64,000 nt of DNA from Candidatus Zixiibacteriota bacterium. Lineage in GTDB: Bacteria; Zixibacteria; MSB-5A5; UBA10806. Made by a program: the position numbers and the translations under genes. Below the pieces are notes generated by a model. That model had not been told where the DNA came from, made no database searches, and worked only from the letters and a program-made list of their open reading frames with translations. Within the stretch, counting starts at the first letter, position 1; the number at the start of each line of letters is the position of its first letter. The DNA lies in assembly GCA_020348065.1 (NCBI GenBank), contig CP070742.1, positions 1,228,028 to 1,292,027 of the forward strand, in the 5' to 3' direction. Below are positions 1 to 64,000 of this stretch, piece after piece.

Positions 1-1395
1 ACATCACCTCCTTCCGAATAGCTTAGGGTTATAGTCGTGGTTGAATTGAATGGATTCGGATAATTATTTATTTTCCAAACTGTTAACGGAAGATGCCGGG
101 CTGTATCGGAAATACCGGTTTGTAAATCACCCCGCTTATAATATACCTCATATATATTCATATCCGGATTATTCCGGGCATCACACCAGGTCACATGGCC
201 AATATCCCCACAAAGTTCGCAGCTCGGCTCAATGGAATGCCCGGGGGCGTCGGTTAATCGCTCTTCGCCTTCCCAGGTTAAGCCGCCATCATATGACACG
301 TTTGCCATTATCTCCCTGTCCCCATACCTGAAATCTGAATAGACCAAAAGCACTGTATCCCTAGCCGCTGAAATATCGGTAGCTTTAACTAAATGCAGGT
401 CGGTCATCTGGACAGGCTGGCCCCAGGTCTCCCCGTTATCGGTGCTTCTGCAGATAAAGGCGTCCCCGGTCCAGGCATATGGTGAGTATTTATAATCAGT
501 CCAGGAGACTATCACATTGGAGTCATCCCAGGCGGCTATCTGCGGCCAGAATGATCCGCTGGTGTCGTAATGGGATAGCAGATATGGCCCTTCCCAGTTG
601 TCGCCTTCATCAATACTCGATTGTACAAGATTTCAATGGTACTTGAGGAAGGCAGGCCCTTGCCGCGAATCAAATGAAGCCCGGAATAGTTATTAGAAAG
701 ATCGGGGCCCAATCCTGACGCCGTAGTATCCGAAACAAACATAGTATCCCCCCATGAGTGCCCATAATCAGTACTCTTGACTAAATATAGATCCCAATCT
801 TGGGGGGGGCAATGTCCGTTTTAATCCTAAAAACTACATAAACGTTATTATTAAATGAGGTTACAACAGGAACCCCTCCATAATTTCTAGCAGTATAATA
901 CAGACTTTGTGTCTCCAGCCAGGTTGCCCCCCTGTCTGTACTGCGCTTCAGGTATATCCCCTCGTATGGCCGCCAAGCCCTGTAAACCACGTAAACGTTA
1001 TCCCCCCAGGCGCTTATCTGAGGCATCACGGCATTGTAAGTGGTCTCGTCAGAAATCTGCACGTCTTCGGCCCAGCTATATCCATAGTCTGTGCTCCTAA
1101 TAAAATGGATGGCATTAGTCTCTAAATACCACCAAGCGATATACACGTTAATATCATAAACAGCGACTTCCGGGTTGTGGGCATGGGGATCATCGAAATA
1201 AGTCAGCCTTATATCCTCGCCCCATTCGGTTGTAACCGGCCAGCATCCATTATGACCGGGGGAATTGTCAATCGTAGCGTTCTGGTTGCGGGGTTGCCAG
1301 ATCTCATCGGTCAGCCAGCGGCCGTCGGCGGTCTGCTGGGAGTACGAATAGGAGGTCAATATAAACAGGGTAATTAAAACTGATATTACGCGCAT
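1..1395 (-). CDS. Secreted BNR/sialidase-like repeat protein with PNPFN C-terminal domain; two frameshifts; runs off the window
   Basis: The ATG at 1395 follows an AAGGCGG ribosome site and opens a signal peptide (hydrophobic MRVISVLITLFILTSYSYS). The body holds repeated S-T-D-x-G-x-S/T-W motifs (RSTDYGYSW, RSTDRGATW, KSTDYGHSW, RSTDNGETW), the Asp-box/BNR pattern of sialidase-like beta-propellers. The reading frame breaks twice. The first break is at a run of eight G at 802-809, after which the product continues as DWDLYLVKSTDYGHSW. The second is near 625-635, after which it continues as LVQSSIDEGDNWEG. Near the window edge it reads NYPNPFNSTTTITLS, the usual start of a C-terminal FlgD-like/type IX sorting-type domain, and then leaves the window. 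It is either a pseudogene or an intact gene with two indel errors; the good homology on both sides of each break favours sequence error. The function is unknown; these propellers often bind or cut glycans. Confidence 0.75.
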
Positions 1396-1763
1396 TGTAC
1401 CGCCTTTTTATTCCGGTATAAATATAACCGATTTGGTCCGTTTTACAAGGTTAAAATGAGTAAAACGACCCACCCGTTGGGTGGAGCACCAGACATCAGG
1501 CTATTTCGTAGGCGGTCGGTTTATCCGGCCGCGCCGGGGTCATTATGTTGGGGGATAAACGTCCCAACCTACGACTTTCATGTCATGCCGGACTTGATCC
1601 GGCATCCATAATGGCCCGCCCTCATAGATTCCCGATTAGAAATTTCGGGAATGACGGGTGATTGTAGGTCAAATCCCTCCGGGATTTGACGCCACGATGT
1701 CAGGTTTCGGGGAAACCTGACCTACGACCTGGCTACGACCCAGCAAAAGCGGATAGAAACCGT
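1396..1763. repeat. Intergenic cluster of six different palindromes (REP-like)
   Basis: No gene is seen here. Six inverted repeats follow one another: stems 1470-1475/1479-1484, 1547-1552/1563-1568, 1585-1592/1598-1605, 1628-1635/1645-1652, 1668-1677/1681-1690 and 1699-1707/1714-1722. Several are flanked by GTAGGTC on the left or GACCTAC/CCTAC on the right. Related units occur at 7146-7168, 7191-7205 (half), 61401-61423 and 62934-62958. The cluster lies between lptB and the BNR gene and could end or attenuate transcription, but there are no clean U-tracts. Confidence 0.6.
1421..1448 (-). promoter_or_regulatory. Sigma70-like promoter of the BNR-repeat gene
   Basis: On the minus strand TTGTAA (1448-1443), a 16-base spacer and TATATT (1426-1421) precede the ATG at 1395. 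Transcription would start near 1414, giving a short leader that contains the AAGGCGG ribosome site. Confidence 0.5.
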
Positions 1764-2513
1764 TTAATTCAGCCTGAATTTCTCCCCCAGGTATATCTTA
1801 CGGGCCTCGGGATCGCTGGCGAGGAACTCCGACGTTCCGCTTTTGAGGATTATACCGTCGCAAATGATATAGGCGCGGTCGGTAATCTCCAGAGTTTCGC
1901 GGACGTTATGATCGGTTATAAGAATCCCCAGGCCCTTTTTCTTGAGGCTGGCGATTATCCTCTGGATCTCCTCCACGGTGATAGGATCTATTCCTGAGAA
2001 CGGCTCGTCTAAAAGGATGAATTTCGGCTCGGTCACCAGGGCGCGGGCGATCTCCACCCGCCGCCGCTCACCGCCGGAAAGGTTGTAAGCCATCGACTTG
2101 GAGAGATGAGCGATATCGAGATCGCTCAAAAGCTCGGCCAGGCGTTCTTTACGCCGCGCGCTCGATATCGGCAGGGTTTCCAGGATGGCCATGATGTTTT
2201 GCTCCACGCTCAACTTGCGGAAAATGGACGGTTCCTGCGGAAGATACCCGATCCCCTTGCGAGCCCGCTTATACATCGGCATGAAAGTCAGATCCTCCCC
2301 ATCCATAAATATCTTCCCGCCGTTGGGACGGATCAGGCCGGTAATCATATAAAAGGTGGTGGTTTTCCCCGCGCCATTGGGTCCCAATAGACCGACTATC
2401 TCTCCGGCCGATACCGAAATCGAGATGCCGTTTACCACGCGGCGCCTCTTATAAATCTTTAAAAGATCGGCCGACCTTAGCTGCGACCCGTTGTTTTCAA
2501 TTTCTGCTGTCAT
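1764..2513 (-). CDS. lptB: Lipopolysaccharide export ABC transporter ATP-binding protein LptB
   Basis: This is the ATPase of the LptB2FG inner-membrane machine that extracts LPS and pushes it onto the Lpt bridge. The 249 residues carry a Walker A motif (GPNGAGKTT), the signature [15 protein letters not shown], Walker B ([13 protein letters not shown]) and the switch His in [10 protein letters not shown]. Length and C-terminal features ([16 protein letters not shown]) match LptB rather than the branched-chain amino acid importer LivF. Its ATG overlaps the stop of lptC in an ATGA junction, showing translational coupling. LptF and LptG are not in the window. Confidence 0.95.
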
Positions 2514-3091
2514 GGTTCGATCTCTTTTTCGGGTTCGCCCTCGAGCTCATCCAGTTCTTTCTCGGTTTCGGGGACATCGGTGAATTTGCCCTCCACGTCT
2601 CTCAGTATCTGAACGTTCTCGAGCCTGTTATCGGCTCTCATGCCGTAACCGGTGAGGACGTCGGTTCCCCGTCGGAATTTTACAAAATCCTCGGTGGTGA
2701 TAAGTCTGGTATTCGGATCCCAGCGCAGAGATTGCGTATCCAGCCTGGCGGTATCGTTTTCGACCACCACGTCGCCCCATACGGAAAATTCATTTTTCTT
2801 CTGCCTCACCAATCCCTCTTGAGAAGTCAATGTCGAACTGTATTCCCCGAATTCATTATAAAAATCGACCTTGACGTCTTTCGCTATGGTGGAATCTTCC
2901 GCCTCGAAATTGATCAGGGTATCGGCGTAGATAACCGCCTCTTTTTTACCTTCGGTGGTAAGTATAATGGTAGCTTCCTCCAGTATGGAACTGGGTATCT
3001 TCTGGGCGGTTGTTTTCTCGGGCCGGTTTTCCTGGGAACTGCAGGAAAATCCAAGAAGGGCCGCGAGTATTATCGCTATTGGGATACGGAT
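2510..3091 (-). CDS. lptC: LPS export periplasmic lipoprotein LptC; non-canonical start likely
   Basis: The frame encodes a membrane-anchored periplasmic protein with a lipobox-like segment (LAALLGFSC) and a beta-rich LptC region ([17 protein letters not shown], then [14 protein letters not shown]). It passes LPS from LptB2FG to LptA. Reading upstream from the Cys, there is no ATG, GTG or TTG before an in-frame stop (the TAA overlapping the lpxL-like 3' end). A strong AAGGAGG lies seven bases before an ATC codon at 3091-3089, which I take as the start (193 residues). The only other near-cognate choice is a CTG farther upstream with no SD. A short form from the TTG at 2830 would lack the membrane anchor. 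It overlaps the upstream acyltransferase gene by 16 bases and lptB by 4. Confidence 0.8.
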
Positions 3092-4035
3092 TGGCTTTCC
3101 TCCTTCATTATGCTTTTTACGCTCGAACTGTCGCCGGGTTTGCTTTTCCAGCGATTATGAATCCAGATCCACTGGGCGGGATCGAAATTTATCAGCTCCT
3201 CCAGCGCTTTATTGCAGCGAGTAAGACCATCTATGATATCGGCTTCTTTATCGTCGGTGTCATTTATCTTGAACGCGGGCAGGACCTTTACCAGGTAACG
3301 GTTATCCGGCCTGCGGAACATGGCCATGGGAACCACCGGCGAACCGGTTTTGCGGCCGATTACCACCGGGCCGGCGGCGGTGTTGGCCGGCTGGCCGAAA
3401 AAGGGCGCGAAATAGCCGGATACCCTGGAGGAATCGAGATCCAGAAGGATGCCGATCATTTTTCCGTCCTTCAATACCGAAAGCAGTTTTTTAGCGGGGG
3501 TGTCCGACGGTATATTCTCCAGGCCGAATCGACGGCGGTTCTCGACAATCAGGTTATCCAGACGTTTATCGTAAAGCTCCCTCCCTATAACCGAAAGCGG
3601 TATCTTTTTGACGGACGAATACCAGGCCGCGAAGAGCTCGAAGTTACCGATATGGCCGGTCAGCCCGATAACTCCCTTGCCTTCGGCATAAGCGTTTTCG
3701 AAATGCTCGTATCCATCAACCTGGATTAACTCATCAAGCTCTTTGGCGGTCCATTTTCTCGAGAGGATTACGTCGGCCATGTTCAGGCCCATCATAACGA
3801 AACACTCGCGGGCCACGAGTTTTATTTTCAGATCGTTCCATTTGTCCCCATAGACATTTTTCAGGTTTGTTTCAGCCAGCTTTCTTTCTTTCGCATCCAG
3901 GATCGCGGCTATCTCTCCGAAAAACCTCCCCAGCATTAACGCTGTATTTCTGGGAAGCAGGTCGAAAACGGCAATCAAGCCTCGTATGAGGTAATAAATC
4001 ATATCGTTCTTTATTTTCTTGACCGACGGCATCAT
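3076..4035 (-). CDS. LpxL/HtrB-family lipid A acyltransferase
   Basis: The 319 residues fit the lysophospholipid/lipid A acyltransferase family, which adds secondary acyl chains to Kdo-lipid A at the inner membrane. Visible features are an N-terminal hydrophobic segment, the catalytic H-x4-E motif in TGHIGNFEL, the substrate loop around FAPFFGQPANTAAGP and the C-terminal QWIWIHNRWK motif typical of LpxL-type enzymes. It overlaps kdsD by four bases and lptC by 16, so it is translated as part of the Kdo/Lpt unit. Which acyl chain and which position it uses cannot be told from sequence alone. Confidence 0.85.
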   Translation of the reverse strand: MMPSVKKIKNDMIYYLIRGLIAVFDLLPRNTALMLGRFFGEIAAILDAKERKLAETNLKNVYGDKWNDLKIKLVARECFVMMGLNMADVILSRKWTAKELDELIQVDGYEHFENAYAEGKGVIGLTGHIGNFELFAAWYSSVKKIPLSVIGRELYDKRLDNLIVENRRRFGLENIPSDTPAKKLLSVLKDGKMIGILLDLDSSRVSGYFAPFFGQPANTAAGPVVIGRKTGSPVVPMAMFRRPDNRYLVKVLPAFKINDTDDKEADIIDGLTRCNKALEELINFDPAQWIWIHNRWKSKPGDSSSVKSIMKEESQSVSQ

Positions 4036-5003
4036 ACCACCTTGGCTTTCAGAAGATCGTGCAGGTGTATCAAACCGACGGGATGGTTTTCGTCATCCAC
4101 GATAACCAGGCTGGTTATGTTATGTTCCTCCATGATGGCCACGGCGGCAGCGCCGAACTCCTCGGGATCGATCTTTTTGGGATCGGGCGTGGCGACATCC
4201 CGCGCCAGCAGTATCATGGGATCGATCCGGGATTCCACCGTCCTTCTTAAATCGCCGTCGGTAAAAATACCGACGAGCCTGTTATCGCTATCCACCACCA
4301 GGGCGACGCCGAATTTTTTCGACGACATTTCAGTAAGCATAACTTTGAAACCGGCGGTATCTTTAACGATGGGTAATTCGTCGCCGGTATGCATCAGGTC
4401 CCCGACCTTTATAAGCTGACGTCCCAGCGCTCCGGCGGGGTGTATAAAGGAGAAATCATCAGCGGTAAATCCCCGCAATTCCACCAGCGCCGCCGCCAGG
4501 GCGTCTCCCATCACGAGGGCGGCGGTGGCCGATGACGTCGGCACGAATTCCAGGGGGAAGGCTTCCTGTTTTACGGAGGTATCGAGTACCACGTCAACTT
4601 TCCTGGAAATCTGCGAACCGTTTCCGCCGGTAAGGGCGATTATGGGGATCTCGAGCCGTTTGAAAATAGGTATCAGGCGCATTATCTCCTCGGTGTCGCC
4701 CGATTTGCTGATAACGATGGCGACATCGCCCCTCAACGCCATGCCGATATCGCCGTGCAGCCCCTCGGTGGGATGAACGAAGAAAGCGGGAGTACCGATT
4801 GACGACATGGTGGCGGCGATTTTCCTGGCTACCTGCCCCGACTTGCCGATACCGGAGATGATCACCTTGCCTTTGGCCTTGTAAATTAATTGAACCGCTT
4901 TCTCGAAGTTATCGTCAAGTCTGTCGGCCATCTCCCGAAGCGACTCGGCTTCCTTGAGAATGACCTCCCTGGCTTTATTTAAAAGTGAGCTCAAGAGGAT
5001 CAA
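4032..5003 (-). CDS. kdsD: Arabinose-5-phosphate isomerase KdsD (KpsF/GutQ family)
   Basis: It converts ribulose-5-phosphate to arabinose-5-phosphate, the first committed step toward Kdo. The 323 residues show an N-terminal SIS sugar-isomerase domain (GIGKSGQVARKIAATMSS, VISKSGDTEE, HPAGALGRQL) followed by two CBS domains in the C-terminal third (LMHTGDELP..., DVATPDPKKI...). This is the standard KpsF/KdsD layout and length. Starts are TTG at 5003 or 4994; both lie inside the 3' end of kdsC, so translation is coupled. Confidence 0.93.
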   Translation of the reverse strand: MILLSSLLNKAREVILKEAESLREMADRLDDNFEKAVQLIYKAKGKVIISGIGKSGQVARKIAATMSSIGTPAFFVHPTEGLHGDIGMALRGDVAIVISKSGDTEEIMRLIPIFKRLEIPIIALTGGNGSQISRKVDVVLDTSVKQEAFPLEFVPTSSATAALVMGDALAAALVELRGFTADDFSFIHPAGALGRQLIKVGDLMHTGDELPIVKDTAGFKVMLTEMSSKKFGVALVVDSDNRLVGIFTDGDLRRTVESRIDPMILLARDVATPDPKKIDPEEFGAAAVAIMEEHNITSLVIVDDENHPVGLIHLHDLLKAKVV

Positions 5004-5508
5004 AGCCTTTCGCTTTCAATACCATATCCACAAATTCCCGCGCCGCACCTAAACCGGCCTGTTTTTTGGTAACCACATCGGCGAATTTTTTAACATAATC
5101 CGGCGCGTGAGGAACCGTCGCTGACACGCCCGAGAGTTTCATTAAAACCACGTCTATTATGTCATCGCCCATGAACGCCGCCTGCTCGGGTTTTAGCTTA
5201 TATTTTTTCAAAAGCTTATCAAAAGGTTTCTTTTTGGTTCCGACATACTGGTAGGAATCGGTTATTCCAAGCTCCCTGGCCCTCGATGTCGTGGCGGCGG
5301 ATTTTCTGCCGGAAATAAACGCTGTCGGTATGCCGGCCCTGCGGGCAATATAAACCGCCATACCGTCTGCTATGCAGAAACGTTTATATTCCGCGCCGTT
5401 TCGACCCATATAGACGGTATTATCAGTAAGTACGCCGTCGACATCGAATACAAACAGCTCTATTTTCTTCATTTTTGCTTTCAGGCTATTTTGAGAGATC
5501 TTTTTCAT
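4975..5508 (-). CDS. kdsC: 3-deoxy-D-manno-octulosonate 8-phosphate phosphatase KdsC
   Basis: This HAD-superfamily enzyme (177 residues) removes the phosphate from Kdo-8-phosphate. HAD motif I is DVDGVLTD, with the nucleophile and acid/base Asp. The TAFISGRKS segment gives motif II and FMGDDIIDVVLM motif IV. The small size without a large cap domain is typical of KdsC. It is the first gene of the unit kdsC-kdsD-lpxL-like-lptC-lptB, with its own promoter and no Shine-Dalgarno sequence before ATG 5508. Confidence 0.93.
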   Translation of the reverse strand: MKKISQNSLKAKMKKIELFVFDVDGVLTDNTVYMGRNGAEYKRFCIADGMAVYIARRAGIPTAFISGRKSAATTSRARELGITDSYQYVGTKKKPFDKLLKKYKLKPEQAAFMGDDIIDVVLMKLSGVSATVPHAPDYVKKFADVVTKKQAGLGAAREFVDMVLKAKGFDPLELTFK

Positions 5509-5515
5509 GAGGACG

Positions 5516-5544
5516 AATTAACCGATACTCTCGTTTTCAGTCAA
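5516..5544 (-). promoter_or_regulatory. Promoter of kdsC unit, leaderless type
   Basis: On the minus strand TTGACT (5544-5539), a 17-base spacer and TTAATT (5521-5516) end seven bases before the kdsC ATG at 5508. Transcription should begin at or next to the ATG, with no room for a ribosome site. Confidence 0.6.
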
Positions 5545-5556
5545 TAAAAAAAGAGT

Positions 5557-7068
5557 TTACTCCGGTTCATCATCTTTTTCAAGTTCATATATGGCAACCC
5601 ACTCGCCGTAAACCCGTATTGAATCGACCGCTACAAGCGACGATAAAAACGGCCGGTAGGTTTCCGTGTATTCTTTTTTTGAAAACCTGCCGAATAAAAA
5701 CCGCCTGTGCGATTCCGGATGGATCTCGTTTTCGAAGATTATCACCCTGCCCTCGAAATCGGATAGCGTCGAGCGATACTTTTCGATCATCTCATTTTTC
5801 GGTCCGTCTTCCAGGTAGGCGACACTTTTGATCCGTGGTCGGACATTATAATGGTAATCGAGAGCCAGCCGAATCTGCGGCATATTGGAAACAAGAAGAT
5901 CATCTCTGGCCAGCGCCAGTTTTGCGAGGGCGTCCGCGCCGGTTCGGGAGACGGAATTATTAATGCGGGAGGCGGGAACGAAGGCGCAGGTTATATTGAC
6001 AAGAGCGAATATGATCATAGTCGCGTAGACGGTATTTCTTATAAATCCGGAATTTCCGACCGAGGAAAATACTATTATCAAGATTAGAACAACGGGATAG
6101 AACCAGAATCCGCCGTCCTGCGGCGCCCACCAGAAGGCGAAGATTAGAAATATAAATGCCGTAACCCCCAGCAAAATCGAATCGGCTTTCTTCAGCATAC
6201 TTTTCGCGGCGTTAATGAAGAGAATAGACATGCCGCATAGTGATAACATGGTCCCGACCACATACAGGATTTCCGGCAGCGAGATACCGCCCCCGTATAA
6301 CGCCTGCCGGAGCATGGAGCCGCCGAACACCGCCTTGGCAATACCGCCAAATGAGGCGATGACGCTCCCGGAATGGACTACTCCCCACCTGCCGAGGCCC
6401 GGATATTTCGCAAGCCAGGCATACGCTCCGGCTATGCCGTTATCCGACGCCGCTAACGCGACAATAATATAAATCACGAAACCGGGGATAAGGCTCAACA
6501 TACTTAACCTGATCGATCTTTTAAGGAAACCATGTCTGTAGGAATCATAGATCAGCATCGGGATCAGGGCTAGAATCAAGAGCTGGTGAAACAGTATCCC
6601 TATGGTTAAAAACAAGAACGCTAATATGGAATTCCTGTCGCTGCGTTCATTCAGCAGGTAATAAAGCGTCAGAGCCAGGAACATGATCGACACGATATTC
6701 ACCTCCACGGTGGTGGAGTAATACCAGAACGAAAATACCATCCCGATAATCATAGTCCCGGTCAGGGCGATCTCCGGTAAAGCCCGCTGTCTTATGAACC
6801 TGAATATCAAGGCCAGGCTGAAAGCCCCGATGACTGAGCTTACCAGGGAGATTACCTTCATGGCATCCAGACCGAGCCGCGTCGAAAGCAAATAAAGTAT
6901 ATACTTGAGGACATTATATAGTAGATGGTGAGGATGTACGATCTCCTGGCCATCGCGGGCGTCCAACAAAAAGGCATAGGAATCGTACCCCTGGTCGTTA
7001 TTGGGGACGAAGATAAAAAATACCAGGAAGAATAAGAAAACCAGCTTTTCGGGAGTAAGTTTAATCAT
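5557..7068 (-). CDS. GT-C-like polytopic membrane protein, probable glycosyltransferase
   Basis: The 503 residues contain about ten hydrophobic segments and end in a soluble tail (from about residue 400). The first periplasmic loop carries DQGYDSYAF followed by HPHHLLYNVL, the place where GT-C glycosyltransferases keep their catalytic acidic residues. This resembles DUF2723/PMT-type proteins that use polyprenyl-phosphate sugars. Its place between kdsA and kdsC suggests a role in LPS core or a related glycan, which is inference. It has its own strong promoter. It is not closely similar to the five GT-C-like paralogues downstream on the other strand. Confidence 0.7.
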   Translation of the reverse strand: MIKLTPEKLVFLFFLVFFIFVPNNDQGYDSYAFLLDARDGQEIVHPHHLLYNVLKYILYLLSTRLGLDAMKVISLVSSVIGAFSLALIFRFIRQRALPEIALTGTMIIGMVFSFWYYSTTVEVNIVSIMFLALTLYYLLNERSDRNSILAFLFLTIGILFHQLLILALIPMLIYDSYRHGFLKRSIRLSMLSLIPGFVIYIIVALAASDNGIAGAYAWLAKYPGLGRWGVVHSGSVIASFGGIAKAVFGGSMLRQALYGGGISLPEILYVVGTMLSLCGMSILFINAAKSMLKKADSILLGVTAFIFLIFAFWWAPQDGGFWFYPVVLILIIVFSSVGNSGFIRNTVYATMIIFALVNITCAFVPASRINNSVSRTGADALAKLALARDDLLVSNMPQIRLALDYHYNVRPRIKSVAYLEDGPKNEMIEKYRSTLSDFEGRVIIFENEIHPESHRRFLFGRFSKKEYTETYRPFLSSLVAVDSIRVYGEWVAIYELEKDDEPE

Positions 7069-7076
7069 ATTATGGA

Positions 7077-7105
7077 ATTGTATTGATCCATAGGGCGGCT
7101 GTCAA
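7077..7105 (-). promoter_or_regulatory. Strong sigma70-like promoter, near-leaderless
   Basis: On the minus strand TTGACA (7105-7100), a 17-base spacer and TACAAT (7082-7077) end eight bases before ATG 7068. The start of transcription falls one to three bases before the ATG. No Shine-Dalgarno sequence is present. Confidence 0.7.
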
Positions 7106-7290
7106 GGCCTGGTTGGACCTATTGTCGCCGATGACGTATTTATAGGTCGGAAGCCCCTCGCTTCCGACGCCTGACTGAATCGATCCTTGTCATGCCGGAC
7201 TCGAGACGTTGTGTCATAATTCAATTGAATTATGGGTATAATTATAATAAGAAGGATGTAGGCGTCTTTGATAATTGAGGAGAATTGACG

Positions 7291-7380
7291 ATGGCCTACA
7301 TTTATGGACAACGGAACCGGTTGCAGATGTTCCTTGTGGTTGGTGGACGTCCTCGTCTGCCGACATCGAGTTCGGGTTAG
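7291..7380 (+). pseudogene. Possible remnant of an IS1182-type transposase start
   Basis: A GAGGAG ribosome site stands nine bases before an ATG that opens a 29-codon frame beginning MAYIYGQRNRLQMF. This recalls the N-terminus of IS1182-family transposases (M-x-Y-I-x-G-x-x-R-x-Q). After about 14 codons it runs into a GGACGTCCTCGTC repeat and stops. No inverted terminal repeats or remaining transposase were found. The resemblance is short and comes from memory. Confidence 0.3.
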
Positions 7381-7598
7381 CGCACCGGCCGTTCGAAGCC
7401 CCGGCCCTCGACGGGGGATAAATCCCCAACCTCCAAAAAACTAAACAAAAATCGATGACCAACGGCAGGGTTTCAATATCTTGAGCCCCTACATAACTTC
7501 TTGATACCCGGAGGATTATAAGGACAGAATGATGTGTTGTCTCTACGGTAATGTTATGATAAACGGATCGGATCGGGTGACCCAATCGCACATAATTA

Positions 7599-8392
7599 TT
7601 ATTTTTTCATTTCCAGTATCGATTCCACTAGTTCGGCGAGGCGGTTGGTGGGGATCTGGCATTGTTTGTCGGAGAGGGCGTTGGGAGGATCGGGGTGGGT
7701 TTCGATGAACAGGGCATCGGCGCCGACTGCCACCGCCGCACGGGCAAGAGGCGCGATGAACCGGGGATCGCCTCCGGACGATCCCCCGGAGGCGCCCGGT
7801 TTCTGTACCGAGTGAGTGCAGTCGAACACCACCGGGAAACCGAACTCTTTCATAATCACAATGCCGCGGAAATCGACCACCAGGTCGCGATAACCGAAGC
7901 TGGTCCCCCGTTCAGTTAGAAGCACCTTAACGTTGCCGGCGGATACGACCTTATCCGAAATCGGTTTCATATCCTCCGGCGCGAGGAACTGGCCTTTCTT
8001 GATATTGATCGGCAGGCCGGTCTTTGCGGCGGCCACCACCAGCTCGGTCTGGCGGCATAAAAACGCAGGGATCTGCAGGCAGTCGGCGATATCGGCGGCA
8101 AGCTCGATCTCCTCGGACGTGTGAACATCGGTAAGGATAGGCAGCTTGAACTGACCTTTTACATCCTGGAGCAGCGAAAGCGCCTTACCAATCCCGATTG
8201 TCGAAAACGATTTTCCGGAAAGGCGATTGGCTTTCATATATGATGATTTAAAAATAACCGGGAGTTTAAATTTATCCTTGATTTCAGCGACGGTCTCGGC
8301 GGCCTTGAATACGACCTCCTCGGATTCCACCGCGCAGGGCCCGGCAATTATGGCCAGTTCTTCGCCGCCAACGGCCGCGCCGCCGATATTTA

Positions 8393-8408
<16 letters not shown>
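7599..8408 (-). CDS. kdsA: 3-deoxy-8-phosphooctulonate synthase KdsA
   Basis: It condenses phosphoenolpyruvate with arabinose-5-phosphate to Kdo-8-phosphate. The 269 residues form a TIM barrel with AGPCAVES near the N-terminus, FKSSYMKANR, LTDVHT, KKGQFLAPEDM, TERGTSFGYRDLVVDFRG and FDCTHSVQKPG. The Cys in AGPCAVES is the metal ligand of the metal-dependent class (as in Aquifex), where the metal-free E. coli class has Asn. The start overlaps the end of the upstream lipoprotein gene by 16 bases. Confidence 0.96.
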
Positions 8409-11209
<2,801 letters not shown>

Positions 11210-11214
11210 AAGAA

Positions 11215-11243
11215 ATATTAACAAATCCGGCTTTGACTGTCAA
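11215..11243 (-). promoter_or_regulatory. Promoter of the kdsB unit, leaderless GTG
   Basis: On the minus strand TTGACA (11243-11238), a 17-base spacer and TAATAT (11220-11215) are followed after five bases by GTG 11209. Transcription would start on or beside the start codon. It is divergent from, and partly abuts, the promoter of the first GT-C-like paralogue. Confidence 0.7.
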
Positions 11244-11251
11244 TAAAAACC

Positions 11252-11280
11252 TTGAAAAGACTCCTCAGGTCTGATAATAT
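11252..11280 (+). promoter_or_regulatory. Promoter of GT-C-like paralogue 1, leaderless
   Basis: TTGAAA (11252-11257), a 17-base spacer and TAATAT (11275-11280) end six bases before ATG 11287. There is no Shine-Dalgarno sequence. Confidence 0.7.
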
Positions 11281-11286
11281 GCGTCC

Positions 11287-13074
11287 ATGTCAACAAGACA
11301 TCTAATAATTATATCCACCGTTTATCTGGCTGTCTGTGCTGTCTATTTATGGAGAATGAATTTGGTGACCTACCCCGGTTTCCCTCTTGACGATTCCTGG
11401 ATTCACCAGGTGTTCGCGCGCAACATAGCGGGCGGTCACGGCTTCTCTTTCAATCCCGGAATCCCCATAGCGGGGGCGACCGCCCCCCTCTGGACTCTGC
11501 TTTTGGTTCCCATGTGGCTTCTGTTCGGACCTATAACCGGCGGCATCGCCCTGGGCATGATCACCCAATGGCTGGCAATTCTGGCGGTTTACAAACTCAC
11601 CGAACGGCTGACCGAAGATAAAAGCCTGTCGTTTCTGGCGAGCATCCTTTCGGCCCTGTGCTGGCCGGTTATCTGGGGAGCGCTGTCGGGGATGGAGATC
11701 GGGCTTTATTCCGCCCTGTCGCTCTGGGGGCTTTATTTCTGCCTCAAATCGAACTCGCCCGATGACAGGTATAGTTATCTATCTTATTTCCTCTTCACCC
11801 TGGCATTCCTGGCCAGGCCGGAATGCGGGATCTTCCTCGCGGCAGCTTTCATTCACGACTTCTATGTCTGGATCAAATCAGGCTATAAAAAAAATATTCA
11901 CTGGCTGTTTAAACTATTTATGATAGCTGCCATTACATTACCATATTTTATCTTTAATTTTAAGACGTCAGGTACTTTCTTTCCCAGAACGTTCGGTTTT
12001 AAAGTACAGGATCAGGGTCTGCTGGCCTCAATCTTTGAAATAAATCCCAAAGGTATTATAAAGGCATTGACAATTTTGCCCCTGCATTACTTTAAGCTCT
12101 TTTTATATAGTCTATTTAGACTTAATCCTCTTCTTTTTTGCGCTATTTTTGCGGGGATTGTCCGGATTTTAAAGTGGGCGCCAGGGAGCTTTTCAAAACG
12201 ATTATCCCTGATTCTGATAATTGTCCTTTATATACCGATTCTGGGTTCCGTCGCTCCCGCCGCCTCGCCCGATTACCAGAACTACAGGTATATTACAAAT
12301 CTGCTTCCGCTTTTCATAATCCTGGCTGTAGCGGGATTTCTTTTTCCTCTGAAAAAGAAAATCAGCAGGGTATTTTTGTATTCCGGTTCTATCCTGATTT
12401 CGTTAATGCTCCTGGTTAAAATAATATTGGTGTTCTTCGGGGATTATATAATCGGGATAACGGTACAGGAACCGGCAAATATTAACGCGGATTATTTAAA
12501 AAATGTGGATGAATTCGTAATGGGCATAGCCATCGATTTCACATTAATATTATTATTCTATATAATTGCGGGTTCTATATTGTCGACCCGTCTCTGGAGC
12601 CGCATGGTAAACAGAGTCCTTTTTCGAACAATTGTAATTATTTTATTAATTCTTTTCAGCGCCGGGTCGGTCCTGCTTCAAAGCCCCCTATATGCCACGA
12701 ATGTAAGAAATGTGAATGAACGCAATGTGGAAGCGGCTATATTACTGAGGACTCTCGCAAATGAAGGTGATATCGTTGCGGTAAACGACGCGGGCGCGAT
12801 AGGGTATTTTTCCGGTATGGAAATCATCGATCTTAAAGGGATTATTTCTCCGGAAATAACGCTTGAAATGGTTAAAGATGATTCCATGGCGTTCGAGTAT
12901 ATGAGCAGAAGTGAAAGGGTCGACTACCTGGCTATCGTCCCCGATTGGTTCGATTACATTCCCTTGCGAACGGACATTTTTAAAGAAATCGCGTCGCTTA
13001 CAACGGAAAAAAATCTGATCGTATACGGAGATACAACCAAAATTTATAAAGCCTACTGGATTGAAGATGAATAA
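11287..13074 (+). CDS. GT-C-like membrane protein, tandem paralogue 1 of 5
   Basis: The 595 residues have an N-terminal transmembrane helix, a periplasmic loop with GFPLDDSWIHQVFARN (Asp35-Asp36, the place of the GT-C catalytic acid), about ten further helices and a soluble C-terminal part with GDIVAVNDAGAIGYFS and RVDYLAIVPDW. This layout fits membrane glycosyltransferases that use lipid-linked sugars (ArnT/PMT type). The substrate is unknown; the neighbouring Kdo genes hint at an envelope glycan. Bases 11371-11833 are almost identical to the same part of paralogue 2, while the second halves differ strongly. Confidence 0.72.
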   Translation: MSTRHLIIISTVYLAVCAVYLWRMNLVTYPGFPLDDSWIHQVFARNIAGGHGFSFNPGIPIAGATAPLWTLLLVPMWLLFGPITGGIALGMITQWLAILAVYKLTERLTEDKSLSFLASILSALCWPVIWGALSGMEIGLYSALSLWGLYFCLKSNSPDDRYSYLSYFLFTLAFLARPECGIFLAAAFIHDFYVWIKSGYKKNIHWLFKLFMIAAITLPYFIFNFKTSGTFFPRTFGFKVQDQGLLASIFEINPKGIIKALTILPLHYFKLFLYSLFRLNPLLFCAIFAGIVRILKWAPGSFSKRLSLILIIVLYIPILGSVAPAASPDYQNYRYITNLLPLFIILAVAGFLFPLKKKISRVFLYSGSILISLMLLVKIILVFFGDYIIGITVQEPANINADYLKNVDEFVMGIAIDFTLILLFYIIAGSILSTRLWSRMVNRVLFRTIVIILLILFSAGSVLLQSPLYATNVRNVNERNVEAAILLRTLANEGDIVAVNDAGAIGYFSGMEIIDLKGIISPEITLEMVKDDSMAFEYMSRSERVDYLAIVPDWFDYIPLRTDIFKEIASLTTEKNLIVYGDTTKIYKAYWIEDE

Positions 13075-13094
13075 CATGAAATATGGTTATTTGC

Positions 13095-13123
13095 TTGATA
13101 ACGTAAATCGATATTTATTAATT
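13095..13123 (+). promoter_or_regulatory. Putative promoter of GT-C-like paralogue 2
   Basis: TTGATA (13095-13100), a 17-base spacer and TTAATT (13118-13123) end five bases before ATG 13129. The -10 box is weak, but the same spelling and spacing occur before kdsC. There is no Shine-Dalgarno sequence. Confidence 0.45.
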
Positions 13124-13128
13124 TCGAC

Positions 13129-14934
13129 ATGCCGACAAAGCATTTGATCGCCATAACCGTAATCTATTTGATTCTTTGCGTTTTTTACCTTTTCTGGATG
13201 ACGTGGCATACCTACCCCGGTTTCCCACTGGATGATTCCTGGATTCACCAGGTGTTCGCGCGCAACATAGCGGGCGGTCACGGTTTCTCTTTCAATCCCG
13301 GGGTCCCCATAGCGGGGGCGACCGCTCCCCTCTGGACTCTGCTTTTGGTTCCCATGTGGCTTCTGTTCGGGCCTATAACCGGCGGTGTCGCCCTCGGCAT
13401 GATCACCCAATGGCTGGCAATTCTGGCGGTTTACAAACTCACCGAACGGCTGACCGAAGATAAAAGCCTGTCGTTTCTGGCGAGCATCCTTTCGGCCCTG
13501 TGCTGGCCGGTTATCTGGGGGGCCTTATCGGGGATGGAGATCGGGCTTTATTCCGCCGTCTCGCTCTGGGGGCTTTATTTCTACTTCAAATCGAACTCGC
13601 CCGATGACAGGTATAGCTACCTGTCTTATCTCCTCTTCACCCTGGCCTTCCTGGCCAGACCGGAATGCGGGATTTTTATCGTTGCCGCGATTATTAGAGA
13701 CGCCCTCATTGCCATCAGATCCCGCGATAAGAGAATCCTGCCCTGGATCGTCAAAATTTCTATCCTGCTGGTATTAACCGTTCCCTATTTTATCTTTAAT
13801 AATAAGACTGCCGGCGGTCTGTTCCCACGCACCTACTTAGTTAAAGTACGCGGGAAAGACCTGATTTCCTCATTGCTCGGCGGCGATTTCAAAACCGCCT
13901 TTAAGGCCTCTACGATTTACCCGCTCTTGAACGTGCAGGAATTTTTCATAAATATCGCAAAAATAAATCCCCTTATTTTAATTGCCGTTTTCACCGGAAT
14001 GTTCAAGATAATAAACTCATCGTTTACCGACAGATCCAAAAATATAATGCTGATTGCGCTTTGCATTCTATATATCCCGTTGATCGGGGTATTTTCTCCA
14101 AAATATATGCCCACGTTTCAGAATTATCGTTACGTGACGCATCTGATACTCTTAATGTCCATGCTGGGGACACTGGGTTTTTTCTGGCATAGCAATCAAG
14201 ATTTCGAGAGATACAAAAGATACAAAAAACCGTTTTTCATTCTGGGGGCCGTTATCACATTGGGTGGATTTTTTTTGGGACTGGCGTTCAGCCTGTTCGG
14301 CGGGGATATCGCTCCCCTGTTATTGCGTTATCCGGCGGGTTTTACGCCCGACGATCTTTCCGTTTTAAAATCCAATGTATGGAATATATGCGGGGGTATT
14401 TCAATCACAGGCCTTCTGGTATTACTGGGTTCAATTTTGATTTGCGGAAAAGTTAGCAGAATATTGTTATCCGTGAAGGGTATCCTGATTATGGCGTCAA
14501 TACTGGCGGGCGCCCTGATATCCGTTTATAAGGCCGATCTTTACGCCAACAACGTTAGAAATATAAATGAAAGCGACGTCGAGCCCGGGGTATACCTCAG
14601 GACAATACAAAAACCGGGGGATATTGTGGCGGTCAACGATATCGGGGCCATAGGGTATTTCTCGAACATGGAGGTGCTCGACCTGAAGGGGCTTACCGAG
14701 CCGGAAATTACGATAGAAATGCTTGAAAACGATTCCCTGTTGTTCGAATACATGAAATCCGAAAAACAGGTGGATTACCTGGCCATCGCGCCGGGATGGT
14801 ATAACTATATTCTGAAAAGGACGGACGTTTTTAAAAAGATCAAGGTTTTTTCATCTGACAACTGTACCGAGGTCGTAGGGGACACAACCCTGGTTTTTGA
14901 GGCAATCTGGCCGGATTCGGCCGGGGGCAGATGA
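13129..14934 (+). CDS. GT-C-like membrane protein, tandem paralogue 2 of 5
   Basis: The 601 residues have the same plan as paralogue 1: GFPLDDSWIHQVFARN in the first loop, IAGATAPLWTLLL, SGMEIGLYSAVSLWGLY, LARPECGIF, many helices, and a C-terminal soluble domain with GDIVAVNDIGAIGYFS and QVDYLAIAPGW. Residues 29-182 are nearly identical to paralogue 1. The middle and C-terminal membrane parts are diverged, as expected if only the donor-binding half was homogenised. The function is inferred as glycosyl transfer from a polyprenyl-linked donor. Confidence 0.72.
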   Translation: MPTKHLIAITVIYLILCVFYLFWMTWHTYPGFPLDDSWIHQVFARNIAGGHGFSFNPGVPIAGATAPLWTLLLVPMWLLFGPITGGVALGMITQWLAILAVYKLTERLTEDKSLSFLASILSALCWPVIWGALSGMEIGLYSAVSLWGLYFYFKSNSPDDRYSYLSYLLFTLAFLARPECGIFIVAAIIRDALIAIRSRDKRILPWIVKISILLVLTVPYFIFNNKTAGGLFPRTYLVKVRGKDLISSLLGGDFKTAFKASTIYPLLNVQEFFINIAKINPLILIAVFTGMFKIINSSFTDRSKNIMLIALCILYIPLIGVFSPKYMPTFQNYRYVTHLILLMSMLGTLGFFWHSNQDFERYKRYKKPFFILGAVITLGGFFLGLAFSLFGGDIAPLLLRYPAGFTPDDLSVLKSNVWNICGGISITGLLVLLGSILICGKVSRILLSVKGILIMASILAGALISVYKADLYANNVRNINESDVEPGVYLRTIQKPGDIVAVNDIGAIGYFSNMEVLDLKGLTEPEITIEMLENDSLLFEYMKSEKQVDYLAIAPGWYNYILKRTDVFKKIKVFSSDNCTEVVGDTTLVFEAIWPDSAGGR

Positions 14935-14984
14935 GAATCGCAATGTCATTTCAAAAGATATGAATGAAATTTCATACAAAATTC

Positions 14985-15012
14985 TTGTCGGGGAGGGCGA
15001 GAAGTCTTAGAT
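14985..15012 (+). promoter_or_regulatory. Putative promoter of GT-C-like paralogue 3
   Basis: TTGTCG (14985-14990), a 16-base spacer and TTAGAT (15007-15012) end six bases before ATG 15019. The same boxes and spacings recur before paralogue 4. Confidence 0.5.
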
Positions 15013-15018
15013 TCGGGC

Positions 15019-16818
15019 ATGGAAAAAAGGCATCTTCTCATAATAACCGTAATTTATATTGCCGTTTGCGCCTATTATTATATTCGAATGATCTCCATGA
15101 CCTTTCCCGGTTTTCCTCTCGACGATTCCTGGATTCACCAGGTGTTCGCAAGGAATATCGCCGGCGGCCATGGATTTTCTTTCAATCCCGGCAGGCCGGT
15201 CGCCGCCGACACGGCCCCTCTATGGGCAATCGTGCTGGTTCCAGCCTGGACAATTTTCGGGCCGGTAACGGGCGGAATAATCATGGGAGTGATTCTCCAG
15301 GGAATCGCGATTATAGCTATTTACAGGCTTGTACAGCGTATAACCGAGGACAATAATCTTGCCTTTCTGGCGACGCTTTTTTCCGTGTTTTTCTGGCCTA
15401 TCGTGTGGGGCGCAATGTCGGGCATGGAAACCGGCTTATATTCGGCTCTATCTCTATGGGGCATGTATCTATTTTTTATATCCGGGAGATCGGGCGATAT
15501 TCAAAGGTACGGGGCTTACGTGCTGTTTACGCTTTCTTTCCTGACGCGCCCGGAATGCATTTTGTTCATAGCCGCAGCCGTGATTCATGATCTTGTGACA
15601 GCGATAAAAGCCGGAGATAAGGCGATAAGACCATGGGCAATTAAGATTTTAATCATTATTGCCTTTACCGCCCCCTATCTGGCCTTCAACTATTCTACGG
15701 TCGGCATCATTTTCCCCAATACCTTTTCGGTAAAAGTCATGGGGAGAGACCTGATATCGGCGATAATGAGGAATGATCTTAAAGGAGTTCTGCACACGGT
15801 TACCGTCTATCCATATTTCTATCTGCAGCATTTTTATAGAAGCGCTGTAATGATAAATCCCGTTATAGTCCTGGCCCTGGTTCCAGGAATATTAAAATTC
15901 ATGGGGTTTCATGACGAGAATAGAGCCAAACGGATCATGTTCGTCCTGCTTTTTCTTGGTTATGTTCCGCTTATGGGGATTTTTGCCCCGGTAACATCGG
16001 CCGCCTGGCAAAATTACAGATATGTGACGAACCTGCTTCCCATGATGATTATAATAGGTATTACAGGATTATTCTGGAAAACGAAAGCCGAATACAAGCG
16101 TTATAAAAAGGCTTTATTAATAACGGGCCTGATTCTTACGGCCGGGGGTATTTTCCTGGCTTTTTTCTTTGAATATTTCAATAGGACCGTTATCCCTTTT
16201 CTGGTTCAAAATCCATCCTTTCTAAAAATCGAGGATTTCCGATATCTAACCGGCGTCATCGAAAGAGTCGGAATGGGAACGTTATTATTGGCAGCGATGG
16301 TTCTTATCGGATATGGCCATTCTTTCGGCAATTTCAGGAAATTCATCGGGTCCTCTCTTGTCAAAAAGCTGGTTATAACCGCGGCCTTATTGGGCTGTTT
16401 ATTCCTTACTATTATCAGGTCTCAACGCTACGCCGACAATGTTCGGAATGTCAATGAGTGCGATGTTGCCTCCGGAAAATTCCTGGCAAGGATCGGCAAA
16501 CCGGGAGATGTTGTTGCGGTTAATGATATCGGCGCGATAGGGTACTACTCCAACATGGAGATTTTCGATCTATGGGGCCTGATTTCAAAAGAGATTACTG
16601 TTGAGATGCTTACCAATGATTTTTTAACATTTGAATATATGCGAAAAAATAAGCAAGTTGATTACATGGCAATAGCGCCCGGCTGGTTTTTGTATCTGCC
16701 CGGAAGAACCGATATCTTTCATCCTATAGCCGAATTGAAAACGGAAAACAATACCATTCTGGCTCAGGATAAAATTATTGTATACAAGGCTTACTGGCCG
16801 GATAAGGCCGATGAGTAA
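15019..16818 (+). CDS. GT-C-like membrane protein, tandem paralogue 3 of 5
   Basis: The 599 residues keep the family hallmarks: GFPLDDSWIHQVFARN, then PVAADTAPLWAIVLVP (a variant of the GATAPLWTLLL seen in the other copies), SGMETGLYSALSLWGMY, LTRPECILF, and near the C-terminus RNVNECDV, GDVVAVNDIGAIGYYS and QVDYMAIAPGW. The replacement around the APLW motif and the Arg/Thr changes make this the most distinct N-terminal half of the five. It is preceded by its own promoter and no ribosome site. Confidence 0.72.
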   Translation: MEKRHLLIITVIYIAVCAYYYIRMISMTFPGFPLDDSWIHQVFARNIAGGHGFSFNPGRPVAADTAPLWAIVLVPAWTIFGPVTGGIIMGVILQGIAIIAIYRLVQRITEDNNLAFLATLFSVFFWPIVWGAMSGMETGLYSALSLWGMYLFFISGRSGDIQRYGAYVLFTLSFLTRPECILFIAAAVIHDLVTAIKAGDKAIRPWAIKILIIIAFTAPYLAFNYSTVGIIFPNTFSVKVMGRDLISAIMRNDLKGVLHTVTVYPYFYLQHFYRSAVMINPVIVLALVPGILKFMGFHDENRAKRIMFVLLFLGYVPLMGIFAPVTSAAWQNYRYVTNLLPMMIIIGITGLFWKTKAEYKRYKKALLITGLILTAGGIFLAFFFEYFNRTVIPFLVQNPSFLKIEDFRYLTGVIERVGMGTLLLAAMVLIGYGHSFGNFRKFIGSSLVKKLVITAALLGCLFLTIIRSQRYADNVRNVNECDVASGKFLARIGKPGDVVAVNDIGAIGYYSNMEIFDLWGLISKEITVEMLTNDFLTFEYMRKNKQVDYMAIAPGWFLYLPGRTDIFHPIAELKTENNTILAQDKIIVYKAYWPDKADE

Positions 16819-16871
16819 GACGTACCCCGATGCCCGCGGGAGAGCTTTTAAAAAAATTCCCGATAAACCCC

Positions 16872-16899
16872 TTGTCCGCCCGGATGATTATTTTTAGAT
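16872..16899 (+). promoter_or_regulatory. Putative promoter of GT-C-like paralogue 4
   Basis: TTGTCC (16872-16877), a 16-base spacer and TTAGAT (16894-16899) end six bases before ATG 16906. Confidence 0.5.
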
Positions 16900-16905
16900 T
16901 TGAAT

Positions 16906-18723
16906 ATGTCAAAGAAGCATTTGATCGCTATTAGCATAATATATCTGGCTGCCTGCGCTTTCTATTACATTCGAATGACATCAATGACCTATCCGGGCTT
17001 CCCTCTCGATGATTCCTGGATACATCAGGTATTCGCCCGGAATCTGGCCACCGGTCATGGTTTCTCATTTAATCCCGGCGAGCCGATAGCCGGGGCGACC
17101 GCGCCTCTTTGGACACTGCTTCTGGCGCTCACCTGGCCCCTGATGGGGCCAATTGCCGGCGGGATAATCCCGGGCTTGATATTTCAATGGTTTGCATACC
17201 TGGCGATTTACAAGATAGCTCAAAAGATTACAAACGATAAAAACCTGGCTCTGATTACCGCTGTTGTCTCCATCTTCCTCTGGCAGACGGTCTGGGGAGC
17301 TTTATCGGGAATGGAGACGGGACTTTTTTCGGCTCTATCTTTATGGGGCCTTTACTGTTATTACAAAGCAGATCGGTTGACTGATATATATTCTTATCTC
17401 GCCTATATGCTATTTACCCTGGCCTTTCTGGCGCGGCCCGAATGCGCCCTTTTCTTAGCCGCGACCGGAATTCATGATTTCTATAAATGGCTAAAAACGG
17501 AAAAAAGGAAATTCACTCCCTGGATATTCAGGTTCTTAATAATCGCTGTTATAACGGTGCCGTATTTCGCTTTTAATTACTGGTCGACCGGAACTTTTTT
17601 GCCGCATACATTTTCAGCCAAAACAGGAGGGCGGGATCTAATCAACGCCCTTTTAAACGGCGATTATAAAAAAGCCTTTCACGCGGTTACAGTTAATCCA
17701 TATTTCTATCTTCAACATTTCTTCAGGAAGATACCGGCTATAAATCCGATTATAGCTCTGGCGTCACTGGCGGGCATATTCAGGCTGCTGTTATCTGAAT
17801 CCGATTTTAAATCAAAAAACATAATGTTGGGTATACTCTTCCTTATATACGTTCCGCTGATGGGTGTATTTTCACCGATTTTCTCCGCATCATTTCAGCA
17901 TTTCAGATACGTAACCAATCTCTTCCCGATCCTGGCGTTTCTGGGAATTATAGGATTATTCTGGGATAAAAGGGCGGACCTGGCACGCCACTCCACGAAA
18001 ATAATAATCATCTCAGCAGTGTTTGTGGTGATCGGCCTGGGATTGAAATTTGTTTTCAAGTACTTTTCAGATTTTATAATCCCGTTAATAGTAGAATCAG
18101 ATCCCGGTCTTGATACGGATAAATGGGAACGATTGTACGGGGTTGTAACAAGGGTGGGGTATGGGACCGCCTTAATGGGTTTGATTCTCTATGCAGGTTA
18201 TTTATTAAATACCCATTCCGTGGCCGCTTTTATCAACAAACGGTATTTGCGGCGGATAATGATAGCACTGACCATCTTAACCGGCGCATACGTTACAATA
18301 AAGAACGCCGATACCTACGCCAACAACGTTAGAAACATAAACGAGGCCGACGTCGAGGCGGCCAGGTTTCTGGGAGAGATCGCTGAAGATGGGGATGTTG
18401 CGGCGGTAAACGATATCGGATCGTTCGGTTATTTCTCAACTATGGAAATATTCGATCTGTGGGGACTTGTTAACAAAGATCTGGATTATAGCGTTTTGGA
18501 AAACGACTCTCTGGTTTTTGAATACATGTATGACAATAGGCGAGTTGATTACGTGGCGATCTTTCCCAGCTGGTTTGGTTATCTTTCGAGTAGAACCGAT
18601 ATATTCAAACCGATCAATACGTTTGCTTCCGAATATAACACCATCCTGGCAGAGGACAGCACTGTAGTTTACAAAGCCGAGTGGCCGGATTCGCTGGCCT
18701 ATTCCCATGGTGTTTTCAAATGA
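16906..18723 (+). CDS. GT-C-like membrane protein, tandem paralogue 4 of 5
   Basis: A TTG at 16900 is in frame, but the ATG at 16906 matches the start of the sister genes and sits six bases after the -10 box, so I start there (605 residues). Motifs are GFPLDDSWIHQVFARN, IAGATAPLWTLLL, SGMETGLFSALSLWGLY, LARPECALF, ADTYANNVRNINEADVE and GDVAAVNDIGSFGYFS. It is closest to paralogue 5 (shared NPYFYLQHFFRK-like segment, FSPIFSASFQHFRYVTNL, GSFGYFS and FDLWGLVN), so these two form a subgroup. Confidence 0.72.
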   Translation: MSKKHLIAISIIYLAACAFYYIRMTSMTYPGFPLDDSWIHQVFARNLATGHGFSFNPGEPIAGATAPLWTLLLALTWPLMGPIAGGIIPGLIFQWFAYLAIYKIAQKITNDKNLALITAVVSIFLWQTVWGALSGMETGLFSALSLWGLYCYYKADRLTDIYSYLAYMLFTLAFLARPECALFLAATGIHDFYKWLKTEKRKFTPWIFRFLIIAVITVPYFAFNYWSTGTFLPHTFSAKTGGRDLINALLNGDYKKAFHAVTVNPYFYLQHFFRKIPAINPIIALASLAGIFRLLLSESDFKSKNIMLGILFLIYVPLMGVFSPIFSASFQHFRYVTNLFPILAFLGIIGLFWDKRADLARHSTKIIIISAVFVVIGLGLKFVFKYFSDFIIPLIVESDPGLDTDKWERLYGVVTRVGYGTALMGLILYAGYLLNTHSVAAFINKRYLRRIMIALTILTGAYVTIKNADTYANNVRNINEADVEAARFLGEIAEDGDVAAVNDIGSFGYFSTMEIFDLWGLVNKDLDYSVLENDSLVFEYMYDNRRVDYVAIFPSWFGYLSSRTDIFKPINTFASEYNTILAEDSTVVYKAEWPDSLAYSHGVFK

Positions 18724-18745
18724 TCAAGCAGTGGTCAATAACCGC

Positions 18746-18774
18746 TTGACAGGGGATTACGGAAAAAATAAATT
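18746..18774 (+). promoter_or_regulatory. Promoter of GT-C-like paralogue 5, leaderless
   Basis: TTGACA (18746-18751), a 17-base spacer and TAAATT (18769-18774) end five bases before ATG 18780. There is no Shine-Dalgarno sequence. Confidence 0.6.
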
Positions 18775-18779
18775 CGACC

Positions 18780-20597
18780 ATGCCTCGCAAACACCTGCTG
18801 ATAATTACATCGATTTACCTGCTGGTCTGCCTGTTATATTACTTCCGCACAACTCAAATCACTTACCCCGGCTTTCCCCTTGATGACTCCTGGATCCACC
18901 AGGTTTTTGCGCGCAATATAGCCACCGGGCACGGATTTTCCTTCAATGCCGACCAGCCCGTAGCCGGAGCGACAGCTCCCTTGTGGACTTTACTGCTGGC
19001 TCTAGCCTGGATGATCGGGGGTCCTATCGCGGGAGGAATTATAACAGGCATGCTATTCCAGCTGCTGGCTTACGTGGCCATATATAAAATCGCACTGATC
19101 ATTACCGAAAATCGAAACCTGGCATTTCTAACGGCTATTCTCTCGGTATTATTCTGGCAAACGATCTGGGGAGCCATGTCCGGTATGGAGACCGGCCTGT
19201 ATTCTGGGGTTTCTCTCTGGGGCCTGTACTTTTATTTCAAGGCGGATCGCCTGTCACATATTTTTTCTTATTTATCATACCTGCTTTTCGCATTGGCGTT
19301 TCTGGCGCGTCCCGAGTGCGCTCTGTTTATTGTATTCGCGGCGGTTCGGGATTTCTACGAATGGGTGAAATACGGACCGAAGGAGATCCTCCCCTGGGTT
19401 TACAAAATCCTGATTGTTATAATAATTATCACTCCGTATTTTATTTTTAATCTGCGGACAACCGGATCTTTGCTCCCCCTGACCTTCGCGGCCAAAGTTA
19501 AAGGAAGAGATATTGTCAGCTCGTTGATTGATGGCAACTTCAAGCGGATCGCGTATGCGGTTATAATATATCCGCTTTTTTACCTCCAGCATTTATTCAG
19601 ACACGCGCTGAGCATTAATCCCATAATAGTCCTGGTTTCCATGGGAGGAATCTTCAAGCTTATTTTAACCGGGGGTTCGTTAAGATCCAAAAAAATTATG
19701 CTCGGGTTGCTGTTTCTGCTTTATGTGCCACTGATGGGTACCTTTTCCCCTACCTTTTCCGCCTCCATGCAACATTTCAGATATATGACCAATCTTTTGC
19801 CGATCCTGGCCTTTACCGGAACCATAGGACTTTTCTGGGGCAAAAAAGCCGACCTGAAGCGATATTCCAAAAAACTGATAATAATTGCGGTGTTTCTGGT
19901 TATTATGGGAATAGGACTGATTTTTATTTTCAGATATTTCTCAGAATTAGTCATTCCAATCGTAACCATGGCGAGGCCTCATATCAAGGCGGATCAATGG
20001 GACCGGATTTATGAAATAGTCTTCAGAACGGGCCTGGGCATCTCTTTAATAGGCGTTCTGGCTTTGATCGGCAGGGGCTTGAATTCGGACAATTTTCATT
20101 ATTTTGTCGAAAAAAAGACTCCGCGTTGGGCCTTGATCGCGGTGTCAATCGCTCTGGGAGGCTTTATAACAATTAAAAACGCTGATACTTATGCCAATAA
20201 TATCCGTAATATCAACGAGTGCGATATCGAGGCCGCCCTATTCCTTGGCGACCTTGCTGAAGAAGGGGACGTAGTGGCTGTCAATGATATCGGCTCATTC
20301 GGTTACTACTCGAACATGGAGGTATTCGATCTCTGGGGTCTCGTAAACACTGAATTGTCCCGCGAGATGTTAGGCAATGATTCGCTGATTTTTGAATATA
20401 TGAAAGCACATAAAAGGGTGGATTACCTGGCTATTGCACCTACCTGGATGGGCTACCTTTCTAGGAGGATGGATATTTTCAAGCCGATGAGAAAAATCGT
20501 CTCCAAGGATAATACTATTCTGGCCGAGGATACGATCATAATCTACAAGGCCGAGTGGCCTGATTCGCTTAACTATAATTATCAAGGGCGCGAATGA
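18780..20597 (+). CDS. GT-C-like membrane protein, tandem paralogue 5 of 5
   Basis: The 605 residues match paralogue 4 over most of their length: GFPLDDSWIHQVFARN, VAGATAPLWTLLL, SGMETGLYSGVSLWGLY, LARPECALF, FSPTFSASMQHFRYMTNL, ADTYANNIRNINECDIE, GDVVAVNDIGSFGYYS and RVDYLAIAPTW. It is the last gene of the array. Its 3' end overlaps the 3' end of the convergent aminotransferase gene by 29 bases, so there is no room for a separate terminator. Confidence 0.72.
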   Translation: MPRKHLLIITSIYLLVCLLYYFRTTQITYPGFPLDDSWIHQVFARNIATGHGFSFNADQPVAGATAPLWTLLLALAWMIGGPIAGGIITGMLFQLLAYVAIYKIALIITENRNLAFLTAILSVLFWQTIWGAMSGMETGLYSGVSLWGLYFYFKADRLSHIFSYLSYLLFALAFLARPECALFIVFAAVRDFYEWVKYGPKEILPWVYKILIVIIIITPYFIFNLRTTGSLLPLTFAAKVKGRDIVSSLIDGNFKRIAYAVIIYPLFYLQHLFRHALSINPIIVLVSMGGIFKLILTGGSLRSKKIMLGLLFLLYVPLMGTFSPTFSASMQHFRYMTNLLPILAFTGTIGLFWGKKADLKRYSKKLIIIAVFLVIMGIGLIFIFRYFSELVIPIVTMARPHIKADQWDRIYEIVFRTGLGISLIGVLALIGRGLNSDNFHYFVEKKTPRWALIAVSIALGGFITIKNADTYANNIRNINECDIEAALFLGDLAEEGDVVAVNDIGSFGYYSNMEVFDLWGLVNTELSREMLGNDSLIFEYMKAHKRVDYLAIAPTWMGYLSRRMDIFKPMRKIVSKDNTILAEDTIIIYKAEWPDSLNYNYQGRE

Positions 20598-21708
20598 AAG
20601 ACTCGATCTCTTCCGGCGTATTATAGAAGTACGGCGATACCCTGATATTTCCTTCGCGGAAACTGACTATAAACTTGTTTTCTCTTAAATAATCATACAA
20701 TGAACGCGCGTTCTTTGACCCGAATGCCACTATCCCGGATCGCCTGTCGTCCATCTTTGATGATTTAAGCGCGAATCTATCGTCATAAACAATCTTATCG
20801 ATTATCATCCCCGTCAGCGATTTGATATAATCCCAAACCGAGACTCTATCAAAAGAGAGGTGAAGATCGACAGAGGCGTTCAGCGCCCTGATGTCCTGGT
20901 AAGCGTAGGTACCGTACTCGTACTTGGACGGCCCTTTCCTTTCCGGCAGGTCGTATCTCAAGAGATCGGTGAAATCATCGTTCCAGTCGACCGAAAGCCA
21001 ACCGATATTTATAGGTTGCAGTCTCTCCTCGGCTCGCTCCGACAGATAAAAGAAGCCGGTCCCGCACGGTCCCAGCATCCACTTCGCACATCCGCTGGTA
21101 AAAAGATCGATGTCGTTATCCGGCACATTTATCGGTATGACGCCCATCCCCTGTATCCCATCGACGCACAGCAGGATATCTTTCGATCGGCAAAACTCGC
21201 CCAGCTTGTTTATATCGGTCCTGAAACCGTTGTTGAATTGTACCCAGCTTATGCTTATCACCCGCGTATTTTTATCCACAAGCGCCATCAGCGAATCCTC
21301 ATCAATAAAGCCTTTATCGGTCGGGGCAAATCTGAGTTCCAGGCCGATTCGTCTTAAGCTCACCCAGGGGTAAACGCAGGCTGGAAATTCCGTTTCGGAT
21401 AGTACTATGTTATCGCCCCTTTCCCAGGGAAAACCACCAGCGATTATACTTAGCCCGGAGGTGGTATTATATGATAATCCCAACCTCCAGGCGTCGGCCC
21501 CGATCATTTTCGCGAGTTTGCCCCGCAATTCCTTGATAATTCGAAACGATTCAATGTCGTGTTCATGCTCAGTTTTCTGCCAGCTGTCCAGAAAATCGTC
21601 ATAGGCTTTCCGGGCCGGCAACGGCAATGGACCATGGGAAGCGTGGTTCAAATAAATTATATCCTTATTGAGATCGAAATATGATCTCGCTATTTTCAGA
21701 TCGATCAT
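20569..21708 (-). CDS. Class V aminotransferase-fold PLP enzyme
   Basis: The 379 residues belong to fold type I, class V (cysteine desulfurase/isopenicillin epimerase-like). Features are YLNHASHGPLP at the N-terminus, SYNTTSGLS, VSISWVQ-type strand, the cofactor Asp in LLCVDGIQGMG, and the Schiff-base Lys in SGCAKWMLGPCGTGF. The reaction is not clear; such proteins include desulfurases, epimerases and lyases, and the mobile catalytic Cys loop of desulfurases is not obvious. It lies two bases downstream of the SDR gene and is co-transcribed with it, which ties it to the sphingolipid-like locus by context only. Confidence 0.8.
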   Translation of the reverse strand: MIDLKIARSYFDLNKDIIYLNHASHGPLPLPARKAYDDFLDSWQKTEHEHDIESFRIIKELRGKLAKMIGADAWRLGLSYNTTSGLSIIAGGFPWERGDNIVLSETEFPACVYPWVSLRRIGLELRFAPTDKGFIDEDSLMALVDKNTRVISISWVQFNNGFRTDINKLGEFCRSKDILLCVDGIQGMGVIPINVPDNDIDLFTSGCAKWMLGPCGTGFFYLSERAEERLQPINIGWLSVDWNDDFTDLLRYDLPERKGPSKYEYGTYAYQDIRALNASVDLHLSFDRVSVWDYIKSLTGMIIDKIVYDDRFALKSSKMDDRRSGIVAFGSKNARSLYDYLRENKFIVSFREGNIRVSPYFYNTPEEIESFIRALDNYS

Positions 21709-21710
21709 GG

Positions 21711-22694
21711 TTATAACCAGCTGTTTTCCTTGTACCAGCGTACGGTTTTTTCGACGCCCTCCCGAAATGAGGTGGAAGCGACAAAGCCCATATCGCGCTC
21801 GATCTTATCGCTCGCTACCAACCAGTATTTCTGGGAGATTTCCATAGCTTTTTCCCGGGTGAAAATCGCCGCTTTTTTTCTATTTTCCGCGATCTTTTCC
21901 GATATCCAGCCGGCAAATCTCAACAAGCTTGCAGGGATATGAATATCTATCGCCTTTTTTCCCATTACTTCGCTGATAATATCTCCGGCTTCGCTGTAAG
22001 AATAGATCCTTTTTTCGGTTACAAAATATATCTCTCCGGATTGAACATTGGATTCGATGGATTTGACTATGGCCCGGGCGAAATCCTTGACAAATGTGAA
22101 ATTTATATAACATTCACCCATGCCAAATGTCGGTTTTATTCCGAATTTTACCGCTTTGAAGAAAGACAGCATCTCGTTATCCCTGGGACCGTAGATGGCT
22201 GACGGACGGAGAATTATAATCGGGATTTTTTCTTTATAATTTAAAACCCTTCTTTCACCCTCCGATTTCGATTTCCCGTAAACGGTTATCGGACGCGGCG
22301 GATTTTCCTCGCTCAACGGCATTTTTGAATCGGAGGGTCCGCTTGCCGCAACGGAGGATACTTGTACAAATTTCTCCAGATCCGGATTTGCTTTCAAAAC
22401 CGCCCTCAGAATATTGTCCGTTCCGTTGGAGTTAACTTTATAAAACATATCGGGATCGATTGTCTTGGTAAGCCCCCCGTTATTGACAACAGCCGCAACC
22501 CCATCGACTGCTTTTAAAAGCGAATCAAAGTCATTCAAGTCTCCGTAAACGAGCTCGATATCCAGTCCCTTTAAATTGATAAGATTCGAAGTATGCCTGA
22601 CCAGAGCTTTTACCTGGTAACCCGATTCGAGGAGAGTTCCACAGATATGAGAACCGACAAAACCATTGGAGCCTGTGACGAGGACTTTTTTCAA
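21711..22694 (-). CDS. NAD(P)-dependent SDR/epimerase, candidate ketosphinganine or ceramide reductase (CerR-like)
   Basis: The 327 residues form an extended short-chain dehydrogenase: Rossmann motif VTGSNGFVGSHI, catalytic VSSVAASGPS and YGKSK (Tyr/Lys), and ILRPSAIYGPRD. The start is TTG at 22694, supported by AAGGAG ten bases upstream. It is divergent from a serine palmitoyltransferase gene with overlapping promoters. In Caulobacter an epimerase-family reductase (CerR) works beside Spt in ceramide synthesis (established, from memory), so a reduction step on a sphingoid intermediate is the favoured inference. A sugar epimerase remains possible. Confidence 0.75.
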   Translation of the reverse strand: MKKVLVTGSNGFVGSHICGTLLESGYQVKALVRHTSNLINLKGLDIELVYGDLNDFDSLLKAVDGVAAVVNNGGLTKTIDPDMFYKVNSNGTDNILRAVLKANPDLEKFVQVSSVAASGPSDSKMPLSEENPPRPITVYGKSKSEGERRVLNYKEKIPIIILRPSAIYGPRDNEMLSFFKAVKFGIKPTFGMGECYINFTFVKDFARAIVKSIESNVQSGEIYFVTEKRIYSYSEAGDIISEVMGKKAIDIHIPASLLRFAGWISEKIAENRKKAAIFTREKAMEISQKYWLVASDKIERDMGFVASTSFREGVEKTVRWYKENSWL

Positions 22695-22708
22695 CTCTTT
22701 TTATCTCC

Positions 22709-22740
22709 TTGACATTAGAGTTAGATTTGGGTAATTTCAA
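22709..22740. promoter_or_regulatory. Two overlapping, opposed promoters for the SDR and spt genes
   Basis: Plus strand: TTGACA (22709-22714), 17 bases, TAATTT (22732-22737), serving spt. Minus strand: TTGAAA (22740-22735), 17 bases, TAATGT (22717-22712), serving the SDR gene. Each -35 box overlaps the other promoter's -10 box, so polymerase can occupy only one at a time. Confidence 0.6.
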
Positions 22741-22786
22741 AAATTAAAATAAAATAGTCGATGTTTTACGTACCGGCAAGGCGTTT

Positions 22787-23989
22787 ATGTTGTCAACGGA
22801 GAAAATAATGGATCTTTTTGAGAAATGTAGAAATTTCAACGCCGCCAGAGAAGTCGAAGCCATGGGCCTATACCCTTACTTCCGGCAGACATCGTCTATG
22901 CCCGACACGGAGGTAATCGCCGAAGGGAAAGAAGTCATAATGATCGGCTCAAACAATTACCTGGGATTAACCAGCCATCCCAGGGTGCTTGAGGCTATTC
23001 ATGACGCTGTCAATAAATACGGTTCGGGATGCACCGGATCGCGATTCCTGAACGGAACGCTCGACATTCACGTCAAGCTGGAGGAGGAACTGGCCGATTT
23101 CATGCGCAGGGAAGCGGCTCTGGTATTTTCGACGGGTTTCCAATCGAATTTAGGAACCATCGCCACACTGATATCCAAAGACGATACCGTTATCGGGGAT
23201 CGGGCCAATCACGCCTCCATTGTTGACGGATGCCGGCTCACGTTCGGGGAATTCAAAAAATATAAACATAACGATATGGCCGACCTGGAACGGGCTCTTC
23301 AAAAATCAAATAATACCAAAGGTAAGCTCATAGTAACGGATGGCGTCTTCTCGATGGAGGGCGACATAGCCGATCTGCCCAAAATAACAAATCTTGCTGC
23401 CAGCTATGGCGCCCGTCTGATGGTTGACGATGCGCACAGCATCGGGGTGTTGGGTAAAAACGGGCGCGGCACCGCCGAACATTTCGGCCTTGAGGATAAA
23501 ACCGATATCGTAATGGGCACCTTTTCCAAATCCTTCGCTTCTATCGGGGGTTTTATCGCCGCCGACGAAAATATAATTCATTACATAAAGCATCATTCCC
23601 GGGCGTTGATATTCTCCGCCGCTCCCCCTCCCGCGGCCGTGGCCGCCGTACGTACCACCCTGAAAATTTTGATTTCCGAGCCTGAGAGAAGAACCAGATT
23701 GTGGGAAATAGCCAGCAGGATGCACACGGAATTCAAGGATATGGGGTTTGATATCGGCCCCACGCAGACCCCCATTGTGCCGATCATAATCGGCGACGAT
23801 ATGAAAACATTCGCTTTCTGGAAGGATCTCACGGAAGCGGGGCTTTTCACAAATCCGATAATTTCCCCGGCGGTGCCCCCCGGTCAGGCGCTGATTAGAA
23901 CCAGCTACACCGCCACCCATACCGACGATCAGCTCGACCGTGTGCTGGAGGTCTTCTACAAGGTTGGCAAAAAATTCGGAATCATATAG
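22787..23989 (+). CDS. spt: Serine palmitoyltransferase (alpha-oxoamine synthase family)
   Basis: It would join serine with an acyl-CoA (or acyl-ACP) to 3-ketosphinganine, the entry step of sphingolipid synthesis. The 400 residues show GSNNYLGLTSHPRV, YGSGCTGSRFLNGTLDIH, FSTGFQSNLG, DRANHASIVDGCRL, KYKHNDMADLE, VTDGVFSMEGDIADLP, VDDAHSIGVLG and the PLP Lys in GTFSKSFASIGGF. The KYKHND, FSMEGD and SKSFASIGGF segments follow Bacteroidetes-type serine palmitoyltransferases more closely than glycine acetyltransferase (Kbl) or BioF. The ATG follows AAGGCG. It runs directly into the acyltransferase gene. Confidence 0.85.
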   Translation: MLSTEKIMDLFEKCRNFNAAREVEAMGLYPYFRQTSSMPDTEVIAEGKEVIMIGSNNYLGLTSHPRVLEAIHDAVNKYGSGCTGSRFLNGTLDIHVKLEEELADFMRREAALVFSTGFQSNLGTIATLISKDDTVIGDRANHASIVDGCRLTFGEFKKYKHNDMADLERALQKSNNTKGKLIVTDGVFSMEGDIADLPKITNLAASYGARLMVDDAHSIGVLGKNGRGTAEHFGLEDKTDIVMGTFSKSFASIGGFIAADENIIHYIKHHSRALIFSAAPPPAAVAAVRTTLKILISEPERRTRLWEIASRMHTEFKDMGFDIGPTQTPIVPIIIGDDMKTFAFWKDLTEAGLFTNPIISPAVPPGQALIRTSYTATHTDDQLDRVLEVFYKVGKKFGII

Positions 23990-25117
23990 TTGTCATCCAT
24001 CGATATAATAGAAGTCCAAAACAGATCCGACCTGAATAAATTCATAAAACTGCCCCTTCGACTGTACCGGAACGAAAAGTATTATGTCCCGCATCTGATT
24101 TCCGAGCGTAAAGCTTTCTTCGACCGCGATAAAAATCCGTTTTTCGAACACGCCAGGGCGAAATATTTCCTGGCAATAAAAAAAGGCAAAGCGGTCGGCC
24201 GTATCGCGGGGATAGTAAACGATCTTCACAATGATTTTCACGATGAAAAAGCCGGTTTTTTCGGATTCCTCGATTGCATAGACGATCCGGATACAGCCGG
24301 ATCTTTATTGCGGGCCGCCGGGGATTACGTTCGCGGCGAGGGAATGGAGCTTATCCGGGGGCCGATGAATTTCTCCACCAACGACGAGGTGGGGTTGCTT
24401 ATTGAGGGATTCGACTACCTGCCGACATTCATGATGCCCTACAATCCCCCGTATTATATCCCGCTTTATGAGAGACTGGGACTGAAAAAGGCCAGGGATC
24501 TGATCGCGTTTTACCTCGATGACAGCAATCCCATTTCCGAACGCTGGCTTAAAATCGTCGAGAAAATGAGGGCTCGGAGCAGGATAAAAACCCGGACCAT
24601 CAGGATGAATGAATTCCAATCGGAACTGGAAATCATCAGAACAATTTACAACTCCGCCTGGAGCAAGAACTGGGGTTTCGTGCCCATGACCGAGGAAGAA
24701 TTCCAACACACCGCCGACGACTTTAAGAAACTGGTCGATCCCGATCTGGTATTCATCGCCTTTGTCGACGACGAACCCGCCGGCTTTATACTCGGTCTGC
24801 CCGACTACAATCCGATTTTCAAGAAAATGAATGGCCGGCTCTTCCCGACCGGTATATTCAAGTTCCTGTACTATACCAAAGTAAACAAATTCATGCACCG
24901 GCTGCGGGTGTTAACTATGGGCGTGGTCCATAAATACCAGAAATTGGGGCTTGACGCGATTTTCTTTGTCGACATTTACAACGCGGGCCGCCGTAATGAA
25001 TACCACTGCGCGGAGCTGTCTTGGATCCTGGAAGACAACGTCATGATGATTAAAGCCGCCGAAAATATGGGCGCCAGGCCGTATAAAAAATACAGAATTT
25101 ACGAAAAGACTTTATAA
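23990..25117 (+). CDS. GNAT-like N-acyltransferase, candidate bacterial ceramide synthase
   Basis: The 375 residues start with TTG at 23990, the base after the spt stop codon, so the two genes are translationally coupled. Segments typical of this large GNAT-like family are GRIAGIVNDLHN, RGPMNFSTNDEVG, MMPYNPPYY, LTMGVVHKYQKLGLD (acyl-CoA-binding region) and ELSWILEDNVMM. I recall that the Caulobacter ceramide synthase bCerS is a GNAT-fold protein encoded near spt; by that parallel this gene would acylate the sphingoid amine. The role is inferred from context and family; the exact acyl donor is unknown. Confidence 0.7.
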   Translation: MSSIDIIEVQNRSDLNKFIKLPLRLYRNEKYYVPHLISERKAFFDRDKNPFFEHARAKYFLAIKKGKAVGRIAGIVNDLHNDFHDEKAGFFGFLDCIDDPDTAGSLLRAAGDYVRGEGMELIRGPMNFSTNDEVGLLIEGFDYLPTFMMPYNPPYYIPLYERLGLKKARDLIAFYLDDSNPISERWLKIVEKMRARSRIKTRTIRMNEFQSELEIIRTIYNSAWSKNWGFVPMTEEEFQHTADDFKKLVDPDLVFIAFVDDEPAGFILGLPDYNPIFKKMNGRLFPTGIFKFLYYTKVNKFMHRLRVLTMGVVHKYQKLGLDAIFFVDIYNAGRRNEYHCAELSWILEDNVMMIKAAENMGARPYKKYRIYEKTL

Positions 25118-25135
25118 ATTTTCGGTTGCCGGATT

Positions 25136-25945
25136 TTATCGCTGGCATCGAGGGCAGAAATGGGCGCTTCTGCTTCCGATAACTTCCCTCCTAATTTTCG
25201 CGCCGCATTTTTTGCACGGTCTGCCCTCTCTTCCGTAGACCAGATGCGAATTTTGATACTCTCCCCGACTGCCGGAACCGTCAACATAATTAGAAATGGA
25301 GGAACCCCGGGCTTTTATGGCGTTTCTCAATATATCTAAAGCGGCAGCGTGAAGATTCCCCAGCCTTTTTTCGCTGATTTTTGAACTGGTGGCCCTGGGA
25401 TGAATACGCGCTTTAAATAGAATCTCATCGGAATAGATATTGCCCAGACCCGAAATTACGTTTTGATCAAGCAGGAGTTGTTTCATCATTCTCTTTTTCG
25501 ATCTGATGATGCTGATAAAATCTCTCCTTTCGATTTCAAAGGGGTCCGGACCCAATTTGGTCAGGTATGTTATTTTTTCCAGGTCATCGATACTGACAAG
25601 ATCCATAAATCCGAATCGTCTGATATCGTTATAGTGAATATCAAAATTAGTGAATTTTAACATAACATGTGTATGTTTCTCCGGTTTCGATCCTGATTCT
25701 GTGAAAATCAGTTTGCCGGTCATTCCCAGATGGACGATAAGCACGTTGTTTTTTGAAAGATATATAAGAATATATTTACCCCTGCGAACAACATCGGAGG
25801 CCGTTGCCCCGACGATATTCGCTTTGCGAGGATATTTATAGCGCCAGATCGATTTCGTGGTTGTTTTTATACCGATTATCCTGACGCCGCGAATTTTGCC
25901 TTTCAAGTCATCGACTATGGTCTGGACCTCGGGAAGTTCGGGCAA
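25136..25945 (-). CDS. mutM: Formamidopyrimidine-DNA glycosylase MutM (Fpg)
   Basis: This base-excision repair enzyme removes 8-oxoguanine and formamidopyrimidines. The 269 residues begin MPELPEVQT, with the catalytic Pro2 and Glu3 after Met removal. They contain GMTGKL, the helix-two-turn-helix around LLLDQNVISGLGNIYSDE and a C-terminal zinc finger C-x2-C-x16-C-x2-C (CKKCGAKI... FCPRCQR). It is the last gene of the long minus-strand run and lies two bases after the DUF3857-like gene. Confidence 0.96.
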   Translation of the reverse strand: MPELPEVQTIVDDLKGKIRGVRIIGIKTTTKSIWRYKYPRKANIVGATASDVVRRGKYILIYLSKNNVLIVHLGMTGKLIFTESGSKPEKHTHVMLKFTNFDIHYNDIRRFGFMDLVSIDDLEKITYLTKLGPDPFEIERRDFISIIRSKKRMMKQLLLDQNVISGLGNIYSDEILFKARIHPRATSSKISEKRLGNLHAAALDILRNAIKARGSSISNYVDGSGSRGEYQNSHLVYGREGRPCKKCGAKIRREVIGSRSAHFCPRCQR

Positions 25946-25947
25946 AT

Positions 25948-27858
25948 TTACTCCACGCGTTTCAATATTATCTGCTTTTCCGCTTCCGCCCTGGCGGTAT
26001 TGAAGAACTTTACTATCGATTTGTACGCCGAGACCGGGTACTCCGGTTTTTTAAGACCGAAACCTCGGGTTACCGTGATCGAGCTCCTGCCCTGTCGGGC
26101 CACAGAATATATCTCTCCGATATGGCTGTTCAATGAATAATTCTTGGGAAGATACTCCACTTCAAACTGAGGAGAGATTTCGAAGGTTATTCTTTCAAAT
26201 TCAAATCTGGGCCTCTGGAAATATACGGGAAAGTAGCGCTCCTCGTCCGGCAAATCCGGCAGATCCTCCCACCTTCCGAGAAGATCCATAGGAATATAGG
26301 CGCGGTTTGCAAACGATCTGATTATGGGGCCGGCACTAAAAGTATAATTAATCAAAAAAGGCTCCCCGAAAGAATCGGGTGGAGCTGCTATAAATCTGTC
26401 GAATTTCACGCTAGGTAACGACCTTGCAAACCGCCGTTCCCAGGCGCTTTTTTTCTGCGATTCATCCATTCTCAAAAGATTCACGGAAATTTCAGGAATC
26501 ATGGCTCCCGAATATACCTCCGTGGCTTCGCCCGAAAGGTTTCCGAGCGAATCGACATGCAGCTTCAAATGAATGGCTTTTCCGTTCTCATGATAATCGA
26601 CATCCGGCGTGGAGGAGAGACCTTCGTTCTCGCCATCCACCCGTAACACGGGAACTCCCTGATCTTCGAACGGCAAAATACCGAGATCGGATACGGTATA
26701 GAATGGATCCGCCCAGAGCGTATCATGGTTAATAAAACAGGCAACCAGAAGCCTGTCAAACCAGAATAGAGCCGGCAACTCGGATACCGGCTCCCCGGCA
26801 TACCGCGTAGCCGCAAGATAGATCCCCGCGGGAATTTCCAGGTAGTTCAGCATTGCATAAAGAATGCCGGCCGCTTCCGCCTGCGTGCCTCGTCTATACG
26901 CGAGTATCTCATCGAAATCCTCGTGCAAGGCGATATCCGAGTATCTGGATATAAAATTGCTCTTCACCCAGTTAAAAGCGGAGACCGCCTTCCTTTGCTG
27001 ATTATATGAGGACATTCTGATGGAGTCTGAAATGGGAATGACAGATACTTTCGAATCCAGAAAATCATCCAGCTGCCGTTTATACAATCGGGAGATATAT
27101 TTCCAATCAATCTTTTCCTTATTATTCCAGCTTTTATCATAATATAAAGAGTAATATAATCCCGATATAATTCTTTCATATGGCGGCGAGTATTCGTCCT
27201 TTCTGAGCCCTTCTACATCTTTCACAGTCCATTTATGGTTTACCATATGGATATCACCGTATTCCTCGCCTATTACTCGCCCTTCCTGGCAGACCAGTTC
27301 CGGCAATACGGCGAAATTGAACTCCCATGACTCTGGATAGGTCATAACAACGGTCGCGGAATCCACCGGGATTGTCCTGCCGAAAAACCGTTTGCCGGCA
27401 ATATTCGCCTTCTTGGATCTAAGATTCCATTCGAAATGCAGCACCGCTCCGGGCTCGGCGTGACGGAAGTTTAAAAATATCCGTCTGGAATCGCCCGAGA
27501 CATTTCTGGTTACGATGTCATCGAGACCGACCTCATATCTTTCACCGGACGGCAATATCGTATAAGCATCGAAATCTATGTTGTCTCCCTTATCGAGTAT
27601 CGGGGTAGCGGTCCGGGAAAGAACCGATCTGCCTTTTTCGGCCAGTTCAACCTCGGAAATAAATCGTCTTGTATACTCATACCAGCCTTTGCCGTCAGGC
27701 CAGATAAATGTAGAATCATAGATATAAAGATAATTTCCGAGCAGTTCCTCATATTCCATTTGTGCCCATGCGGTATTGCATATAATCATGAAAAGGGGGG
27801 ACACAAACACAAATTTGAGGATATGTTTCACGCTTTTTTCAGTAAGGAAGGTAAACAT
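25948..27858 (-). CDS. Secreted DUF3857/transglutaminase-like protein lacking the catalytic Cys and His
   Basis: An open frame reaches 27939, but ATG 27858 gives a signal peptide (ending NTAWA) and a 20-base overlap with the upstream gene, so I start there (636 residues). The N-terminal half is a DUF3857-type beta-domain (NIDFDAYTILPSGERYEVG..., LHFEWNLRSKK). The middle is a transglutaminase-like core in which the usual G-D-C-K is RRGTQAEAAG and the usual His is Arg in FWFDRLLVACF; only the Asp (LWADPF) is kept. It is paralogous in layout to its upstream neighbour, which keeps all three. It is a likely pseudoenzyme or binding partner. Confidence 0.75.
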   Translation of the reverse strand: MFTFLTEKSVKHILKFVFVSPLFMIICNTAWAQMEYEELLGNYLYIYDSTFIWPDGKGWYEYTRRFISEVELAEKGRSVLSRTATPILDKGDNIDFDAYTILPSGERYEVGLDDIVTRNVSGDSRRIFLNFRHAEPGAVLHFEWNLRSKKANIAGKRFFGRTIPVDSATVVMTYPESWEFNFAVLPELVCQEGRVIGEEYGDIHMVNHKWTVKDVEGLRKDEYSPPYERIISGLYYSLYYDKSWNNKEKIDWKYISRLYKRQLDDFLDSKVSVIPISDSIRMSSYNQQRKAVSAFNWVKSNFISRYSDIALHEDFDEILAYRRGTQAEAAGILYAMLNYLEIPAGIYLAATRYAGEPVSELPALFWFDRLLVACFINHDTLWADPFYTVSDLGILPFEDQGVPVLRVDGENEGLSSTPDVDYHENGKAIHLKLHVDSLGNLSGEATEVYSGAMIPEISVNLLRMDESQKKSAWERRFARSLPSVKFDRFIAAPPDSFGEPFLINYTFSAGPIIRSFANRAYIPMDLLGRWEDLPDLPDEERYFPVYFQRPRFEFERITFEISPQFEVEYLPKNYSLNSHIGEIYSVARQGRSSITVTRGFGLKKPEYPVSAYKSIVKFFNTARAEAEKQIILKRVE

Positions 27859-29650
27859 ATCTCTGGTTTTTTCGTGAGAGAAGAAAATTCCTGAAAGCGT
27901 TGAAATCATCACTGGAAATTTCCCTCCCGTCAAGATCAAATATCCTCCGAAATATAATATCGTTTCCTATATATTTCATTTCATCATAAAATTCAAGGCC
28001 TTCCCTGACCCAATAATCCCTGTACTCGGAGAGATCGTCGGATGAAAAGGCCATATCTCGAAACCGTATATATTCCTCTAAACGAAGCGAGTTTTTTCTA
28101 CAGAAGGGGCTCTGCCTTACGGTATTAAAAATATTGTCGATAAGATGAGTTACGAGCGGCGAACCGACCGGAAATCCGGTCATAGAATCCAACTCGGAAT
28201 AATCGGAAAAAAATTCCCCGCCGATACTGAATGTATCCGGCACCAGTTTTTCAATTTCGATTTCGAGAGCGGAGGTTTTCCAACCCCCTTCCCTCAGAAT
28301 CGCTTCCACCGTTTCAGATTTCTGAAAACTGCTGAGACCGCGAAAATTCCTGCTGTATATCGCCGCGGCATCGTTAATATAGCCGATAACAAAATCGGTT
28401 CTCATTCCCGACAATTCGCCCCCCATATCAAAACTCCAGGAAAAACCTTCCGCCGGCTGGGAACCTTCCCGCACGGTTCTCAATTCCGAAATCCCGTCAA
28501 CGACCAGATAGCTTTTGCCTCTTAATCTAAAAGGAATATACGAAAAATCCGAGAAGGGATCGCTGGGGTCCAGAATATATTCTTCTTCGCCAATCCTGAC
28601 AGCCGTCACGGTATGATCAAAAAACGCGGGCCAGGGGTGTAACGATTCCAGCCGGGGATAATCGACGGTGGATATCAATGCGGGATAGGCTTCTATATCC
28701 GCAGCCCTGAAAAGAGAACTCAGCAGCAGGGATTGATCTTTGCAATCTCCGAATCCTCGTTCAATTATCTGGCCGCAATTGTGCGGCATAAAATCCCCGC
28801 TTCCTATTCTCAGCGCCACGTAGGAGACCGAATCAGCAACGTAATCGAAAAGGATTTTCAGGCTGTCGATCAGGGAAACGGATTCCGCAAGCAGCTTATC
28901 GGCGAGTACTTTGATTTTCACCAGTGACGGGGTCGGTTGATCGGAGATCCGGCTGTAGAAAAATCCCACATCATCCCATGTATCGCAACCATATTCGGGG
29001 CCGTTAAATCTAAACCTGTCAGCGCTGAGATACAGATACAAATTATCATGGCACAAAAAAGGCTCAGCTCGAATTTCAGGCAGATTGTCTGCATAAAACA
29101 GGGCTCTCCTGCCTTTTACATCCTTATCAAATCCGGAATAATCATAATTGAGATTAATATTTCGAGGCCATTTTAACTGAACGACCATTCTTTCAACCGG
29201 ATACGAGTTTTGCCTTTCAATATGGGGTAGATACAGAAGACTCTTAATATCGAGCCTGTACCGGTAATGCAGTATGGCGCCGATGGAGGGCGATTTCAAC
29301 AAAACCAGCACAGCTTTTTTCCCTCCAAACTCCCGATCCATACGACCGGTTAGAAAAATATAATCTTTTTCGCCTATTTTTATTTTCTTGCTGTCAGGGA
29401 GTTCCGTATAACCCTTAAGATCGCTGAACTCGATATAATCGTTTATGGGAACCGCGAACTCGGCATAGGCTAAACCCTCCTCGGATATTATCTCGAAATC
29501 CTTATAAATTTTAACCACGGCGGAAAAATTCCGTTTGATCTCTATATCGGTGCTGTCATACAGGCATACAACCCCGCCGGCGGAAGCCCGCCCGGCAATA
29601 AAATTCTGGGAAAAAAGCAGAGTCGTTATGAAAAAATAAACGGCTTTCAT
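27839..29650 (-). CDS. Secreted DUF3857/transglutaminase-like protease-fold protein
   Basis: The frame is open to 29728, but ATG 29650 opens a clean signal peptide (ending AGRASA) after the end of the preceding gene, giving 603 residues. A DUF3857-type domain fills the first 230 residues. A transglutaminase-like domain follows with an intact triad: Cys in RGFGDCKDQ, His in FFDHTVTAV and Asp in ILDPSDPF. Such periplasmic proteins are thought to be peptidases or cross-linkers; no substrate is known. It follows the first four-gene membrane module by 41 bases and is probably in the same transcript. Confidence 0.8.
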   Translation of the reverse strand: MKAVYFFITTLLFSQNFIAGRASAGGVVCLYDSTDIEIKRNFSAVVKIYKDFEIISEEGLAYAEFAVPINDYIEFSDLKGYTELPDSKKIKIGEKDYIFLTGRMDREFGGKKAVLVLLKSPSIGAILHYRYRLDIKSLLYLPHIERQNSYPVERMVVQLKWPRNINLNYDYSGFDKDVKGRRALFYADNLPEIRAEPFLCHDNLYLYLSADRFRFNGPEYGCDTWDDVGFFYSRISDQPTPSLVKIKVLADKLLAESVSLIDSLKILFDYVADSVSYVALRIGSGDFMPHNCGQIIERGFGDCKDQSLLLSSLFRAADIEAYPALISTVDYPRLESLHPWPAFFDHTVTAVRIGEEEYILDPSDPFSDFSYIPFRLRGKSYLVVDGISELRTVREGSQPAEGFSWSFDMGGELSGMRTDFVIGYINDAAAIYSRNFRGLSSFQKSETVEAILREGGWKTSALEIEIEKLVPDTFSIGGEFFSDYSELDSMTGFPVGSPLVTHLIDNIFNTVRQSPFCRKNSLRLEEYIRFRDMAFSSDDLSEYRDYWVREGLEFYDEMKYIGNDIIFRRIFDLDGREISSDDFNAFRNFLLSRKNQRYVYLPY

Positions 29651-29691
29651 GTTCGAAAACCTGAATCGCAAAAAGTGGTGTGAATGTTCCC

Positions 29692-30420
29692 TTATGAGCC
29701 GAAAAACCCGTTTAAGGCCCTGACCCATTCGATTAAATAATTCAATCTCCCGATAAGCAGCGATATTCGCGCCATTACAGTGTAGCCGAAGGTGGCGCCG
29801 AAACCGATCATTAATATCCAGATGCCGAGTTTGGCCGCCCCGCCGAATACACCCTTATGCTCCGCGGAAAAATAAAAATACGCCAGCCCGCAGATACTGC
29901 CGATAATTATAATAATCTCCCCGATTCCCTGGAAAAAATCGGCTGCGCCGCCACCGGCGAAAATCATGCCGAATATCGACCGGGGATCCATCATATTGGC
30001 CGCCACCTGCCGGATAACGAACCCCTGAAGATATAACGGCAACGCAACCCCGGCGGATACACCAAGGTAATAAGCAATGGGCCACCTGGAGATCCAGGAG
30101 GTCTTTTTGAAAAACCTGCTGAACATTAAAACTCCGATAGCCCCGGGAGTAATATTAACGATTAACATGCCTGTTTTACCGGCAACCGAGCCCTCGGCAG
30201 TGCCAAACGCGGTGACTGACGCAACAAGCGGATCGATCCAGAGATCGGTAAGGGAGGTGTGATATAATATGGCTATCCAGTATCCCGCCGATATTCCCAC
30301 CACCAGATGCTCGGCGAAACGGTAGAAGGGATTATCCCGGTATAAAAATGAGAAAATGCAAAAGGTTAAAAATGCCGCCACGGTCATCCAGAACATTGTG
30401 CCTAATGATACCTGTTCCAT
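29692..30420 (-). CDS. Module protein D, copy 1: polytopic membrane protein of unknown function
   Basis: The 242 residues form about six helices. They share with copy 2 (35287-36042) the signatures FLYRDNPFYRF, VGISAGYW, EHKGVFG and ATFGYTVMARISLLIGRL. I recognise no characterised family. It ends the first copy of a four-gene module (order A-B-C-D on the minus strand); three bases separate it from gene C. The Arg/Lys-Asp-Asn-Pro motif and the invariant Tyr-Thr-Val-Met helix may mark functional sites, which is inference. Confidence 0.75.
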   Translation of the reverse strand: MEQVSLGTMFWMTVAAFLTFCIFSFLYRDNPFYRFAEHLVVGISAGYWIAILYHTSLTDLWIDPLVASVTAFGTAEGSVAGKTGMLIVNITPGAIGVLMFSRFFKKTSWISRWPIAYYLGVSAGVALPLYLQGFVIRQVAANMMDPRSIFGMIFAGGGAADFFQGIGEIIIIIGSICGLAYFYFSAEHKGVFGGAAKLGIWILMIGFGATFGYTVMARISLLIGRLNYLIEWVRALNGFFGS

Positions 30421-30423
30421 ATG

Positions 30424-31254
30424 TTACGCTCGTTTACCTCTTCCGGAAGCGAAAAACGCCACGTTACCGATAATGATGAACAAGATAATAAAAACATGCG
30501 CTACCGAAACCGAGGTCATGGCCTTATTGGCGACTCCTTTGCGTCCAATCAGCCTCTCGTATTCGGCCGCCCCCTTCAAACCTCCCATGAGTCCGAATAT
30601 CTGGCCGGATTGTAGAAATGCGTAATAATCGGTGGCTATAACGGCCGTTACTCCGAGAGCCAGGTCGGCTTTGTATCTGCCGTTGGCGTAATTGATCCAG
30701 GAATCTACGCCGGAGGTAGCGTTGATGTTAACGATGCAAGCTACACTGGAGTAATTGCTTACACCTGCCATCATGGGCAGATCGTCCAGATCGTTATCAT
30801 AATAGTCATTGGGAAATGGCAATCTGAAATTTTCGCCCATGTTTAATATCACTATGTCCGGATAAGGTTTATATCCCAGGAATACGTAATCTTCCCCGTA
30901 TACTTTATCGAACTCATTTGCGACCGTCCTCAAATCCTGCTCGATTAAAAGAACGCCCTGGATCTGCAAAGCCGTAGATATAACCTTCAACCCCTTTGAA
31001 AAACAATGTCTCAAAACCGCCCTGGCCATAGGCTGCAGTTCCGCCATAGTATCGGGGGAATATTCCATAGGGACCATAATGACGGTACCCTCCGGCAACG
31101 ACTCCACCCTGTCGAAAACCGATTTTACCTCTGAGGTTATCTGCACCGGCGTATCGACCGTAACCAGAATGGGCAAAAATGTTACCAATCCGATGACCAG
31201 GTAAACCCAGCGCCTGTCCAAATTCATTAAAGTATTCCATATATCATTCGGCAT
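30424..31254 (-). CDS. Module protein C, copy 1: membrane protein with large extracytoplasmic domain
   Basis: The 276 residues have one helix near residues 15-35, a long soluble domain and a C-terminal helix (AHVFIILFIIIGNVAFFAS). Segments shared with copy 2 are ELQPMARAVLRH, SGQIFGLMGGLKGAAEYERLIG and the terminal helix. The soluble part contains alternating strands and helices (VIMVPMEYSP, VISTALQIQG, DIVILNMG), suggesting a Rossmann-like fold. No known family was recognised. It overlaps gene B by one base. Confidence 0.75.
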   Translation of the reverse strand: MPNDIWNTLMNLDRRWVYLVIGLVTFLPILVTVDTPVQITSEVKSVFDRVESLPEGTVIMVPMEYSPDTMAELQPMARAVLRHCFSKGLKVISTALQIQGVLLIEQDLRTVANEFDKVYGEDYVFLGYKPYPDIVILNMGENFRLPFPNDYYDNDLDDLPMMAGVSNYSSVACIVNINATSGVDSWINYANGRYKADLALGVTAVIATDYYAFLQSGQIFGLMGGLKGAAEYERLIGRKGVANKAMTSVSVAHVFIILFIIIGNVAFFASGRGKRA

Positions 31255-31904
31255 TATTTGCCTCCCCCCAGCCAGGTACGTTCGATACCGAGGATTATTT
31301 TAAGGGTTGTAACTCCCACGCCGAGGCCCACGCCGATATAGATGGCTCTTTTGGCGGCGGTATTGGGGTAATCGAGAATGTACCGGGCGACATCGGAAAA
31401 TCTCATTCCTTCGGGAAGCCATCCGGTCAGAAAATCACCGATAAATACTCTCCCGAGCATGACAATTACCGCAGAGAGCATAAGCAGGGTGGCCAGCAAG
31501 GTTTTGGCGCGGAAAGCCCTGTAGGCCGCCGAGGCGATGAAGAACGCCAGTAACGCAAACATGGTGGCCTGCACGGGCGAGAGCACATAAAAATACATTG
31601 TCATTAAAAGCGATTTTGGATCCTGAAGAGCATTTGGCGATAAAAGCCCCAGAATTGTCATATAAGCCAGGGCCACCAGCGTGACAATGGAATATTGCCA
31701 TCGCTCCTTGCGTTTGGAAATCCTGTCATAGTGGAGATTTATCAGGGACCCGATTCCCACAGTGAGGGTAAATATGCCTATTATAATAGTCCAGTTCAGG
31801 GCATATTGATATATGGTGGCGGAAACATGATGGGGCACGAAGTATTGGAACGCCATGAAGGCGCCGCAGACAAAAACGATTGTAAGTGGGACTTCTCTTC
31901 TCAT
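31254..31904 (-). CDS. Module protein B, copy 1: polytopic membrane protein of unknown function
   Basis: The 216 residues form about six helices with positive loops. Shared with copy 2 are the start MRREVPL, the segment SPVQATMFALLAFFIASAAYRAFRA, LPEGMRFSD and the end ILGIERTWLGG. These conserved stretches are the strongest in the module. It lies six bases after gene A and overlaps gene C. No function is assigned. Confidence 0.75.
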   Translation of the reverse strand: MRREVPLTIVFVCGAFMAFQYFVPHHVSATIYQYALNWTIIIGIFTLTVGIGSLINLHYDRISKRKERWQYSIVTLVALAYMTILGLLSPNALQDPKSLLMTMYFYVLSPVQATMFALLAFFIASAAYRAFRAKTLLATLLMLSAVIVMLGRVFIGDFLTGWLPEGMRFSDVARYILDYPNTAAKRAIYIGVGLGVGVTTLKIILGIERTWLGGGK

Positions 31905-31910
31905 AATAAG

Positions 31911-33215
31911 CTATCCGCCCATTATCCAGGTCATGAAAGAATTACCCGCGCCAGTACTGAATAAATAGACTATTACTCCCGCTATCATTAATGCCACCGC
32001 CGCTACTTTACCCCAATCCTGGGCTTTCAAGGTTCCCAGCTGCTGGGGCTCCTGGGAGAGATAGGCGGAGGCGGCGTAAAGCTCCTCGCCCATTAAGGTG
32101 TAATCGCAGGCTACCACAAAAAACGGTATCTGGATAAGCTGGTCGGTTCCGGCAATCTGAATGGAACCCGATACAAACCCTGTCTCCGCCAGAATCAGCG
32201 ATTCGGCATAAAACATTCCCATATAGAAATTTGTAGCCGGCCTTTCACGCAGCATGGTACCGTTGACCGCGGCAGTATAAGGAAATTGATCCTGGGTTAC
32301 GAAATAGACGTCTTTAGGATCGAAAGCATCCGGCCGCCCGGCGGACGAGTATGCTTCCTTAACGACCTCCTGACAGATGGTCATTACCACGGGATCATAA
32401 TTGGGGACGATGATCCGGGTCTGGTATTCGGCGACTTTTTTGGCCACCCGCGCCAGAATGGTAAACGCGGCGATTGTCGCCACCCGGGACGCGTCGCCCA
32501 GCCCCGGTACAAAAAGAATAGGCTTGCCCATCTCGGTAGCCCGGCCGATGGCGTCGTCAACGGCGTTTATGCCGGCGATGGGCCGGACATAAAGCCTGCG
32601 GCCCTTTCCGGCCTGGATAATAAACGCCACAGTGGTACCGGAAAATAACAGCATAAACAGGAAAATCGGTATCAGTCTCGTGTTGAAGAACTGGGGTACG
32701 GGGACAGCGGCTCCTGAAACGGAGCTGAATAATGTATCGACAGGATAAACGGAAGCGACTTTATAAAAATATCGCTTTCCGTTTACAAGATGATCTCCGG
32801 AATCGGTGAATTGAGTAGTGCCAATAGGAAGGGTGGACACTAATTCGAAATCCCCATCGGGCGAATCAGAGCGATAGATCAAATATCCCGAAACTAGACT
32901 GTCTTTATCATTATCGCCGGGGGCCAAATTCCAATTTACGATAATGGCGTTTCCGGGATCGTTGGGTTGATCTTCAGCCCTAATATCGGCCGGCGGGGCC
33001 TGTTGGAATGTCTCAGCCAACAGCCGCTCCTCAGACAGCAATAACGTGGAATCGGAATGATTTATGGTATCTTGTCGCGCCGAAACAGAAATACAAATAA
33101 AAAAAATAAAACAGGCGGCCTTAATTATTTTGGGTGCGGCTTTCAAAATCCTCAGGAGATAAGCTGGAACCCTGCAAGACTGTTTAAGTTTATTCTGCCA
33201 ACCGGGCCGCGCCAT
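31911..33215 (-). CDS. Module protein A, copy 1: Fn3 domain plus conserved cytoplasmic-type domain (DUF6754-like)
   Basis: An upstream TTG at 33278 is possible, but ATG 33215 fits better (434 residues). In order: a hydrophobic export segment (about residues 25-48), one fibronectin type III-like domain (VNWNLAPGDNDKD... YLIYRSDSPDGDFELV), a transmembrane helix (RLIPIFLFMLLFSGTTVAFI), a long conserved domain (RPIAGINAVDDAIGRATEMG, DQFPYTAAVNG, AESLILAETGF, IPFFVVACDYTLMGEELYAASAYL) and a last helix. The conserved domain resembles what I remember as DUF6754, of unknown function. It is the first gene of module copy 1, 15 bases after the CBS gene. Confidence 0.75.
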   Translation of the reverse strand: MARPGWQNKLKQSCRVPAYLLRILKAAPKIIKAACFIFFICISVSARQDTINHSDSTLLLSEERLLAETFQQAPPADIRAEDQPNDPGNAIIVNWNLAPGDNDKDSLVSGYLIYRSDSPDGDFELVSTLPIGTTQFTDSGDHLVNGKRYFYKVASVYPVDTLFSSVSGAAVPVPQFFNTRLIPIFLFMLLFSGTTVAFIIQAGKGRRLYVRPIAGINAVDDAIGRATEMGKPILFVPGLGDASRVATIAAFTILARVAKKVAEYQTRIIVPNYDPVVMTICQEVVKEAYSSAGRPDAFDPKDVYFVTQDQFPYTAAVNGTMLRERPATNFYMGMFYAESLILAETGFVSGSIQIAGTDQLIQIPFFVVACDYTLMGEELYAASAYLSQEPQQLGTLKAQDWGKVAAVALMIAGVIVYLFSTGAGNSFMTWIMGG

Positions 33216-33293
33216 AACGCTGTCCCGATTCCAACTGAGTCCAGCGCCCTCTATCCCATAAAGATAATAAATTAACAATTTATATGCAAATTA

Positions 33294-33737
33294 TTATATC
33301 TCCATATTGGGAGGTTGATATCTATACAGCGAATCCATCATCTTAATTTCAGATTCTTTGACCGAAACCTGGTATTTCAACAGATCGCGCATCGATATTA
33401 TCCCCAGAAGCCTGTTTTCTTCCACAACGGGCATATGCCGGCAGCCAATCTGCTTCATCTGGGCCAGGCAGTATTCATAAGTATCTTCGGCGTTGCATAC
33501 GCATACATCGACGGTCATAACTTCTGACACTTTAACCGCTTTGGGGTCTTTTCCCACGCTTACAACCCTGTTTAACAGATCTCGCTCGGTAAAAATTCCT
33601 TTGAGCTTCTCCTCCTCAAGAACTACAACGGCGCCTATTCCCGCGTCAGCCATCTTCTTTGCCACTTCGGTAACGGTCATGTCGGGCGAAACATAAGTCA
33701 GCCGTTTACCCGCCATCAACGACTTAAGCTGTGCCAT
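33294..33737 (-). CDS. Two-CBS-domain protein
   Basis: The 147 residues consist of two CBS domains (SPDMTVTEVAKKMADAGIGAVVV and SEVMTVDVCVCNAEDTYE... GIISMRDLL), the module that binds adenine nucleotides and regulates a partner. There is no enzyme or channel domain attached. It overlaps the SPFH gene by 14 bases and precedes module copy 1, so it may be the nucleotide sensor of that membrane complex; this is inference from context. Confidence 0.88.
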   Translation of the reverse strand: MAQLKSLMAGKRLTYVSPDMTVTEVAKKMADAGIGAVVVLEEEKLKGIFTERDLLNRVVSVGKDPKAVKVSEVMTVDVCVCNAEDTYEYCLAQMKQIGCRHMPVVEENRLLGIISMRDLLKYQVSVKESEIKMMDSLYRYQPPNMEI

Positions 33738-34695
33738 CCTCTTTCTTTCCTTGATCCGATCTTGTATGTTTTCCCGTTCCAGGCTCCGATCTTAAAACAT
33801 CGGCAATCGATCCGAGCCCCGCAAGCACACCGGACGCCTCATAAGGAATGAAAAGCTTCGACGATTTGCCGTCGGCGATTCCCTTAAGCGCCTCCAGGTA
33901 TTTCAAAGTTATTAATTTATCATCCGGAGCCCCCTTATGTATAGCGGAAAATACATTAATTATCGCTTCGGCTTCACCTGCTGCTTCGGCAATCTTACGA
34001 TATTTTTCGGCGTCCGCGACCTTCTTTACCGCCTCTGCCTTGCCCTCAGCCTCCAGAATCGCGGCCTGTTTCGAACCTTCGGCCCGCGTAATTTCAGCCT
34101 GCTTATAACCTTCAGCCTCCAAAATCGCCGCCCTCTTATCGCGCTCGGCCTTCATCTGGCGGCTCATGGCTTCGGTAATGTCGACAGGAGGATCGATTCG
34201 CTGAATTTCCACCCGGTTCACCTTTACGCCCCACTTATCGGTGGCGTTATCGAGAACCGTTCTTAACTGCTCATTTATGGTATCGCGTGATGTCAACGAC
34301 TGGTCGAGCTCCATTTCACCGAGAGTGTTTCTAAGATTCGTTTGAGCCAGTTTTACCGCCGCGATGATAAAATCGGTTATTTCATAATGCGCCTTGAAAG
34401 GATCTGTCACCTGGCAATAGATTATGGCATCAACCTCGACCACAACATTGTCTTTTGTGATAATCGACTGCGCCGGTACATCGAGTACCCTCTCTCTCAT
34501 GTCCACTCTGACCAGAGTCTCCACGAAGGGCACGATAAGATTAAGCCCGGGATTTCTCCTGCTGTGAAACCGCCCCAGCCTCTCAACAAGACCTCTTTGA
34601 TACGGTCTGACAATCCGGAGAGACATAGCCCCCATTATAAACGTAAAGAATATTATTACGATCAAAAGCACTATTAATCCGGGATCAATCATCAT
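33724..34695 (-). CDS. SPFH/Band 7 membrane protein (stomatin/QmcA-like)
   Basis: The 323 residues start with one transmembrane helix, then an SPFH domain (VRPYQRGLVERLGRF, GLNLIVPF, VPAQSIITKDNV, RNTLGEMELDQSLTSRD, WGVKVNRVEIQRIDPP) and an Ala/Glu/Lys-rich coiled coil (about residues 170-250) typical of ring-forming stomatins. A charged tail ends the protein. It is directly downstream of NfeD, its usual partner. SPFH rings organise membrane microdomains and protease partners (established knowledge). Confidence 0.93.
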   Translation of the reverse strand: MMIDPGLIVLLIVIIFFTFIMGAMSLRIVRPYQRGLVERLGRFHSRRNPGLNLIVPFVETLVRVDMRERVLDVPAQSIITKDNVVVEVDAIIYCQVTDPFKAHYEITDFIIAAVKLAQTNLRNTLGEMELDQSLTSRDTINEQLRTVLDNATDKWGVKVNRVEIQRIDPPVDITEAMSRQMKAERDKRAAILEAEGYKQAEITRAEGSKQAAILEAEGKAEAVKKVADAEKYRKIAEAAGEAEAIINVFSAIHKGAPDDKLITLKYLEALKGIADGKSSKLFIPYEASGVLAGLGSIADVLRSEPGTGKHTRSDQGKKEDGTA

Positions 34696-34705
34696 TTCCT
34701 CCCTT

Positions 34706-35164
34706 CTAATTTATTTTCTCAACTGCAAGTTTTGCCCCGCGGACATCGGTAACCTTGACCGTGGAACCACTTTCGATTATGTCCGAGGCAACCGCCCGCC
34801 ACACCTGCCCGTCAACCTTGACCTTGCCGACGTCCGCGACGGGATTTATGGACTCTATGACAATACCCTGCAGCCCGATCAGAGCGTCAGCGCCCGCCTG
34901 GGGTACGGAATCATCTGAAATTTTCCTCGCGAATGATCTGGAGACCGGTATCAACGCCACCGAGACGACACAAAATACCACGATCTGCCATACCAGACCG
35001 TATGCGCTGGCGCCGAGTATCGCCCTGGTTATAAAACCGGTAACCATGGCAGAAAGCGCCCCGATGGCGAAACAGGCGTAGAAAAATCCGGCGGTGAAAA
35101 TCTCCACGACCACGAATAAAACAGCGAGTATCAGCCAGATATAATACGGATTCTCAAGCGACAT
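34706..35164 (-). CDS. NfeD-family membrane protein (short type, OB-fold)
   Basis: The 152 residues show two to three N-terminal helices followed by a C-terminal OB-fold (LIGLQGIVIESINPVADVGKVKVDGQVWRAVA). The short form without the serine-protease domain is the one normally paired with stomatin-like SPFH proteins, as here. The ATG follows GAGGTGAAATT. A 122-base gap separates it from module copy 2, enough for a promoter, although I could not identify convincing boxes. Confidence 0.92.
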   Translation of the reverse strand: MSLENPYYIWLILAVLFVVVEIFTAGFFYACFAIGALSAMVTGFITRAILGASAYGLVWQIVVFCVVSVALIPVSRSFARKISDDSVPQAGADALIGLQGIVIESINPVADVGKVKVDGQVWRAVASDIIESGSTVKVTDVRGAKLAVEKIN

Positions 35165-35286
35165 AATTTCACCTCACTGTTAAATTTGCCTTAAAATACC
35201 CGGGTACGAAAAGCGATTGCGAAAATGCAATATCTCAATCTTTCCGGGATATATATACACAGATTTGTCTTTATTATTCAATAAAA

Positions 35287-36042
35287 TTAGTTTACAAAAC
35301 CGAGCCAGGTGCTGAACAGGAAGTATAACCGTCCGATTAAAAGCGACATACGGGACATGACGGTATAACCGAAAGAGGCGCCGAATGTTATCATAAGGAA
35401 ATAGATGCCGACTTTGGCTGTTCTGCCGAAAATACCTTTGTGCTCTTTGGAGAAGTAGAAGTAAACCAGACCGGCTAGAGTCCCAAATATCAGAACCAGA
35501 TTGCCGAGATAGGCGGCGAAATAATTATCAAGAGGAATTGATCTTCCCTGTTCCGCCATTACCGCTCCGATCTCGGAGAGTTCATTGATTCTACCGATAT
35601 CAAAAAGCGGAATCACCGTTTTCTGTAACTGGCTTAAGAAATTGGACTGAAAGTAGGTTATCATCCACAAACCGGCGGTCGATCCGACGATGACCGAAAG
35701 GGGCCAGCGGGCGATCCAGCCGATTTTGGGGAAAAGTCTCATCAGCATCATAATGCCCAGTATCGCCGCCAGAACATGCAGGATATTCCAGTTCCAGACG
35801 CCTGAAAAAATATCCTGCAAAGCGCCTTTTTCCGGCCATAGGCCCAGGGAATAAGAGATTCCGAGACCATCAAACATTTTGGTGATGAGGTTTTCCCAGA
35901 ATAATGCCACAGCCCAATAACCGGCGGAAATACCCACAAAAACCGATTCGCAAAATTTATACAGGGGATTATCCTTATATAGAAATGAGGCGATACCTAT
36001 GGTGAAAAACGCCGCCAGCCAGATCCCGAATTCGGAACTCAT
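35287..36042 (-). CDS. Module protein D, copy 2: polytopic membrane protein
   Basis: This is the 251-residue paralogue of 29692-30420, with the same conserved stretches FLYKDNPLYKF, VGISAGYW, YFYFSKEHKGIFG and ASFGYTVMSRMSLLIGRL, and the same number of helices. Its start overlaps the end of gene C copy 2 by four bases. The copies are clearly related but well diverged, so the duplication is old. Confidence 0.75.
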   Translation of the reverse strand: MSSEFGIWLAAFFTIGIASFLYKDNPLYKFCESVFVGISAGYWAVALFWENLITKMFDGLGISYSLGLWPEKGALQDIFSGVWNWNILHVLAAILGIMMLMRLFPKIGWIARWPLSVIVGSTAGLWMITYFQSNFLSQLQKTVIPLFDIGRINELSEIGAVMAEQGRSIPLDNYFAAYLGNLVLIFGTLAGLVYFYFSKEHKGIFGRTAKVGIYFLMITFGASFGYTVMSRMSLLIGRLYFLFSTWLGFVN

Positions 36043-36956
36043 TCCCTTATACCCCTTCTGTCTGATTTCTTCATGGTGGCGAAAAACGCGATGTTGCCGA
36101 CAATGATAAACAACATTACAAAAATATGCGCCATGGTCTGGCTGGTCATGAACATGGTCGCCCGGGCCTGATGACCTACCAGCTTTTCAAACTCTGCGCC
36201 ACCTTTCATACCGCCCAAGATCCCCGACAGCTGGCCGGTATCGAGATAGGGATAGGCCAACGGAGCCTGCACCGCGGTGTTAGCCGCTCCCACTGGAACA
36301 TGGAATCTATCGACGGCAAATTGAACCCATTCAACAGTCCCGGGATATCCGGCGGACAGGTTAAACACAAAATCAAAATCGGCGAGCCTGTAGATGCCGT
36401 CCATTATGGGGAATTCTTTTTGAGGACGTCCAAACCGTCGGTCTGACGGAAATGTGGCTTCAAAAGAAGTTCCCATGCGTTGTATTACCAGTTCCTGCCC
36501 CACCTGAAAACCGAGATTTATAAAATCGATACCGTACCAGGCTGTATCGTTACCGACAACAACCAGGTCGGCGCCGAAATAAAGCGTATCGCCGTCTTTT
36601 ACGATATATTCGTCATCTGATTCGTCAATGTCCTCGATGGCGCGATTGCCCTGAATCGGACCCTGAGGCCACAATCCAATAACAATAAACCGTAAGTCGT
36701 TTTCCACGAAATATTTGAACGCCGCCTCGGCCATCGGCTGCAGTTCCGGCTCGGAACCGGGATCGAAATCGCAAGAAACAAGTATTTTGGAGTCCCTGGG
36801 AAGATCCTCCAGGGAATCGTATAATACCTGAACCTCTCTTGTAACCGGTATGGGAAGACCGATCTGCAGGAAAATCGGAACCGAAAGCGCCAGAAATATA
36901 ACCACGAATATAACCCGCCGATCTATTGTAAGTAATCTTTCCCAGAACTTATCCAT
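36039..36956 (-). CDS. Module protein C, copy 2: membrane protein with large extracytoplasmic domain
   Basis: This is the 305-residue paralogue of 30424-31254: N-terminal helix after IDRRVIF, ELQPMAEAAFKYFVEND, TGQLSGILGGMKGGAEFEKLVG and a C-terminal helix (AHIFVMLFIIVGNIAFFA). Compared with copy 1 it has an insertion of about 30 residues around the acidic DIDESDDEYIVKDGD segment. The function is unknown. Three bases separate its start from the stop of gene B copy 2. Confidence 0.75.
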   Translation of the reverse strand: MDKFWERLLTIDRRVIFVVIFLALSVPIFLQIGLPIPVTREVQVLYDSLEDLPRDSKILVSCDFDPGSEPELQPMAEAAFKYFVENDLRFIVIGLWPQGPIQGNRAIEDIDESDDEYIVKDGDTLYFGADLVVVGNDTAWYGIDFINLGFQVGQELVIQRMGTSFEATFPSDRRFGRPQKEFPIMDGIYRLADFDFVFNLSAGYPGTVEWVQFAVDRFHVPVGAANTAVQAPLAYPYLDTGQLSGILGGMKGGAEFEKLVGHQARATMFMTSQTMAHIFVMLFIIVGNIAFFATMKKSDRRGIRE

Positions 36957-36959
36957 ATC

Positions 36960-37613
36960 TTACTCGCCCCCCAGATGGGATCGCTCGATACCGAGAATTA
37001 TGCGGAGCGATGTTGACACTATTCCCAGAGCGATACCGATCATGATAGCCCTCTGACCGGCGACATTGAAATAATTCATGATGACATTAGACAGGTTGGA
37101 TAAACGCCATCCCTCCGGCAGGAACACGGTAATCCAATCTCCAAACGGGGTCCTTCCCGCCATAACAATAAAAGCTGCGAGGAGCAATACAGTTGCCTGG
37201 GCGTTCCTGGCCCGGAACGCGCGGTATGAAGCCGAAGCGACGAAGAAAGCGAGAAGCGCGAACATGGTGGCGCTCAAAGGCGAATAGATATTACGGTAAA
37301 GCCAGTCGTAGCCGGATCCCTGTTCAAGATATTGCCTGCCGCCTGAGAAAAATAGCCCCACTATCAATATAAGAAAGAATGAAACGATTGTCGTAACTGC
37401 GAAGAACCAATCTTTATCTTTTTTGTATACTTTTTCAAAGGAGATTTTCATCAGGTTCAAACCGCCCAGCCAGATGGCGAAAGCGGAGATGATGGAATAC
37501 CAATCGGAAAAGGTCTCGGACAACTCACGCATGGGAGAATGAGGCACGAAAAACTGCACGAAGAATGTTATTCCGACAATGCCGGTCAGAATAAGCGGAA
37601 TTTCCCGTCTCAA
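36960..37613 (-). CDS. Module protein B, copy 2: polytopic membrane protein
   Basis: This is the 217-residue paralogue of 31254-31904, sharing MRREIPL, SPLSATMFALLAFFVASASYRAFRA, LPEGWRLSNL and ILGIERSHLGG. Length and helix pattern are the same as copy 1. It lies 12 bases after gene A copy 2. Confidence 0.75.
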   Translation of the reverse strand: MRREIPLILTGIVGITFFVQFFVPHSPMRELSETFSDWYSIISAFAIWLGGLNLMKISFEKVYKKDKDWFFAVTTIVSFFLILIVGLFFSGGRQYLEQGSGYDWLYRNIYSPLSATMFALLAFFVASASYRAFRARNAQATVLLLAAFIVMAGRTPFGDWITVFLPEGWRLSNLSNVIMNYFNVAGQRAIMIGIALGIVSTSLRIILGIERSHLGGE

Positions 37614-37625
37614 GAGGACTCTCCC

Positions 37626-39221
37626 CTAATTGACATTGAACATCCTCTGAATAGTATCTGATATAACGGCGTTTTGGGAAAAAGCTCCGATGGTGGCGAT
37701 AATGACAAAAATCAAAGCCAGTGACAGGAATATAAGCTTTCCTCCCAGATCCTGCCCTTTTAACGAACCCAACAGTTTGGGCTCTCTGGAGAGATAGGCG
37801 GAGGCAGCGAAAAGTTCCTCGCCGATCAAGGTATAGTCACAGGCTGCCACGAAAAAGGGCAGCTGGGCGGGCATGGCGGTACCGGCTATCTGTATGGCCC
37901 CTATGGAATTTCCGGTTTCCGCCAGAATCAGGGATTCGGCGAAAAAAGCGCCCTGATAGAACACGGTGGCCGGCTTTTTCCTGATCACCAGACCGTCAAC
38001 ACCGGCCGCGTAGCCGAATTGGTCGTCCGTGAGATAATATACAATATCATCGTTATAATAATCGGGCCTGCCGGCGTTGAGATACGCCTCTTTAACAATC
38101 TCACGCGCCGCGACCATAACCAATGACCGTGAAACAGGGACTTCCAGCTTAGTTTCGTACTCGGCGGTAAGTTTGGCCACCCGTCCGAGAATTGTCAGAC
38201 CCGCGATAGTTTGCATATTGTTCATATCCTGGATGCCGGGGACATAAAATATCGCCCTTCCCATCTCGGTGGCGCGTCCCACGGCTTCGTCGACCGCCTC
38301 CAGCCCTGCAATCTTTCTTATAAACAGTTCTTTTCCGGCCTTGGCCCGGTTGATAAAATAAAGAATCGAGCCTATCAGTATTCCGAGCAGAACCAGCGAT
38401 ACACCGCGGCCGGTATGAAACCATTGCTGACGGGATACGGCGGGACCGGCGATTTCCGAATTGGCCTCCTGACCGTCCCACTTGGCCGCCACATAATAGT
38501 AATATTCCTGACCGTTTATAATATCTTTGCCGTCACGGAGAGTTTTCACCTGCCTGTCGACATCGGAAACTCCCCCGGTAGTTTCCCCGACTTTCTCGAA
38601 GGGCCCCTCGGCGCTGGTACTTCTATAAATATCGTACCCGTTAAAAAGCAGGCTCTTGGCCGCGTCGCTGGCCGAAACTTTCCATTCCAGCGTGATCGAA
38701 CCGCCGGCGTCATTAGGAGTATCAAACACCCTCAGTTGCGTGGGCGGGAAAACCATTATATCCGATTTATCAACCGGTACCTCAACTTTGGCAGCTTCAG
38801 CCGCCATCACCGGCGAAATCGGGCCGAAAATATTGGATTCTATGGTTTCGCCTTGAAGATCGCAGGAAATTTTATAATAATATGAAAATCCCGCAACAAC
38901 CGCGGTATCCCTGTATTGTCTGGAAATATCGGTGGCGCGAGGGTATTCAAATCCGACACTGCCGATTCCCTCGAACGGGCCTTCCGGGGCCTGAGATCTC
39001 AGGATATTATAATTCGGGAAGGTCGCCGCGGAGTCGTTATCGCCCTCCAGGCAGAACCAGTTTAAGGTTACCGAACCGGCTGTATCGAAAGGAGTTGAGA
39101 TCGCCGTCAGATCATACGGAGGATAAGAGACGGATGATGGCCCCGGTTTCAAATAAACCAGCCAGATCAGGAGAGGAAGAATAATTATTATGCAGATTCC
39201 CAGCGCTACTTTTTTGCCCAA
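37626..39221 (-). CDS. Module protein A, copy 2: two Fn3 domains plus conserved DUF6754-like domain
   Basis: The 531 residues begin with a TTG at 39221 and an N-terminal helix (ALGICIIIILPLLIWLVYL). Two fibronectin type III-like domains follow (SVTLNWFCLEGDND... and SITLEWKVSASDAA..., each ending in an YNILRS/YDIYRS strand), where copy 1 has only one. Then come a helix and the conserved domain (RKIAGLEAVDEAVGRATEMG, DDQFGYAAGVDG, AESLILAETGNS, LPFFVAACDYTLIGEELFAASAYL). It heads the whole minus-strand run down to mutM. Confidence 0.75.
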   Translation of the reverse strand: MGKKVALGICIIIILPLLIWLVYLKPGPSSVSYPPYDLTAISTPFDTAGSVTLNWFCLEGDNDSAATFPNYNILRSQAPEGPFEGIGSVGFEYPRATDISRQYRDTAVVAGFSYYYKISCDLQGETIESNIFGPISPVMAAEAAKVEVPVDKSDIMVFPPTQLRVFDTPNDAGGSITLEWKVSASDAAKSLLFNGYDIYRSTSAEGPFEKVGETTGGVSDVDRQVKTLRDGKDIINGQEYYYYVAAKWDGQEANSEIAGPAVSRQQWFHTGRGVSLVLLGILIGSILYFINRAKAGKELFIRKIAGLEAVDEAVGRATEMGRAIFYVPGIQDMNNMQTIAGLTILGRVAKLTAEYETKLEVPVSRSLVMVAAREIVKEAYLNAGRPDYYNDDIVYYLTDDQFGYAAGVDGLVIRKKPATVFYQGAFFAESLILAETGNSIGAIQIAGTAMPAQLPFFVAACDYTLIGEELFAASAYLSREPKLLGSLKGQDLGGKLIFLSLALIFVIIATIGAFSQNAVISDTIQRMFNVN

Positions 39222-39461
39222 GACTCAACCTATCCCGATTAACTTAACTGAAATGATTTACACAGATTATTGCAAACGCCCGGATTATTTTGTTGCCTGA
39301 CTAGATTCAAATTTTTTCCGTTCTCAAATCCAGAAATAAATCGTGTGTTAAAATGTCACCCTCACAATAATAAGTCAAGTGAATTTTCCACATTATTTCC
39401 GCCGTCCCGAAATTGCAAGGATAATTTTTTCGAGAAATATCAGCCAAAGCGCATAAATAGT

Positions 39462-39490
39462 TTGACAAAACCGAATGTCGATGGTATGCG
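39462..39490 (+). promoter_or_regulatory. Putative extended -10 promoter of the CarA-like gene
   Basis: TTGACA (39462-39467), 17 bases and TATGCG (39485-39490) preceded by TG-G (extended -10). Transcription would start near 39497, just before ATG 39499. The -10 core is weak. Confidence 0.4.
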
Positions 39491-39498
39491 ATTACTTG

Positions 39499-40578
39499 AT
39501 GCGTGGTTATCTTGCGATTAAGAATATAGGCACCTTTTCCGGATATTATTTCGGCTGGCAGGGTCCCTGCGCGGGAGAGATTATCAAATTTCAATCCCTT
39601 AACTTTTGCTGGGATATCTTGACCGATCCGACCTATAAAAAGAAAATTGTCGTCACCGATTCCCTATTAGTTGACGATCGACAGCCGACCCCCGACGAGA
39701 TACAATCTTTTATGTCTCATCTGGAAGGCATTGTATTCCTGGGAAATGTGGCCATGGGCGGAAACGGTTCCGGAAGAAACGTATTGAAAAGCTATTTCGA
39801 GGCCAACAGGATCGCCGGCTTCATACCCGACAGAAAGGATCTATTGAGAGACGTCCTGGAGTTTTCCAATCCTACCACGGGCTGTATAGATATAAGCCGC
39901 GAAGCGGCCATTAAAGGTTCAATTTCTCCTATTCTTCTGGATAAAGACGATTTGAAATCGGTATCTGCCCCCGAGGAGTTTTACTGGGACCTTGCCACCG
40001 GCGATCTTCCGGATGAAAAATTCGTGATTGCGGTCTGGGATTTCGGCGCAAGTTATAATCTTTTCAGAAGTTTAAGGCTCCTGGGATGCCGGGTCAGAAT
40101 AGTGCCGCCGCACACGGAACCAGAAGACATAGTCCCTCTTCACCCGGATGCCGTGGTTATACCCGGAGGACCCGCCGCCGCAAGAAATTCCGATATATTC
40201 CTGCCGAAAATAGAGAGGATGATCGGGATACGACCGCTGCTCGGAGTGGGAGGCGGCGCCGCGCTGCTGGCACGAGCTCTGGGGATGAAAACCAAACCCA
40301 TCGATTTCCCCCATTATGGAAATTCGATCCCCGTCGAGGATACCGAAACCGGAAAAATCGAGGCTTCATATCAAACTCATTCGATAACGATTGACCCCCG
40401 GTCAGCGCGCGATTCCGGCATAACGATTACTCAGGTGAACGTATGTGACGGCAGCATTGAGGGTTTCGCCATGCCCGATTATGAAACCGCCGGATCGTTC
40501 TGCCTGCCCACCGTGGAATACCTCCCCGGTTATTTCAAAAACTTTCTGAATTCCCTGAAGATTTCGCCGGTTTGTTAA
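39499..40578 (+). CDS. Carbamoyl-phosphate synthase small chain (CarA) homologue with lost catalytic triad
   Basis: In-frame ATGs occur at 39475 and 39481, but the CarA-type N-terminus (YLAIKNIGTFSGYYFGW) and the promoter favour ATG 39499 (359 residues). The N-terminal CarA domain is recognisable (GEIIKFQS, WDILTDPTYKKKIVV, DRKDLLRDVLEF), as is the class I amidotransferase domain (VIAVWDFGASYNLFRSL, PDAVVIPGGPA, SYQTHSITID). The nucleophile elbow GICLGHQ of CarA is GVGGGAA, so Cys is Gly. The region of the QGHPEASPGP motif is CLPTVEYLPG, so His and Glu are gone too. No carB is adjacent. It cannot be a glutaminase; a regulatory, binding or scaffold role is inferred. Confidence 0.7.
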   Translation: MRGYLAIKNIGTFSGYYFGWQGPCAGEIIKFQSLNFCWDILTDPTYKKKIVVTDSLLVDDRQPTPDEIQSFMSHLEGIVFLGNVAMGGNGSGRNVLKSYFEANRIAGFIPDRKDLLRDVLEFSNPTTGCIDISREAAIKGSISPILLDKDDLKSVSAPEEFYWDLATGDLPDEKFVIAVWDFGASYNLFRSLRLLGCRVRIVPPHTEPEDIVPLHPDAVVIPGGPAAARNSDIFLPKIERMIGIRPLLGVGGGAALLARALGMKTKPIDFPHYGNSIPVEDTETGKIEASYQTHSITIDPRSARDSGITITQVNVCDGSIEGFAMPDYETAGSFCLPTVEYLPGYFKNFLNSLKISPVC

Positions 40579-40989
40579 TCGATTACCTCTTTGGTTTACG
40601 CGTCTATTTGATGGATGGCGTTACTTTATAAAAAAACTCCCTGCTATTAATCGCGATAAATTGTACGGTGATAAATAGTGGTATAGAAAACTGAAAATGT
40701 TTTTAGCTTGACCGATTTATATCCGCTATTTATATTAACTGGTAGAATCGTTATAGCTTCTTTGATTTGACTTCGTCGCGCGTATAGATTTCTACGGATC
40801 TTTGTATAAAAATTGTAAGTCTTACCGGCCGAAAGGGTTATCGGGTTTAATTGTAATGATGTTCGCGGACTCAAATAAATCGGCACTTATAGATGAATTT
40901 TGCCTGAAAGTTAAAAATTCCGGGAAAGCCGGTAACTTAATACTTTAAAATATCGTCGTTATTTTAAAATCTAATTGCATGGAGAAAAA
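40579..40989 (+). promoter_or_regulatory. Intergenic region with promoter and long leader of the repeat protein gene
   Basis: TTGACC (40708-40713), a 17-base spacer and TATATT (40731-40736) form a good sigma70-like promoter. Transcription from near 40743 would give a leader of roughly 245 bases before ATG 40990, AT-rich and without an obvious riboswitch or gene. Nothing else was recognised here. Confidence 0.5.
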
Positions 40990-43900
40990 ATGGATAAGCG
41001 AAAAAAATTGATGCCAGCTTTAGCTATGGTAACGCTAACCCTGCTTTTTTATTCTTCGACAGCATTACCACAGGATTCATGTATTGTCGCCGACAACGGC
41101 ACCGGCACGGTTGATCTTCCGGCTGATTGTCCGTTCTACGCTCCGGACGAGCCCATGTATATTACAGATGGCTTGCCGCCGGGTGATACACTAAAACTTC
41201 AGCCCATATTAGAGGACTTCTTCTGTAATGAATTCACACCCTGTTCACTATCGACTCCTCTCACCGGCTGCGAGGGCGCTGGCGGCCTGCTCGGGGGAAA
41301 CTATGAATGTTTCGAGAGTACGTTGGATCTGGTTGTCACCGGCACCGGTGGTCTCACCGGTTTCAATCGTCACCTCGCGGTGGCGATGTCCTGCGAAATT
41401 CACACTTCACCTCGTAATCCGGGCGATTCCATACAAACAATGGCCGGTATAGTCTATCGTCTTGAAGGTGAGCTTTTCGGCGATCCCGATTTCTGTACCT
41501 TAATTGTAACCGCCGGCGCCGAGAACGATTTACCCGGTTCCGGTGAGATTGAAATTACCGACATCGGCGGCGGGCTCTACAATATCGACAGCTTTTTCGA
41601 TATCACCTATCAGATCGAGTTTGAGGGATGCCCCGGTTCGCCGTTGAGCGATTATTCCGGGACCACAACCGAAACGATACGTTTGCAGCAAGGCGTGGCT
41701 TTACCCCCAACCACTGGGACCTGCTGTACTCCGGAAGGCGTATGTCTCAGCATCTCCGAGGCGCTCTGCCTGAGTCTTAATGGTATATTTGCGGGTGAAG
41801 GCGACCAATGCCTTGGGGACGGCGACGGCGATGGTTACGACGATCTCTGTTATGAGCAAGGTATATGCCTAGCTCCCGATAACGGCACGGGCACCGCCGA
41901 CCTACCCGCCGACTGTCCTTTCTACGCGCCTTACAAACCGATGAAAATAATAAACGGCCTGCCGCCGGGTACTACCATTGAACTGGTACCCAGATTTTAT
42001 GAGTTCTTTTGTAGCTCGTCCACCGCTTGTTCTTTACCCACACCTCCTTCGGCCTGTGAAGGCGCCGGCGGTTCCCTTGGCGGCAACTACGAGTGTTTCG
42101 AGGGAACGCTTCGATTGGATGTTTCGGGAACGGGATCGCTTCAAGGTTTCAATCGCACGCTCTGGGTGCCGGTATCATGCGAGATCCATACATCGCCTCG
42201 CATTCCCAATGATTCAATTCAGACCATGTCTGCAGATATCTATCGCTTTCGAGGTCAATTGTTCGGAGACCCGGACTTCTGCGAGTTTATAATAACCGCT
42301 GGAACCGATTACGGTTTGCCGGGTCCCGGCCAGATAACTCTAACCGATCTTGACAACGGATATTACCAGGTCGACAGCTTTTTTGACATAACTTATCAAA
42401 TCAGGTTTACAGGTTGTCCCGCGTCTGTTTTAGAAGATTACTCGGGAACTACCATCGACTCCGTTCATCTTCAACAGGGACCTCCCCCGCCCACAGGCGC
42501 ATGCTGTCTGCCGGATGGGTCCTGCATAGAGGAGACGGAGGTTGGATGTTGGGGAATCGGCACCTACCAGGGTGACGGCACCGTGTGTCTTGGCGACGGC
42601 AACGGTGACGGCGTCGATGATGCCTGTCCCGTTCCGCCGTATTGTGTCGCCGTCGATAACGGTACCGGCACGGTTGATCTTCCGGCTGATTGTCCGTTCT
42701 ACGCCCCGGACGAGCCCATGTATATTGTAGAGGGTTTTCCGCCGGGCGACACATTAAAACTTCAGCCCATATTAGAGGATTTCTTCTGTAACGAATTCAC
42801 GCCCTGCTCACTATCGACTCCTCTCACAGGCTGCGAGGGCGCTGGCGGCCTGCTCGGGGGAAACTATGAATGTTTCGAGAGTACGTTGGATCTGGTTGTC
42901 ACCGGCACCGGCAGCCTGGCCGGTTTCAACCGTCACCTCGCGGTGCCGATGTCCTGCGAAATTCACACTTCACCCCGTAATCCCGGCGATTCCATACAAA
43001 CAATGGCCGGTATAGTCTATCGTCTTGAAGGTCAGCTTTTCGGCGATCCCGATTTCTGTGAACTCATTGTAACCGCCGGAACTGAAAATGACCTGCCCGG
43101 TTCCGGTGAAATTGAAATTACCGACATCGGCGGCGGGCTCTACAATATCGACAGCTTTTTCGATATCACCTATCAGATAGAGTTTGAGGGATGTCCCGCT
43201 TCGCCGTTGAGTGATTATTCAGGGACCACGTCTGAAACAATACGTCTGCAACAGGGCGCGCCGCAACCGCCGACGACAGGAGCCTGCTGTACTCCGGAAG
43301 GCATATGTCTCAGCATCTCCGAGCCGGTCTGCCTGAGCTTTAACGGCGACTATAATGGTGACGGTTCCGAATGCCTGGGCGATATAGATGATGACGGTTA
43401 TGATGATCTCTGTTATGAGCCGTGGACCTGCATCGCTCCTGATAACGGTACCGGCACGGTTGATCTTCCGGTAGAATGCCCCTATTACGCGCCTCTGGAG
43501 CCTATGAATATTATAAACGGTTTGCCGCCCGGAACGACGATTGAGTTGGTACCTACGTTTTATAATTTCGTCTGCGATGAATCCACCTCCTGTTCTTTGC
43601 CGATGCCAGGAGTTGGTTGTGAGGGTGACAGCGGTTCGCTTAATGGCAATTATCATTGTTTTGAGGGGTCTCTCCGTTTCGATGTTTCGGGCACCGGAGA
43701 ACTTGCCGGTTTCAACCGCGTGATCCTAGTACCGGTATCCTGCGAGATTCATACCGGTCCCCGCAGTCCCGGAGATCCGGTACAGAGTTTCGCTGCCGAT
43801 ATGCGCGGTCTATTCGGCGAGCTGTTTGGTGACCCCGATTTCTGCGAGTTTGTCATTATAGCAGGTACCGACAGCGGCCTATCAAGTCCCGGCCATATAG

Positions 43901-44181
43901 TATTAACCGACCTGGGCAACGGACTTTACGAGGTCGACAGCTTCTTCGACATCACCTATCAAATCGATTTTACAGGTTGTCCCATGTCAGTTTTAGATAG
44001 TTACTCGGGAACCACCGTCGACTCCATCCGATGGATACAGGGCAATGGGACTATTCCCGAACCGATCCCCACCCTTAACGAATGGGGTATGTTGATACTG
44101 GGATTGCTGTTATTGGCTGCGGGGACGGTAGCGGTTATACGAAGGAGAAAAATGGTATCGAGAGGTATTGCCAATAAGTAA
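40990..44181 (+). CDS. Secreted protein of four tandem ~260-residue units in an A-B-A-B order, with IPTL-CTERM anchor
   Basis: A TTG at 40975 is in frame, but ATG 40990 follows GGAG at the right distance (1063 residues). A signal peptide ends near STALPQ. Four units start at about residues 35, 297, 556 and 818, each beginning DNGTGT(V/A)DLP followed by CPFYAP or CPYYAP. Links carry a Cys pair motif (TGTCCTPEGVCL, TGACCLPDGSC) and acidic Asp-Gly-rich turns (LGDGDGDGYDDLC) that may bind calcium. Units 1 and 3 are nearly identical, as are parts of 2 and 4. The C-terminus (PIPTLNEWGMLILGLLLL plus RRRK) is an IPTL-CTERM sorting signal, normally cut by an exosortase and not by sortase. The ligand is unknown. 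Confidence 0.8.
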   Translation: MDKRKKLMPALAMVTLTLLFYSSTALPQDSCIVADNGTGTVDLPADCPFYAPDEPMYITDGLPPGDTLKLQPILEDFFCNEFTPCSLSTPLTGCEGAGGLLGGNYECFESTLDLVVTGTGGLTGFNRHLAVAMSCEIHTSPRNPGDSIQTMAGIVYRLEGELFGDPDFCTLIVTAGAENDLPGSGEIEITDIGGGLYNIDSFFDITYQIEFEGCPGSPLSDYSGTTTETIRLQQGVALPPTTGTCCTPEGVCLSISEALCLSLNGIFAGEGDQCLGDGDGDGYDDLCYEQGICLAPDNGTGTADLPADCPFYAPYKPMKIINGLPPGTTIELVPRFYEFFCSSSTACSLPTPPSACEGAGGSLGGNYECFEGTLRLDVSGTGSLQGFNRTLWVPVSCEIHTSPRIPNDSIQTMSADIYRFRGQLFGDPDFCEFIITAGTDYGLPGPGQITLTDLDNGYYQVDSFFDITYQIRFTGCPASVLEDYSGTTIDSVHLQQGPPPPTGACCLPDGSCIEETEVGCWGIGTYQGDGTVCLGDGNGDGVDDACPVPPYCVAVDNGTGTVDLPADCPFYAPDEPMYIVEGFPPGDTLKLQPILEDFFCNEFTPCSLSTPLTGCEGAGGLLGGNYECFESTLDLVVTGTGSLAGFNRHLAVPMSCEIHTSPRNPGDSIQTMAGIVYRLEGQLFGDPDFCELIVTAGTENDLPGSGEIEITDIGGGLYNIDSFFDITYQIEFEGCPASPLSDYSGTTSETIRLQQGAPQPPTTGACCTPEGICLSISEPVCLSFNGDYNGDGSECLGDIDDDGYDDLCYEPWTCIAPDNGTGTVDLPVECPYYAPLEPMNIINGLPPGTTIELVPTFYNFVCDESTSCSLPMPGVGCEGDSGSLNGNYHCFEGSLRFDVSGTGELAGFNRVILVPVSCEIHTGPRSPGDPVQSFAADMRGLFGELFGDPDFCEFVIIAGTDSGLSSPGHIVLTDLGNGLYEVDSFFDITYQIDFTGCPMSVLDSYSGTTVDSIRWIQGNGTIPEPIPTLNEWGMLILGLLLLAAGTVAVIRRRKMVSRGIANK

Positions 44182-44602
44182 TTGACTTTTTTGAAATTTT
44201 ACGAAATAGGGGCTGCAGCCAAGGCTTCTTTCTCGATCCCAGAATATGAAAAAAGAGGGATTATTTTGTTGACATGGCAATCCATTTAAATTAAATTATC
44301 ATTGTTAGGCTTCTTTGGATTGCTGCTCGCTTGAGTAACGAAACTTCGCTTTTCTTAGTTTGTTTCTTCTTGGCAACGGCAGAAAAACAGCTTTTTGAAA
44401 ATAAAAGAAAAAAAACACCTGATTTGAGTCGAATATACTTTTAGGCGAAAAGATGTCAAACTTAAACCATGAATAATTATAAGGAGGATTTATAGAAAAA
44501 AATTTATTTTGTTTAAGGCCTGCTTGATTGATCTGAAAACGACCTTATCAAGCAGGCGGGAATTTTCAATATTTGTCTAAAATCTGAGGGAAGGATGAAA
44601 AG
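44182..44602 (+). promoter_or_regulatory. Intergenic region with promoter, long leader and hairpin before the dockerin-like protein
   Basis: TTGACA (44269-44274), 17 bases and TAAATT (44292-44297) form a promoter. The roughly 300-base leader contains an orphan AAGGAGGA at 44481-44488 with no start codon behind it, and an 11-bp inverted repeat (44518-44528 with 44547-44557, loop 18). The role of the hairpin is unknown; it could be a regulatory or stabilising element. Confidence 0.45.
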
Positions 44603-46762
44603 ATGAAAAAACTGGTTTTGCTGGCTGTTGTTTTAACATGTCTATTGCTGATTTCTGCGCCTGAGGCTTCAGCCTGTTTTAACGTCAAGTACGTTCATCA
44701 GGGGGTAACGACTGTTCCGGTGATGGATTTCACCATCGTATTGGTCGGGGAGCGCGCGCCCATTAATTTCTACATGGACTCCACCGGTTATCGTTTTACC
44801 GGATTCAGCTATTGGTTTGATGACGGGAATACATATCTGAAGTGGATTAACCCCGTAGATCCCACCGGCCTACCTGTAGATCCCGCAATCGGCATTCCCT
44901 ACTGCACCTGGATGTATATCGGCTGGGAGTTGGGAGAGCCGCCAGCACCGGTGATCCAGGCATATTGGACCGACCCGGTTGGAAATCCGATTTATCCTGA
45001 CGGCTGGGTTAAGGAGATGTGGCACGAGGTTTATCCCTGGCCGGATCCCTGGTTGTGGATATACTACACCATTGATTTCGAATTAGCGGCCATTGACAGC
45101 GTTTACTATAAGGTCTTTTACGATAATTTGCCGTTGAACCAGATGACCTGGCATAATCCCGACCTCTGGCCACCCTGGGATCAGATGACTGCGTTATACA
45201 CAGGCGGCTCATATCCCCTCGTATATGGGGATTCTATCGGATGGGCTCTTCCCGGTATTGAACCCGGCTATCATGTCGTCTTTGCTTATAGAGGTTTTTG
45301 CAATAATATCTTCTGGGATTTCGGACAGCATCTAATCGAGCAGGAAGGAGGCCCGGTTTACGATCTCTGGGAAACGCCGGAAAACGGCAACACTTTCTTC
45401 GAGTTTGGCTGCGACATTCAACCTACTATACCAGCGCTTCCCGCCGATTTCTTCGGACCCGGCTCCGATCCATTCGAGGGCCAGGTAGCCTGTGTGGGTG
45501 AACCACTGGAAACAGACCCGCCCGGCGTTTTGGGATCAACCAACACTATTGTGGAAAGAGAGACGGCCGACCTGCCGGAATGTCCATCCACGGATTCGGT
45601 CGAAACCCAGATAATCGAGCTTAGTCTTGTAAGCATAGCTCCCATTACAGTATCTTTCTTGGGCGGTTCTTATTTTGAAGAATGGGACGTTTACGTTTGT
45701 TTATCGGATAGAACCCCGCCGCCCGGATATACCATATTCAATCGTGATTGCCAGCAAGGCGGCACATTCTTTTCCGAGATCGCCATATACCCCAGGTTTA
45801 TTTTCAATAAAGTTACGAATCCCGAAGACGAAGTTATTTTTGATTTCGGCGATCAAGGTTTACCGCCTGTCAACTACAACACCCCATTTAATGGCTACTG
45901 GTTGTTTGAGGACCCCGGCTTTGGCACTGCCGTGGCAATAGGCGGCGAGTTGGTTAGCCATTGTCGGGGTATTCCCGACAGGCCTATAGGTCGGAGCGGA
46001 GTCGATTTAATTCCAGGGCTTCAGGCGTCGCCCTGTAATGATTGTGAGACGCCCCCGTCTACCCATAATATGCCGTTCACTTCCTTTGCCGAGCTGGACG
46101 GCTGCGCTCAGCAGGATGCCGTAGTGCCTCGTTTTAGTGCTACTATTGGACGATGCTGCTATAATAACAATCAGGACTGCGCTGACATGACAGAGGCGGC
46201 ATGCCTCGACCTTGACGGCAACTGGGATGCGGAGTCGAACTGCATAGATAATCCCTGCCCCACCGTTGGACGATGCTGCTATAATTTGAATCAGCTCTGC
46301 GATGACATGACAGAGGCGGCATGCCTCGACCTTTTCGGCAACTGGGATGAGCATCTGAACTGCATAGATAATCCCTGCCCCACAGTTGGACGATGCTGCT
46401 ATAATGAGAATCAGAACTGCGTTGACACGTCAGAGGTGGCATGCCGCGAGCTTTTCGGCAACTGGGATGAGCATCTGAACTGCATAGATGATCCCTGCGC
46501 CACCGGCGGATGCGATTATGCGGTTGGCGACGTGAACAGCAGCGGCGGCTATAACGGTCTGGATATCACCTACGGTGTTGCTTTCTTCAAGGGCGGCGCC
46601 GATCCATTGTGTCCTTACTGTCCTCCCTGCGAGAGTTTTCATTACTGCGGTGACGTTAACGCCAGCTGCAATTACAACGGTCTTGATATCACATACGGCG
46701 TAAACTACTTCAAAGGCGGTCCGGGACCAATGCCCTGCGAAGACTGTCCGCCAGCAGGATAG
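44603..46762 (+). CDS. Secreted multidomain protein with three CC-motif repeats and a C-terminal dockerin-like pair
   Basis: The 719 residues start with a signal peptide (ending APEASA) after GAAGGA. The first 500 residues are a Trp/Tyr/Pro-rich region of no known family. Then come three 40-residue repeats (GRCCYN-NQ-C-DMTEAACLDL-GNWD--NCIDNPC), encoded by tandem 120-base units starting near 46148, 46268 and 46388. The end is a pair of dockerin-like motifs (GDVNSSGGYNGLDITYGVAFF and GDVNASCNYNGLDITYGVNYF), with the Asp/Asn positions of type I dockerin calcium loops. Dockerins bind cohesins; no cohesin is seen in the window. The family function is unknown. Confidence 0.78.
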   Translation: MKKLVLLAVVLTCLLLISAPEASACFNVKYVHQGVTTVPVMDFTIVLVGERAPINFYMDSTGYRFTGFSYWFDDGNTYLKWINPVDPTGLPVDPAIGIPYCTWMYIGWELGEPPAPVIQAYWTDPVGNPIYPDGWVKEMWHEVYPWPDPWLWIYYTIDFELAAIDSVYYKVFYDNLPLNQMTWHNPDLWPPWDQMTALYTGGSYPLVYGDSIGWALPGIEPGYHVVFAYRGFCNNIFWDFGQHLIEQEGGPVYDLWETPENGNTFFEFGCDIQPTIPALPADFFGPGSDPFEGQVACVGEPLETDPPGVLGSTNTIVERETADLPECPSTDSVETQIIELSLVSIAPITVSFLGGSYFEEWDVYVCLSDRTPPPGYTIFNRDCQQGGTFFSEIAIYPRFIFNKVTNPEDEVIFDFGDQGLPPVNYNTPFNGYWLFEDPGFGTAVAIGGELVSHCRGIPDRPIGRSGVDLIPGLQASPCNDCETPPSTHNMPFTSFAELDGCAQQDAVVPRFSATIGRCCYNNNQDCADMTEAACLDLDGNWDAESNCIDNPCPTVGRCCYNLNQLCDDMTEAACLDLFGNWDEHLNCIDNPCPTVGRCCYNENQNCVDTSEVACRELFGNWDEHLNCIDDPCATGGCDYAVGDVNSSGGYNGLDITYGVAFFKGGADPLCPYCPPCESFHYCGDVNASCNYNGLDITYGVNYFKGGPGPMPCEDCPPAG

Positions 46763-46808
46763 ACAACTCCCTGACATAACGTTCCGAAAAACCAAGAGCA
46801 AAACTACC

Positions 46809-46842
46809 GGGCAGGAGTCAAAGGCTCCTGCCCTTTGCTGTT
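46809..46842 (+). terminator. Rho-independent terminator after the dockerin-like gene
   Basis: A nine-base-pair GC-rich stem (46809-46817 with 46825-46833), a seven-base loop and a T-rich run TTTGCTGTTT follow 47 bases after the stop. Confidence 0.65.
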
Positions 46843-46991
46843 TGTCGCATAACCTATCTATTTATAATGAGTAAACAATACAAAACCCGATTGACAAACC
46901 GCATAAATTGGCTATCTTGGAGAACACGGGAAAACTTCGGGAAAAATCCGAATTGGGTAAATGAAACGGCACAAGTGAAGGATTTTGAGCG

Positions 46992-46997
46992 TATAAA
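46992..46997 (+). promoter_or_regulatory. -10 box directly before the DUF4159 gene, leaderless type
   Basis: TATAAA ends six bases before ATG 47004, the same geometry as other leaderless genes here. No good -35 box was found at 16-18 bases, so confidence is lower. There is no Shine-Dalgarno sequence near the ATG. Confidence 0.4.
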
Positions 46998-47003
46998 AAC
47001 AAA

Positions 47004-47681
47004 ATGAAAAGAATTATCCTGACAGCGTTGATTTTAACGCTTTTTTTCGGTATTTCTGACAGCCAAGTCAACCTCGGCAAAAATCCCTCGGCCGTTACGG
47101 TCGCCCGACTGAAATACGACGGCGGCGGTAACTGGTATTGGGGACGTTCGGCAATCCCGAATCTGCATAAATTTATGATGGAAAATACCGCGATCGAGGT
47201 TAACGACGAGGAAGTTACCGTGACGGCCACCGATCCCCGGCTTTTCAAATACCCGTTCCTCTTCCTCACCGGGCACGGCAATATAAGCTTCTCCGAAAAA
47301 GAGACGGCGGCGCTTCGGACTTATCTTGAAAACGGCGGATTTCTTTTTGCCAACGATAGTTATAGTCTTGCCGACGCCATACGACGGGAGTTTAAAAAGG
47401 TTTTTCCTGAAAATGAGTTCGTGGAACTGCCCTTTTCCCACCCCGTTTATCATACACTCTTTGATTTTCCCAACGGACTTCCGAAGATCCACAAACATGA
47501 CGATAAACCTCCACAGGGATTCGGGGTTATCATAGACGGCAGGGTCTGCCTGTTTTTCGCCTACGAATCCGATATCGGCGACGGCTGGGAGAACGAGGAA
47601 GTCTATAATGATCCCCCGGAGAAAAGGTTGGCGGCGTTAAGGATGGGAGCAAATCTGGTCGCTTACGCGTTAACAAATTAG
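47004..47681 (+). CDS. DUF4159 domain secreted protein
   Basis: The 225 residues have an N-terminal signal peptide (to about residue 20) and a DUF4159 domain: VARLKYDGGGNWYW, FLTGHGNISFS, LRTYLENGGFLFANDS, ELPFSHPVYHTLFDFP and the end RLAALRMGANLVAYAL. The fold resembles an amidotransferase-like alpha/beta domain of unknown activity. In related phyla it is found beside MoxR/DUF58/VWA gene sets; here it is ten bases before a DUF4175-like gene and probably forms one operon with it and the TPR gene. Confidence 0.85.
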   Translation: MKRIILTALILTLFFGISDSQVNLGKNPSAVTVARLKYDGGGNWYWGRSAIPNLHKFMMENTAIEVNDEEVTVTATDPRLFKYPFLFLTGHGNISFSEKETAALRTYLENGGFLFANDSYSLADAIRREFKKVFPENEFVELPFSHPVYHTLFDFPNGLPKIHKHDDKPPQGFGVIIDGRVCLFFAYESDIGDGWENEEVYNDPPEKRLAALRMGANLVAYALTN

Positions 47682-47691
47682 AGAGATAATC

Positions 47692-50600
47692 ATGGTGGCA
47701 GATAATAAAGATCGGTATACCAGCATAGTCGGCAGGCTGAAATCGCTCGAGGGCCGGCTCGCCTATCTCGATTCCATTAAAGGAGTTGTACTTACCATCG
47801 GAATCGCCCTCATCTGTTTCGGGATTCTGATAGGCATAACCGTTTTCGGCTGGCCCGGCAGGACGGCGCGTCTTGTCATCGACCTGGCGATACTAACCTT
47901 TGTAACGATATCGCTTTACTTCGCTGTATTTAAGCCGCTTATAAAACGATCAGGATTATTGAGCGTAGCCCGTAGCCTGGAAAAACATTACGGTAAGTTT
48001 CAATCGAGGCTCATTGGAGCACTGGAACTCTACGACCACGCCCGGCACAACCGCGAAAACTACTCTATTGAATTAATAGAAAAGACGATTGAGGAGGCGG
48101 GCGGCGTAATATCGGAGATTGACGCAGATGTCATAATCGATAAAAAACCATTGATATCGACATCCATTAAAACCGCCGTTATCGCTGCCGCCGCAGTAAT
48201 CGGTTTTTTCCTGAATCCATCGATAATAAGACAATCCTGGACGCTTTACGCGCACCCTCTAACTGAATATGTAAAGCCTCCCGAATTCAGGCTGGCAATA
48301 ACTCCCGATGGAGGAGAATTTTTCAGGAACAGGGACCTGTTGATCACCGCGAAGGCGGAGGGCAAAATCCCCCGTAACGTCGATCTCTATTTTCAGTTTG
48401 AGGACGGCGAATGGGCCTATGAACCGATGGAAAAATCCGACAGTCTGGGGATCTCGTCGTTTGTATATAATTTCAAGAAAATCAAAAGGTCGCTCGATCT
48501 ATATGCCAGATCCGGCAACGTGGAATCACAGCGTATCCATATAGATATCGTCGATCCTCCCCGGTTGGTGGATATCTTTGTTAAAATCGATTATCCCGAA
48601 TATTCCGGTTTGCCCGACGCCGCCGGCAATCCCAATGATGGAAATATAGCGGCCTTAAAAGGCTCAAAAGCGATCCTGACGGGACTGGCAAACAAACCTC
48701 TCAAGAATTCGTATCTTTTATTTTCCGATTCGTCGAAAATTAAGCTCGACATTAAGGGGAAAAATCTATCCGGTCGGATCGATATACTCAAAAACGATCG
48801 TTATACAATCGCCATGATTGATTCGTCGGAACGGGTGAATCCCGAGCCGATCTGGTATGACATTCAGATCCTGGAGGATTATCCGCCGTCAATTGAGATT
48901 ATCTATCCCGCTGATAATGTCGATCTGAGCGAGGATATGATACTCCCTATAGACGTTTTCATTACGGACGATTTCGGTTTCGGCAGGCTCAACCTGGTCT
49001 GGTGGATCGTATCCGAGGGACGTCAGGGCGAACCGGTCAAACTCGATCTGCAACTTAGAGATCGGAATGAGCTGGAAAAGCTGGTAAGATATCCCTGGAA
49101 TACCCAGGATATCAGCCCCATGCCGGGCGATTTGATATACTACTACTGCGAGGTCAGCGACAACGACGTTATATCCGGCCCGAAATGGAGTAAATCAAAG
49201 ACATTTATCGCGCGCCTTCCGAGTCTGGACGAAATACTGGCGGAGGTTCAGGGATCGCAGGAGCAGCAGATCGAGGATATCGAGGAGGTCATGCGGGATC
49301 AACGCGAGCTCCAGGAAAAACTGAACGAGATAGCCAGGGAGATGCTCAAGGCGACGGAGATCAAATGGGAGGCGCAACAGGAGGCTAAAGGGGCTCTGGA
49401 AAAACAAAGAGATATCGCCGAAAGCCTCGAGAAACTGGCCGACGAAATGCAGAAAAACCTCGACCGGCTGGAGGAAAACAGGCTTATCGGCGAGGAGATA
49501 GCCGAGAAACTGAATGAACTGAACAGGCTTATGGAAGAGATAGCTACTCCGGAATTAAAGGAAGCCATGAAAAAGCTTGAGGAAGCGCTAAAGAATATGG
49601 ATCCGGAGGAGATGAAAAAAGCTCTTGAAGAGTTTCAGATGACCGCCGAAGAACTTCTGGAAAACCTGGAACGATCCCTGTCGTTAATGAAGCAGCTGGC
49701 CGTCGAGCAGAAAATGGATCTTCTCGCCGAACTCGCTCAGAAAATCCTGGAGGACCAGATAGAGATAAACGAGAACGTTTCCGTATGCAATGATTCTTCC
49801 GGACTTGCGGATCTGGAATCACCCCAGCAGGCCAATCAAAATCAGTTCAATTCCTTAAAAGAACAGTTCGAGCAATTGAAACAGATGGACCAGGACACTC
49901 AGATCGTTCCCGAGGATTCGAAAGCGGATGCCGAAAAACAGCTCAATAATCCCGAAATCCCTGAAGATTTCAACGGAATGAAATCGTCTATGTGCCGGGG
50001 GAGTATGGGAAATTGTCAATCGAAGGGCAAAAGGCTTGAACGGAATCTCTCCGAACTCGCCGATGCCATGAGAAAAGCAAGAGATAGCATGCAGCAGCAG
50101 ATGAAGGCCCGGATCGCCAGAAAGATGCAAAAGGCTGCTGAGGATCTTCTTTATCTCTCGAATCGCCAGGAATCGCTTCTGGATTCCACCAGGGCCTACG
50201 ACAGGACCAGAGAAATGGTACGGGGTTTCGCCGGTCAGCAATCCCAGATTGAATCGGCGGCGTTAAGATCGGCGGAACTGCTTTCCGAAATATCGAACGA
50301 AACCGTTTTTATAAGCATGCCGCTTTTAAGACTAATGGGGCAAATCCTGGAAGACCTCGCGGAAGCATCCCTGAATCTCGACAAGAGCCAAGCAAATTCT
50401 GCTGTCCGCAGCGAAATATCGGCGATGTCTAACATGAATATGCTGGTAATGCTTTTAATGCAGGCGAAAAATAATGCCTGCTCCAGCAATTCCGGAAGCG
50501 GTATGAAGGAAATGATGGAGAAGCTCGCCCAGTGCACCAAAGGGCAGCAGGGCATAAACAATCAGACGCTCATGCAGATGCCGAAGCCCGGAATGTCGCT

Positions 50601-51054
50601 CAATCTCTCACAGCAGCAGGCATTGCGCAGGCTCGCCGCCCAGCAGGAAGCCCTGAGGCAGCAAATGAAAGGACTTCAAGAGGAGTTTGGCAAACGCGGA
50701 GACATGCTCGGCAGATTTGACGCACTGGGTGAAGAAATGAAGAAAGTGGCGGAGGACCTTCAGGATACCAGGGTCGACCGCAGGACCATCGAACGCCAGG
50801 AGAGAATCCTGTCGCGGCTTCTGGACGCGCAAAAGTCGGTAAACAGACGCGAATACTCCAGAAAACGCAAGGCGGAGACGGGGTCGGAGCATATCCGCAG
50901 AAGCCCGGAATTCCCCGCAAATATGACTGAAGAGAATGAGAGACTTCTGGATATTATTAAAAAAACATTGCAGGAAAAGTATCCCCGCAAATACGAGAGA
51001 TTGATAAAAGCATATTTCAGGTCACTGCAAAACAACGGTGCGGCTCTTGAGTAA
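47692..51054 (+). CDS. Large DUF4175-like membrane protein with long coiled coil
   Basis: The 1120 residues contain three hydrophobic segments in the first 180 residues (GVVLTIGIALICFGILIG, LVIDLAILTFVTISLYFAV, TAVIAAAAVIGFFL), beta-rich Ig-like domains to about residue 500, then a very long Glu/Lys/Gln/Met-rich coiled coil (about 510-700 and 800-1060). This layout matches the DUF4175 proteins of Bacteroidetes and Gemmatimonadetes. The start follows GAGAGATAATC. The gene overlaps the next TPR gene by 17 bases. The role is unknown; a force- or complex-organising envelope protein is inferred. Confidence 0.78.
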   Translation: MVADNKDRYTSIVGRLKSLEGRLAYLDSIKGVVLTIGIALICFGILIGITVFGWPGRTARLVIDLAILTFVTISLYFAVFKPLIKRSGLLSVARSLEKHYGKFQSRLIGALELYDHARHNRENYSIELIEKTIEEAGGVISEIDADVIIDKKPLISTSIKTAVIAAAAVIGFFLNPSIIRQSWTLYAHPLTEYVKPPEFRLAITPDGGEFFRNRDLLITAKAEGKIPRNVDLYFQFEDGEWAYEPMEKSDSLGISSFVYNFKKIKRSLDLYARSGNVESQRIHIDIVDPPRLVDIFVKIDYPEYSGLPDAAGNPNDGNIAALKGSKAILTGLANKPLKNSYLLFSDSSKIKLDIKGKNLSGRIDILKNDRYTIAMIDSSERVNPEPIWYDIQILEDYPPSIEIIYPADNVDLSEDMILPIDVFITDDFGFGRLNLVWWIVSEGRQGEPVKLDLQLRDRNELEKLVRYPWNTQDISPMPGDLIYYYCEVSDNDVISGPKWSKSKTFIARLPSLDEILAEVQGSQEQQIEDIEEVMRDQRELQEKLNEIAREMLKATEIKWEAQQEAKGALEKQRDIAESLEKLADEMQKNLDRLEENRLIGEEIAEKLNELNRLMEEIATPELKEAMKKLEEALKNMDPEEMKKALEEFQMTAEELLENLERSLSLMKQLAVEQKMDLLAELAQKILEDQIEINENVSVCNDSSGLADLESPQQANQNQFNSLKEQFEQLKQMDQDTQIVPEDSKADAEKQLNNPEIPEDFNGMKSSMCRGSMGNCQSKGKRLERNLSELADAMRKARDSMQQQMKARIARKMQKAAEDLLYLSNRQESLLDSTRAYDRTREMVRGFAGQQSQIESAALRSAELLSEISNETVFISMPLLRLMGQILEDLAEASLNLDKSQANSAVRSEISAMSNMNMLVMLLMQAKNNACSSNSGSGMKEMMEKLAQCTKGQQGINNQTLMQMPKPGMSLNLSQQQALRRLAAQQEALRQQMKGLQEEFGKRGDMLGRFDALGEEMKKVAEDLQDTRVDRRTIERQERILSRLLDAQKSVNRREYSRKRKAETGSEHIRRSPEFPANMTEENERLLDIIKKTLQEKYPRKYERLIKAYFRSLQNNGAALE

Positions 51055-52879
51055 AAATCGCATTTTATACTTTTTCACGGCCGTTTTTATATTTGGCTCC
51101 TTTCAGATCGCTCACCCTCAGCGTCCGGGTACGGCCGATAATCAGATGCTCGATTACGATCTTAATATCGTATACAATCTGCAGAGGATCGGCGAGTTCG
51201 AAAGCGCTTTGAAATACCTGGATGCGCTGAGAAGTAAATATGGCGAAAATCCCCCTATTTTATCGCTTTACAAAAGCATCTATCTGGAAGCGAAGATGTA
51301 TGTTGAACTGGAAGATATGATCAGAAACCAAATCGAAAAATCTCCGGATAACCCAGTCTATTCGGCGGAGCTGGGAAACGCGCGATTTTTACAGGATGAC
51401 GCGGACGGAGCGGATTCTCTATGGGCGCTCGCCCTGGAGAAAGCCGATAAAAATTCAACCGTTTATTTCTATGTCGCCAATTATAAGCTGAGGTACGGAG
51501 ACTACGAAGGGGCGGCCGAAACTTATCTTCTGGGCAGGAAGAGATTCGGAATACCGGATATCTTTTCGACGGAACTCGCCAATATTTACGAATCCCAGAG
51601 AAACTATCCGGCCGCTGTCAATGAATATTTGATCAGGCTTATAAAATCCCCTGATAAATTCCTTTCCATATCGCCGAAAATCCTGGCCATGATAGAGGAT
51701 TCCGAAAATGCAGGCGCCATAACTGCCGCCGTAAAAGATAATATTGAAAGAAATGAAAATATCGATGTTCTTTACGAAATACTTGGTGATATCTACATCA
51801 AGACCGGCCAAATGAAGCTGGCGTTTGAAACCTACAGGATATTGGGAAAAGGCAAGAGAGACGATGGGGAATCGCTATACAGGCTTGCCGAAAGATGCAT
51901 CGATTTCAAGGCTTACGAAACAGCTGTTGAAGCCATCGATGAGTACCTGTTGAAATCGGGAAAATTAAAAAGAAAAGATAGCGCATTGCTCCTTAAGGGC
52001 AAGGCGCTGAGGTATATGGGATATAAACATCAGGCGCTTAGTTTATTCGGGGATCTCTTCAGCTCCTCCGGGGATTTAAGAATCAGGAGCGAAGCGGGCT
52101 ATATGATGGGCGGTATCTATGCTCAAATGACTCTCTGCTCCGAGGCCACGGCGGTATGGCGGAATACGCTCGGAATTTGCCGCGATCCGCTGATAAGAAC
52201 AAATACCATATATGAGATGGCCGATTGCCAGATCAAACTCGGGTCATATAACATGGCGGAAAGCCTTCTGACAATTATCGTCGGGGAAGGAAAAATCGAG
52301 GAGATAGGGCAAAGCGCCCTTTTTCTTCTGGGCGACCTGGCCCTGTTCGACGGAAGATACCAGGACGCCCGCGGAAACTATATTGAAATTGTCAGAATGT
52401 ACCCCGGAAGCGATTTCGCCAATGATGCCATCGCTCGTCTCTCGGTGATCTCGGAGATAGGAATTGATACATCCGGAATTACGGCCGATAACGGTATCCT
52501 CGACCTGTACGCCGACGCCGTCGAAGCGCGCTTCCTGGGAAAATACGATGATGCCGCGGTAATACTCCTGGGCGATAAGATCGCGAGCTCCCCCATCGGC
52601 GAGCAGGCACTTTATTACGCGGGGACCTTATACATTGATGCCGATTACGGGGAAAAGGCGATTGACGTCCTTAAAAGTTATATCGAGAAATACCCTGAGG
52701 GTTTCTTCATAGACAGGGCTTATTTGATGCTGGGAGATCAATATATAGAAAATCCGGAAACATTAGAACTGGGCAAAGAAGCCTATAATAGAATTCTGGA
52801 GGCATTCCGAGAAGGCCCTGTGACAGAACTGGCCAGGGAAAGGTTAAGACAATTGGAATCCCGAGACAAGATCGGATGA
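51038..52879 (+). CDS. Tetratricopeptide-repeat secreted protein
   Basis: The 613 residues begin with GTG 51038, inside the end of the DUF4175-like gene, and a signal peptide ending near AHPQ. The rest is a chain of TPR-like helix pairs (NLQRIGEFESALKYLDALR, GNARFLQDDADGADSLWALA, GDYEGAAETYLLGRKRF, EILGDIYIKTGQMKLAFETY, ALFDGRYQDARGNYIEI, YGEKAIDVLKSYIEKYPEG). It is likely a periplasmic scaffold for the DUF4175-like partner. Its stop abuts the stop of the convergent small gene. Confidence 0.82.
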   Translation: MRLLSKNRILYFFTAVFIFGSFQIAHPQRPGTADNQMLDYDLNIVYNLQRIGEFESALKYLDALRSKYGENPPILSLYKSIYLEAKMYVELEDMIRNQIEKSPDNPVYSAELGNARFLQDDADGADSLWALALEKADKNSTVYFYVANYKLRYGDYEGAAETYLLGRKRFGIPDIFSTELANIYESQRNYPAAVNEYLIRLIKSPDKFLSISPKILAMIEDSENAGAITAAVKDNIERNENIDVLYEILGDIYIKTGQMKLAFETYRILGKGKRDDGESLYRLAERCIDFKAYETAVEAIDEYLLKSGKLKRKDSALLLKGKALRYMGYKHQALSLFGDLFSSSGDLRIRSEAGYMMGGIYAQMTLCSEATAVWRNTLGICRDPLIRTNTIYEMADCQIKLGSYNMAESLLTIIVGEGKIEEIGQSALFLLGDLALFDGRYQDARGNYIEIVRMYPGSDFANDAIARLSVISEIGIDTSGITADNGILDLYADAVEARFLGKYDDAAVILLGDKIASSPIGEQALYYAGTLYIDADYGEKAIDVLKSYIEKYPEGFFIDRAYLMLGDQYIENPETLELGKEAYNRILEAFREGPVTELARERLRQLESRDKIG

Positions 52880-53143
52880 CTAATAAACTTTTTCTTTTTC
52901 TTTCGATACCGGGGTATGAGTACCGCCGAGTTGTGTAATTTGATCTTCAAGCTCTTCTATTCGGGAAATGAGCCCTTCGATCCTCTTAATTTTCATTTTC
53001 ATGCTGGTTCTGACGAGAAGCCCGAGCGAAATCAGCATGAATACGACGGAATTGACCTTTCGAAAAATATCGCCGTAGCTGAAAATCGTGTCGAGAAACG
53101 CGAGAATTCCCAGAACGAAAAGGATTGTACACCAAGCCAGCAT
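52880..53143 (-). CDS. Small two-helix membrane protein with coiled-coil tail
   Basis: The 87 residues have two hydrophobic segments (CTILFVLGILAFLDTIF and VNSVVFMLISLGLLV), then a basic linker and a short coiled coil (IEGLISRIEELEDQITQLGG). GGAGG stands four bases before ATG 53143, strongly supporting translation. It has no recognised family. It is convergent with the TPR gene with no gap and divergent from the DUF2723 gene. Confidence 0.7.
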   Translation of the reverse strand: MLAWCTILFVLGILAFLDTIFSYGDIFRKVNSVVFMLISLGLLVRTSMKMKIKRIEGLISRIEELEDQITQLGGTHTPVSKEKEKVY

Positions 53144-53217
53144 ATGGCCTCCTTCAATTTAGATTCACGGTTATCATATCGTCAGAATATGCAATTACTT
53201 AACAAAATAATTACGGT

Positions 53218-53246
53218 TTGACAAAATCGCTTGAGACGACTATTTT
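53218..53246 (+). promoter_or_regulatory. Promoter of the DUF2723 gene
   Basis: TTGACA (53218-53223), 17 bases and TATTTT (53241-53246). Transcription would start near 53253, beside an ATG at 53255 that is out of frame with the gene. Confidence 0.6.
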
Positions 53247-53261
53247 AGAGTCTTATGATAT

Positions 53262-56036
53262 TTGACAGGGAGGTGCGATATTACAGAAGTAGATAGAAAA
53301 GCCGGGATCTTAAAGACAATTTCGTCTGCGCTGGCCGCTCTCAGTTTAATAATACCTTTTGTAATTTTATACAAAACCATGGCCGCCACTCTTTCGTTCT
53401 GGGATTGCGGCGAATTTATCGCCGCCGCCAACATCCTCGGCAATCCGCACCCGCCGGGAACGCCTTTTTTTGTTCTGCTGGGGCGATTTTTCATACTCCT
53501 CGATGTTTTTGACGAAATCGCCGTCAGGACCAATTTCATATCGGTGATATCGTCGGCCTTTACGGCCTTAATCGCTTACTTGCTGATTGTCAGGGTATCC
53601 CAAAGAATGCCGTTTGGAGGCAAAGGTTCCGAATTCTTGGGGCAACTGGGAATAAGGATCGGTGCCTTTTCGGGGGCGCTTATCATGGCCTTCTCCAGCA
53701 CTTTCTGGTTTAACGCCGTGGAGACGGAGGCTTATGGCCTTTCAATGCTCCTGATGATGCTCTCCATACATCTGGCCGTAAAATGGGCGGATGAAAAGGA
53801 AACAGGGGGGTCTGACAATTTAATCATTTTTATTACATATATGCTTTTTTTGAGTATTGGCATTCACCTGACAAGTTTTCTTGTGGTGCCCGCCTTTGTT
53901 CTATTTTTCGCAATTGTCGACAAAACCAAACGGAAAGATCCCCTTTTCTGGTTTACCTGGGCGGTTATGTTTTCGATTGCCGTACCGTTTTATTTTATTT
54001 TTGATCTTATAATTAATGGTTTTACTAAGGCCGAATTCGCGTGGTTTCAGGAAAACTCGTATTCCATTTGGCTCTTTTTGATGTTCTTCATGCTTATATT
54101 TACCGGAATTCTCGCTTATTCAAACAGGCAACGGGCCGGCAGAACCAAAATAGAATACAATCTTGCATTCGCGTTGATAGTAATTGCGGCTCTGGGATAT
54201 TCTACGCACGTATACATACCCATCAGGGCAAATTATAAACCTGCTATTAATGAGAACGATCCCTCCACCTGGAAAAAGTTCGTAGCCTTTCTCGAGCGAA
54301 AGCAATATGGTCAGGAATCAATGATCACCCGCATGTTTCACAGACGCGGTAAGCTTTCCAATCAGTTTGGTGATCACGCCCACATGGGATTCGGCGGTTA
54401 TTTTGTCGAACAATACGCCTCCAATGCGGCCGGCGGTTTATTGAGGATATTCCTCTTCGCCCTGGGATTCTTCGGCCTGATCACGGGCGGTTATTACGCC
54501 TTGCAGAAATTCAAATTTCATCCCACTATATTGATATTCATATTGTTTCTGCTGGGATCGGTAATGCTGGTTTTCTATATGAATTTCGCGGACGGTACCC
54601 AGCCCGATCCCAATAATCCCGGTTCTCTGATCCAGCTGGAGGTCAGGGAGCGAGATTATTTCTTCACTCCCGGTTTTATCCTTTACGCGGTGATGATAGG
54701 CCTGGGTATAACCTCCCTTTTATACCTTGTTGGCGCCGGAATGAAATCGGGGCGGAACGGCTCCGGAAAAGCCCTTAGATATGCACTGTTTTCAGTCTTG
54801 AGTATCGGTTTTCTTCTGATTCCATTGAACACAATTACGGCGAACTATCATACCCACGACAGATCCAAGGATTACGTGCCGGTCGACTACGCTCACAATA
54901 TCCTCCAATCCTGCAAGAAGAACGCCATACTTTTTACCAACGGCGACAACGATACTTTCCCGCTCTGGTATCTGCAGGAAGTGGAAAGAGCGAGAAAAGA
55001 TATCAGGATTGTCAATCTCAGCCTCCTGAACACCGACTGGTACATAATACAGCTGAAACACGAGATGGGAATAAACCTTTCTCTCGAAGACGATCAGATA
55101 AACTGGATACCGGCGGAACGTCGCGGCTCGATTACATATTACCGTCCTGCAAAAAGATTCTACGACAGGGTCCGTAAAAAAATGAGATACCTCACTCCCG
55201 AGCAAGATCCGAGAACCGGCGGGGTAATGAGAGTTCAGGACCAGATGATAGAACAGATAATAATAGATAATTTCGACCGGGTTCCCATATATTTTTCAGG
55301 CTCCGTCCCCTCATCAAACAGGTGGACGCTCACGGAGCAATTAGTTCGGGAAGGGATAGTCCTGAGGGTCGATCCGGACAGCGCGAAATCCCGGTATAAC
55401 CTCGAGGTGTCCGACTCATTGATAACACAGGTCTACTGGTATCGCGGTCAGAACGATTTGACGGCGTACAAGGACGATAACAACGTAGGATTAACGACCA
55501 CATTTCCCGAGAGGTTTTGCGAGCTTTCGGATCAGCATAAGATTGCGGGCGATACGACCAGGGCGCTGGAGGTGCTATGGGAAGCCGTAGAAAGGGTTCC
55601 CTGTTACCATCAGATCTATGTCAATCTTCAGCAGATTTACAGGGAACAGGGCGACACTGCCATGGTAGATACGGTAAAAAACCTGGGAATCTCAAAGCTC
55701 AGGGATGCTGCCGAAACCTGGCCCAATATCATACTCTACCAGCAGTTTCTGGGGGTTTTCTATTATCAGAACGGCATGCCCGATTCCGCCCTTGTAAGGT
55801 ATAAAAACGCGTACAACACCAGGCCGGATAACGCTATCGCATTCAGGCTTTACCGCGATCTCTATTTCCAGCAGATGCAAAGAGCGGAATATAAGGCCAG
55901 AACCGGCAGCGATGAAGACAAGGCCGATGCCCGGAGACTGAAAACAGAATTCAGGGAGTTGATCGATGATTGGAACCGGCGCCATCCCGAAGACATGGAG
56001 GCGCGTAATTTCTACAACAGGTTCAGGAATTTTTAA
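53262..56036 (+). CDS. DUF2723 protein O-mannosyltransferase-like GT-C protein with TPR tail
   Basis: The family signature is LSFWDCGEFIAAANILGNPHPPGTPFF in shorter pieces: FWDCGEFIAAA followed by HPPGTP. It is followed by about ten helices and a soluble tail from about residue 530 with TPR-like units (ALEVLWEAVERVPCYHQIY, FLGVFYYQNGMPDSALVRY). Such proteins are thought to transfer sugars from lipid donors to secreted proteins. The start is unclear. TTG 53262 is the only canonical in-frame codon. AGGGAGG (53267-53273) lies correctly for an ATT at 53280. An ATG at 53255 would need one base fewer in between. A terminator hairpin follows the stop. Confidence 0.82.
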   Translation: MTGRCDITEVDRKAGILKTISSALAALSLIIPFVILYKTMAATLSFWDCGEFIAAANILGNPHPPGTPFFVLLGRFFILLDVFDEIAVRTNFISVISSAFTALIAYLLIVRVSQRMPFGGKGSEFLGQLGIRIGAFSGALIMAFSSTFWFNAVETEAYGLSMLLMMLSIHLAVKWADEKETGGSDNLIIFITYMLFLSIGIHLTSFLVVPAFVLFFAIVDKTKRKDPLFWFTWAVMFSIAVPFYFIFDLIINGFTKAEFAWFQENSYSIWLFLMFFMLIFTGILAYSNRQRAGRTKIEYNLAFALIVIAALGYSTHVYIPIRANYKPAINENDPSTWKKFVAFLERKQYGQESMITRMFHRRGKLSNQFGDHAHMGFGGYFVEQYASNAAGGLLRIFLFALGFFGLITGGYYALQKFKFHPTILIFILFLLGSVMLVFYMNFADGTQPDPNNPGSLIQLEVRERDYFFTPGFILYAVMIGLGITSLLYLVGAGMKSGRNGSGKALRYALFSVLSIGFLLIPLNTITANYHTHDRSKDYVPVDYAHNILQSCKKNAILFTNGDNDTFPLWYLQEVERARKDIRIVNLSLLNTDWYIIQLKHEMGINLSLEDDQINWIPAERRGSITYYRPAKRFYDRVRKKMRYLTPEQDPRTGGVMRVQDQMIEQIIIDNFDRVPIYFSGSVPSSNRWTLTEQLVREGIVLRVDPDSAKSRYNLEVSDSLITQVYWYRGQNDLTAYKDDNNVGLTTTFPERFCELSDQHKIAGDTTRALEVLWEAVERVPCYHQIYVNLQQIYREQGDTAMVDTVKNLGISKLRDAAETWPNIILYQQFLGVFYYQNGMPDSALVRYKNAYNTRPDNAIAFRLYRDLYFQQMQRAEYKARTGSDEDKADARRLKTEFRELIDDWNRRHPEDMEARNFYNRFRNF

Positions 56037-56062
56037 GATCTGAAACCATATAAAGATATGAC

Positions 56063-56090
56063 GGGCCGGAAAACAACCGGCCCACTTTTC
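56063..56090 (+). terminator. Rho-independent terminator after the DUF2723 gene
   Basis: A seven-base-pair GC stem (56063-56069 with 56077-56083), loop AAAACAA, followed by ACTTTTC. Confidence 0.6.
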
Positions 56091-56192
56091 ATAAAACAAG
56101 CCACACTCTGAAGATCTCGAATAACCTTTTACAATACAAGAGCTTACGATTATGTTCTGGGAAATATCGGCGGTTTTCCGTGAGAATATAGA

Positions 56193-56220
56193 TTGACATC
56201 AGAATCATAACTGCTTATCT
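56193..56220 (+). promoter_or_regulatory. Promoter of the 142-residue gene, leaderless GTG
   Basis: TTGACA (56193-56198), 16 bases and TTATCT (56215-56220) with an upstream TG (extended -10), ending seven bases before GTG 56228. Confidence 0.5.
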
Positions 56221-56227
56221 GTAATTC

Positions 56228-56656
56228 GTGCAGGAGATAGACGTAAATCAGACAATCCTTATCGTGGTCGGTACCGACATAAAACCGGAAGAGGCCGACC
56301 GCCCTTTAGCCTATAGTCTGCAGGACGCCGTCAATTCCTCCCCGGATTTCGGAAAACACCCTTTCAGGAAATGTATAGTAATATCGGATGCTCTTTACAG
56401 GCACGACAAAATTATTCAGATCTGTCCTACCATAGCCATCGGGGGGCCGGGCGTGAACAGCGTCGCCGCCGAATTTGTGGAAAAACTGCCGGTCTATCTA
56501 TCTAAAGACAACAGGTATTTCATCCAGCTCGAAAGCGATTTCGCCGATCCCAGAGTTTCGATCTGGGGAATGGACAGAGCCTCCACTAAAGAAGCGGTGG
56601 AGATGTTTATCGCGAATGGAATATTGGACGAGTTTTTAAAGGCGATCTGGAAATAG
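56228..56656 (+). CDS. Conserved-looking small cytosolic protein of unknown function
   Basis: The 142 residues start with GTG 56228. The segments LIVVGTDIKPEEADRPLAYSL, KCIVISDALYRHD, IAIGGPGVNSVAAEFVEKLP and DPRVSIWGMDRASTKEAVEMF suggest an alpha/beta fold with strand-loop-helix order, but no family was recognised. There is no signal peptide. It ends one base before the stop of the convergent patatin gene and has its own promoter. Confidence 0.7.
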   Translation: MQEIDVNQTILIVVGTDIKPEEADRPLAYSLQDAVNSSPDFGKHPFRKCIVISDALYRHDKIIQICPTIAIGGPGVNSVAAEFVEKLPVYLSKDNRYFIQLESDFADPRVSIWGMDRASTKEAVEMFIANGILDEFLKAIWK

Positions 56657-56657
56657 A

Positions 56658-59285
56658 CTACCAATCATATCCGGCATAAAAATATACCGCATCAAGACCC
56701 CGCGAGGTCCGACCGTACCATACGGAAATAGGGCCCAGGGGGCTTTTCAGGGAGACACCCGCCCCTGCCGAGTATCTCAGTTCAGAGAACCTTATATACT
56801 GCAGCTTGTTCCAGATATTTCCCATATCATATTTCAGGTGCAGATAAAATGGCCCGGGTAAATTATATCGAAAGGCCAGTTCGCCGGAAAAGAGTTTATC
56901 TCCTAAAACCTCATCCTGATAAAGGCCGATAAAATTCTGATATCCCCCCAATATGAATTCATCGAAATACGGCATAAAATTGCTCGATAAGCCCAGGGAT
57001 ATCCTGGGGTGGAAATTCATATTCCCCGTAATTCTATAATAAGATTCCAGGGACGTATGAAATCGAGTATAGGCTATCTTTTCCCCGGTAAGTTCCCCGG
57101 CAAAATCAAGCTCGAAAATGTGGTATTTCCCGCTTTCCGGAAAGCTAATGTTATCTCTGGTATCGACGATGGATCGGAAACCGACGCTGCCTTTATCGAA
57201 AGTCTGCCGCCCTTCGACCGAGGGTTCATCCCAACGATACCTGCGTATCTTTCCCACCACCGAAAATGTTCCCAGCCGCGATATCTGTCTTCCGATGGAG
57301 AGTTCGCCGCCGTGCCGGTACTGCGCGTTATAGCCCTCATATTGATGATCAATATAATGATTTCTTTTAAATTCCTCGTAATCGAATTCCAGTTTATAGG
57401 TGAAATATGTCTTAAAGATTCTGTCGGCCTTAAAATTGATCGAGACCGATCTTCTTTTCTCGCCGACTGTGGTCGATAAGAAAAACTGCTGCCCGGCCCC
57501 GAAAACGTTATCGTCCACAATGTCAAATAACGCTTTTGCTCCGTATTCGTTGTCGTATCTGGCCGCGGTCCGTATCATTTTTGAAGGTTTCTCGTTTACC
57601 CGCACTATAAGAGATACCCCCTCTGAATCCGGTATGGCGAGAAACCTGGCCGTCTCGAACAATCCCGTCCCATATAGATCCGAGACTCCCTGCTCGGCTC
57701 TATCGCCTTTGTAAACATCGCCGACATCGAATGGCACGTGTCTTTTTATCATCCAGTCTCTTGTGAAATCGTTGCCCTCGATAATAAGGCTCTTTATTTT
57801 TCCTTCGTCGACCAATAATCGCAGGTGTCCGCTTTCCCTGTTGAATTCGGCGGAGACCCTGACCAGATTGAAGCCGGAATCGATATACAGGCTCTCAATT
57901 CTTTTCGTATCAGATTTCAGCATCCTGCGATTCAGCGTCATACCGGGCCGGCTTTCGATCAAATCCAATATCCTGTTTTCAGGAAATAAAATCGCGCCCT
58001 CAACCGAGATCTTTTTAATCCGGGAGCAATCGTTCAAGATGTAATCAATAAAATAACCCGAATCCACGCAGACAATCTCAGCGCGGGCGTCTTCAAGAAA
58101 TCCGGAAGACATGGCGGCATTGAGATTAGCCCTGATATCCGAAGTCAACATTATGGTGGAATCTGTGAATAAAACCTTAAACATCGTTTTCGGCAAAACC
58201 TCCAGGCCGGATATTTCCCATCCGATAACGGGCCGGTACAGCTCGCCGTTATTGGATAACTTAAACCGGTCAAGCAATTCGTTGAGCCGAGGCATTACGG
58301 ATAGAGCCGCTTCCTCTCCGGCGGATATTATCGATGCGACGTCTGAAAAATCGGTCGATGTTATTCCCTTGAGATTCGGGACTACGGCCAGATCGGCTTT
58401 TTCAAGCGATTCGGTTTTTTTCTTCATGGACATAATGTTGGTGGTTTGATCCGCCATTTCAATAACGTTTTCATCTCCCGTCGCCGGTACCAGTTCGGAT
58501 GTTGTGTTCACTGCCACAATAGGAAACTCTTTGACATTTTCCAGCACTGATATGGGGATCGGATCCACCAGCCCGCCATCCACCAGAAACCTTCCGCCGA
58601 TATCCACGGGCGTAAATGCGACGGGAGCGGCAAGAGTAGCTCTCATGGCCTCGGCCAGGTTGCCGGATGATATCACCACCTCCTCTCCGGTCGAGAGGTC
58701 GGTACAGACTATCCTTATGGGGGGATCGAGATAATCGAAACTAACGCTGGATCTGATTCCCGCTCTGGTGGCCAGTTTTTCCAAAAACTGGCTGAGGTTT
58801 TGTCCTGAAGTAATGGCCCCCGGTATCACCGGCCGCCAGTCGCTGAATCTAATCGTTATCAGACTTTTTTCCGGTAATCCTTTTTGAGTCGCGAGAAGGC
58901 TGCCCCGCAAAGGATTCGGCGAGAAAAGTTCAAGCCAGTTTACCCTCAACGCTATCTGCTCGATCTCCTCCGGCCTGTATCCCGCCGAATACAGGCCCCC
59001 TACAACTCCTCCCATCGATACCCCGGCGATAATTCGTATATCGATGTTTTCGCTTTCCAGGACTTTCAATACCCCGATATGCGCGAGACCTCTGGCCCCC
59101 CCTCCCGAAAGAACCAGCCCGATACCCGGTTTTAGCCCGTCTTCGAAATCCGATGGAAATATTTGAGATGGACTATAGCTCGGACTTATAATAATTTTAT
59201 CCGTGGAATCGGCCTGAGAACAGGATACCGGCGCGAGAATTGAGAAAAATACCAAAAGGAAAAAAGGGGCCGTTATCTTAAACAT
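56658..59285 (-). CDS. Patatin-like phospholipase with POTRA domains and Omp85 β-barrel (PlpD/type Vd-like)
   Basis: The 875 residues start with a signal peptide. A patatin domain follows with the oxyanion loop LSGGGARGLAHIG, nucleophile Ser90 in GVSMGG and the catalytic Asp in LVDGGLVDP. Two or three POTRA-like segments (KISVEGAILFPENRIL, SLIIEGNDFTRDWMI) lead into a 16-strand type barrel of the Omp85/BamA superfamily, ending in an aromatic residue (FYAGYDW). By analogy with PlpD the lipase domain is moved to or through the outer membrane; that is family knowledge. It has a leaderless-type promoter. Confidence 0.9.
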   Translation of the reverse strand: MFKITAPFFLLVFFSILAPVSCSQADSTDKIIISPSYSPSQIFPSDFEDGLKPGIGLVLSGGGARGLAHIGVLKVLESENIDIRIIAGVSMGGVVGGLYSAGYRPEEIEQIALRVNWLELFSPNPLRGSLLATQKGLPEKSLITIRFSDWRPVIPGAITSGQNLSQFLEKLATRAGIRSSVSFDYLDPPIRIVCTDLSTGEEVVISSGNLAEAMRATLAAPVAFTPVDIGGRFLVDGGLVDPIPISVLENVKEFPIVAVNTTSELVPATGDENVIEMADQTTNIMSMKKKTESLEKADLAVVPNLKGITSTDFSDVASIISAGEEAALSVMPRLNELLDRFKLSNNGELYRPVIGWEISGLEVLPKTMFKVLFTDSTIMLTSDIRANLNAAMSSGFLEDARAEIVCVDSGYFIDYILNDCSRIKKISVEGAILFPENRILDLIESRPGMTLNRRMLKSDTKRIESLYIDSGFNLVRVSAEFNRESGHLRLLVDEGKIKSLIIEGNDFTRDWMIKRHVPFDVGDVYKGDRAEQGVSDLYGTGLFETARFLAIPDSEGVSLIVRVNEKPSKMIRTAARYDNEYGAKALFDIVDDNVFGAGQQFFLSTTVGEKRRSVSINFKADRIFKTYFTYKLEFDYEEFKRNHYIDHQYEGYNAQYRHGGELSIGRQISRLGTFSVVGKIRRYRWDEPSVEGRQTFDKGSVGFRSIVDTRDNISFPESGKYHIFELDFAGELTGEKIAYTRFHTSLESYYRITGNMNFHPRISLGLSSNFMPYFDEFILGGYQNFIGLYQDEVLGDKLFSGELAFRYNLPGPFYLHLKYDMGNIWNKLQYIRFSELRYSAGAGVSLKSPLGPISVWYGRTSRGLDAVYFYAGYDW

Positions 59286-59291
59286 AACCGA

Positions 59292-59320
59292 ATTTTACTT
59301 AGATAACCACCCCAAATCAA
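59292..59320 (-). promoter_or_regulatory. Promoter of the patatin/Omp85 gene, leaderless
   Basis: On the minus strand TTGATT (59320-59315), 17 bases and TAAAAT (59297-59292) end six bases before ATG 59285. There is no Shine-Dalgarno sequence. Confidence 0.65.
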
Positions 59321-59324
59321 GACA

Positions 59325-60071
59325 ATGAATCAAAAAACGATTAAAAAATATTCGTCCCTGGCATTTAAAAAGTACAGGGGAAAATACGGCCTTTTTCTGG
59401 CCGAAGGGAGCCATATCATCGATGAGCTGCTGAGATCGGAATGGGATACGGAATGTATTCTAACGTCGAATGGCGAATTGTTCGAAAAATTGGAAAAAGA
59501 GAAGATAATACATGATATTGAACTTGTAAAACCAGCCGTAATAGGTAAAATAGCCACCACCAAAACTCCGCAAGAAATTCTGGGAGTAGTCAAAATTCCT
59601 CAGTTATCGACCGCAGATCTTACATTCTATAAAAGAATTATCATTACCGACCGGATTAAGAATCCCGGAAATATGGGGACTATAATCAGGACCGCCCGGG
59701 CCTTTGGTTTCAATGCGGTAATAACAACTTCAAAATCGGTAGAAATATTCAATCCCAAAGTTGTCCGGGCGGCTCAAGGAGCGATGTTCGGTGTAAGGTT
59801 GTTTTTCAATATAAAGACAAAGGAAATCGGCGAAAAGTTAAAATCGACCCACACTTTCTACGCCCTCGATCCGCGCGGGGATATCGATATAAATAATATT
59901 GAATCCCATGATAGACATGTTCTTATAGTTGGATCCGAAATTGAGGGAATCAGCGAATCTCTCATGAATTTAGTCGATCATAGAATCAGGATATCCCATA
60001 CCGGCTCCGTGGACTCGCTAAATGCCGCCGTGGCAGGCGGCATAGCGATGCATCGATTCAGCGGAAGATAA
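59325..60071 (+). CDS. SpoU/TrmH-family RNA 2'-O-methyltransferase
   Basis: It transfers a methyl group from S-adenosylmethionine to a ribose of rRNA or tRNA. The 248 residues have an N-terminal substrate-binding domain (KYRGKYGLFLAEGSHIIDE) and a C-terminal SPOUT knot with the three motifs: KNPGNMGTIIRTARAFG (motif 1), LIVGSEIEGIS (motif 2) and RISHTGSVDSLNAAVAGGIA (motif 3). Length and order fit the RlmB/TsnR-like group; the exact RNA site cannot be told. No ribosome site is visible before the ATG. The gene is divergent from the patatin gene with a 39-base gap. Confidence 0.9.
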   Translation: MNQKTIKKYSSLAFKKYRGKYGLFLAEGSHIIDELLRSEWDTECILTSNGELFEKLEKEKIIHDIELVKPAVIGKIATTKTPQEILGVVKIPQLSTADLTFYKRIIITDRIKNPGNMGTIIRTARAFGFNAVITTSKSVEIFNPKVVRAAQGAMFGVRLFFNIKTKEIGEKLKSTHTFYALDPRGDIDINNIESHDRHVLIVGSEIEGISESLMNLVDHRIRISHTGSVDSLNAAVAGGIAMHRFSGR

Positions 60072-60114
60072 TTGATCATATACAATTAAACTCTTCCGGA
60101 TTTTTATAGAATAA

Positions 60115-60143
60115 TTGCGTCCCCGCTAAAAGCTATGTATAAT
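60115..60143 (+). promoter_or_regulatory. Promoter of the alcohol dehydrogenase gene
   Basis: TTGCGT (60115-60120), 17 bases and a perfect TATAAT (60138-60143). The leader of about 35 bases holds GGAGG five bases before ATG 60187. Confidence 0.7.
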
Positions 60144-60186
60144 AAGGTTTAATAAATAACAAAGATAACAAAACAGCGGAGGAATC

Positions 60187-61380
60187 ATGCTTCCATTCGA
60201 TTTTAAATTACCAACTAAAATATATTTCGGCGTGGGACGAATAAATGAGATCGGCGAGTTGTTAAAGCCCGTGGGGGAAAAAGCCCTGATCGTTACCGGC
60301 AAATCATCTATGCGAAAATTCGGCATTCTGGACAGGGCAGTGGAACTTCTTAAGAAAGAGAATATCGATTCTGTGGCGTTCGAGGGTATCGAGCCCAATC
60401 CCCGCCATACCACCTGCGATAAAGCAGCGGCGATTGCCAGAGACAACGGCTGCGATTTCATTGTCGGTCTTGGCGGTGGTTCGAGTATGGACGCCGCCAA
60501 GGGGATCGCTATTACCGCCAGAACCGGCATCTCGGTATGGGAATATGTTTACCGCGGACCCGATTTCACCCAGAGAAAAGTTGAGGAGGCGCTGCCCATA
60601 GTCTGTATCCCCACCGTCGCCGCCACCGGCAGCGAGGCCGATTCCGGCGGTATCATTTCAAACTGGGAGACACGCGAAAAGACGGGGATATTCGGCCCGC
60701 CCCTTTTCCCTTCAGTTTCCATCGTCGATCCCGGGCTAACCGTAACTTGCCCAGAGGAATACACCCTCGACGGGGGCGTCGATATTATCTCCCACGTAAT
60801 CGAAACTTATTTCACCGGCACCTCGGAGGCTTACCTGCAGGACCGCTTCTCCGAATCAATTATTAAGACTGTAATCAGGTATCTGCCCCGCGCCGTAAAA
60901 GACGGGGCCGATATCGAGGCCCGCTCGCATCTGTCCTGGTGCTCAACTCTTGCCCTGTCGGGTCTGATCAATTCCGGTCGCGGAGGAGGATATCCCCTGC
61001 ATGCCCTGCAACATGTGGTCAGCGCTCATTACGATATCAGCCACGGCCGGGGGCTGGCGCTTCTTCTCCCCGCCCTGATGGATTTCACCGAACCGGCAAG
61101 ACCCGAAAAATACGTCGAGATGGGAAAGAATATCTTCGGATTTCGATACGGCGACGAGGATATCCGTCAGGCGGCCCGCGAAGCTATCGATAGCATGAAG
61201 GGCTGGCTGGCCTCCATCGGGCGGCTTCTGACATTCACCGAACTCGGTATCGACGACAGTAAATTCGAGGTCATGGCGGATGATCTCGAAAGGCTCTATA
61301 TGCGGGACAGGGGACACCTGGTCAACCCCCGCCCCATAGATAAAGCCGGTGCGCTGGAGATATTCAGGATGAGTTTGTAA
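60187..61380 (+). CDS. Iron-containing (group III) alcohol dehydrogenase
   Basis: The 397 residues fit the NAD(P)-dependent metal alcohol dehydrogenase family (BDH/YqhD-like). The N-terminal nucleotide domain has VGLGGGSSMDAAK and IPTVAATGSEAD. The metal ligands are visible as Asp and His in GGVDIISHVIE, then His in LHALQHVVSAHYDISHGRG. These enzymes interconvert aldehydes and alcohols; the substrate cannot be assigned. It is a single gene, convergent with the methyltransferase fusion. Confidence 0.92.
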   Translation: MLPFDFKLPTKIYFGVGRINEIGELLKPVGEKALIVTGKSSMRKFGILDRAVELLKKENIDSVAFEGIEPNPRHTTCDKAAAIARDNGCDFIVGLGGGSSMDAAKGIAITARTGISVWEYVYRGPDFTQRKVEEALPIVCIPTVAATGSEADSGGIISNWETREKTGIFGPPLFPSVSIVDPGLTVTCPEEYTLDGGVDIISHVIETYFTGTSEAYLQDRFSESIIKTVIRYLPRAVKDGADIEARSHLSWCSTLALSGLINSGRGGGYPLHALQHVVSAHYDISHGRGLALLLPALMDFTEPARPEKYVEMGKNIFGFRYGDEDIRQAAREAIDSMKGWLASIGRLLTFTELGIDDSKFEVMADDLERLYMRDRGHLVNPRPIDKAGALEIFRMSL

Positions 61381-61400
61381 TTCGATAAATAAACCGAGGC

Positions 61401-61423
61401 GTCGGGTTCCTGCGGAACCCGAC
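61401..61423. repeat. Palindromic hairpin between convergent genes
   Basis: A ten-base-pair stem (61401-61410 with 61414-61423) with a TGC loop, ending in GACCTAC, belongs to the same family as the repeats at 1668-1722 and 7146-7168. It touches the stop codon of the minus-strand gene and may end transcription from both sides. Confidence 0.55.
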
Positions 61424-62782
61424 CTACTTCCTCCCAATTATCAAAGCCGTCGGGCCGGGGAGCCTGATTAATTTGATATCTTCGAATCCGGTCTTTTTCA
61501 GCCAGCCGGTATATTCCGCCTCGCTGTATGACGATCCCCCGCGCGTGCCCACCAGCATATTGAGGGCGAAAAGGGCTGCCGTAGGAGGCGAGGTCTTATC
61601 GTCTTTGAGAATAAAATCCTGAATCACCACCCTGCCGTTTTCTGACAGGGCCTTGAACGATTTTTCCAATAGCTCGACATTTTCTTCCGGGCTGTTCATA
61701 TGGCAAATGGCAGAGATAAATACGAGATCAAAACCGATACCGAAATCGTCCTTACGCATATCGCCCGCCCTGGTTGTTACGCGATCCGAGAGCCCCGCTT
61801 CATCGATATGCTTTTGCGCGATGGGGATTACGGTGGGAAGATCGAACACCTCGGCACGCAGGCTCTCATTAGCCCTGGCCGCTGCAATCGAATAGGCGCC
61901 GGAACCGCCTCCCACGTCCAGCATTTTACTCACTTTTTCTAAACCTACTGTCCTTATGACCTGGGGCGCTCTCGCGGTAGCGCTCTTATGCATGGCCGCA
62001 ATAAACGGCACCGTCCATTCGTCTCCACGATCGACCATATCCTTATATGTTACCGAGGTTCCTTTTCCGATACATTCGGTAAGCGTCGACCACCGTCCCC
62101 ACAGGTGGACGGTATGCATCAGGCTGGCCCGGGAATCATCGGGAGCGCCTTCTACAAAGTAACGGGATGATATCGGTGTATTGTAAAACGAGGCATCTTT
62201 CTTCTCCAGAAGGTTTAGAGAGACCAATGCATTTAGAAACATCTCTGTCGCCCGGGAATCGATGTCCAGCTTTTTCGCGACCTCGGCGGCACTCGCACCG
62301 CTATCAACCGCCGAGAATATATCCAGCTCCACGGCGGAGAGTATCACCCGGCTAATTTGAAATCCCCTGATCCTCTGGTTCAGTTCATCGGGTAGAACGC
62401 CGGCCTCGTCCTGGGCTTTAAACGCCGCCATCATCCTCTTTTTGTTGGTGTCGATCTCAGCTCTGACTGCCGAGACATCGGTGTTGACCAGCCGCTCCAC
62501 CACCTTTCCCGACTTGAAATGCTCGGTAACTATTTCAGAAACGTTCTCTACCGTCAAACCGGAATACCAGATTCCCTCAGGGTAAACCACCATGTTGGGA
62601 CCCCGTTCGCAGAGCCCGATAGACCCGCAGGTGGTGATCTGCACCGTATCCCCCAGACCGTTTTTCATTATCTCTTTTCTCAGGCAGTCGATTACCTTTT
62701 CCGAGCCGTGCGCCGCGCAGCCGGGTACCCCCTCCGGTTTCTGCTGGTTGCAGACATAAACGTGGTACTTAAAGGGTTCCAT
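61424..62782 (-). CDS. Fusion of a thioredoxin-like [2Fe-2S] ferredoxin domain and an O-methyltransferase-like domain
   Basis: ATG 62794 is in frame, but GGAG lies six bases before ATG 62782, which I prefer (452 residues). The N-terminal 80 residues resemble thioredoxin-like ferredoxins: CNQQKPEGVPGC, then TTCGSIGLCERGPNMVVYPEG. The C-terminal part has a winged-helix dimerisation region (IFSAVDSGASAAEVAKKLDI) and a SAM-binding fold with motif I DVGGGSGAYSIA, as in class I plant-type/hydroxyindole O-methyltransferases. The second Cys pair is C-x5-C, where the usual spacing is C-x3-C. The substrate is unknown; the redox domain suggests control by, or electron transfer to, a partner. Confidence 0.78.
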   Translation of the reverse strand: MEPFKYHVYVCNQQKPEGVPGCAAHGSEKVIDCLRKEIMKNGLGDTVQITTCGSIGLCERGPNMVVYPEGIWYSGLTVENVSEIVTEHFKSGKVVERLVNTDVSAVRAEIDTNKKRMMAAFKAQDEAGVLPDELNQRIRGFQISRVILSAVELDIFSAVDSGASAAEVAKKLDIDSRATEMFLNALVSLNLLEKKDASFYNTPISSRYFVEGAPDDSRASLMHTVHLWGRWSTLTECIGKGTSVTYKDMVDRGDEWTVPFIAAMHKSATARAPQVIRTVGLEKVSKMLDVGGGSGAYSIAAARANESLRAEVFDLPTVIPIAQKHIDEAGLSDRVTTRAGDMRKDDFGIGFDLVFISAICHMNSPEENVELLEKSFKALSENGRVVIQDFILKDDKTSPPTAALFALNMLVGTRGGSSYSEAEYTGWLKKTGFEDIKLIRLPGPTALIIGRK

Positions 62783-62933
62783 TACGCTCTCCATATCTAA
62801 TGATTCTCATAACTCTCTTTTACCGGGCCGAGGATTTTTAGTTCGCCGGATCTGCACCGCAGGCGCCTCGAATATCGCCAATCATCGAGGTTCAAGATAA
62901 TGGTGAGCGGGCGTTCGATCAATTGAAAAAAAG

Positions 62934-62958
62934 GACGAGGAATCCTCGCCCCTACTAT
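62934..62958. repeat. Short palindrome of the CCTAC repeat family
   Basis: GGACGAGGAATCCTCG followed by CCCCTAC forms a small perfect stem. It lies between the minus-strand M28 peptidase gene and the fusion gene. The remaining bases of 62795-62979 show nothing else. Confidence 0.4.
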
Positions 62959-62979
62959 GATCTGCTGTGTTATTTACCT

Positions 62980-64000
62980 CTATTTTAACAGTAACATTCT
63001 ACCCGCATTCTCACGCCCGTCCACACTCAAGATGTAAAAATAAACGCCCGACGACAACTCATCGGCGTTCCAGGCGATCCGGTGAGCGCCTGTATCCAAC
63101 CAGCCGTCGACAAGCTGGGTCACTTTACGTCCCAGGATATCGTACACGCCAGATCAACGTTGCTCTCAGATGGAACGGTAAACGAAATAGTGGTAGCGGC
63201 ATTGAAGGGATTGGGGTAGTTACCGTGCAGGACAAACTCCGATGGCAGGGAAACCGGCCCATCAATGGAGGTCATCGTAGAATCCGGCGTGGCCAGGGTG
63301 GCTGTGGCGCCGATGGCGGCCCTGGTATATTCGGTAAAATAAGGGGCGTTGATATTCGACATATTATCGGCGGTGGTATGATAGTAGGGATTGGAATCGT
63401 TAGTAAAGTCCTCGATACCGAGAATCGCGGGATAGTTATAGTCCCAGAAGGAGGCGTGATCGGAACGGTCGGTGGAGCCGTAAGTTAGCCGAGTGGGATT
63501 TAAGGAAATATTGTAATCGTTGATAACGGTTATTAAAAGATCGCCGAGCGCGATGGAGGAATTATCGGTTCCGCAATGGAGCTCAATTACGCCGTCCCCA
63601 TTGCCGTCATAAGCGATCATATCGAAATTGAACACGCCCACTATGTTTTCGCCCATTATGTAGGCTTTGGCGGCGTATTCCTCGGAGCCCAACAATCCCT
63701 GTTCTTCGCCTGTCCATAAACAGAACTTGATGGTTTTTTCAAAGCTGCCGCTGGCGAACAATCTGGCCGCCTCAATGACCGCAGCGGTCCCCGACCCGTT
63801 ATCGTCGGCCCCGGTGGCGGTGTCGTATGATTGCTCCGATCTATTGTCAAAATGACCGCAGATAACGACCTCCTCATCGGGATAGATTGTGCCGGTTTTG
63901 GTGGCGATAACGTTCTGCCAGGCCTCTTGATGGTTGCCCGACTCATCAATCCAGGTGATACCGCCATTGGTGGTCCTGGTTATAATCCCGCTCCCACAGG
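62980..64000 (-). CDS. Secreted M28-family zinc peptidase with PNPFN C-terminal domain; one frameshift; partial
   Basis: The reading frame enters from the right edge. It shows the M28 metal motifs: His in VVICGHFDN, the bridging Asp in GADDNGSG, Glu-Glu in TGEEQGLLGSEEYA, Asp in NFDMIAYDGN and His in YYHTTADNM. After the catalytic domain comes NYPNPFNAATTISFTVP, the start of a FlgD-like/type IX sorting-type domain. The frame stops at 63120 through a one-base loss near 63146; with one base added it continues DLAVYDILGRKV to a natural end at 62980 (GRMLLLK). The break is probably a sequence error. It is an aminopeptidase-like enzyme acting outside the cell. Confidence 0.82.

Follow-up and report, generated by a model that had tools for sequence, protein, structure and literature searches.

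A tandem array of five predicted AftB-like GT-C glycosyltransferases in a Candidatus Zixibacteriota genome

Introduction

In mycobacteria, the emb arabinosyltransferase genes are clustered. EmbC, EmbA and EmbB are GT-C paralogues that have one lipid donor in common and make different linkages, as described in PMC7305291. Mycobacterial AftB is a terminal beta-(1->2) arabinofuranosyltransferase (PDB 9dlf, 9dlh). Its donor-site residues, according to PMC12041299, are D62, E172, R221, T274 and R372. In the GT136 system of Citrobacter youngae O1, a polyprenyl-phosphate phosphoribosyltransferase and a periplasmic GT-C enzyme act on an outer-membrane polysaccharide (PMC11127046). Here, we describe five tandem genes for AftB-like proteins in a Candidatus Zixibacteriota genome (G000). 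The portions available to us of the literature on Zixibacteria LPS and glycosyltransferases, on GT-C tandem genes and gene conversion, and on AftB in Chloroflexi hold no description of this array.

Results

Organization of the array

The window is the whole 64,000-nucleotide stretch of DNA analysed. Five intact, uninterrupted ORFs on its + strand span positions 11287-20597:
11287..13074, + strand: g1, predicted AftB-like GT-C protein, 595 aa (ORF; family profile, invariant donor-site residues)
13129..14934, + strand: g2, predicted AftB-like GT-C protein, 601 aa (ORF; family profile)
15019..16818, + strand: g3, predicted AftB-like GT-C protein, 599 aa (ORF; copy with the predicted structure)
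16906..18723, + strand: g4, predicted AftB-like GT-C protein, 605 aa from ATG (TTG at 16900 and 607 aa in the ORF list)
18780..20597, + strand: g5, predicted AftB-like GT-C protein, 605 aa (ORF; family profile)

The start of g4 was set at the ATG at 16906 rather than the TTG at 16900 because of the promoter spacing and the G001 orthologue. Intergenic gaps are 54-84 nt and contain no further gene. The first-pass annotation had described five tandem ORFs of 595-607 residues with nothing between them; their coordinates hold, and a search of the host's own genome finds exactly these five full-length copies. The loop GFPLDDSWIHQVFARN and a conserved C-terminal region are common to all five proteins, as had also been noted, and pairwise identity is 43-59%. 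Elsewhere in the host, GT-C-like genes are found as a weak match at G000:C1:1417419 and, within the window, as the PMT_2-type gene 5557-7068. No known RNA family scores above gathering threshold in 10000-23000.

The array is bordered by the following features:
10460..11209, - strand: kdsB, leaderless-type GTG start, divergent from g1 (name assigned by sequence and synteny)
20569..21708, - strand: class-V aminotransferase, bounding the array on the right, synteny conserved
21711..25117: ceramide-type locus, with an HpnA/CerR-like epimerase (-), a serine-palmitoyltransferase-like enzyme (+) and a GNAT-type protein (+)

The left flank comprises kdsB, pyrG, kdsA, kdsC, kdsD, an LpxL-type acyltransferase and lptB; kdsA, kdsB and pyrG were named from sequence, not via a family search. 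The Kdo and LPS surroundings that had been ascribed to the array are found on the left; on the right lies a ceramide-type lipid locus in place of LPS genes. There, the serine-palmitoyltransferase-like enzyme scores 552 bits with NF047600, under the cut-off of 640, and the GNAT-type protein matches no NCBIfam family. G001, G002 and G004 have the same gene order on the ceramide side, G004 up to the end of its contig.

Fold and homology to AftB

The AlphaFold2 model of g3, the one copy modelled, has a pLDDT of 90.9 and a pTM of 0.90. It displays a GT-C fold with a C-terminal alpha/beta cap. Its best Foldseek matches are ArnT (1.5e-7), OST subunits, PglB and AftB (4.5e-5). In VIA-align, the best rows are Pmt4 (Z 24.1, 350 aligned, 4.1 A) and Pmt1-Pmt2 (Z about 24); ArnT (Z 22.4, 442 aligned, 5.1 A) and AftB (Z 20.1, 435 aligned, 4.7 A, 14% identity) are also matched. 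Together, the matches of both programs to ArnT, PMT, OST and AftB cover residues 1-599. Fold scores do not favour AftB, as Pmt4, OST and ArnT score equal or higher. Judged by the modelled fold and the conserved candidate catalytic aspartate, the five proteins are predicted GT-C glycosyltransferases of the GT-CA type, the fold that the first-pass annotation had expected. This type is defined by a membrane fold of many helices, with a conserved periplasmic loop near the N terminus and a juxtamembrane helix that carries the catalytic Asp.

Sequence profiles single out AftB. Profile A2 has 43 rows picked by hand: the five array proteins plus 38 related ORFs out of 84 listed. Its sole match in the PDB at E up to 1 is AftB (E 2.4e-12, AftB residues 61-403); the profile of the five sequences alone reaches AftB with E 0.74. 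The DD motif (D35-D36) is present in 43/43 rows. The five AftB donor-site residues listed above align with D36, E137, R177, T235 and R334, kept in 43, 43, 43, 42 and 43 of the 43 rows, respectively, and intact in all five array proteins. From these alignments, we regard the array proteins as homologues of AftB. As a control, the PMT_2-type gene at 5557-7068 was run against the PDB with phmmer and gave no match, a comparison on unequal terms since a single-sequence search is set beside a profile search.

None of the five proteins reaches a curated cut-off in Pfam or NCBIfam. The only glycosyltransferase match in Pfam is PMT_2 (PF13231, gathering 26.1 bits), with 20.9, 25.9 and 22.7 bits for g1, g2 and g3 and none for g4 and g5. 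The NCBIfam AftB model (NF041481, cut-off 1050 bits) gives 16.3 bits for g5 and 10.5 for g2, the others being unmatched, so that we file the array proteins as AftB-like, not as AftB. The best NCBIfam match for four of the five is the LA_3751/LA_3752 family (NF047440), a Leptospira family, with 34.6-55.5 bits for g1-g4 (top 4.3e-15) and no match for g5. Membership of that family is ruled out, all scores lying well under its cut-off of 200 bits.

Divergence, gene conversion and selection

Among the ten pairs of paralogues, identity is 61-96% in residues 28-176, 34-48% in residues 177-300, 27-55% in residues 301-480 and 47-63% in residues 481-599. These values agree with the conserved N-terminal half, variable middle and conserved C-terminal domain seen at first pass. 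The orthologues in the sister genome G001 are collinear with the array. In residues 301-480, identity between orthologues is 67-83% for every copy, against only 27-55% between paralogues. The five copies are therefore distinct lineages kept apart since before the G000/G001 split.

Residues 28-176 of g1 and g2 have been homogenised by gene conversion. For this segment, orthology with G001 is rejected (p-AU 8.9e-5 and 4e-46); outside it, both genes are cleanly orthologous to the sister-genome copies. Nucleotide identity between the two tracts is 87-100% in ten-codon windows:
11368..11814, + strand: gene-conversion tract in g1, residues 28-176
13210..13656, + strand: gene-conversion tract in g2, residues 28-176
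Because of this conversion, the likeness of the N-terminal segments of g1 and g2 is not due to constraint alone. The pattern noted at first pass is real, but for copies 1 and 2 conversion accounts for part of it.

Purifying selection acts on all five copies. For the five G000/G001 orthologue pairs, omega is 0.05-0.28 by region where computable; no dS could be computed for residues 1-27 of the g1/h1 pair, of which only 4 are comparable. Array identity between the two genomes is 76-85%, resembling that of the right-hand neighbours (69-95%). Together, these values rule out rapid antigenic-type evolution. The suggestion of phase variation found no support either: no homopolymer in the array is longer than 8 nt, no tandem repeat (about 2 copies each) scores over 38, and of ten inverted-repeat pairs none encloses a promoter in the manner of an invertible segment.

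Copy number in related genomes

Copy number, which the first-pass annotation had proposed to compare, varies. Five genomes of the host's family carry 5, 5, 2, 2 and 0 copies at the same site. The order kdsB-array-aminotransferase is found in the window, G002 and G004. In G003 the site is empty and the ceramide-type genes are kept. In G010, neither kdsB nor the ceramide locus is on the contig that carries the doublet. No kdsB match was found in G001, which is weak evidence given a 100-N gap at its array. Matches to the array family occur in 45/58 genomes; in most of these genomes they are weak and mostly N-terminal, and are taken as other GT-C proteins. Counted carriers are the eight genomes with long matches (G000, G001, G002, G004, G010, G019, G032 and G020), beside which G047 has fragmentary matches at contig ends. 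In a tree of 25 rows picked by hand, the G004 doublet and the G010/G019 doublet group as separate duplications, a pattern that conversion could mimic in a tree with several long branches.

Promoter-like sites

Each array gene is preceded by a promoter-like site, a consensus match identified from sequence only:
11252..11280, + strand: g1 promoter, TTGAAA-17-TAATAT, 6 nt before ATG
13095..13124, + strand: g2 promoter, TTGATA-18-TAATTT (or TTGATA-17-TTAATT), 4-5 nt before ATG, conserved in G001 (positions worked out from the sequence)
14985..15013, + strand: g3 promoter, TTGTCG-17-TAGATT, 5 nt before ATG, conserved in G001
16872..16900, + strand: g4 promoter, TTGTCC-17-TAGATT, 5 nt before the ATG at 16906, conserved in G001
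18746..18774, + strand: g5 promoter, TTGACA-17-TAAATT, 5 nt before ATG, not conserved in G001

In G001, the first residues and the promoter of copy 1 are unreadable in the N gap. G002 and G004 each have a site resembling the g1 promoter 5' of their first copy. Such sites stand at the start of 5/5 array genes and of 2/59 other ORFs surveyed, consistent with the separate promoters of the first-pass annotation, and the layout occurs at 9/1896 ATGs of the window, those of the array among the nine. The sites end 4-6 nt before the start codons and Shine-Dalgarno sequences are absent, so that a leaderless transcript is predicted from each gene. The leaderless layout (-10 box separated from the start codon by 4-7 nt, no Shine-Dalgarno) is found for all five genes and for kdsB, whose -35 box sits back to back with that of g1. 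The kdsB site, TTGACA-17-TAATAT-5-GTG, has the same layout in G002, G003 and G004.

Donor supply

The host encodes a homologue of decaprenyl-phosphate phosphoribosyltransferase (302.4 bits, NCBIfam cut-off 234) that matches the solved enzyme 8j8j (3.2e-39). Its gene is 1.1 Mb from the array. The enzyme is near-universal in the class, with matches in 57/58 genomes, 49 of them over the cut-off, and its co-occurrence with the array is therefore uninformative. No match turned up in G001, a genome with five array copies; this absence too is weak evidence, as G001 is gapped and also lacks a kdsB match. A DprE1-type ALO domain was not detected in G000, with Corynebacterium glutamicum matching as control; among 13 genomes the one match is in G003. 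An arabinofuranose donor is thus unlikely, and we rejected its supply via DprE1 in G000. No GtrA-type protein (flippase) was found in G000. The host also has two other candidate donor-making enzymes, one DPM1-like and one ArnC/GtrB-like, so that the donor could equally well be a hexose or an amino-pentose.

Discussion

We think it probable that the array encodes AftB-like polyprenyl-phospho-sugar transferases that decorate an outer-membrane glycan, their divergent middles serving different acceptors or linkages. The five enzymes would lie in the inner membrane with the active site toward the periplasm, and each would use Asp36 of the DD motif to draw the sugar off its polyprenyl-phosphate carrier. 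One candidate donor is polyprenyl-phospho-ribofuranose, because the host has a homologue of the first enzyme of the pathway. The sugar would be placed onto a growing outer-membrane glycan, most likely LPS, since the array and kdsB have a common divergent promoter region; we infer this acceptor from gene neighbourhood. The shared N-terminal segment would preserve one donor chemistry, and residues 177-480 may have diverged as copies came to serve different acceptor positions or linkages. Thus, of the earlier proposal of one donor and varied acceptors, the shared donor site and the diverging middle are observed, but the variation in acceptor or linkage is conjectural. Separate promoters may allow each copy to be transcribed alone, with read-through between copies possible. 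The computed comparison shows that the set expanded in tandem at one conserved site.

The right flank raises a different acceptor, a ceramide-anchored lipid, the array and the lipid genes together building a periplasmic-side glycosphingolipid head group. The serine-palmitoyltransferase-like, HpnA-like epimerase and GNAT-type genes lie directly to the right, in an order kept in G001, G002 and, to the contig end, G004. Caulobacter CerR is periplasmic (PMC11087976), the side where GT-C enzymes act. However, G003 has the ceramide-type genes without any array, the two loci are on different contigs in G010, the GNAT protein has no NCBIfam family, and it is kdsB, not the lipid genes, with which the array has its promoter region in common. 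We consider this acceptor unlikely. A protein acceptor is less likely again: PMT-type O-glycosyltransferases, each serving a different set of exported proteins, would fit the PMT_2 match, the Pmt4 and Pmt1-Pmt2 rows at the top of VIA-align (Z about 24) and the DPM1-like synthase of the host, but g1-g3 are under the PMT_2 cut-off and g4 and g5 unmatched, AftB is the only PDB match by sequence, and the adjoining genes are lipid and Kdo genes. Finally, the five copies could be a dosage device, one activity on one acceptor kept alike by conversion. The converted g1/g2 tract and the varying copy number would suit it; the five lineages, distinct in residues 301-480 since before the G000/G001 split, make it very improbable.

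The preferred reading, decoration of an outer-membrane glycan, can be taken further, in a form that we hold to be speculative and rather doubtful. An AftB-type set fed with polyprenyl-phospho-ribofuranose would build a furanose-rich decoration of Kdo-LPS, with modular copies made of a conversion-recopied cassette (residues 28-176) and diverging acceptor modules, each copy having its own leaderless promoter, tuned in step with Kdo synthesis through the promoter region in common with kdsB. A Gram-negative-type phylum without the arabinose pathway would then employ AftB-type enzymes.

Several features may be of wider use. The copy series 0, 2, 2, 5, 5 offers a compact natural set for acceptor change with donor kept in a GT-C family. 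The conversion tract indicates, from evolution alone, which part of the protein tolerates exchange between copies. For transcription in Zixibacteria, the leaderless promoters yield a clear and testable prediction.

Among known systems, the LA_3751/LA_3752 family is a putative glycosyltransferase family whose own function is only putative. The three-component pentofuranose side-chain systems represented by GT136 have a first component with a homologue in the host; unlike in those systems, there is no common locus, the phosphoribosyltransferase gene lying 1.1 Mb off, and a GtrA-type protein was not found in G000. In function, mycobacterial EmbC, EmbA and EmbB come closest to such a paralogue set, but they exceed 1000 residues, score lower in structure (Z 13-17) and have no sequence match to the array. 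AftB differs in sequence, with identity of only about 14-15% and a best array score of 16.3 bits against the 1050 of the NCBIfam model, and in setting, the Zixibacteria host having a Kdo (LPS-type) gene set, no ALO/DprE1 match and five tandem genes. It resembles the array in its GT-C fold, its DD motif and the five donor-contact positions. The array would thereby extend AftB-like, possibly pentofuranose-using, chemistry from mycobacteria to an uncultured LPS-type phylum.

A tandem array of AftB-related proteins

The source genome is a single contig of 3.74 Mb; among named genomes, Candidatus Zixiibacteriota bin119 (CP070813.1) is the most closely related. The five-gene array reported by the first-pass annotation is confirmed by the ORF list. 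The region is organized as follows:

11287-20597 (+): array of five ORFs, g1 to g5, separated by 54-84 nt
10460-11209 (-): kdsB, divergent left neighbour of g1
5557-7068 (-): PMT_2-type GT-C gene (503 aa) between a kdsC-type gene and kdsA; not at this position in the related genome G002

The five proteins share 43-59% identity over all pairs. A search of the source genome found exactly these five full-length copies. For g4, the ORF list gives a TTG start at 16900. The ATG two codons downstream, at 16906, is favoured because it fits both the g4 promoter and the orthologue in the sister genome G001.

Membership of curated families was rejected, all scores being under the cut-offs. With PMT_2, three array proteins score just below the cut-off and two have no match; with the LA_3751 family, four score 34.6-55.5 bits against a cut-off of 200. 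An AlphaFold2 model of g3, with 43 sequences as input, has a pLDDT of 90.9 and a pTM of 0.90. It matches the solved GT-C enzymes ArnT, OST, PglB, PMT and AftB over its entire length, which bears out the earlier assignment to the GT-C class. Fold comparison of this model alone did not rank AftB first. Sequence comparison, unlike the fold, does single out AftB as a relative. Searched against PDB sequences, the profile of 43 rows (the five array proteins and 38 related ORFs) has a single match at E up to 1, AftB, at E 2.4e-12, while a profile of the five array sequences alone reaches AftB at only E 0.74.

Donor site and donor supply

According to an excerpt of PMC12041299, D62, R221 and R372 of AftB are essential. 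D62 lies about 3.8 Å from the donor analogue's anomeric carbon, and the two arginines stabilise the phosphate as it leaves. Of the remaining two residues, E172 makes contact with the C5 hydroxyl and T274 with the fluorine on the ring of the analogue. The same excerpt proposes a retaining double displacement. AftB D62, E172, R221, T274 and R372 align with D36, E137, R177, T235 and R334 of the array, so these five donor-site positions are common to the mycobacterial enzyme and the array proteins. Within the family alignment, all are invariant (43/43) except T235 (42/43). By transfer from AftB, the array enzymes would also use a retaining double displacement.

The source genome encodes a homologue of mycobacterial decaprenyl-phosphate phosphoribosyltransferase, which scores above the NCBIfam cut-off and matches the solved enzyme. 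Polyprenyl-phospho-ribofuranose is therefore a possible donor; a route to it is described in an excerpt of PMC11127046. No ALO/DprE1 domain was found in this genome, which also has a DPM1-like and an ArnC/GtrB-like enzyme. The phosphoribosyltransferase has matches in 57 of 58 genomes, 49 of them above the cut-off. The one genome without a match, G001, also gave no match in a search for kdsB, and a gap of 100 Ns borders its array on the left, just upstream of copy 1 (locus L006, 9900-9999). For these reasons, the absence may reflect an assembly hole.

Predicted leaderless promoters

Upstream of every array gene lies a TTG-type -35 box, followed after 17 nt (16-18 nt in g2, depending on the choice of -10) by a TA-rich -10 box whose 3' end is 4-6 nt from the start codon. 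No Shine-Dalgarno sequence was found before the five start codons. With a first promoter rule, this leaderless-type layout was found for 5/5 array genes and for 2/59 other ORFs of at least 200 aa, taken from three stretches of the source genome. These two are kdsB and a patatin-POTRA-Omp85 fusion (875 aa, 56658-59285, minus strand), the sole surveyed ORF with such a promoter besides kdsB and the array. The same rule retains nine of the 1896 ATGs in the window, including the array's own; a second rule retains 14 of 1894. The stricter pattern CTTG-N19..21-TADATT-N4..6-ATG occurs at 12 places in the source contig (G000:C1), three of them in the array, against one for the reversed control. These matches suggest a small set of leaderless genes.

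The layout is kept before G001 copies 2-4, G002 copy 1 and both copies of another relative, G004 (8 nt between in the second), and is not kept before G001 copy 5 or G002 copy 2. In G010 and G019, from another family, the first copies have Shine-Dalgarno sequences in its place. In four genomes, kdsB too has this layout, there with GTG as the start codon. The kdsB -35 box lies back to back with that of g1. Since no predicted terminator-like site falls between array genes, read-through is possible.

Gene conversion between g1 and g2

In ten-codon windows, g1 and g2 are 87-100% identical at the DNA level over residues 28-176, and about 50-73% identical on either side. In this tract, g1 and g2 group together (98/99), and trees that force g1 or g2 together with its orthologue in G001 are rejected, at p-AU 8.9e-5 and 4e-46, respectively. 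Outside it, orthologues group at 100/100, and a tree uniting g1 and g2 is rejected (p-AU 3.6e-4). Gene conversion is thus firmly shown in the window lineage. G001 copies 1 and 2 carry the same homogenised tract, but conversion there is only probable because the joining branch is weak (65/31). The tract includes D36 and E137 and ends just short of R177.

Omega is 0.05-0.28 in every computable region and orthologue pair. Phase variation, raised in the first-pass annotation, found no backing: repeat-based and inversion-based switches were sought and none was found.

Copy number at a conserved site

In the window, G002 and G004, the array is flanked on one side by kdsB and on the other by a class-V aminotransferase, an epimerase and a serine-palmitoyltransferase-like gene, in that order. 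The window has five array copies, G002 and G004 two each. The five copies in G001 are collinear with those of the window and 76-85% identical to them, and the G001 array has the same right flank. In G003, kdsB and the aminotransferase are 136 bases apart and the array is absent; TGTCAATAAAAACCTTG is kept adjoining kdsB. Loss is the simpler reading of this empty site, because G004, of the same genus, has the array. G010 and G019 have two-copy tandem arrays in a different neighbourhood, copy 2 of G019 running off its contig. In the tree, the two G004 copies cluster, and the G010/G019 doublet forms a separate clade; several branches are long, and conversion could produce a similar pattern. From these groupings, duplication seems to have taken place repeatedly.

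In this family, a likely ceramide-synthesis locus (21711-25117; serine-palmitoyltransferase-like, HpnA/CerR-like and GNAT-type genes) is conserved next to the array; in G010 the two are apart. Elsewhere in the window, two neighbouring four-gene sets (29692-33278 and 35287-39221) are mutually paralogous, with DUF6754 in gene 4 of each; both are kept in G002.

Comparison with known systems

New findings are an AftB-type donor site, a tract of gene conversion, predicted leaderless promoters and an empty site. The function, donor and acceptor of the array enzymes are what we infer. The array consists of tandem GT-C enzymes that probably share one donor. Mycobacterial Emb proteins are a comparable set of GT-C enzymes with a common donor, but they belong to another sequence family and to another kind of envelope.

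Follow-up and report, generated by a model that had tools for sequence, protein, structure and literature searches.

Two copies of a four-gene block, A-B-C-D, lie in the 64,000-nucleotide stretch of a Candidatus Zixiibacteriota genome analysed here (the window) and, as comparison of genomes shows, this ABCD unit is co-inherited with an ATPase, MutL, and with BSH, a soluble protein having a barrel-sandwich-like and a KOW-like region. On balance, we lean towards the view that A, B, C and D form one inner-membrane complex, on which MutL and BSH would act from the cytosol. What is new here is the uncharacterised, widespread six-protein system, while the DUF6754 family, the PF13941 family and the NfeD-SPFH operon were already known.

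The duplicated block and its inheritance

Table 1. Genes of the duplicated block and the genes between its copies (window positions).
Feature	Position	Strand	Assignment
A1	37626-39221	-	DUF6754, PF20539 E 1.3e-119; in order: signal/TM, two FN3-like regions, TM, DUF6754 domain, TM
B1	36960-37613	-	~6-TM membrane protein; 42% to B2
C1	36039-36956	-	TM, Rossmann-like domain, TM
D1	35287-36042	-	6-7 TM membrane protein; start overlaps C1 stop
NfeD-like	34706-35164	-	PF01957 E 1e-14; local neighbour
SPFH/Band 7	33724-34695	-	PF01145 E 2e-39; local neighbour
Two-CBS protein	33294-33737	-	PF00571 E 5e-27; local neighbour
A2	31911-33215	-	DUF6754, PF20539 E 2.2e-115; second paralogue group (tree)
B2	31254-31904	-	paired to B1 by BLASTP
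C2	30424-31254	-	paired to C1 by BLASTP; structure modelled
D2	29692-30420	-	paired to D1 by BLASTP

The preliminary description of this DNA had reported A-B-C-D twice in the same order and on the same strand, sequence signatures common to each pair, and genes for NfeD, SPFH and CBS proteins between the copies. All of this is borne out by the reading frames and Pfam matches (Table 1), the signatures being found in both copies; the longest open reading frame of A2 extends to 33278. In BLASTP comparison of copy 1 with copy 2, identity is 47% for A (E 1e-102), 42% for B (E 2e-55), 32% for C (E 1e-51) and 38% for D (E 1e-43), and at the level of sequence the likeness of the two copies is far above chance. 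The count of two holds for the window, but the genome as a whole has five ABCD cassettes. What is more, the window copies fall into different ancient paralogue groups of the tree.

Relatives of ABCD occur in about a dozen phyla, and PF20539 was found in 133 of the 133 Zixibacteria genomes searched. Across phyla, identity is mostly 35-50% for A-D and 62-79% for MutL. The order A-B-C-D is almost always kept and, in 92 complete cassettes, the median gaps are a mere 10, 1 and 2 nt. In the same cassettes (n = 92), the distances of A to D correlate with one another at r 0.70-0.85, the maxima after within-locus shuffling being 0.61-0.70 and each pair exceeding its own shuffles. In other words, the cassettes are inherited as units, as this comparison of sequences shows, and the earlier proposal of an undescribed multi-subunit membrane module gains from their conserved order and tight spacing. 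Nor are homologues of A-D scattered, the outcome that had been named as speaking against such a module, since among 79 Planctomycetota genomes C is present in 22 of 22 with A and in 1 of 57 without it. We found no publication on the system, and no paper that connects B, C, D, MutL or BSH with DUF6754 as its partners. PADLOC gave no defence-model match for A1-D1, NfeD, SPFH, CBS, MutL, BSH or c1.

The membrane proteins A to D

With PF20539 scores of 398 bits for A1 and 385 bits for A2, against a curated cut-off of 27 bits, A is by sequence a confident member of DUF6754. The preliminary description named no function for A-D, which stands as far as their role is concerned, but A is already catalogued under this family, itself a domain of unknown function; neither "DUF6754" nor "PF20539" was mentioned in the literature searched. 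The profile of A matches FN3 chains in the PDB and its PDB matches are of FN3 only, just as all 50 Foldseek matches listed for the A model are FN3-type, and no sequence or fold match in the PDB was found for the DUF6754 region. The model of A2 contains the FN3 fold and is moderate in the DUF6754 region (mean pLDDT 74 for A2). All structure models were made as single chains.

For B, C and D, no match to a known family is convincing, and neither sequence nor fold matches to them were found in the PDB. In particular, C1 has no Pfam match and no PDB relative by sequence; its paralogue C2 was modelled with a pLDDT of 93.5, and Foldseek with the C model returned generic Rossmann-type matches only, none at E <= 0.001. 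Membrane sides were assigned solely from hydropathy and positive-inside averages on the family alignments, in which the B family has 6 hydrophobic segments. By this measure, the FN3-like regions of A and the Rossmann-like domain of C would lie outside the membrane and the DUF6754 domain in the cytosol.

Several possible relationships were considered and set aside. B1 matches the TMD0 domain of ABC transporters (PF24357) at 28.5 bits against a cut-off of 27; B2 has no such match, for which reason we regard that of B1 as probably compositional. No ABC ATPase was found in the cassettes. Profile-profile comparison gave no homology between A and C, both of which are predicted to alternate helix and strand between two TMs, nor between B and D. 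C and D are fused in one locus (L070); the very long reading frames counted as A or D in two others (L025, L031) look like joins from gaps or frameshifts and were not used as fusions.

The ATPase MutL and the soluble protein BSH

In this genome, MutL and BSH are encoded elsewhere than in the window, beyond the view of the preliminary description. PF13941 (MutL) exceeds the Pfam cut-off in 32 of 32 ABCD genomes outside Zixibacteria and in 11 of 12 Zixibacteria, or in 12 of 12 if one counts the copy of the genome studied here, which at first seemed missing because a 100-N assembly gap cuts the gene. It is single-copy in 10 of the 11 Zixibacteria genomes with a full-length copy. The ASKHA motifs ATDCGSTTTK and GVDIGGATTD are invariant in 15 MutLs. 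In these respects, namely in passing the Pfam cut-off and in its intact phosphate motifs, the protein resembles the GlmL/MutL ATPases, accessory proteins of methylaspartate mutase. It differs from them in that the NCBIfam GlmL model, at E 1.7e-69 and 234.8 bits, stays under its equivalog cut-off of 475 bits, in its length (~620 aa, the GlmL profiles having 459 positions), and in that the classical partner, the glutamate mutase catalytic subunit PF06368, exceeds its cut-off in 0 of 22 genomes. The literature search found nothing relevant on MutL outside glutamate mutase.

How closely do MutL and BSH follow the cassette? Among the 79 Planctomycetota genomes, BSH occurs in 20 of 23 with C and in none of 56 without it (p 7e-16), MutL in 19 of 23 and 4 of 56 (p 7e-11), and A itself in 22 of 23 and 0 of 56. 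Four A-positive genomes have no MutL match and three no BSH match, genome completeness being unreported. Of the 59 loci with room, 28 have MutL or BSH upstream, at most 4 genes from the first A; in about half of loci, this genome included, MutL-BSH lies away from ABCD. One locus (L156) has the complete operon bPH-c1-MutL-BSH-ABCD-ABCD, and in Neomarinimicrobiota MutL and BSH are fused (L063, L071, L073). We consider c1 and bPH likely accessories of the system. Co-inheritance as such is no proof of contact between ABCD, MutL and BSH.

A proposed machine and its alternatives

In the arrangement we propose, A would span the membrane, its FN3 domain(s) on the outer and DUF6754 on the inner side, C would turn its Rossmann-like domain outward, and B and D would make up the membrane core. 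BSH and the MutL ATPase would dock on DUF6754, and the ATPase, by binding and hydrolysing ATP, would switch the complex. Since a single ATPase accompanies several cassettes, one engine probably serves several membrane complexes, although a single-copy MutL is only suggestive of such sharing; cytosolic ATPase and adaptor would then work with interchangeable complexes differing in what they handle. Complex formation, drive by ATP and any envelope role of ABCD, MutL and BSH are what we infer, an ATP-controlled process at the cell envelope, either transport or assembly, being the most likely output. More boldly, and with a confidence somewhat short of even, one may see here a new class of inner-membrane machine, in which a GlmL-like ASKHA ATPase, freed from cobalamin enzymes, energises or gates interchangeable A-B-C-D complexes via a barrel-sandwich/KOW adaptor on DUF6754. 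Such a machine would be universal in the sampled Zixibacteria but patchily distributed among Planctomycetota and many candidate phyla.

A more specific reading, compatible with this one and possible, if rather unlikely, would couple a machine for secretion or maintenance, one that spans the envelope, to a proton-driven motor of the Tol/Exb type. Tol/Exb neighbours occur in four lineages: in Zixibacteria, MutL-BSH directly adjoins TolQ-TolR-TolA-TolB and a CpoB-like gene, and in WOR-3, Fermentibacteria and Gimesia ABCD has ExbB/ExbD-type genes nearby. The FN3 domains of A and the Rossmann-like domain of C, predicted to lie outside, would suit it as well. Yet of 80 loci only 13 have TolQ/ExbB nearby, no component of the outer membrane turns up repeatedly in different phyla, and A-D match neither TolQ/ExbB nor TolR/ExbD, so that the link is one of neighbourhood only. 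We think it improbable that MutL and BSH run a separate soluble process, such as reactivation of a cobalamin enzyme, and accompany ABCD by shared ancestry only. MutL does belong to the GlmL superfamily, is unlinked to ABCD in this genome, and in WOR-3 and Fermentibacteria has genes of glycine decarboxylase as neighbours; but the patchy and yet matching distribution in Planctomycetota, the position upstream of A in nearly half of the loci with room, and the result for glutamate mutase argue otherwise. Very unlikely, too, is a relationship to Rnf/Nqr, which would make the system a redox- or ion-translocating complex: to set against weak matches of BSH to RnfC_N/NQRA_N (best E 1.2e-6) and one locus adjoining a 2-oxoacid:acceptor oxidoreductase, the invariant columns of BSH have no cysteine and hence no sign of an Fe-S motif, no other Rnf/Nqr subunit was recognised, A-D included, and the predicted TM segments of B and D carry no conserved acidic residue.

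The preliminary description had an SPFH microdomain organise the A-D complex and the CBS protein tune it by nucleotide binding, and in favour of this idea NfeD, SPFH and CBS share the strand of the two copies that flank them. This full arrangement recurs in one same-genus genome only (G116, SPFH 94% identical), and NfeD-SPFH follows one ABCD cassette in another genome (G113). However, neither part of the proposal fits the wider comparison, and we give it very little credence: none of 80 further ABCD loci gave a match to SPFH, NfeD or CBS, the remaining three cassettes of this genome have none of them alongside, and in a sister genus of the same family (G117) CBS stands alone between the copies, NfeD and SPFH being absent there. 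NfeD-SPFH is an operon of its own, found independently of ABCD (PMC2636767); the window has NfeD then SPFH as in the NfeD-SPFH1 operon described there, differing in that here the two genes are neighbours of this pair of copies only. Judged by gene neighbourhood, SPFH, NfeD and CBS are a local addition outside the conserved system.

The machine proposed here has works-like analogies among known systems. In ECF transporters, several substrate modules share one energising module, much as one cytosolic ATPase set would here accompany several membrane modules per genome; unlike there, no ABC ATPase or ECF homologue was recognised, and the ATPase has the ASKHA fold. PilM and GspL are actin-like ATPases at the inner-membrane platforms of type IV pili and type II secretion, and similarly an ASKHA-type protein would act on an inner-membrane complex; unlike there, no pilin, PilN/O or secretin gene was recognised in the examined neighbourhoods, and A-D are unrelated by Pfam.

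The presence of A in every Zixibacteria genome searched and its spread over many phyla suggest an important membrane function in these lineages. Co-inheritance supplies a parts list, namely MutL, BSH, A, B, C and D, and probably c1 and bPH as accessories, and since the parts are thereby named, the system is directly testable in a cultured planctomycete. Finally, ATPases of the GlmL superfamily gain a probable role outside cobalamin enzymes.

The cassette as an inherited unit

The eight genes of the two membrane-protein cassettes, A1-D1 (copy 1) and A2-D2 (copy 2), have the coordinates, strand and sequence signatures of the preliminary description, whose conserved A-B-C-D order and tight spacing also hold in 92 complete cassettes across loci, with median intergenic gaps of 10, 1 and 2 nt (A-B, B-C and C-D). 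Neighbouring pairs are AB (104), BC (97), CD (93) and DA (44), with 6 others, and C and D are fused into one gene in one locus (L070). What is more, the A, B, C and D distances are correlated with one another (0.70-0.85), every pair exceeding all its within-locus shuffles. In Planctomycetota, C occurs in 22/22 A-positive genomes and in 1/57 others. Judged from such comparisons, the unit is the A-B-C-D cassette.

All five DUF6754 genes of the source genome (3.74 Mb, single contig) open such a cassette. The two copies in the window share 47% (A), 42% (B), 32% (C) and 38% (D) identity; A1 and A2 match PF20539, DUF6754 (E 1e-119 and 2e-115), while Pfam and NCBIfam give no reliable match for B, C or D. 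In a quick concatenated tree of the 92 cassettes, computed with no bootstrap and with both placements starred, copy 1 clusters with Zixibacteria first-position cassettes and one Eisenbacteria cassette, and copy 2 falls into a group apart, made up mostly of second- or third-position cassettes. The copies are probably ancient, their placement being consistent with specialised paralogues kept for long, which may form either hetero-oligomers or alternative complexes.

DUF6754 is found in 133/133 genomes examined of the phylum Zixibacteria, mostly in 3-6 copies, in 22 of an even sample of 79 Planctomycetota genomes, and in 0/14 control genomes, many comparison genomes being drafts. A genome-contig scan gave at least 575 relatives, of which 80 were kept for locus comparison; these come from Zixibacteria, WOR-3/Stahlbacteria, Fermentibacterota, Latescibacterota, Eisenbacteria, Edwardsbacteria, Coatesbacteria, Neomarinimicrobiota, Calditrichota, Cloacimonadota, Gemmatimonadota, Planctomycetota, Acidobacteriota and Myxococcota.

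Averaged over each family, hydropathy and positive charges suggest that A has FN3 region(s) outside, a transmembrane segment (TM), DUF6754 inside and a second TM; that B has six TM and D six to seven; and that C has both termini inside and a domain outside. In the predicted A2 model (pLDDT 74), FN3 is succeeded by a TM, an alpha/beta DUF6754 domain and another TM; DUF6754 has no solved relative by sequence. The C2 model has high confidence (pLDDT 93.5); its fold is Rossmann-like, flanked by long helices, and matches no solved structure at E<=0.001. The order of elements is alike in A and C, yet profile comparison finds no homology between them.

Coordinates of the cassettes and other features
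Feature	Location	Strand	Description
Copy 1, A1-D1	window 39221-35287	-	
Copy 2, A2-D2	window 33215-29692	-	
Tandem paralogue array	window 11287-20597	+	membrane proteins of ~600 aa, five in a row, N-terminal motifs near-identical (GFPLDDSWIHQVFARN); first with weak glycosyltransferase-like match (PMT_2), below cut-off
DUF3857 pair	window 25948-29728	-	two consecutive proteins directly downstream of D2; genes of similar size there in G116 and G117
CPSase_sm_chain + GATase gene	window 39475-40578	+	divergent carbamoyl-phosphate synthase small-subunit-like; just upstream of A1, opposite strand; similar gene there in G116 and G117
Exported protein	window 40975-44181	+	1068 aa; apparently four repeats of about 250 aa; C-terminal tail hydrophobic, basic (IPTLNEWGMLILGLLLLAAGTVAVIRRRK)
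Assembly gap, 100 N	G000:C1:1105599-1105698 (L143:7599-7698)		cuts MutL gene; an acyl-CoA dehydrogenase-like ORF and the 3' end of MutL become one reading frame (assembly chimera)
BSH of the window's genome	C1:3139246-3140370		
Two ABCD cassettes, Planctomycetota	L147:11141-14543	-	first A without FN3; 2-oxoacid:acceptor oxidoreductase genes lie immediately upstream

Local neighbours and recurrent partners

Between the copies lie NfeD (PF01957), SPFH (PF01145) and a two-CBS protein; a complex organised by an SPFH microdomain and tuned by CBS nucleotide binding had been proposed. The arrangement is identical in a genome of the same genus (G116); one of the same family (G117) retains CBS alone between the copies, and in G113 NfeD-SPFH follows one cassette. 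Counted over the 80 other ABCD loci, co-occurrence with SPFH/NfeD is 0/80, each of the three, CBS included, going undetected (phmmer, E 1e-4), and none stands at the other three cassettes of the window's genome, so that the proposed partnership is not supported. NfeD-SPFH is itself a known operon, 229/353 SPFH1 members sharing one with an NfeD homologue (PMC2636767). In other words, SPFH, NfeD and CBS are, on this evidence from gene neighbourhoods, local neighbours.

Three families do recur upstream of A, namely c1 (about 110-150 aa), MutL (about 620 aa; PF13941, MutL/GlmL family) and BSH (about 375 aa, soluble, with weak barrel-sandwich (RnfC_N/biotin-lipoyl) and KOW matches), and one locus (L156) reads bPH-c1-MutL-BSH-A-B-C-D-A-B-C-D, bPH being a further upstream gene. 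In Neomarinimicrobiota, MutL and BSH are fused into a single protein of about 1000 aa. MutL is above cut-off in 32/32 non-Zixibacteria ABCD genomes and 11/12 Zixibacteria, the exception being the genome of the window itself; there, a C-terminal remnant of 87 residues (85% identical) starts at the 100-N assembly gap. Among the 79 Planctomycetota, genomes with and without C differ in BSH (20/23 vs 0/56, Fisher p 7e-16) and MutL (19/23 vs 4/56, p 7e-11), p-values that ignore the relatedness of genomes; the lone C-positive, A-negative planctomycete (G231) also has MutL and BSH. The real partners of the cassette are thus most probably the upstream-recurring families, MutL and BSH foremost.

An identification of MutL as GlmL was rejected: it scores 235 bits against the equivalog cut-off of 475, and 0/22 genomes have the glutamate mutase subunit PF06368 above cut-off. 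All 15 MutL sequences carry the ASKHA motifs ATDCGSTTTK and GVDIGGATTD unchanged; compared with the G116 protein, MutLs of different phyla are 62-79% identical. Only DUF6754 and two superfamilies (PF13941 and barrel-sandwich) are already catalogued, and no publication on the system was found in the literature searched, outside which most subscription journals lie.

In WOR-3/Stahlbacteria (L028, L041, L043, L044, L056), an unvarying series of genes comes after D: DUF4388, a small unknown gene, and ExbB- and ExbD-type genes. Six Fermentibacterota loci (L049, L052, L057, L059, L062, L066) carry glycine decarboxylase-like genes (c4) upstream of c1-MutL-BSH-ABCD and a TonB-receptor-like protein (c7) after ABCD.

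A possible shared engine at the envelope

Full-length MutL was present in 11 Zixibacteria genomes, as one copy in 10/11 (in the eleventh there is also a second type, of 938 aa), accompanied by 2-6 DUF6754 copies per genome. Because one MutL stands beside several DUF6754 copies, we propose a shared cytosolic engine: MutL and BSH would bind DUF6754 and would use ATP to switch several A-B-C-D complexes. In Zixibacteria, MutL-BSH adjoins TolQ-TolR-TolA-TolB and a CpoB-like gene, and TolQ/ExbB genes occur in 13/80 ABCD loci, including WOR-3/Stahlbacteria, Fermentibacterota, Planctomycetota and Zixibacteria. Given these neighbours, our leading guess is that ABCD and MutL-BSH may have a role in the cell envelope.
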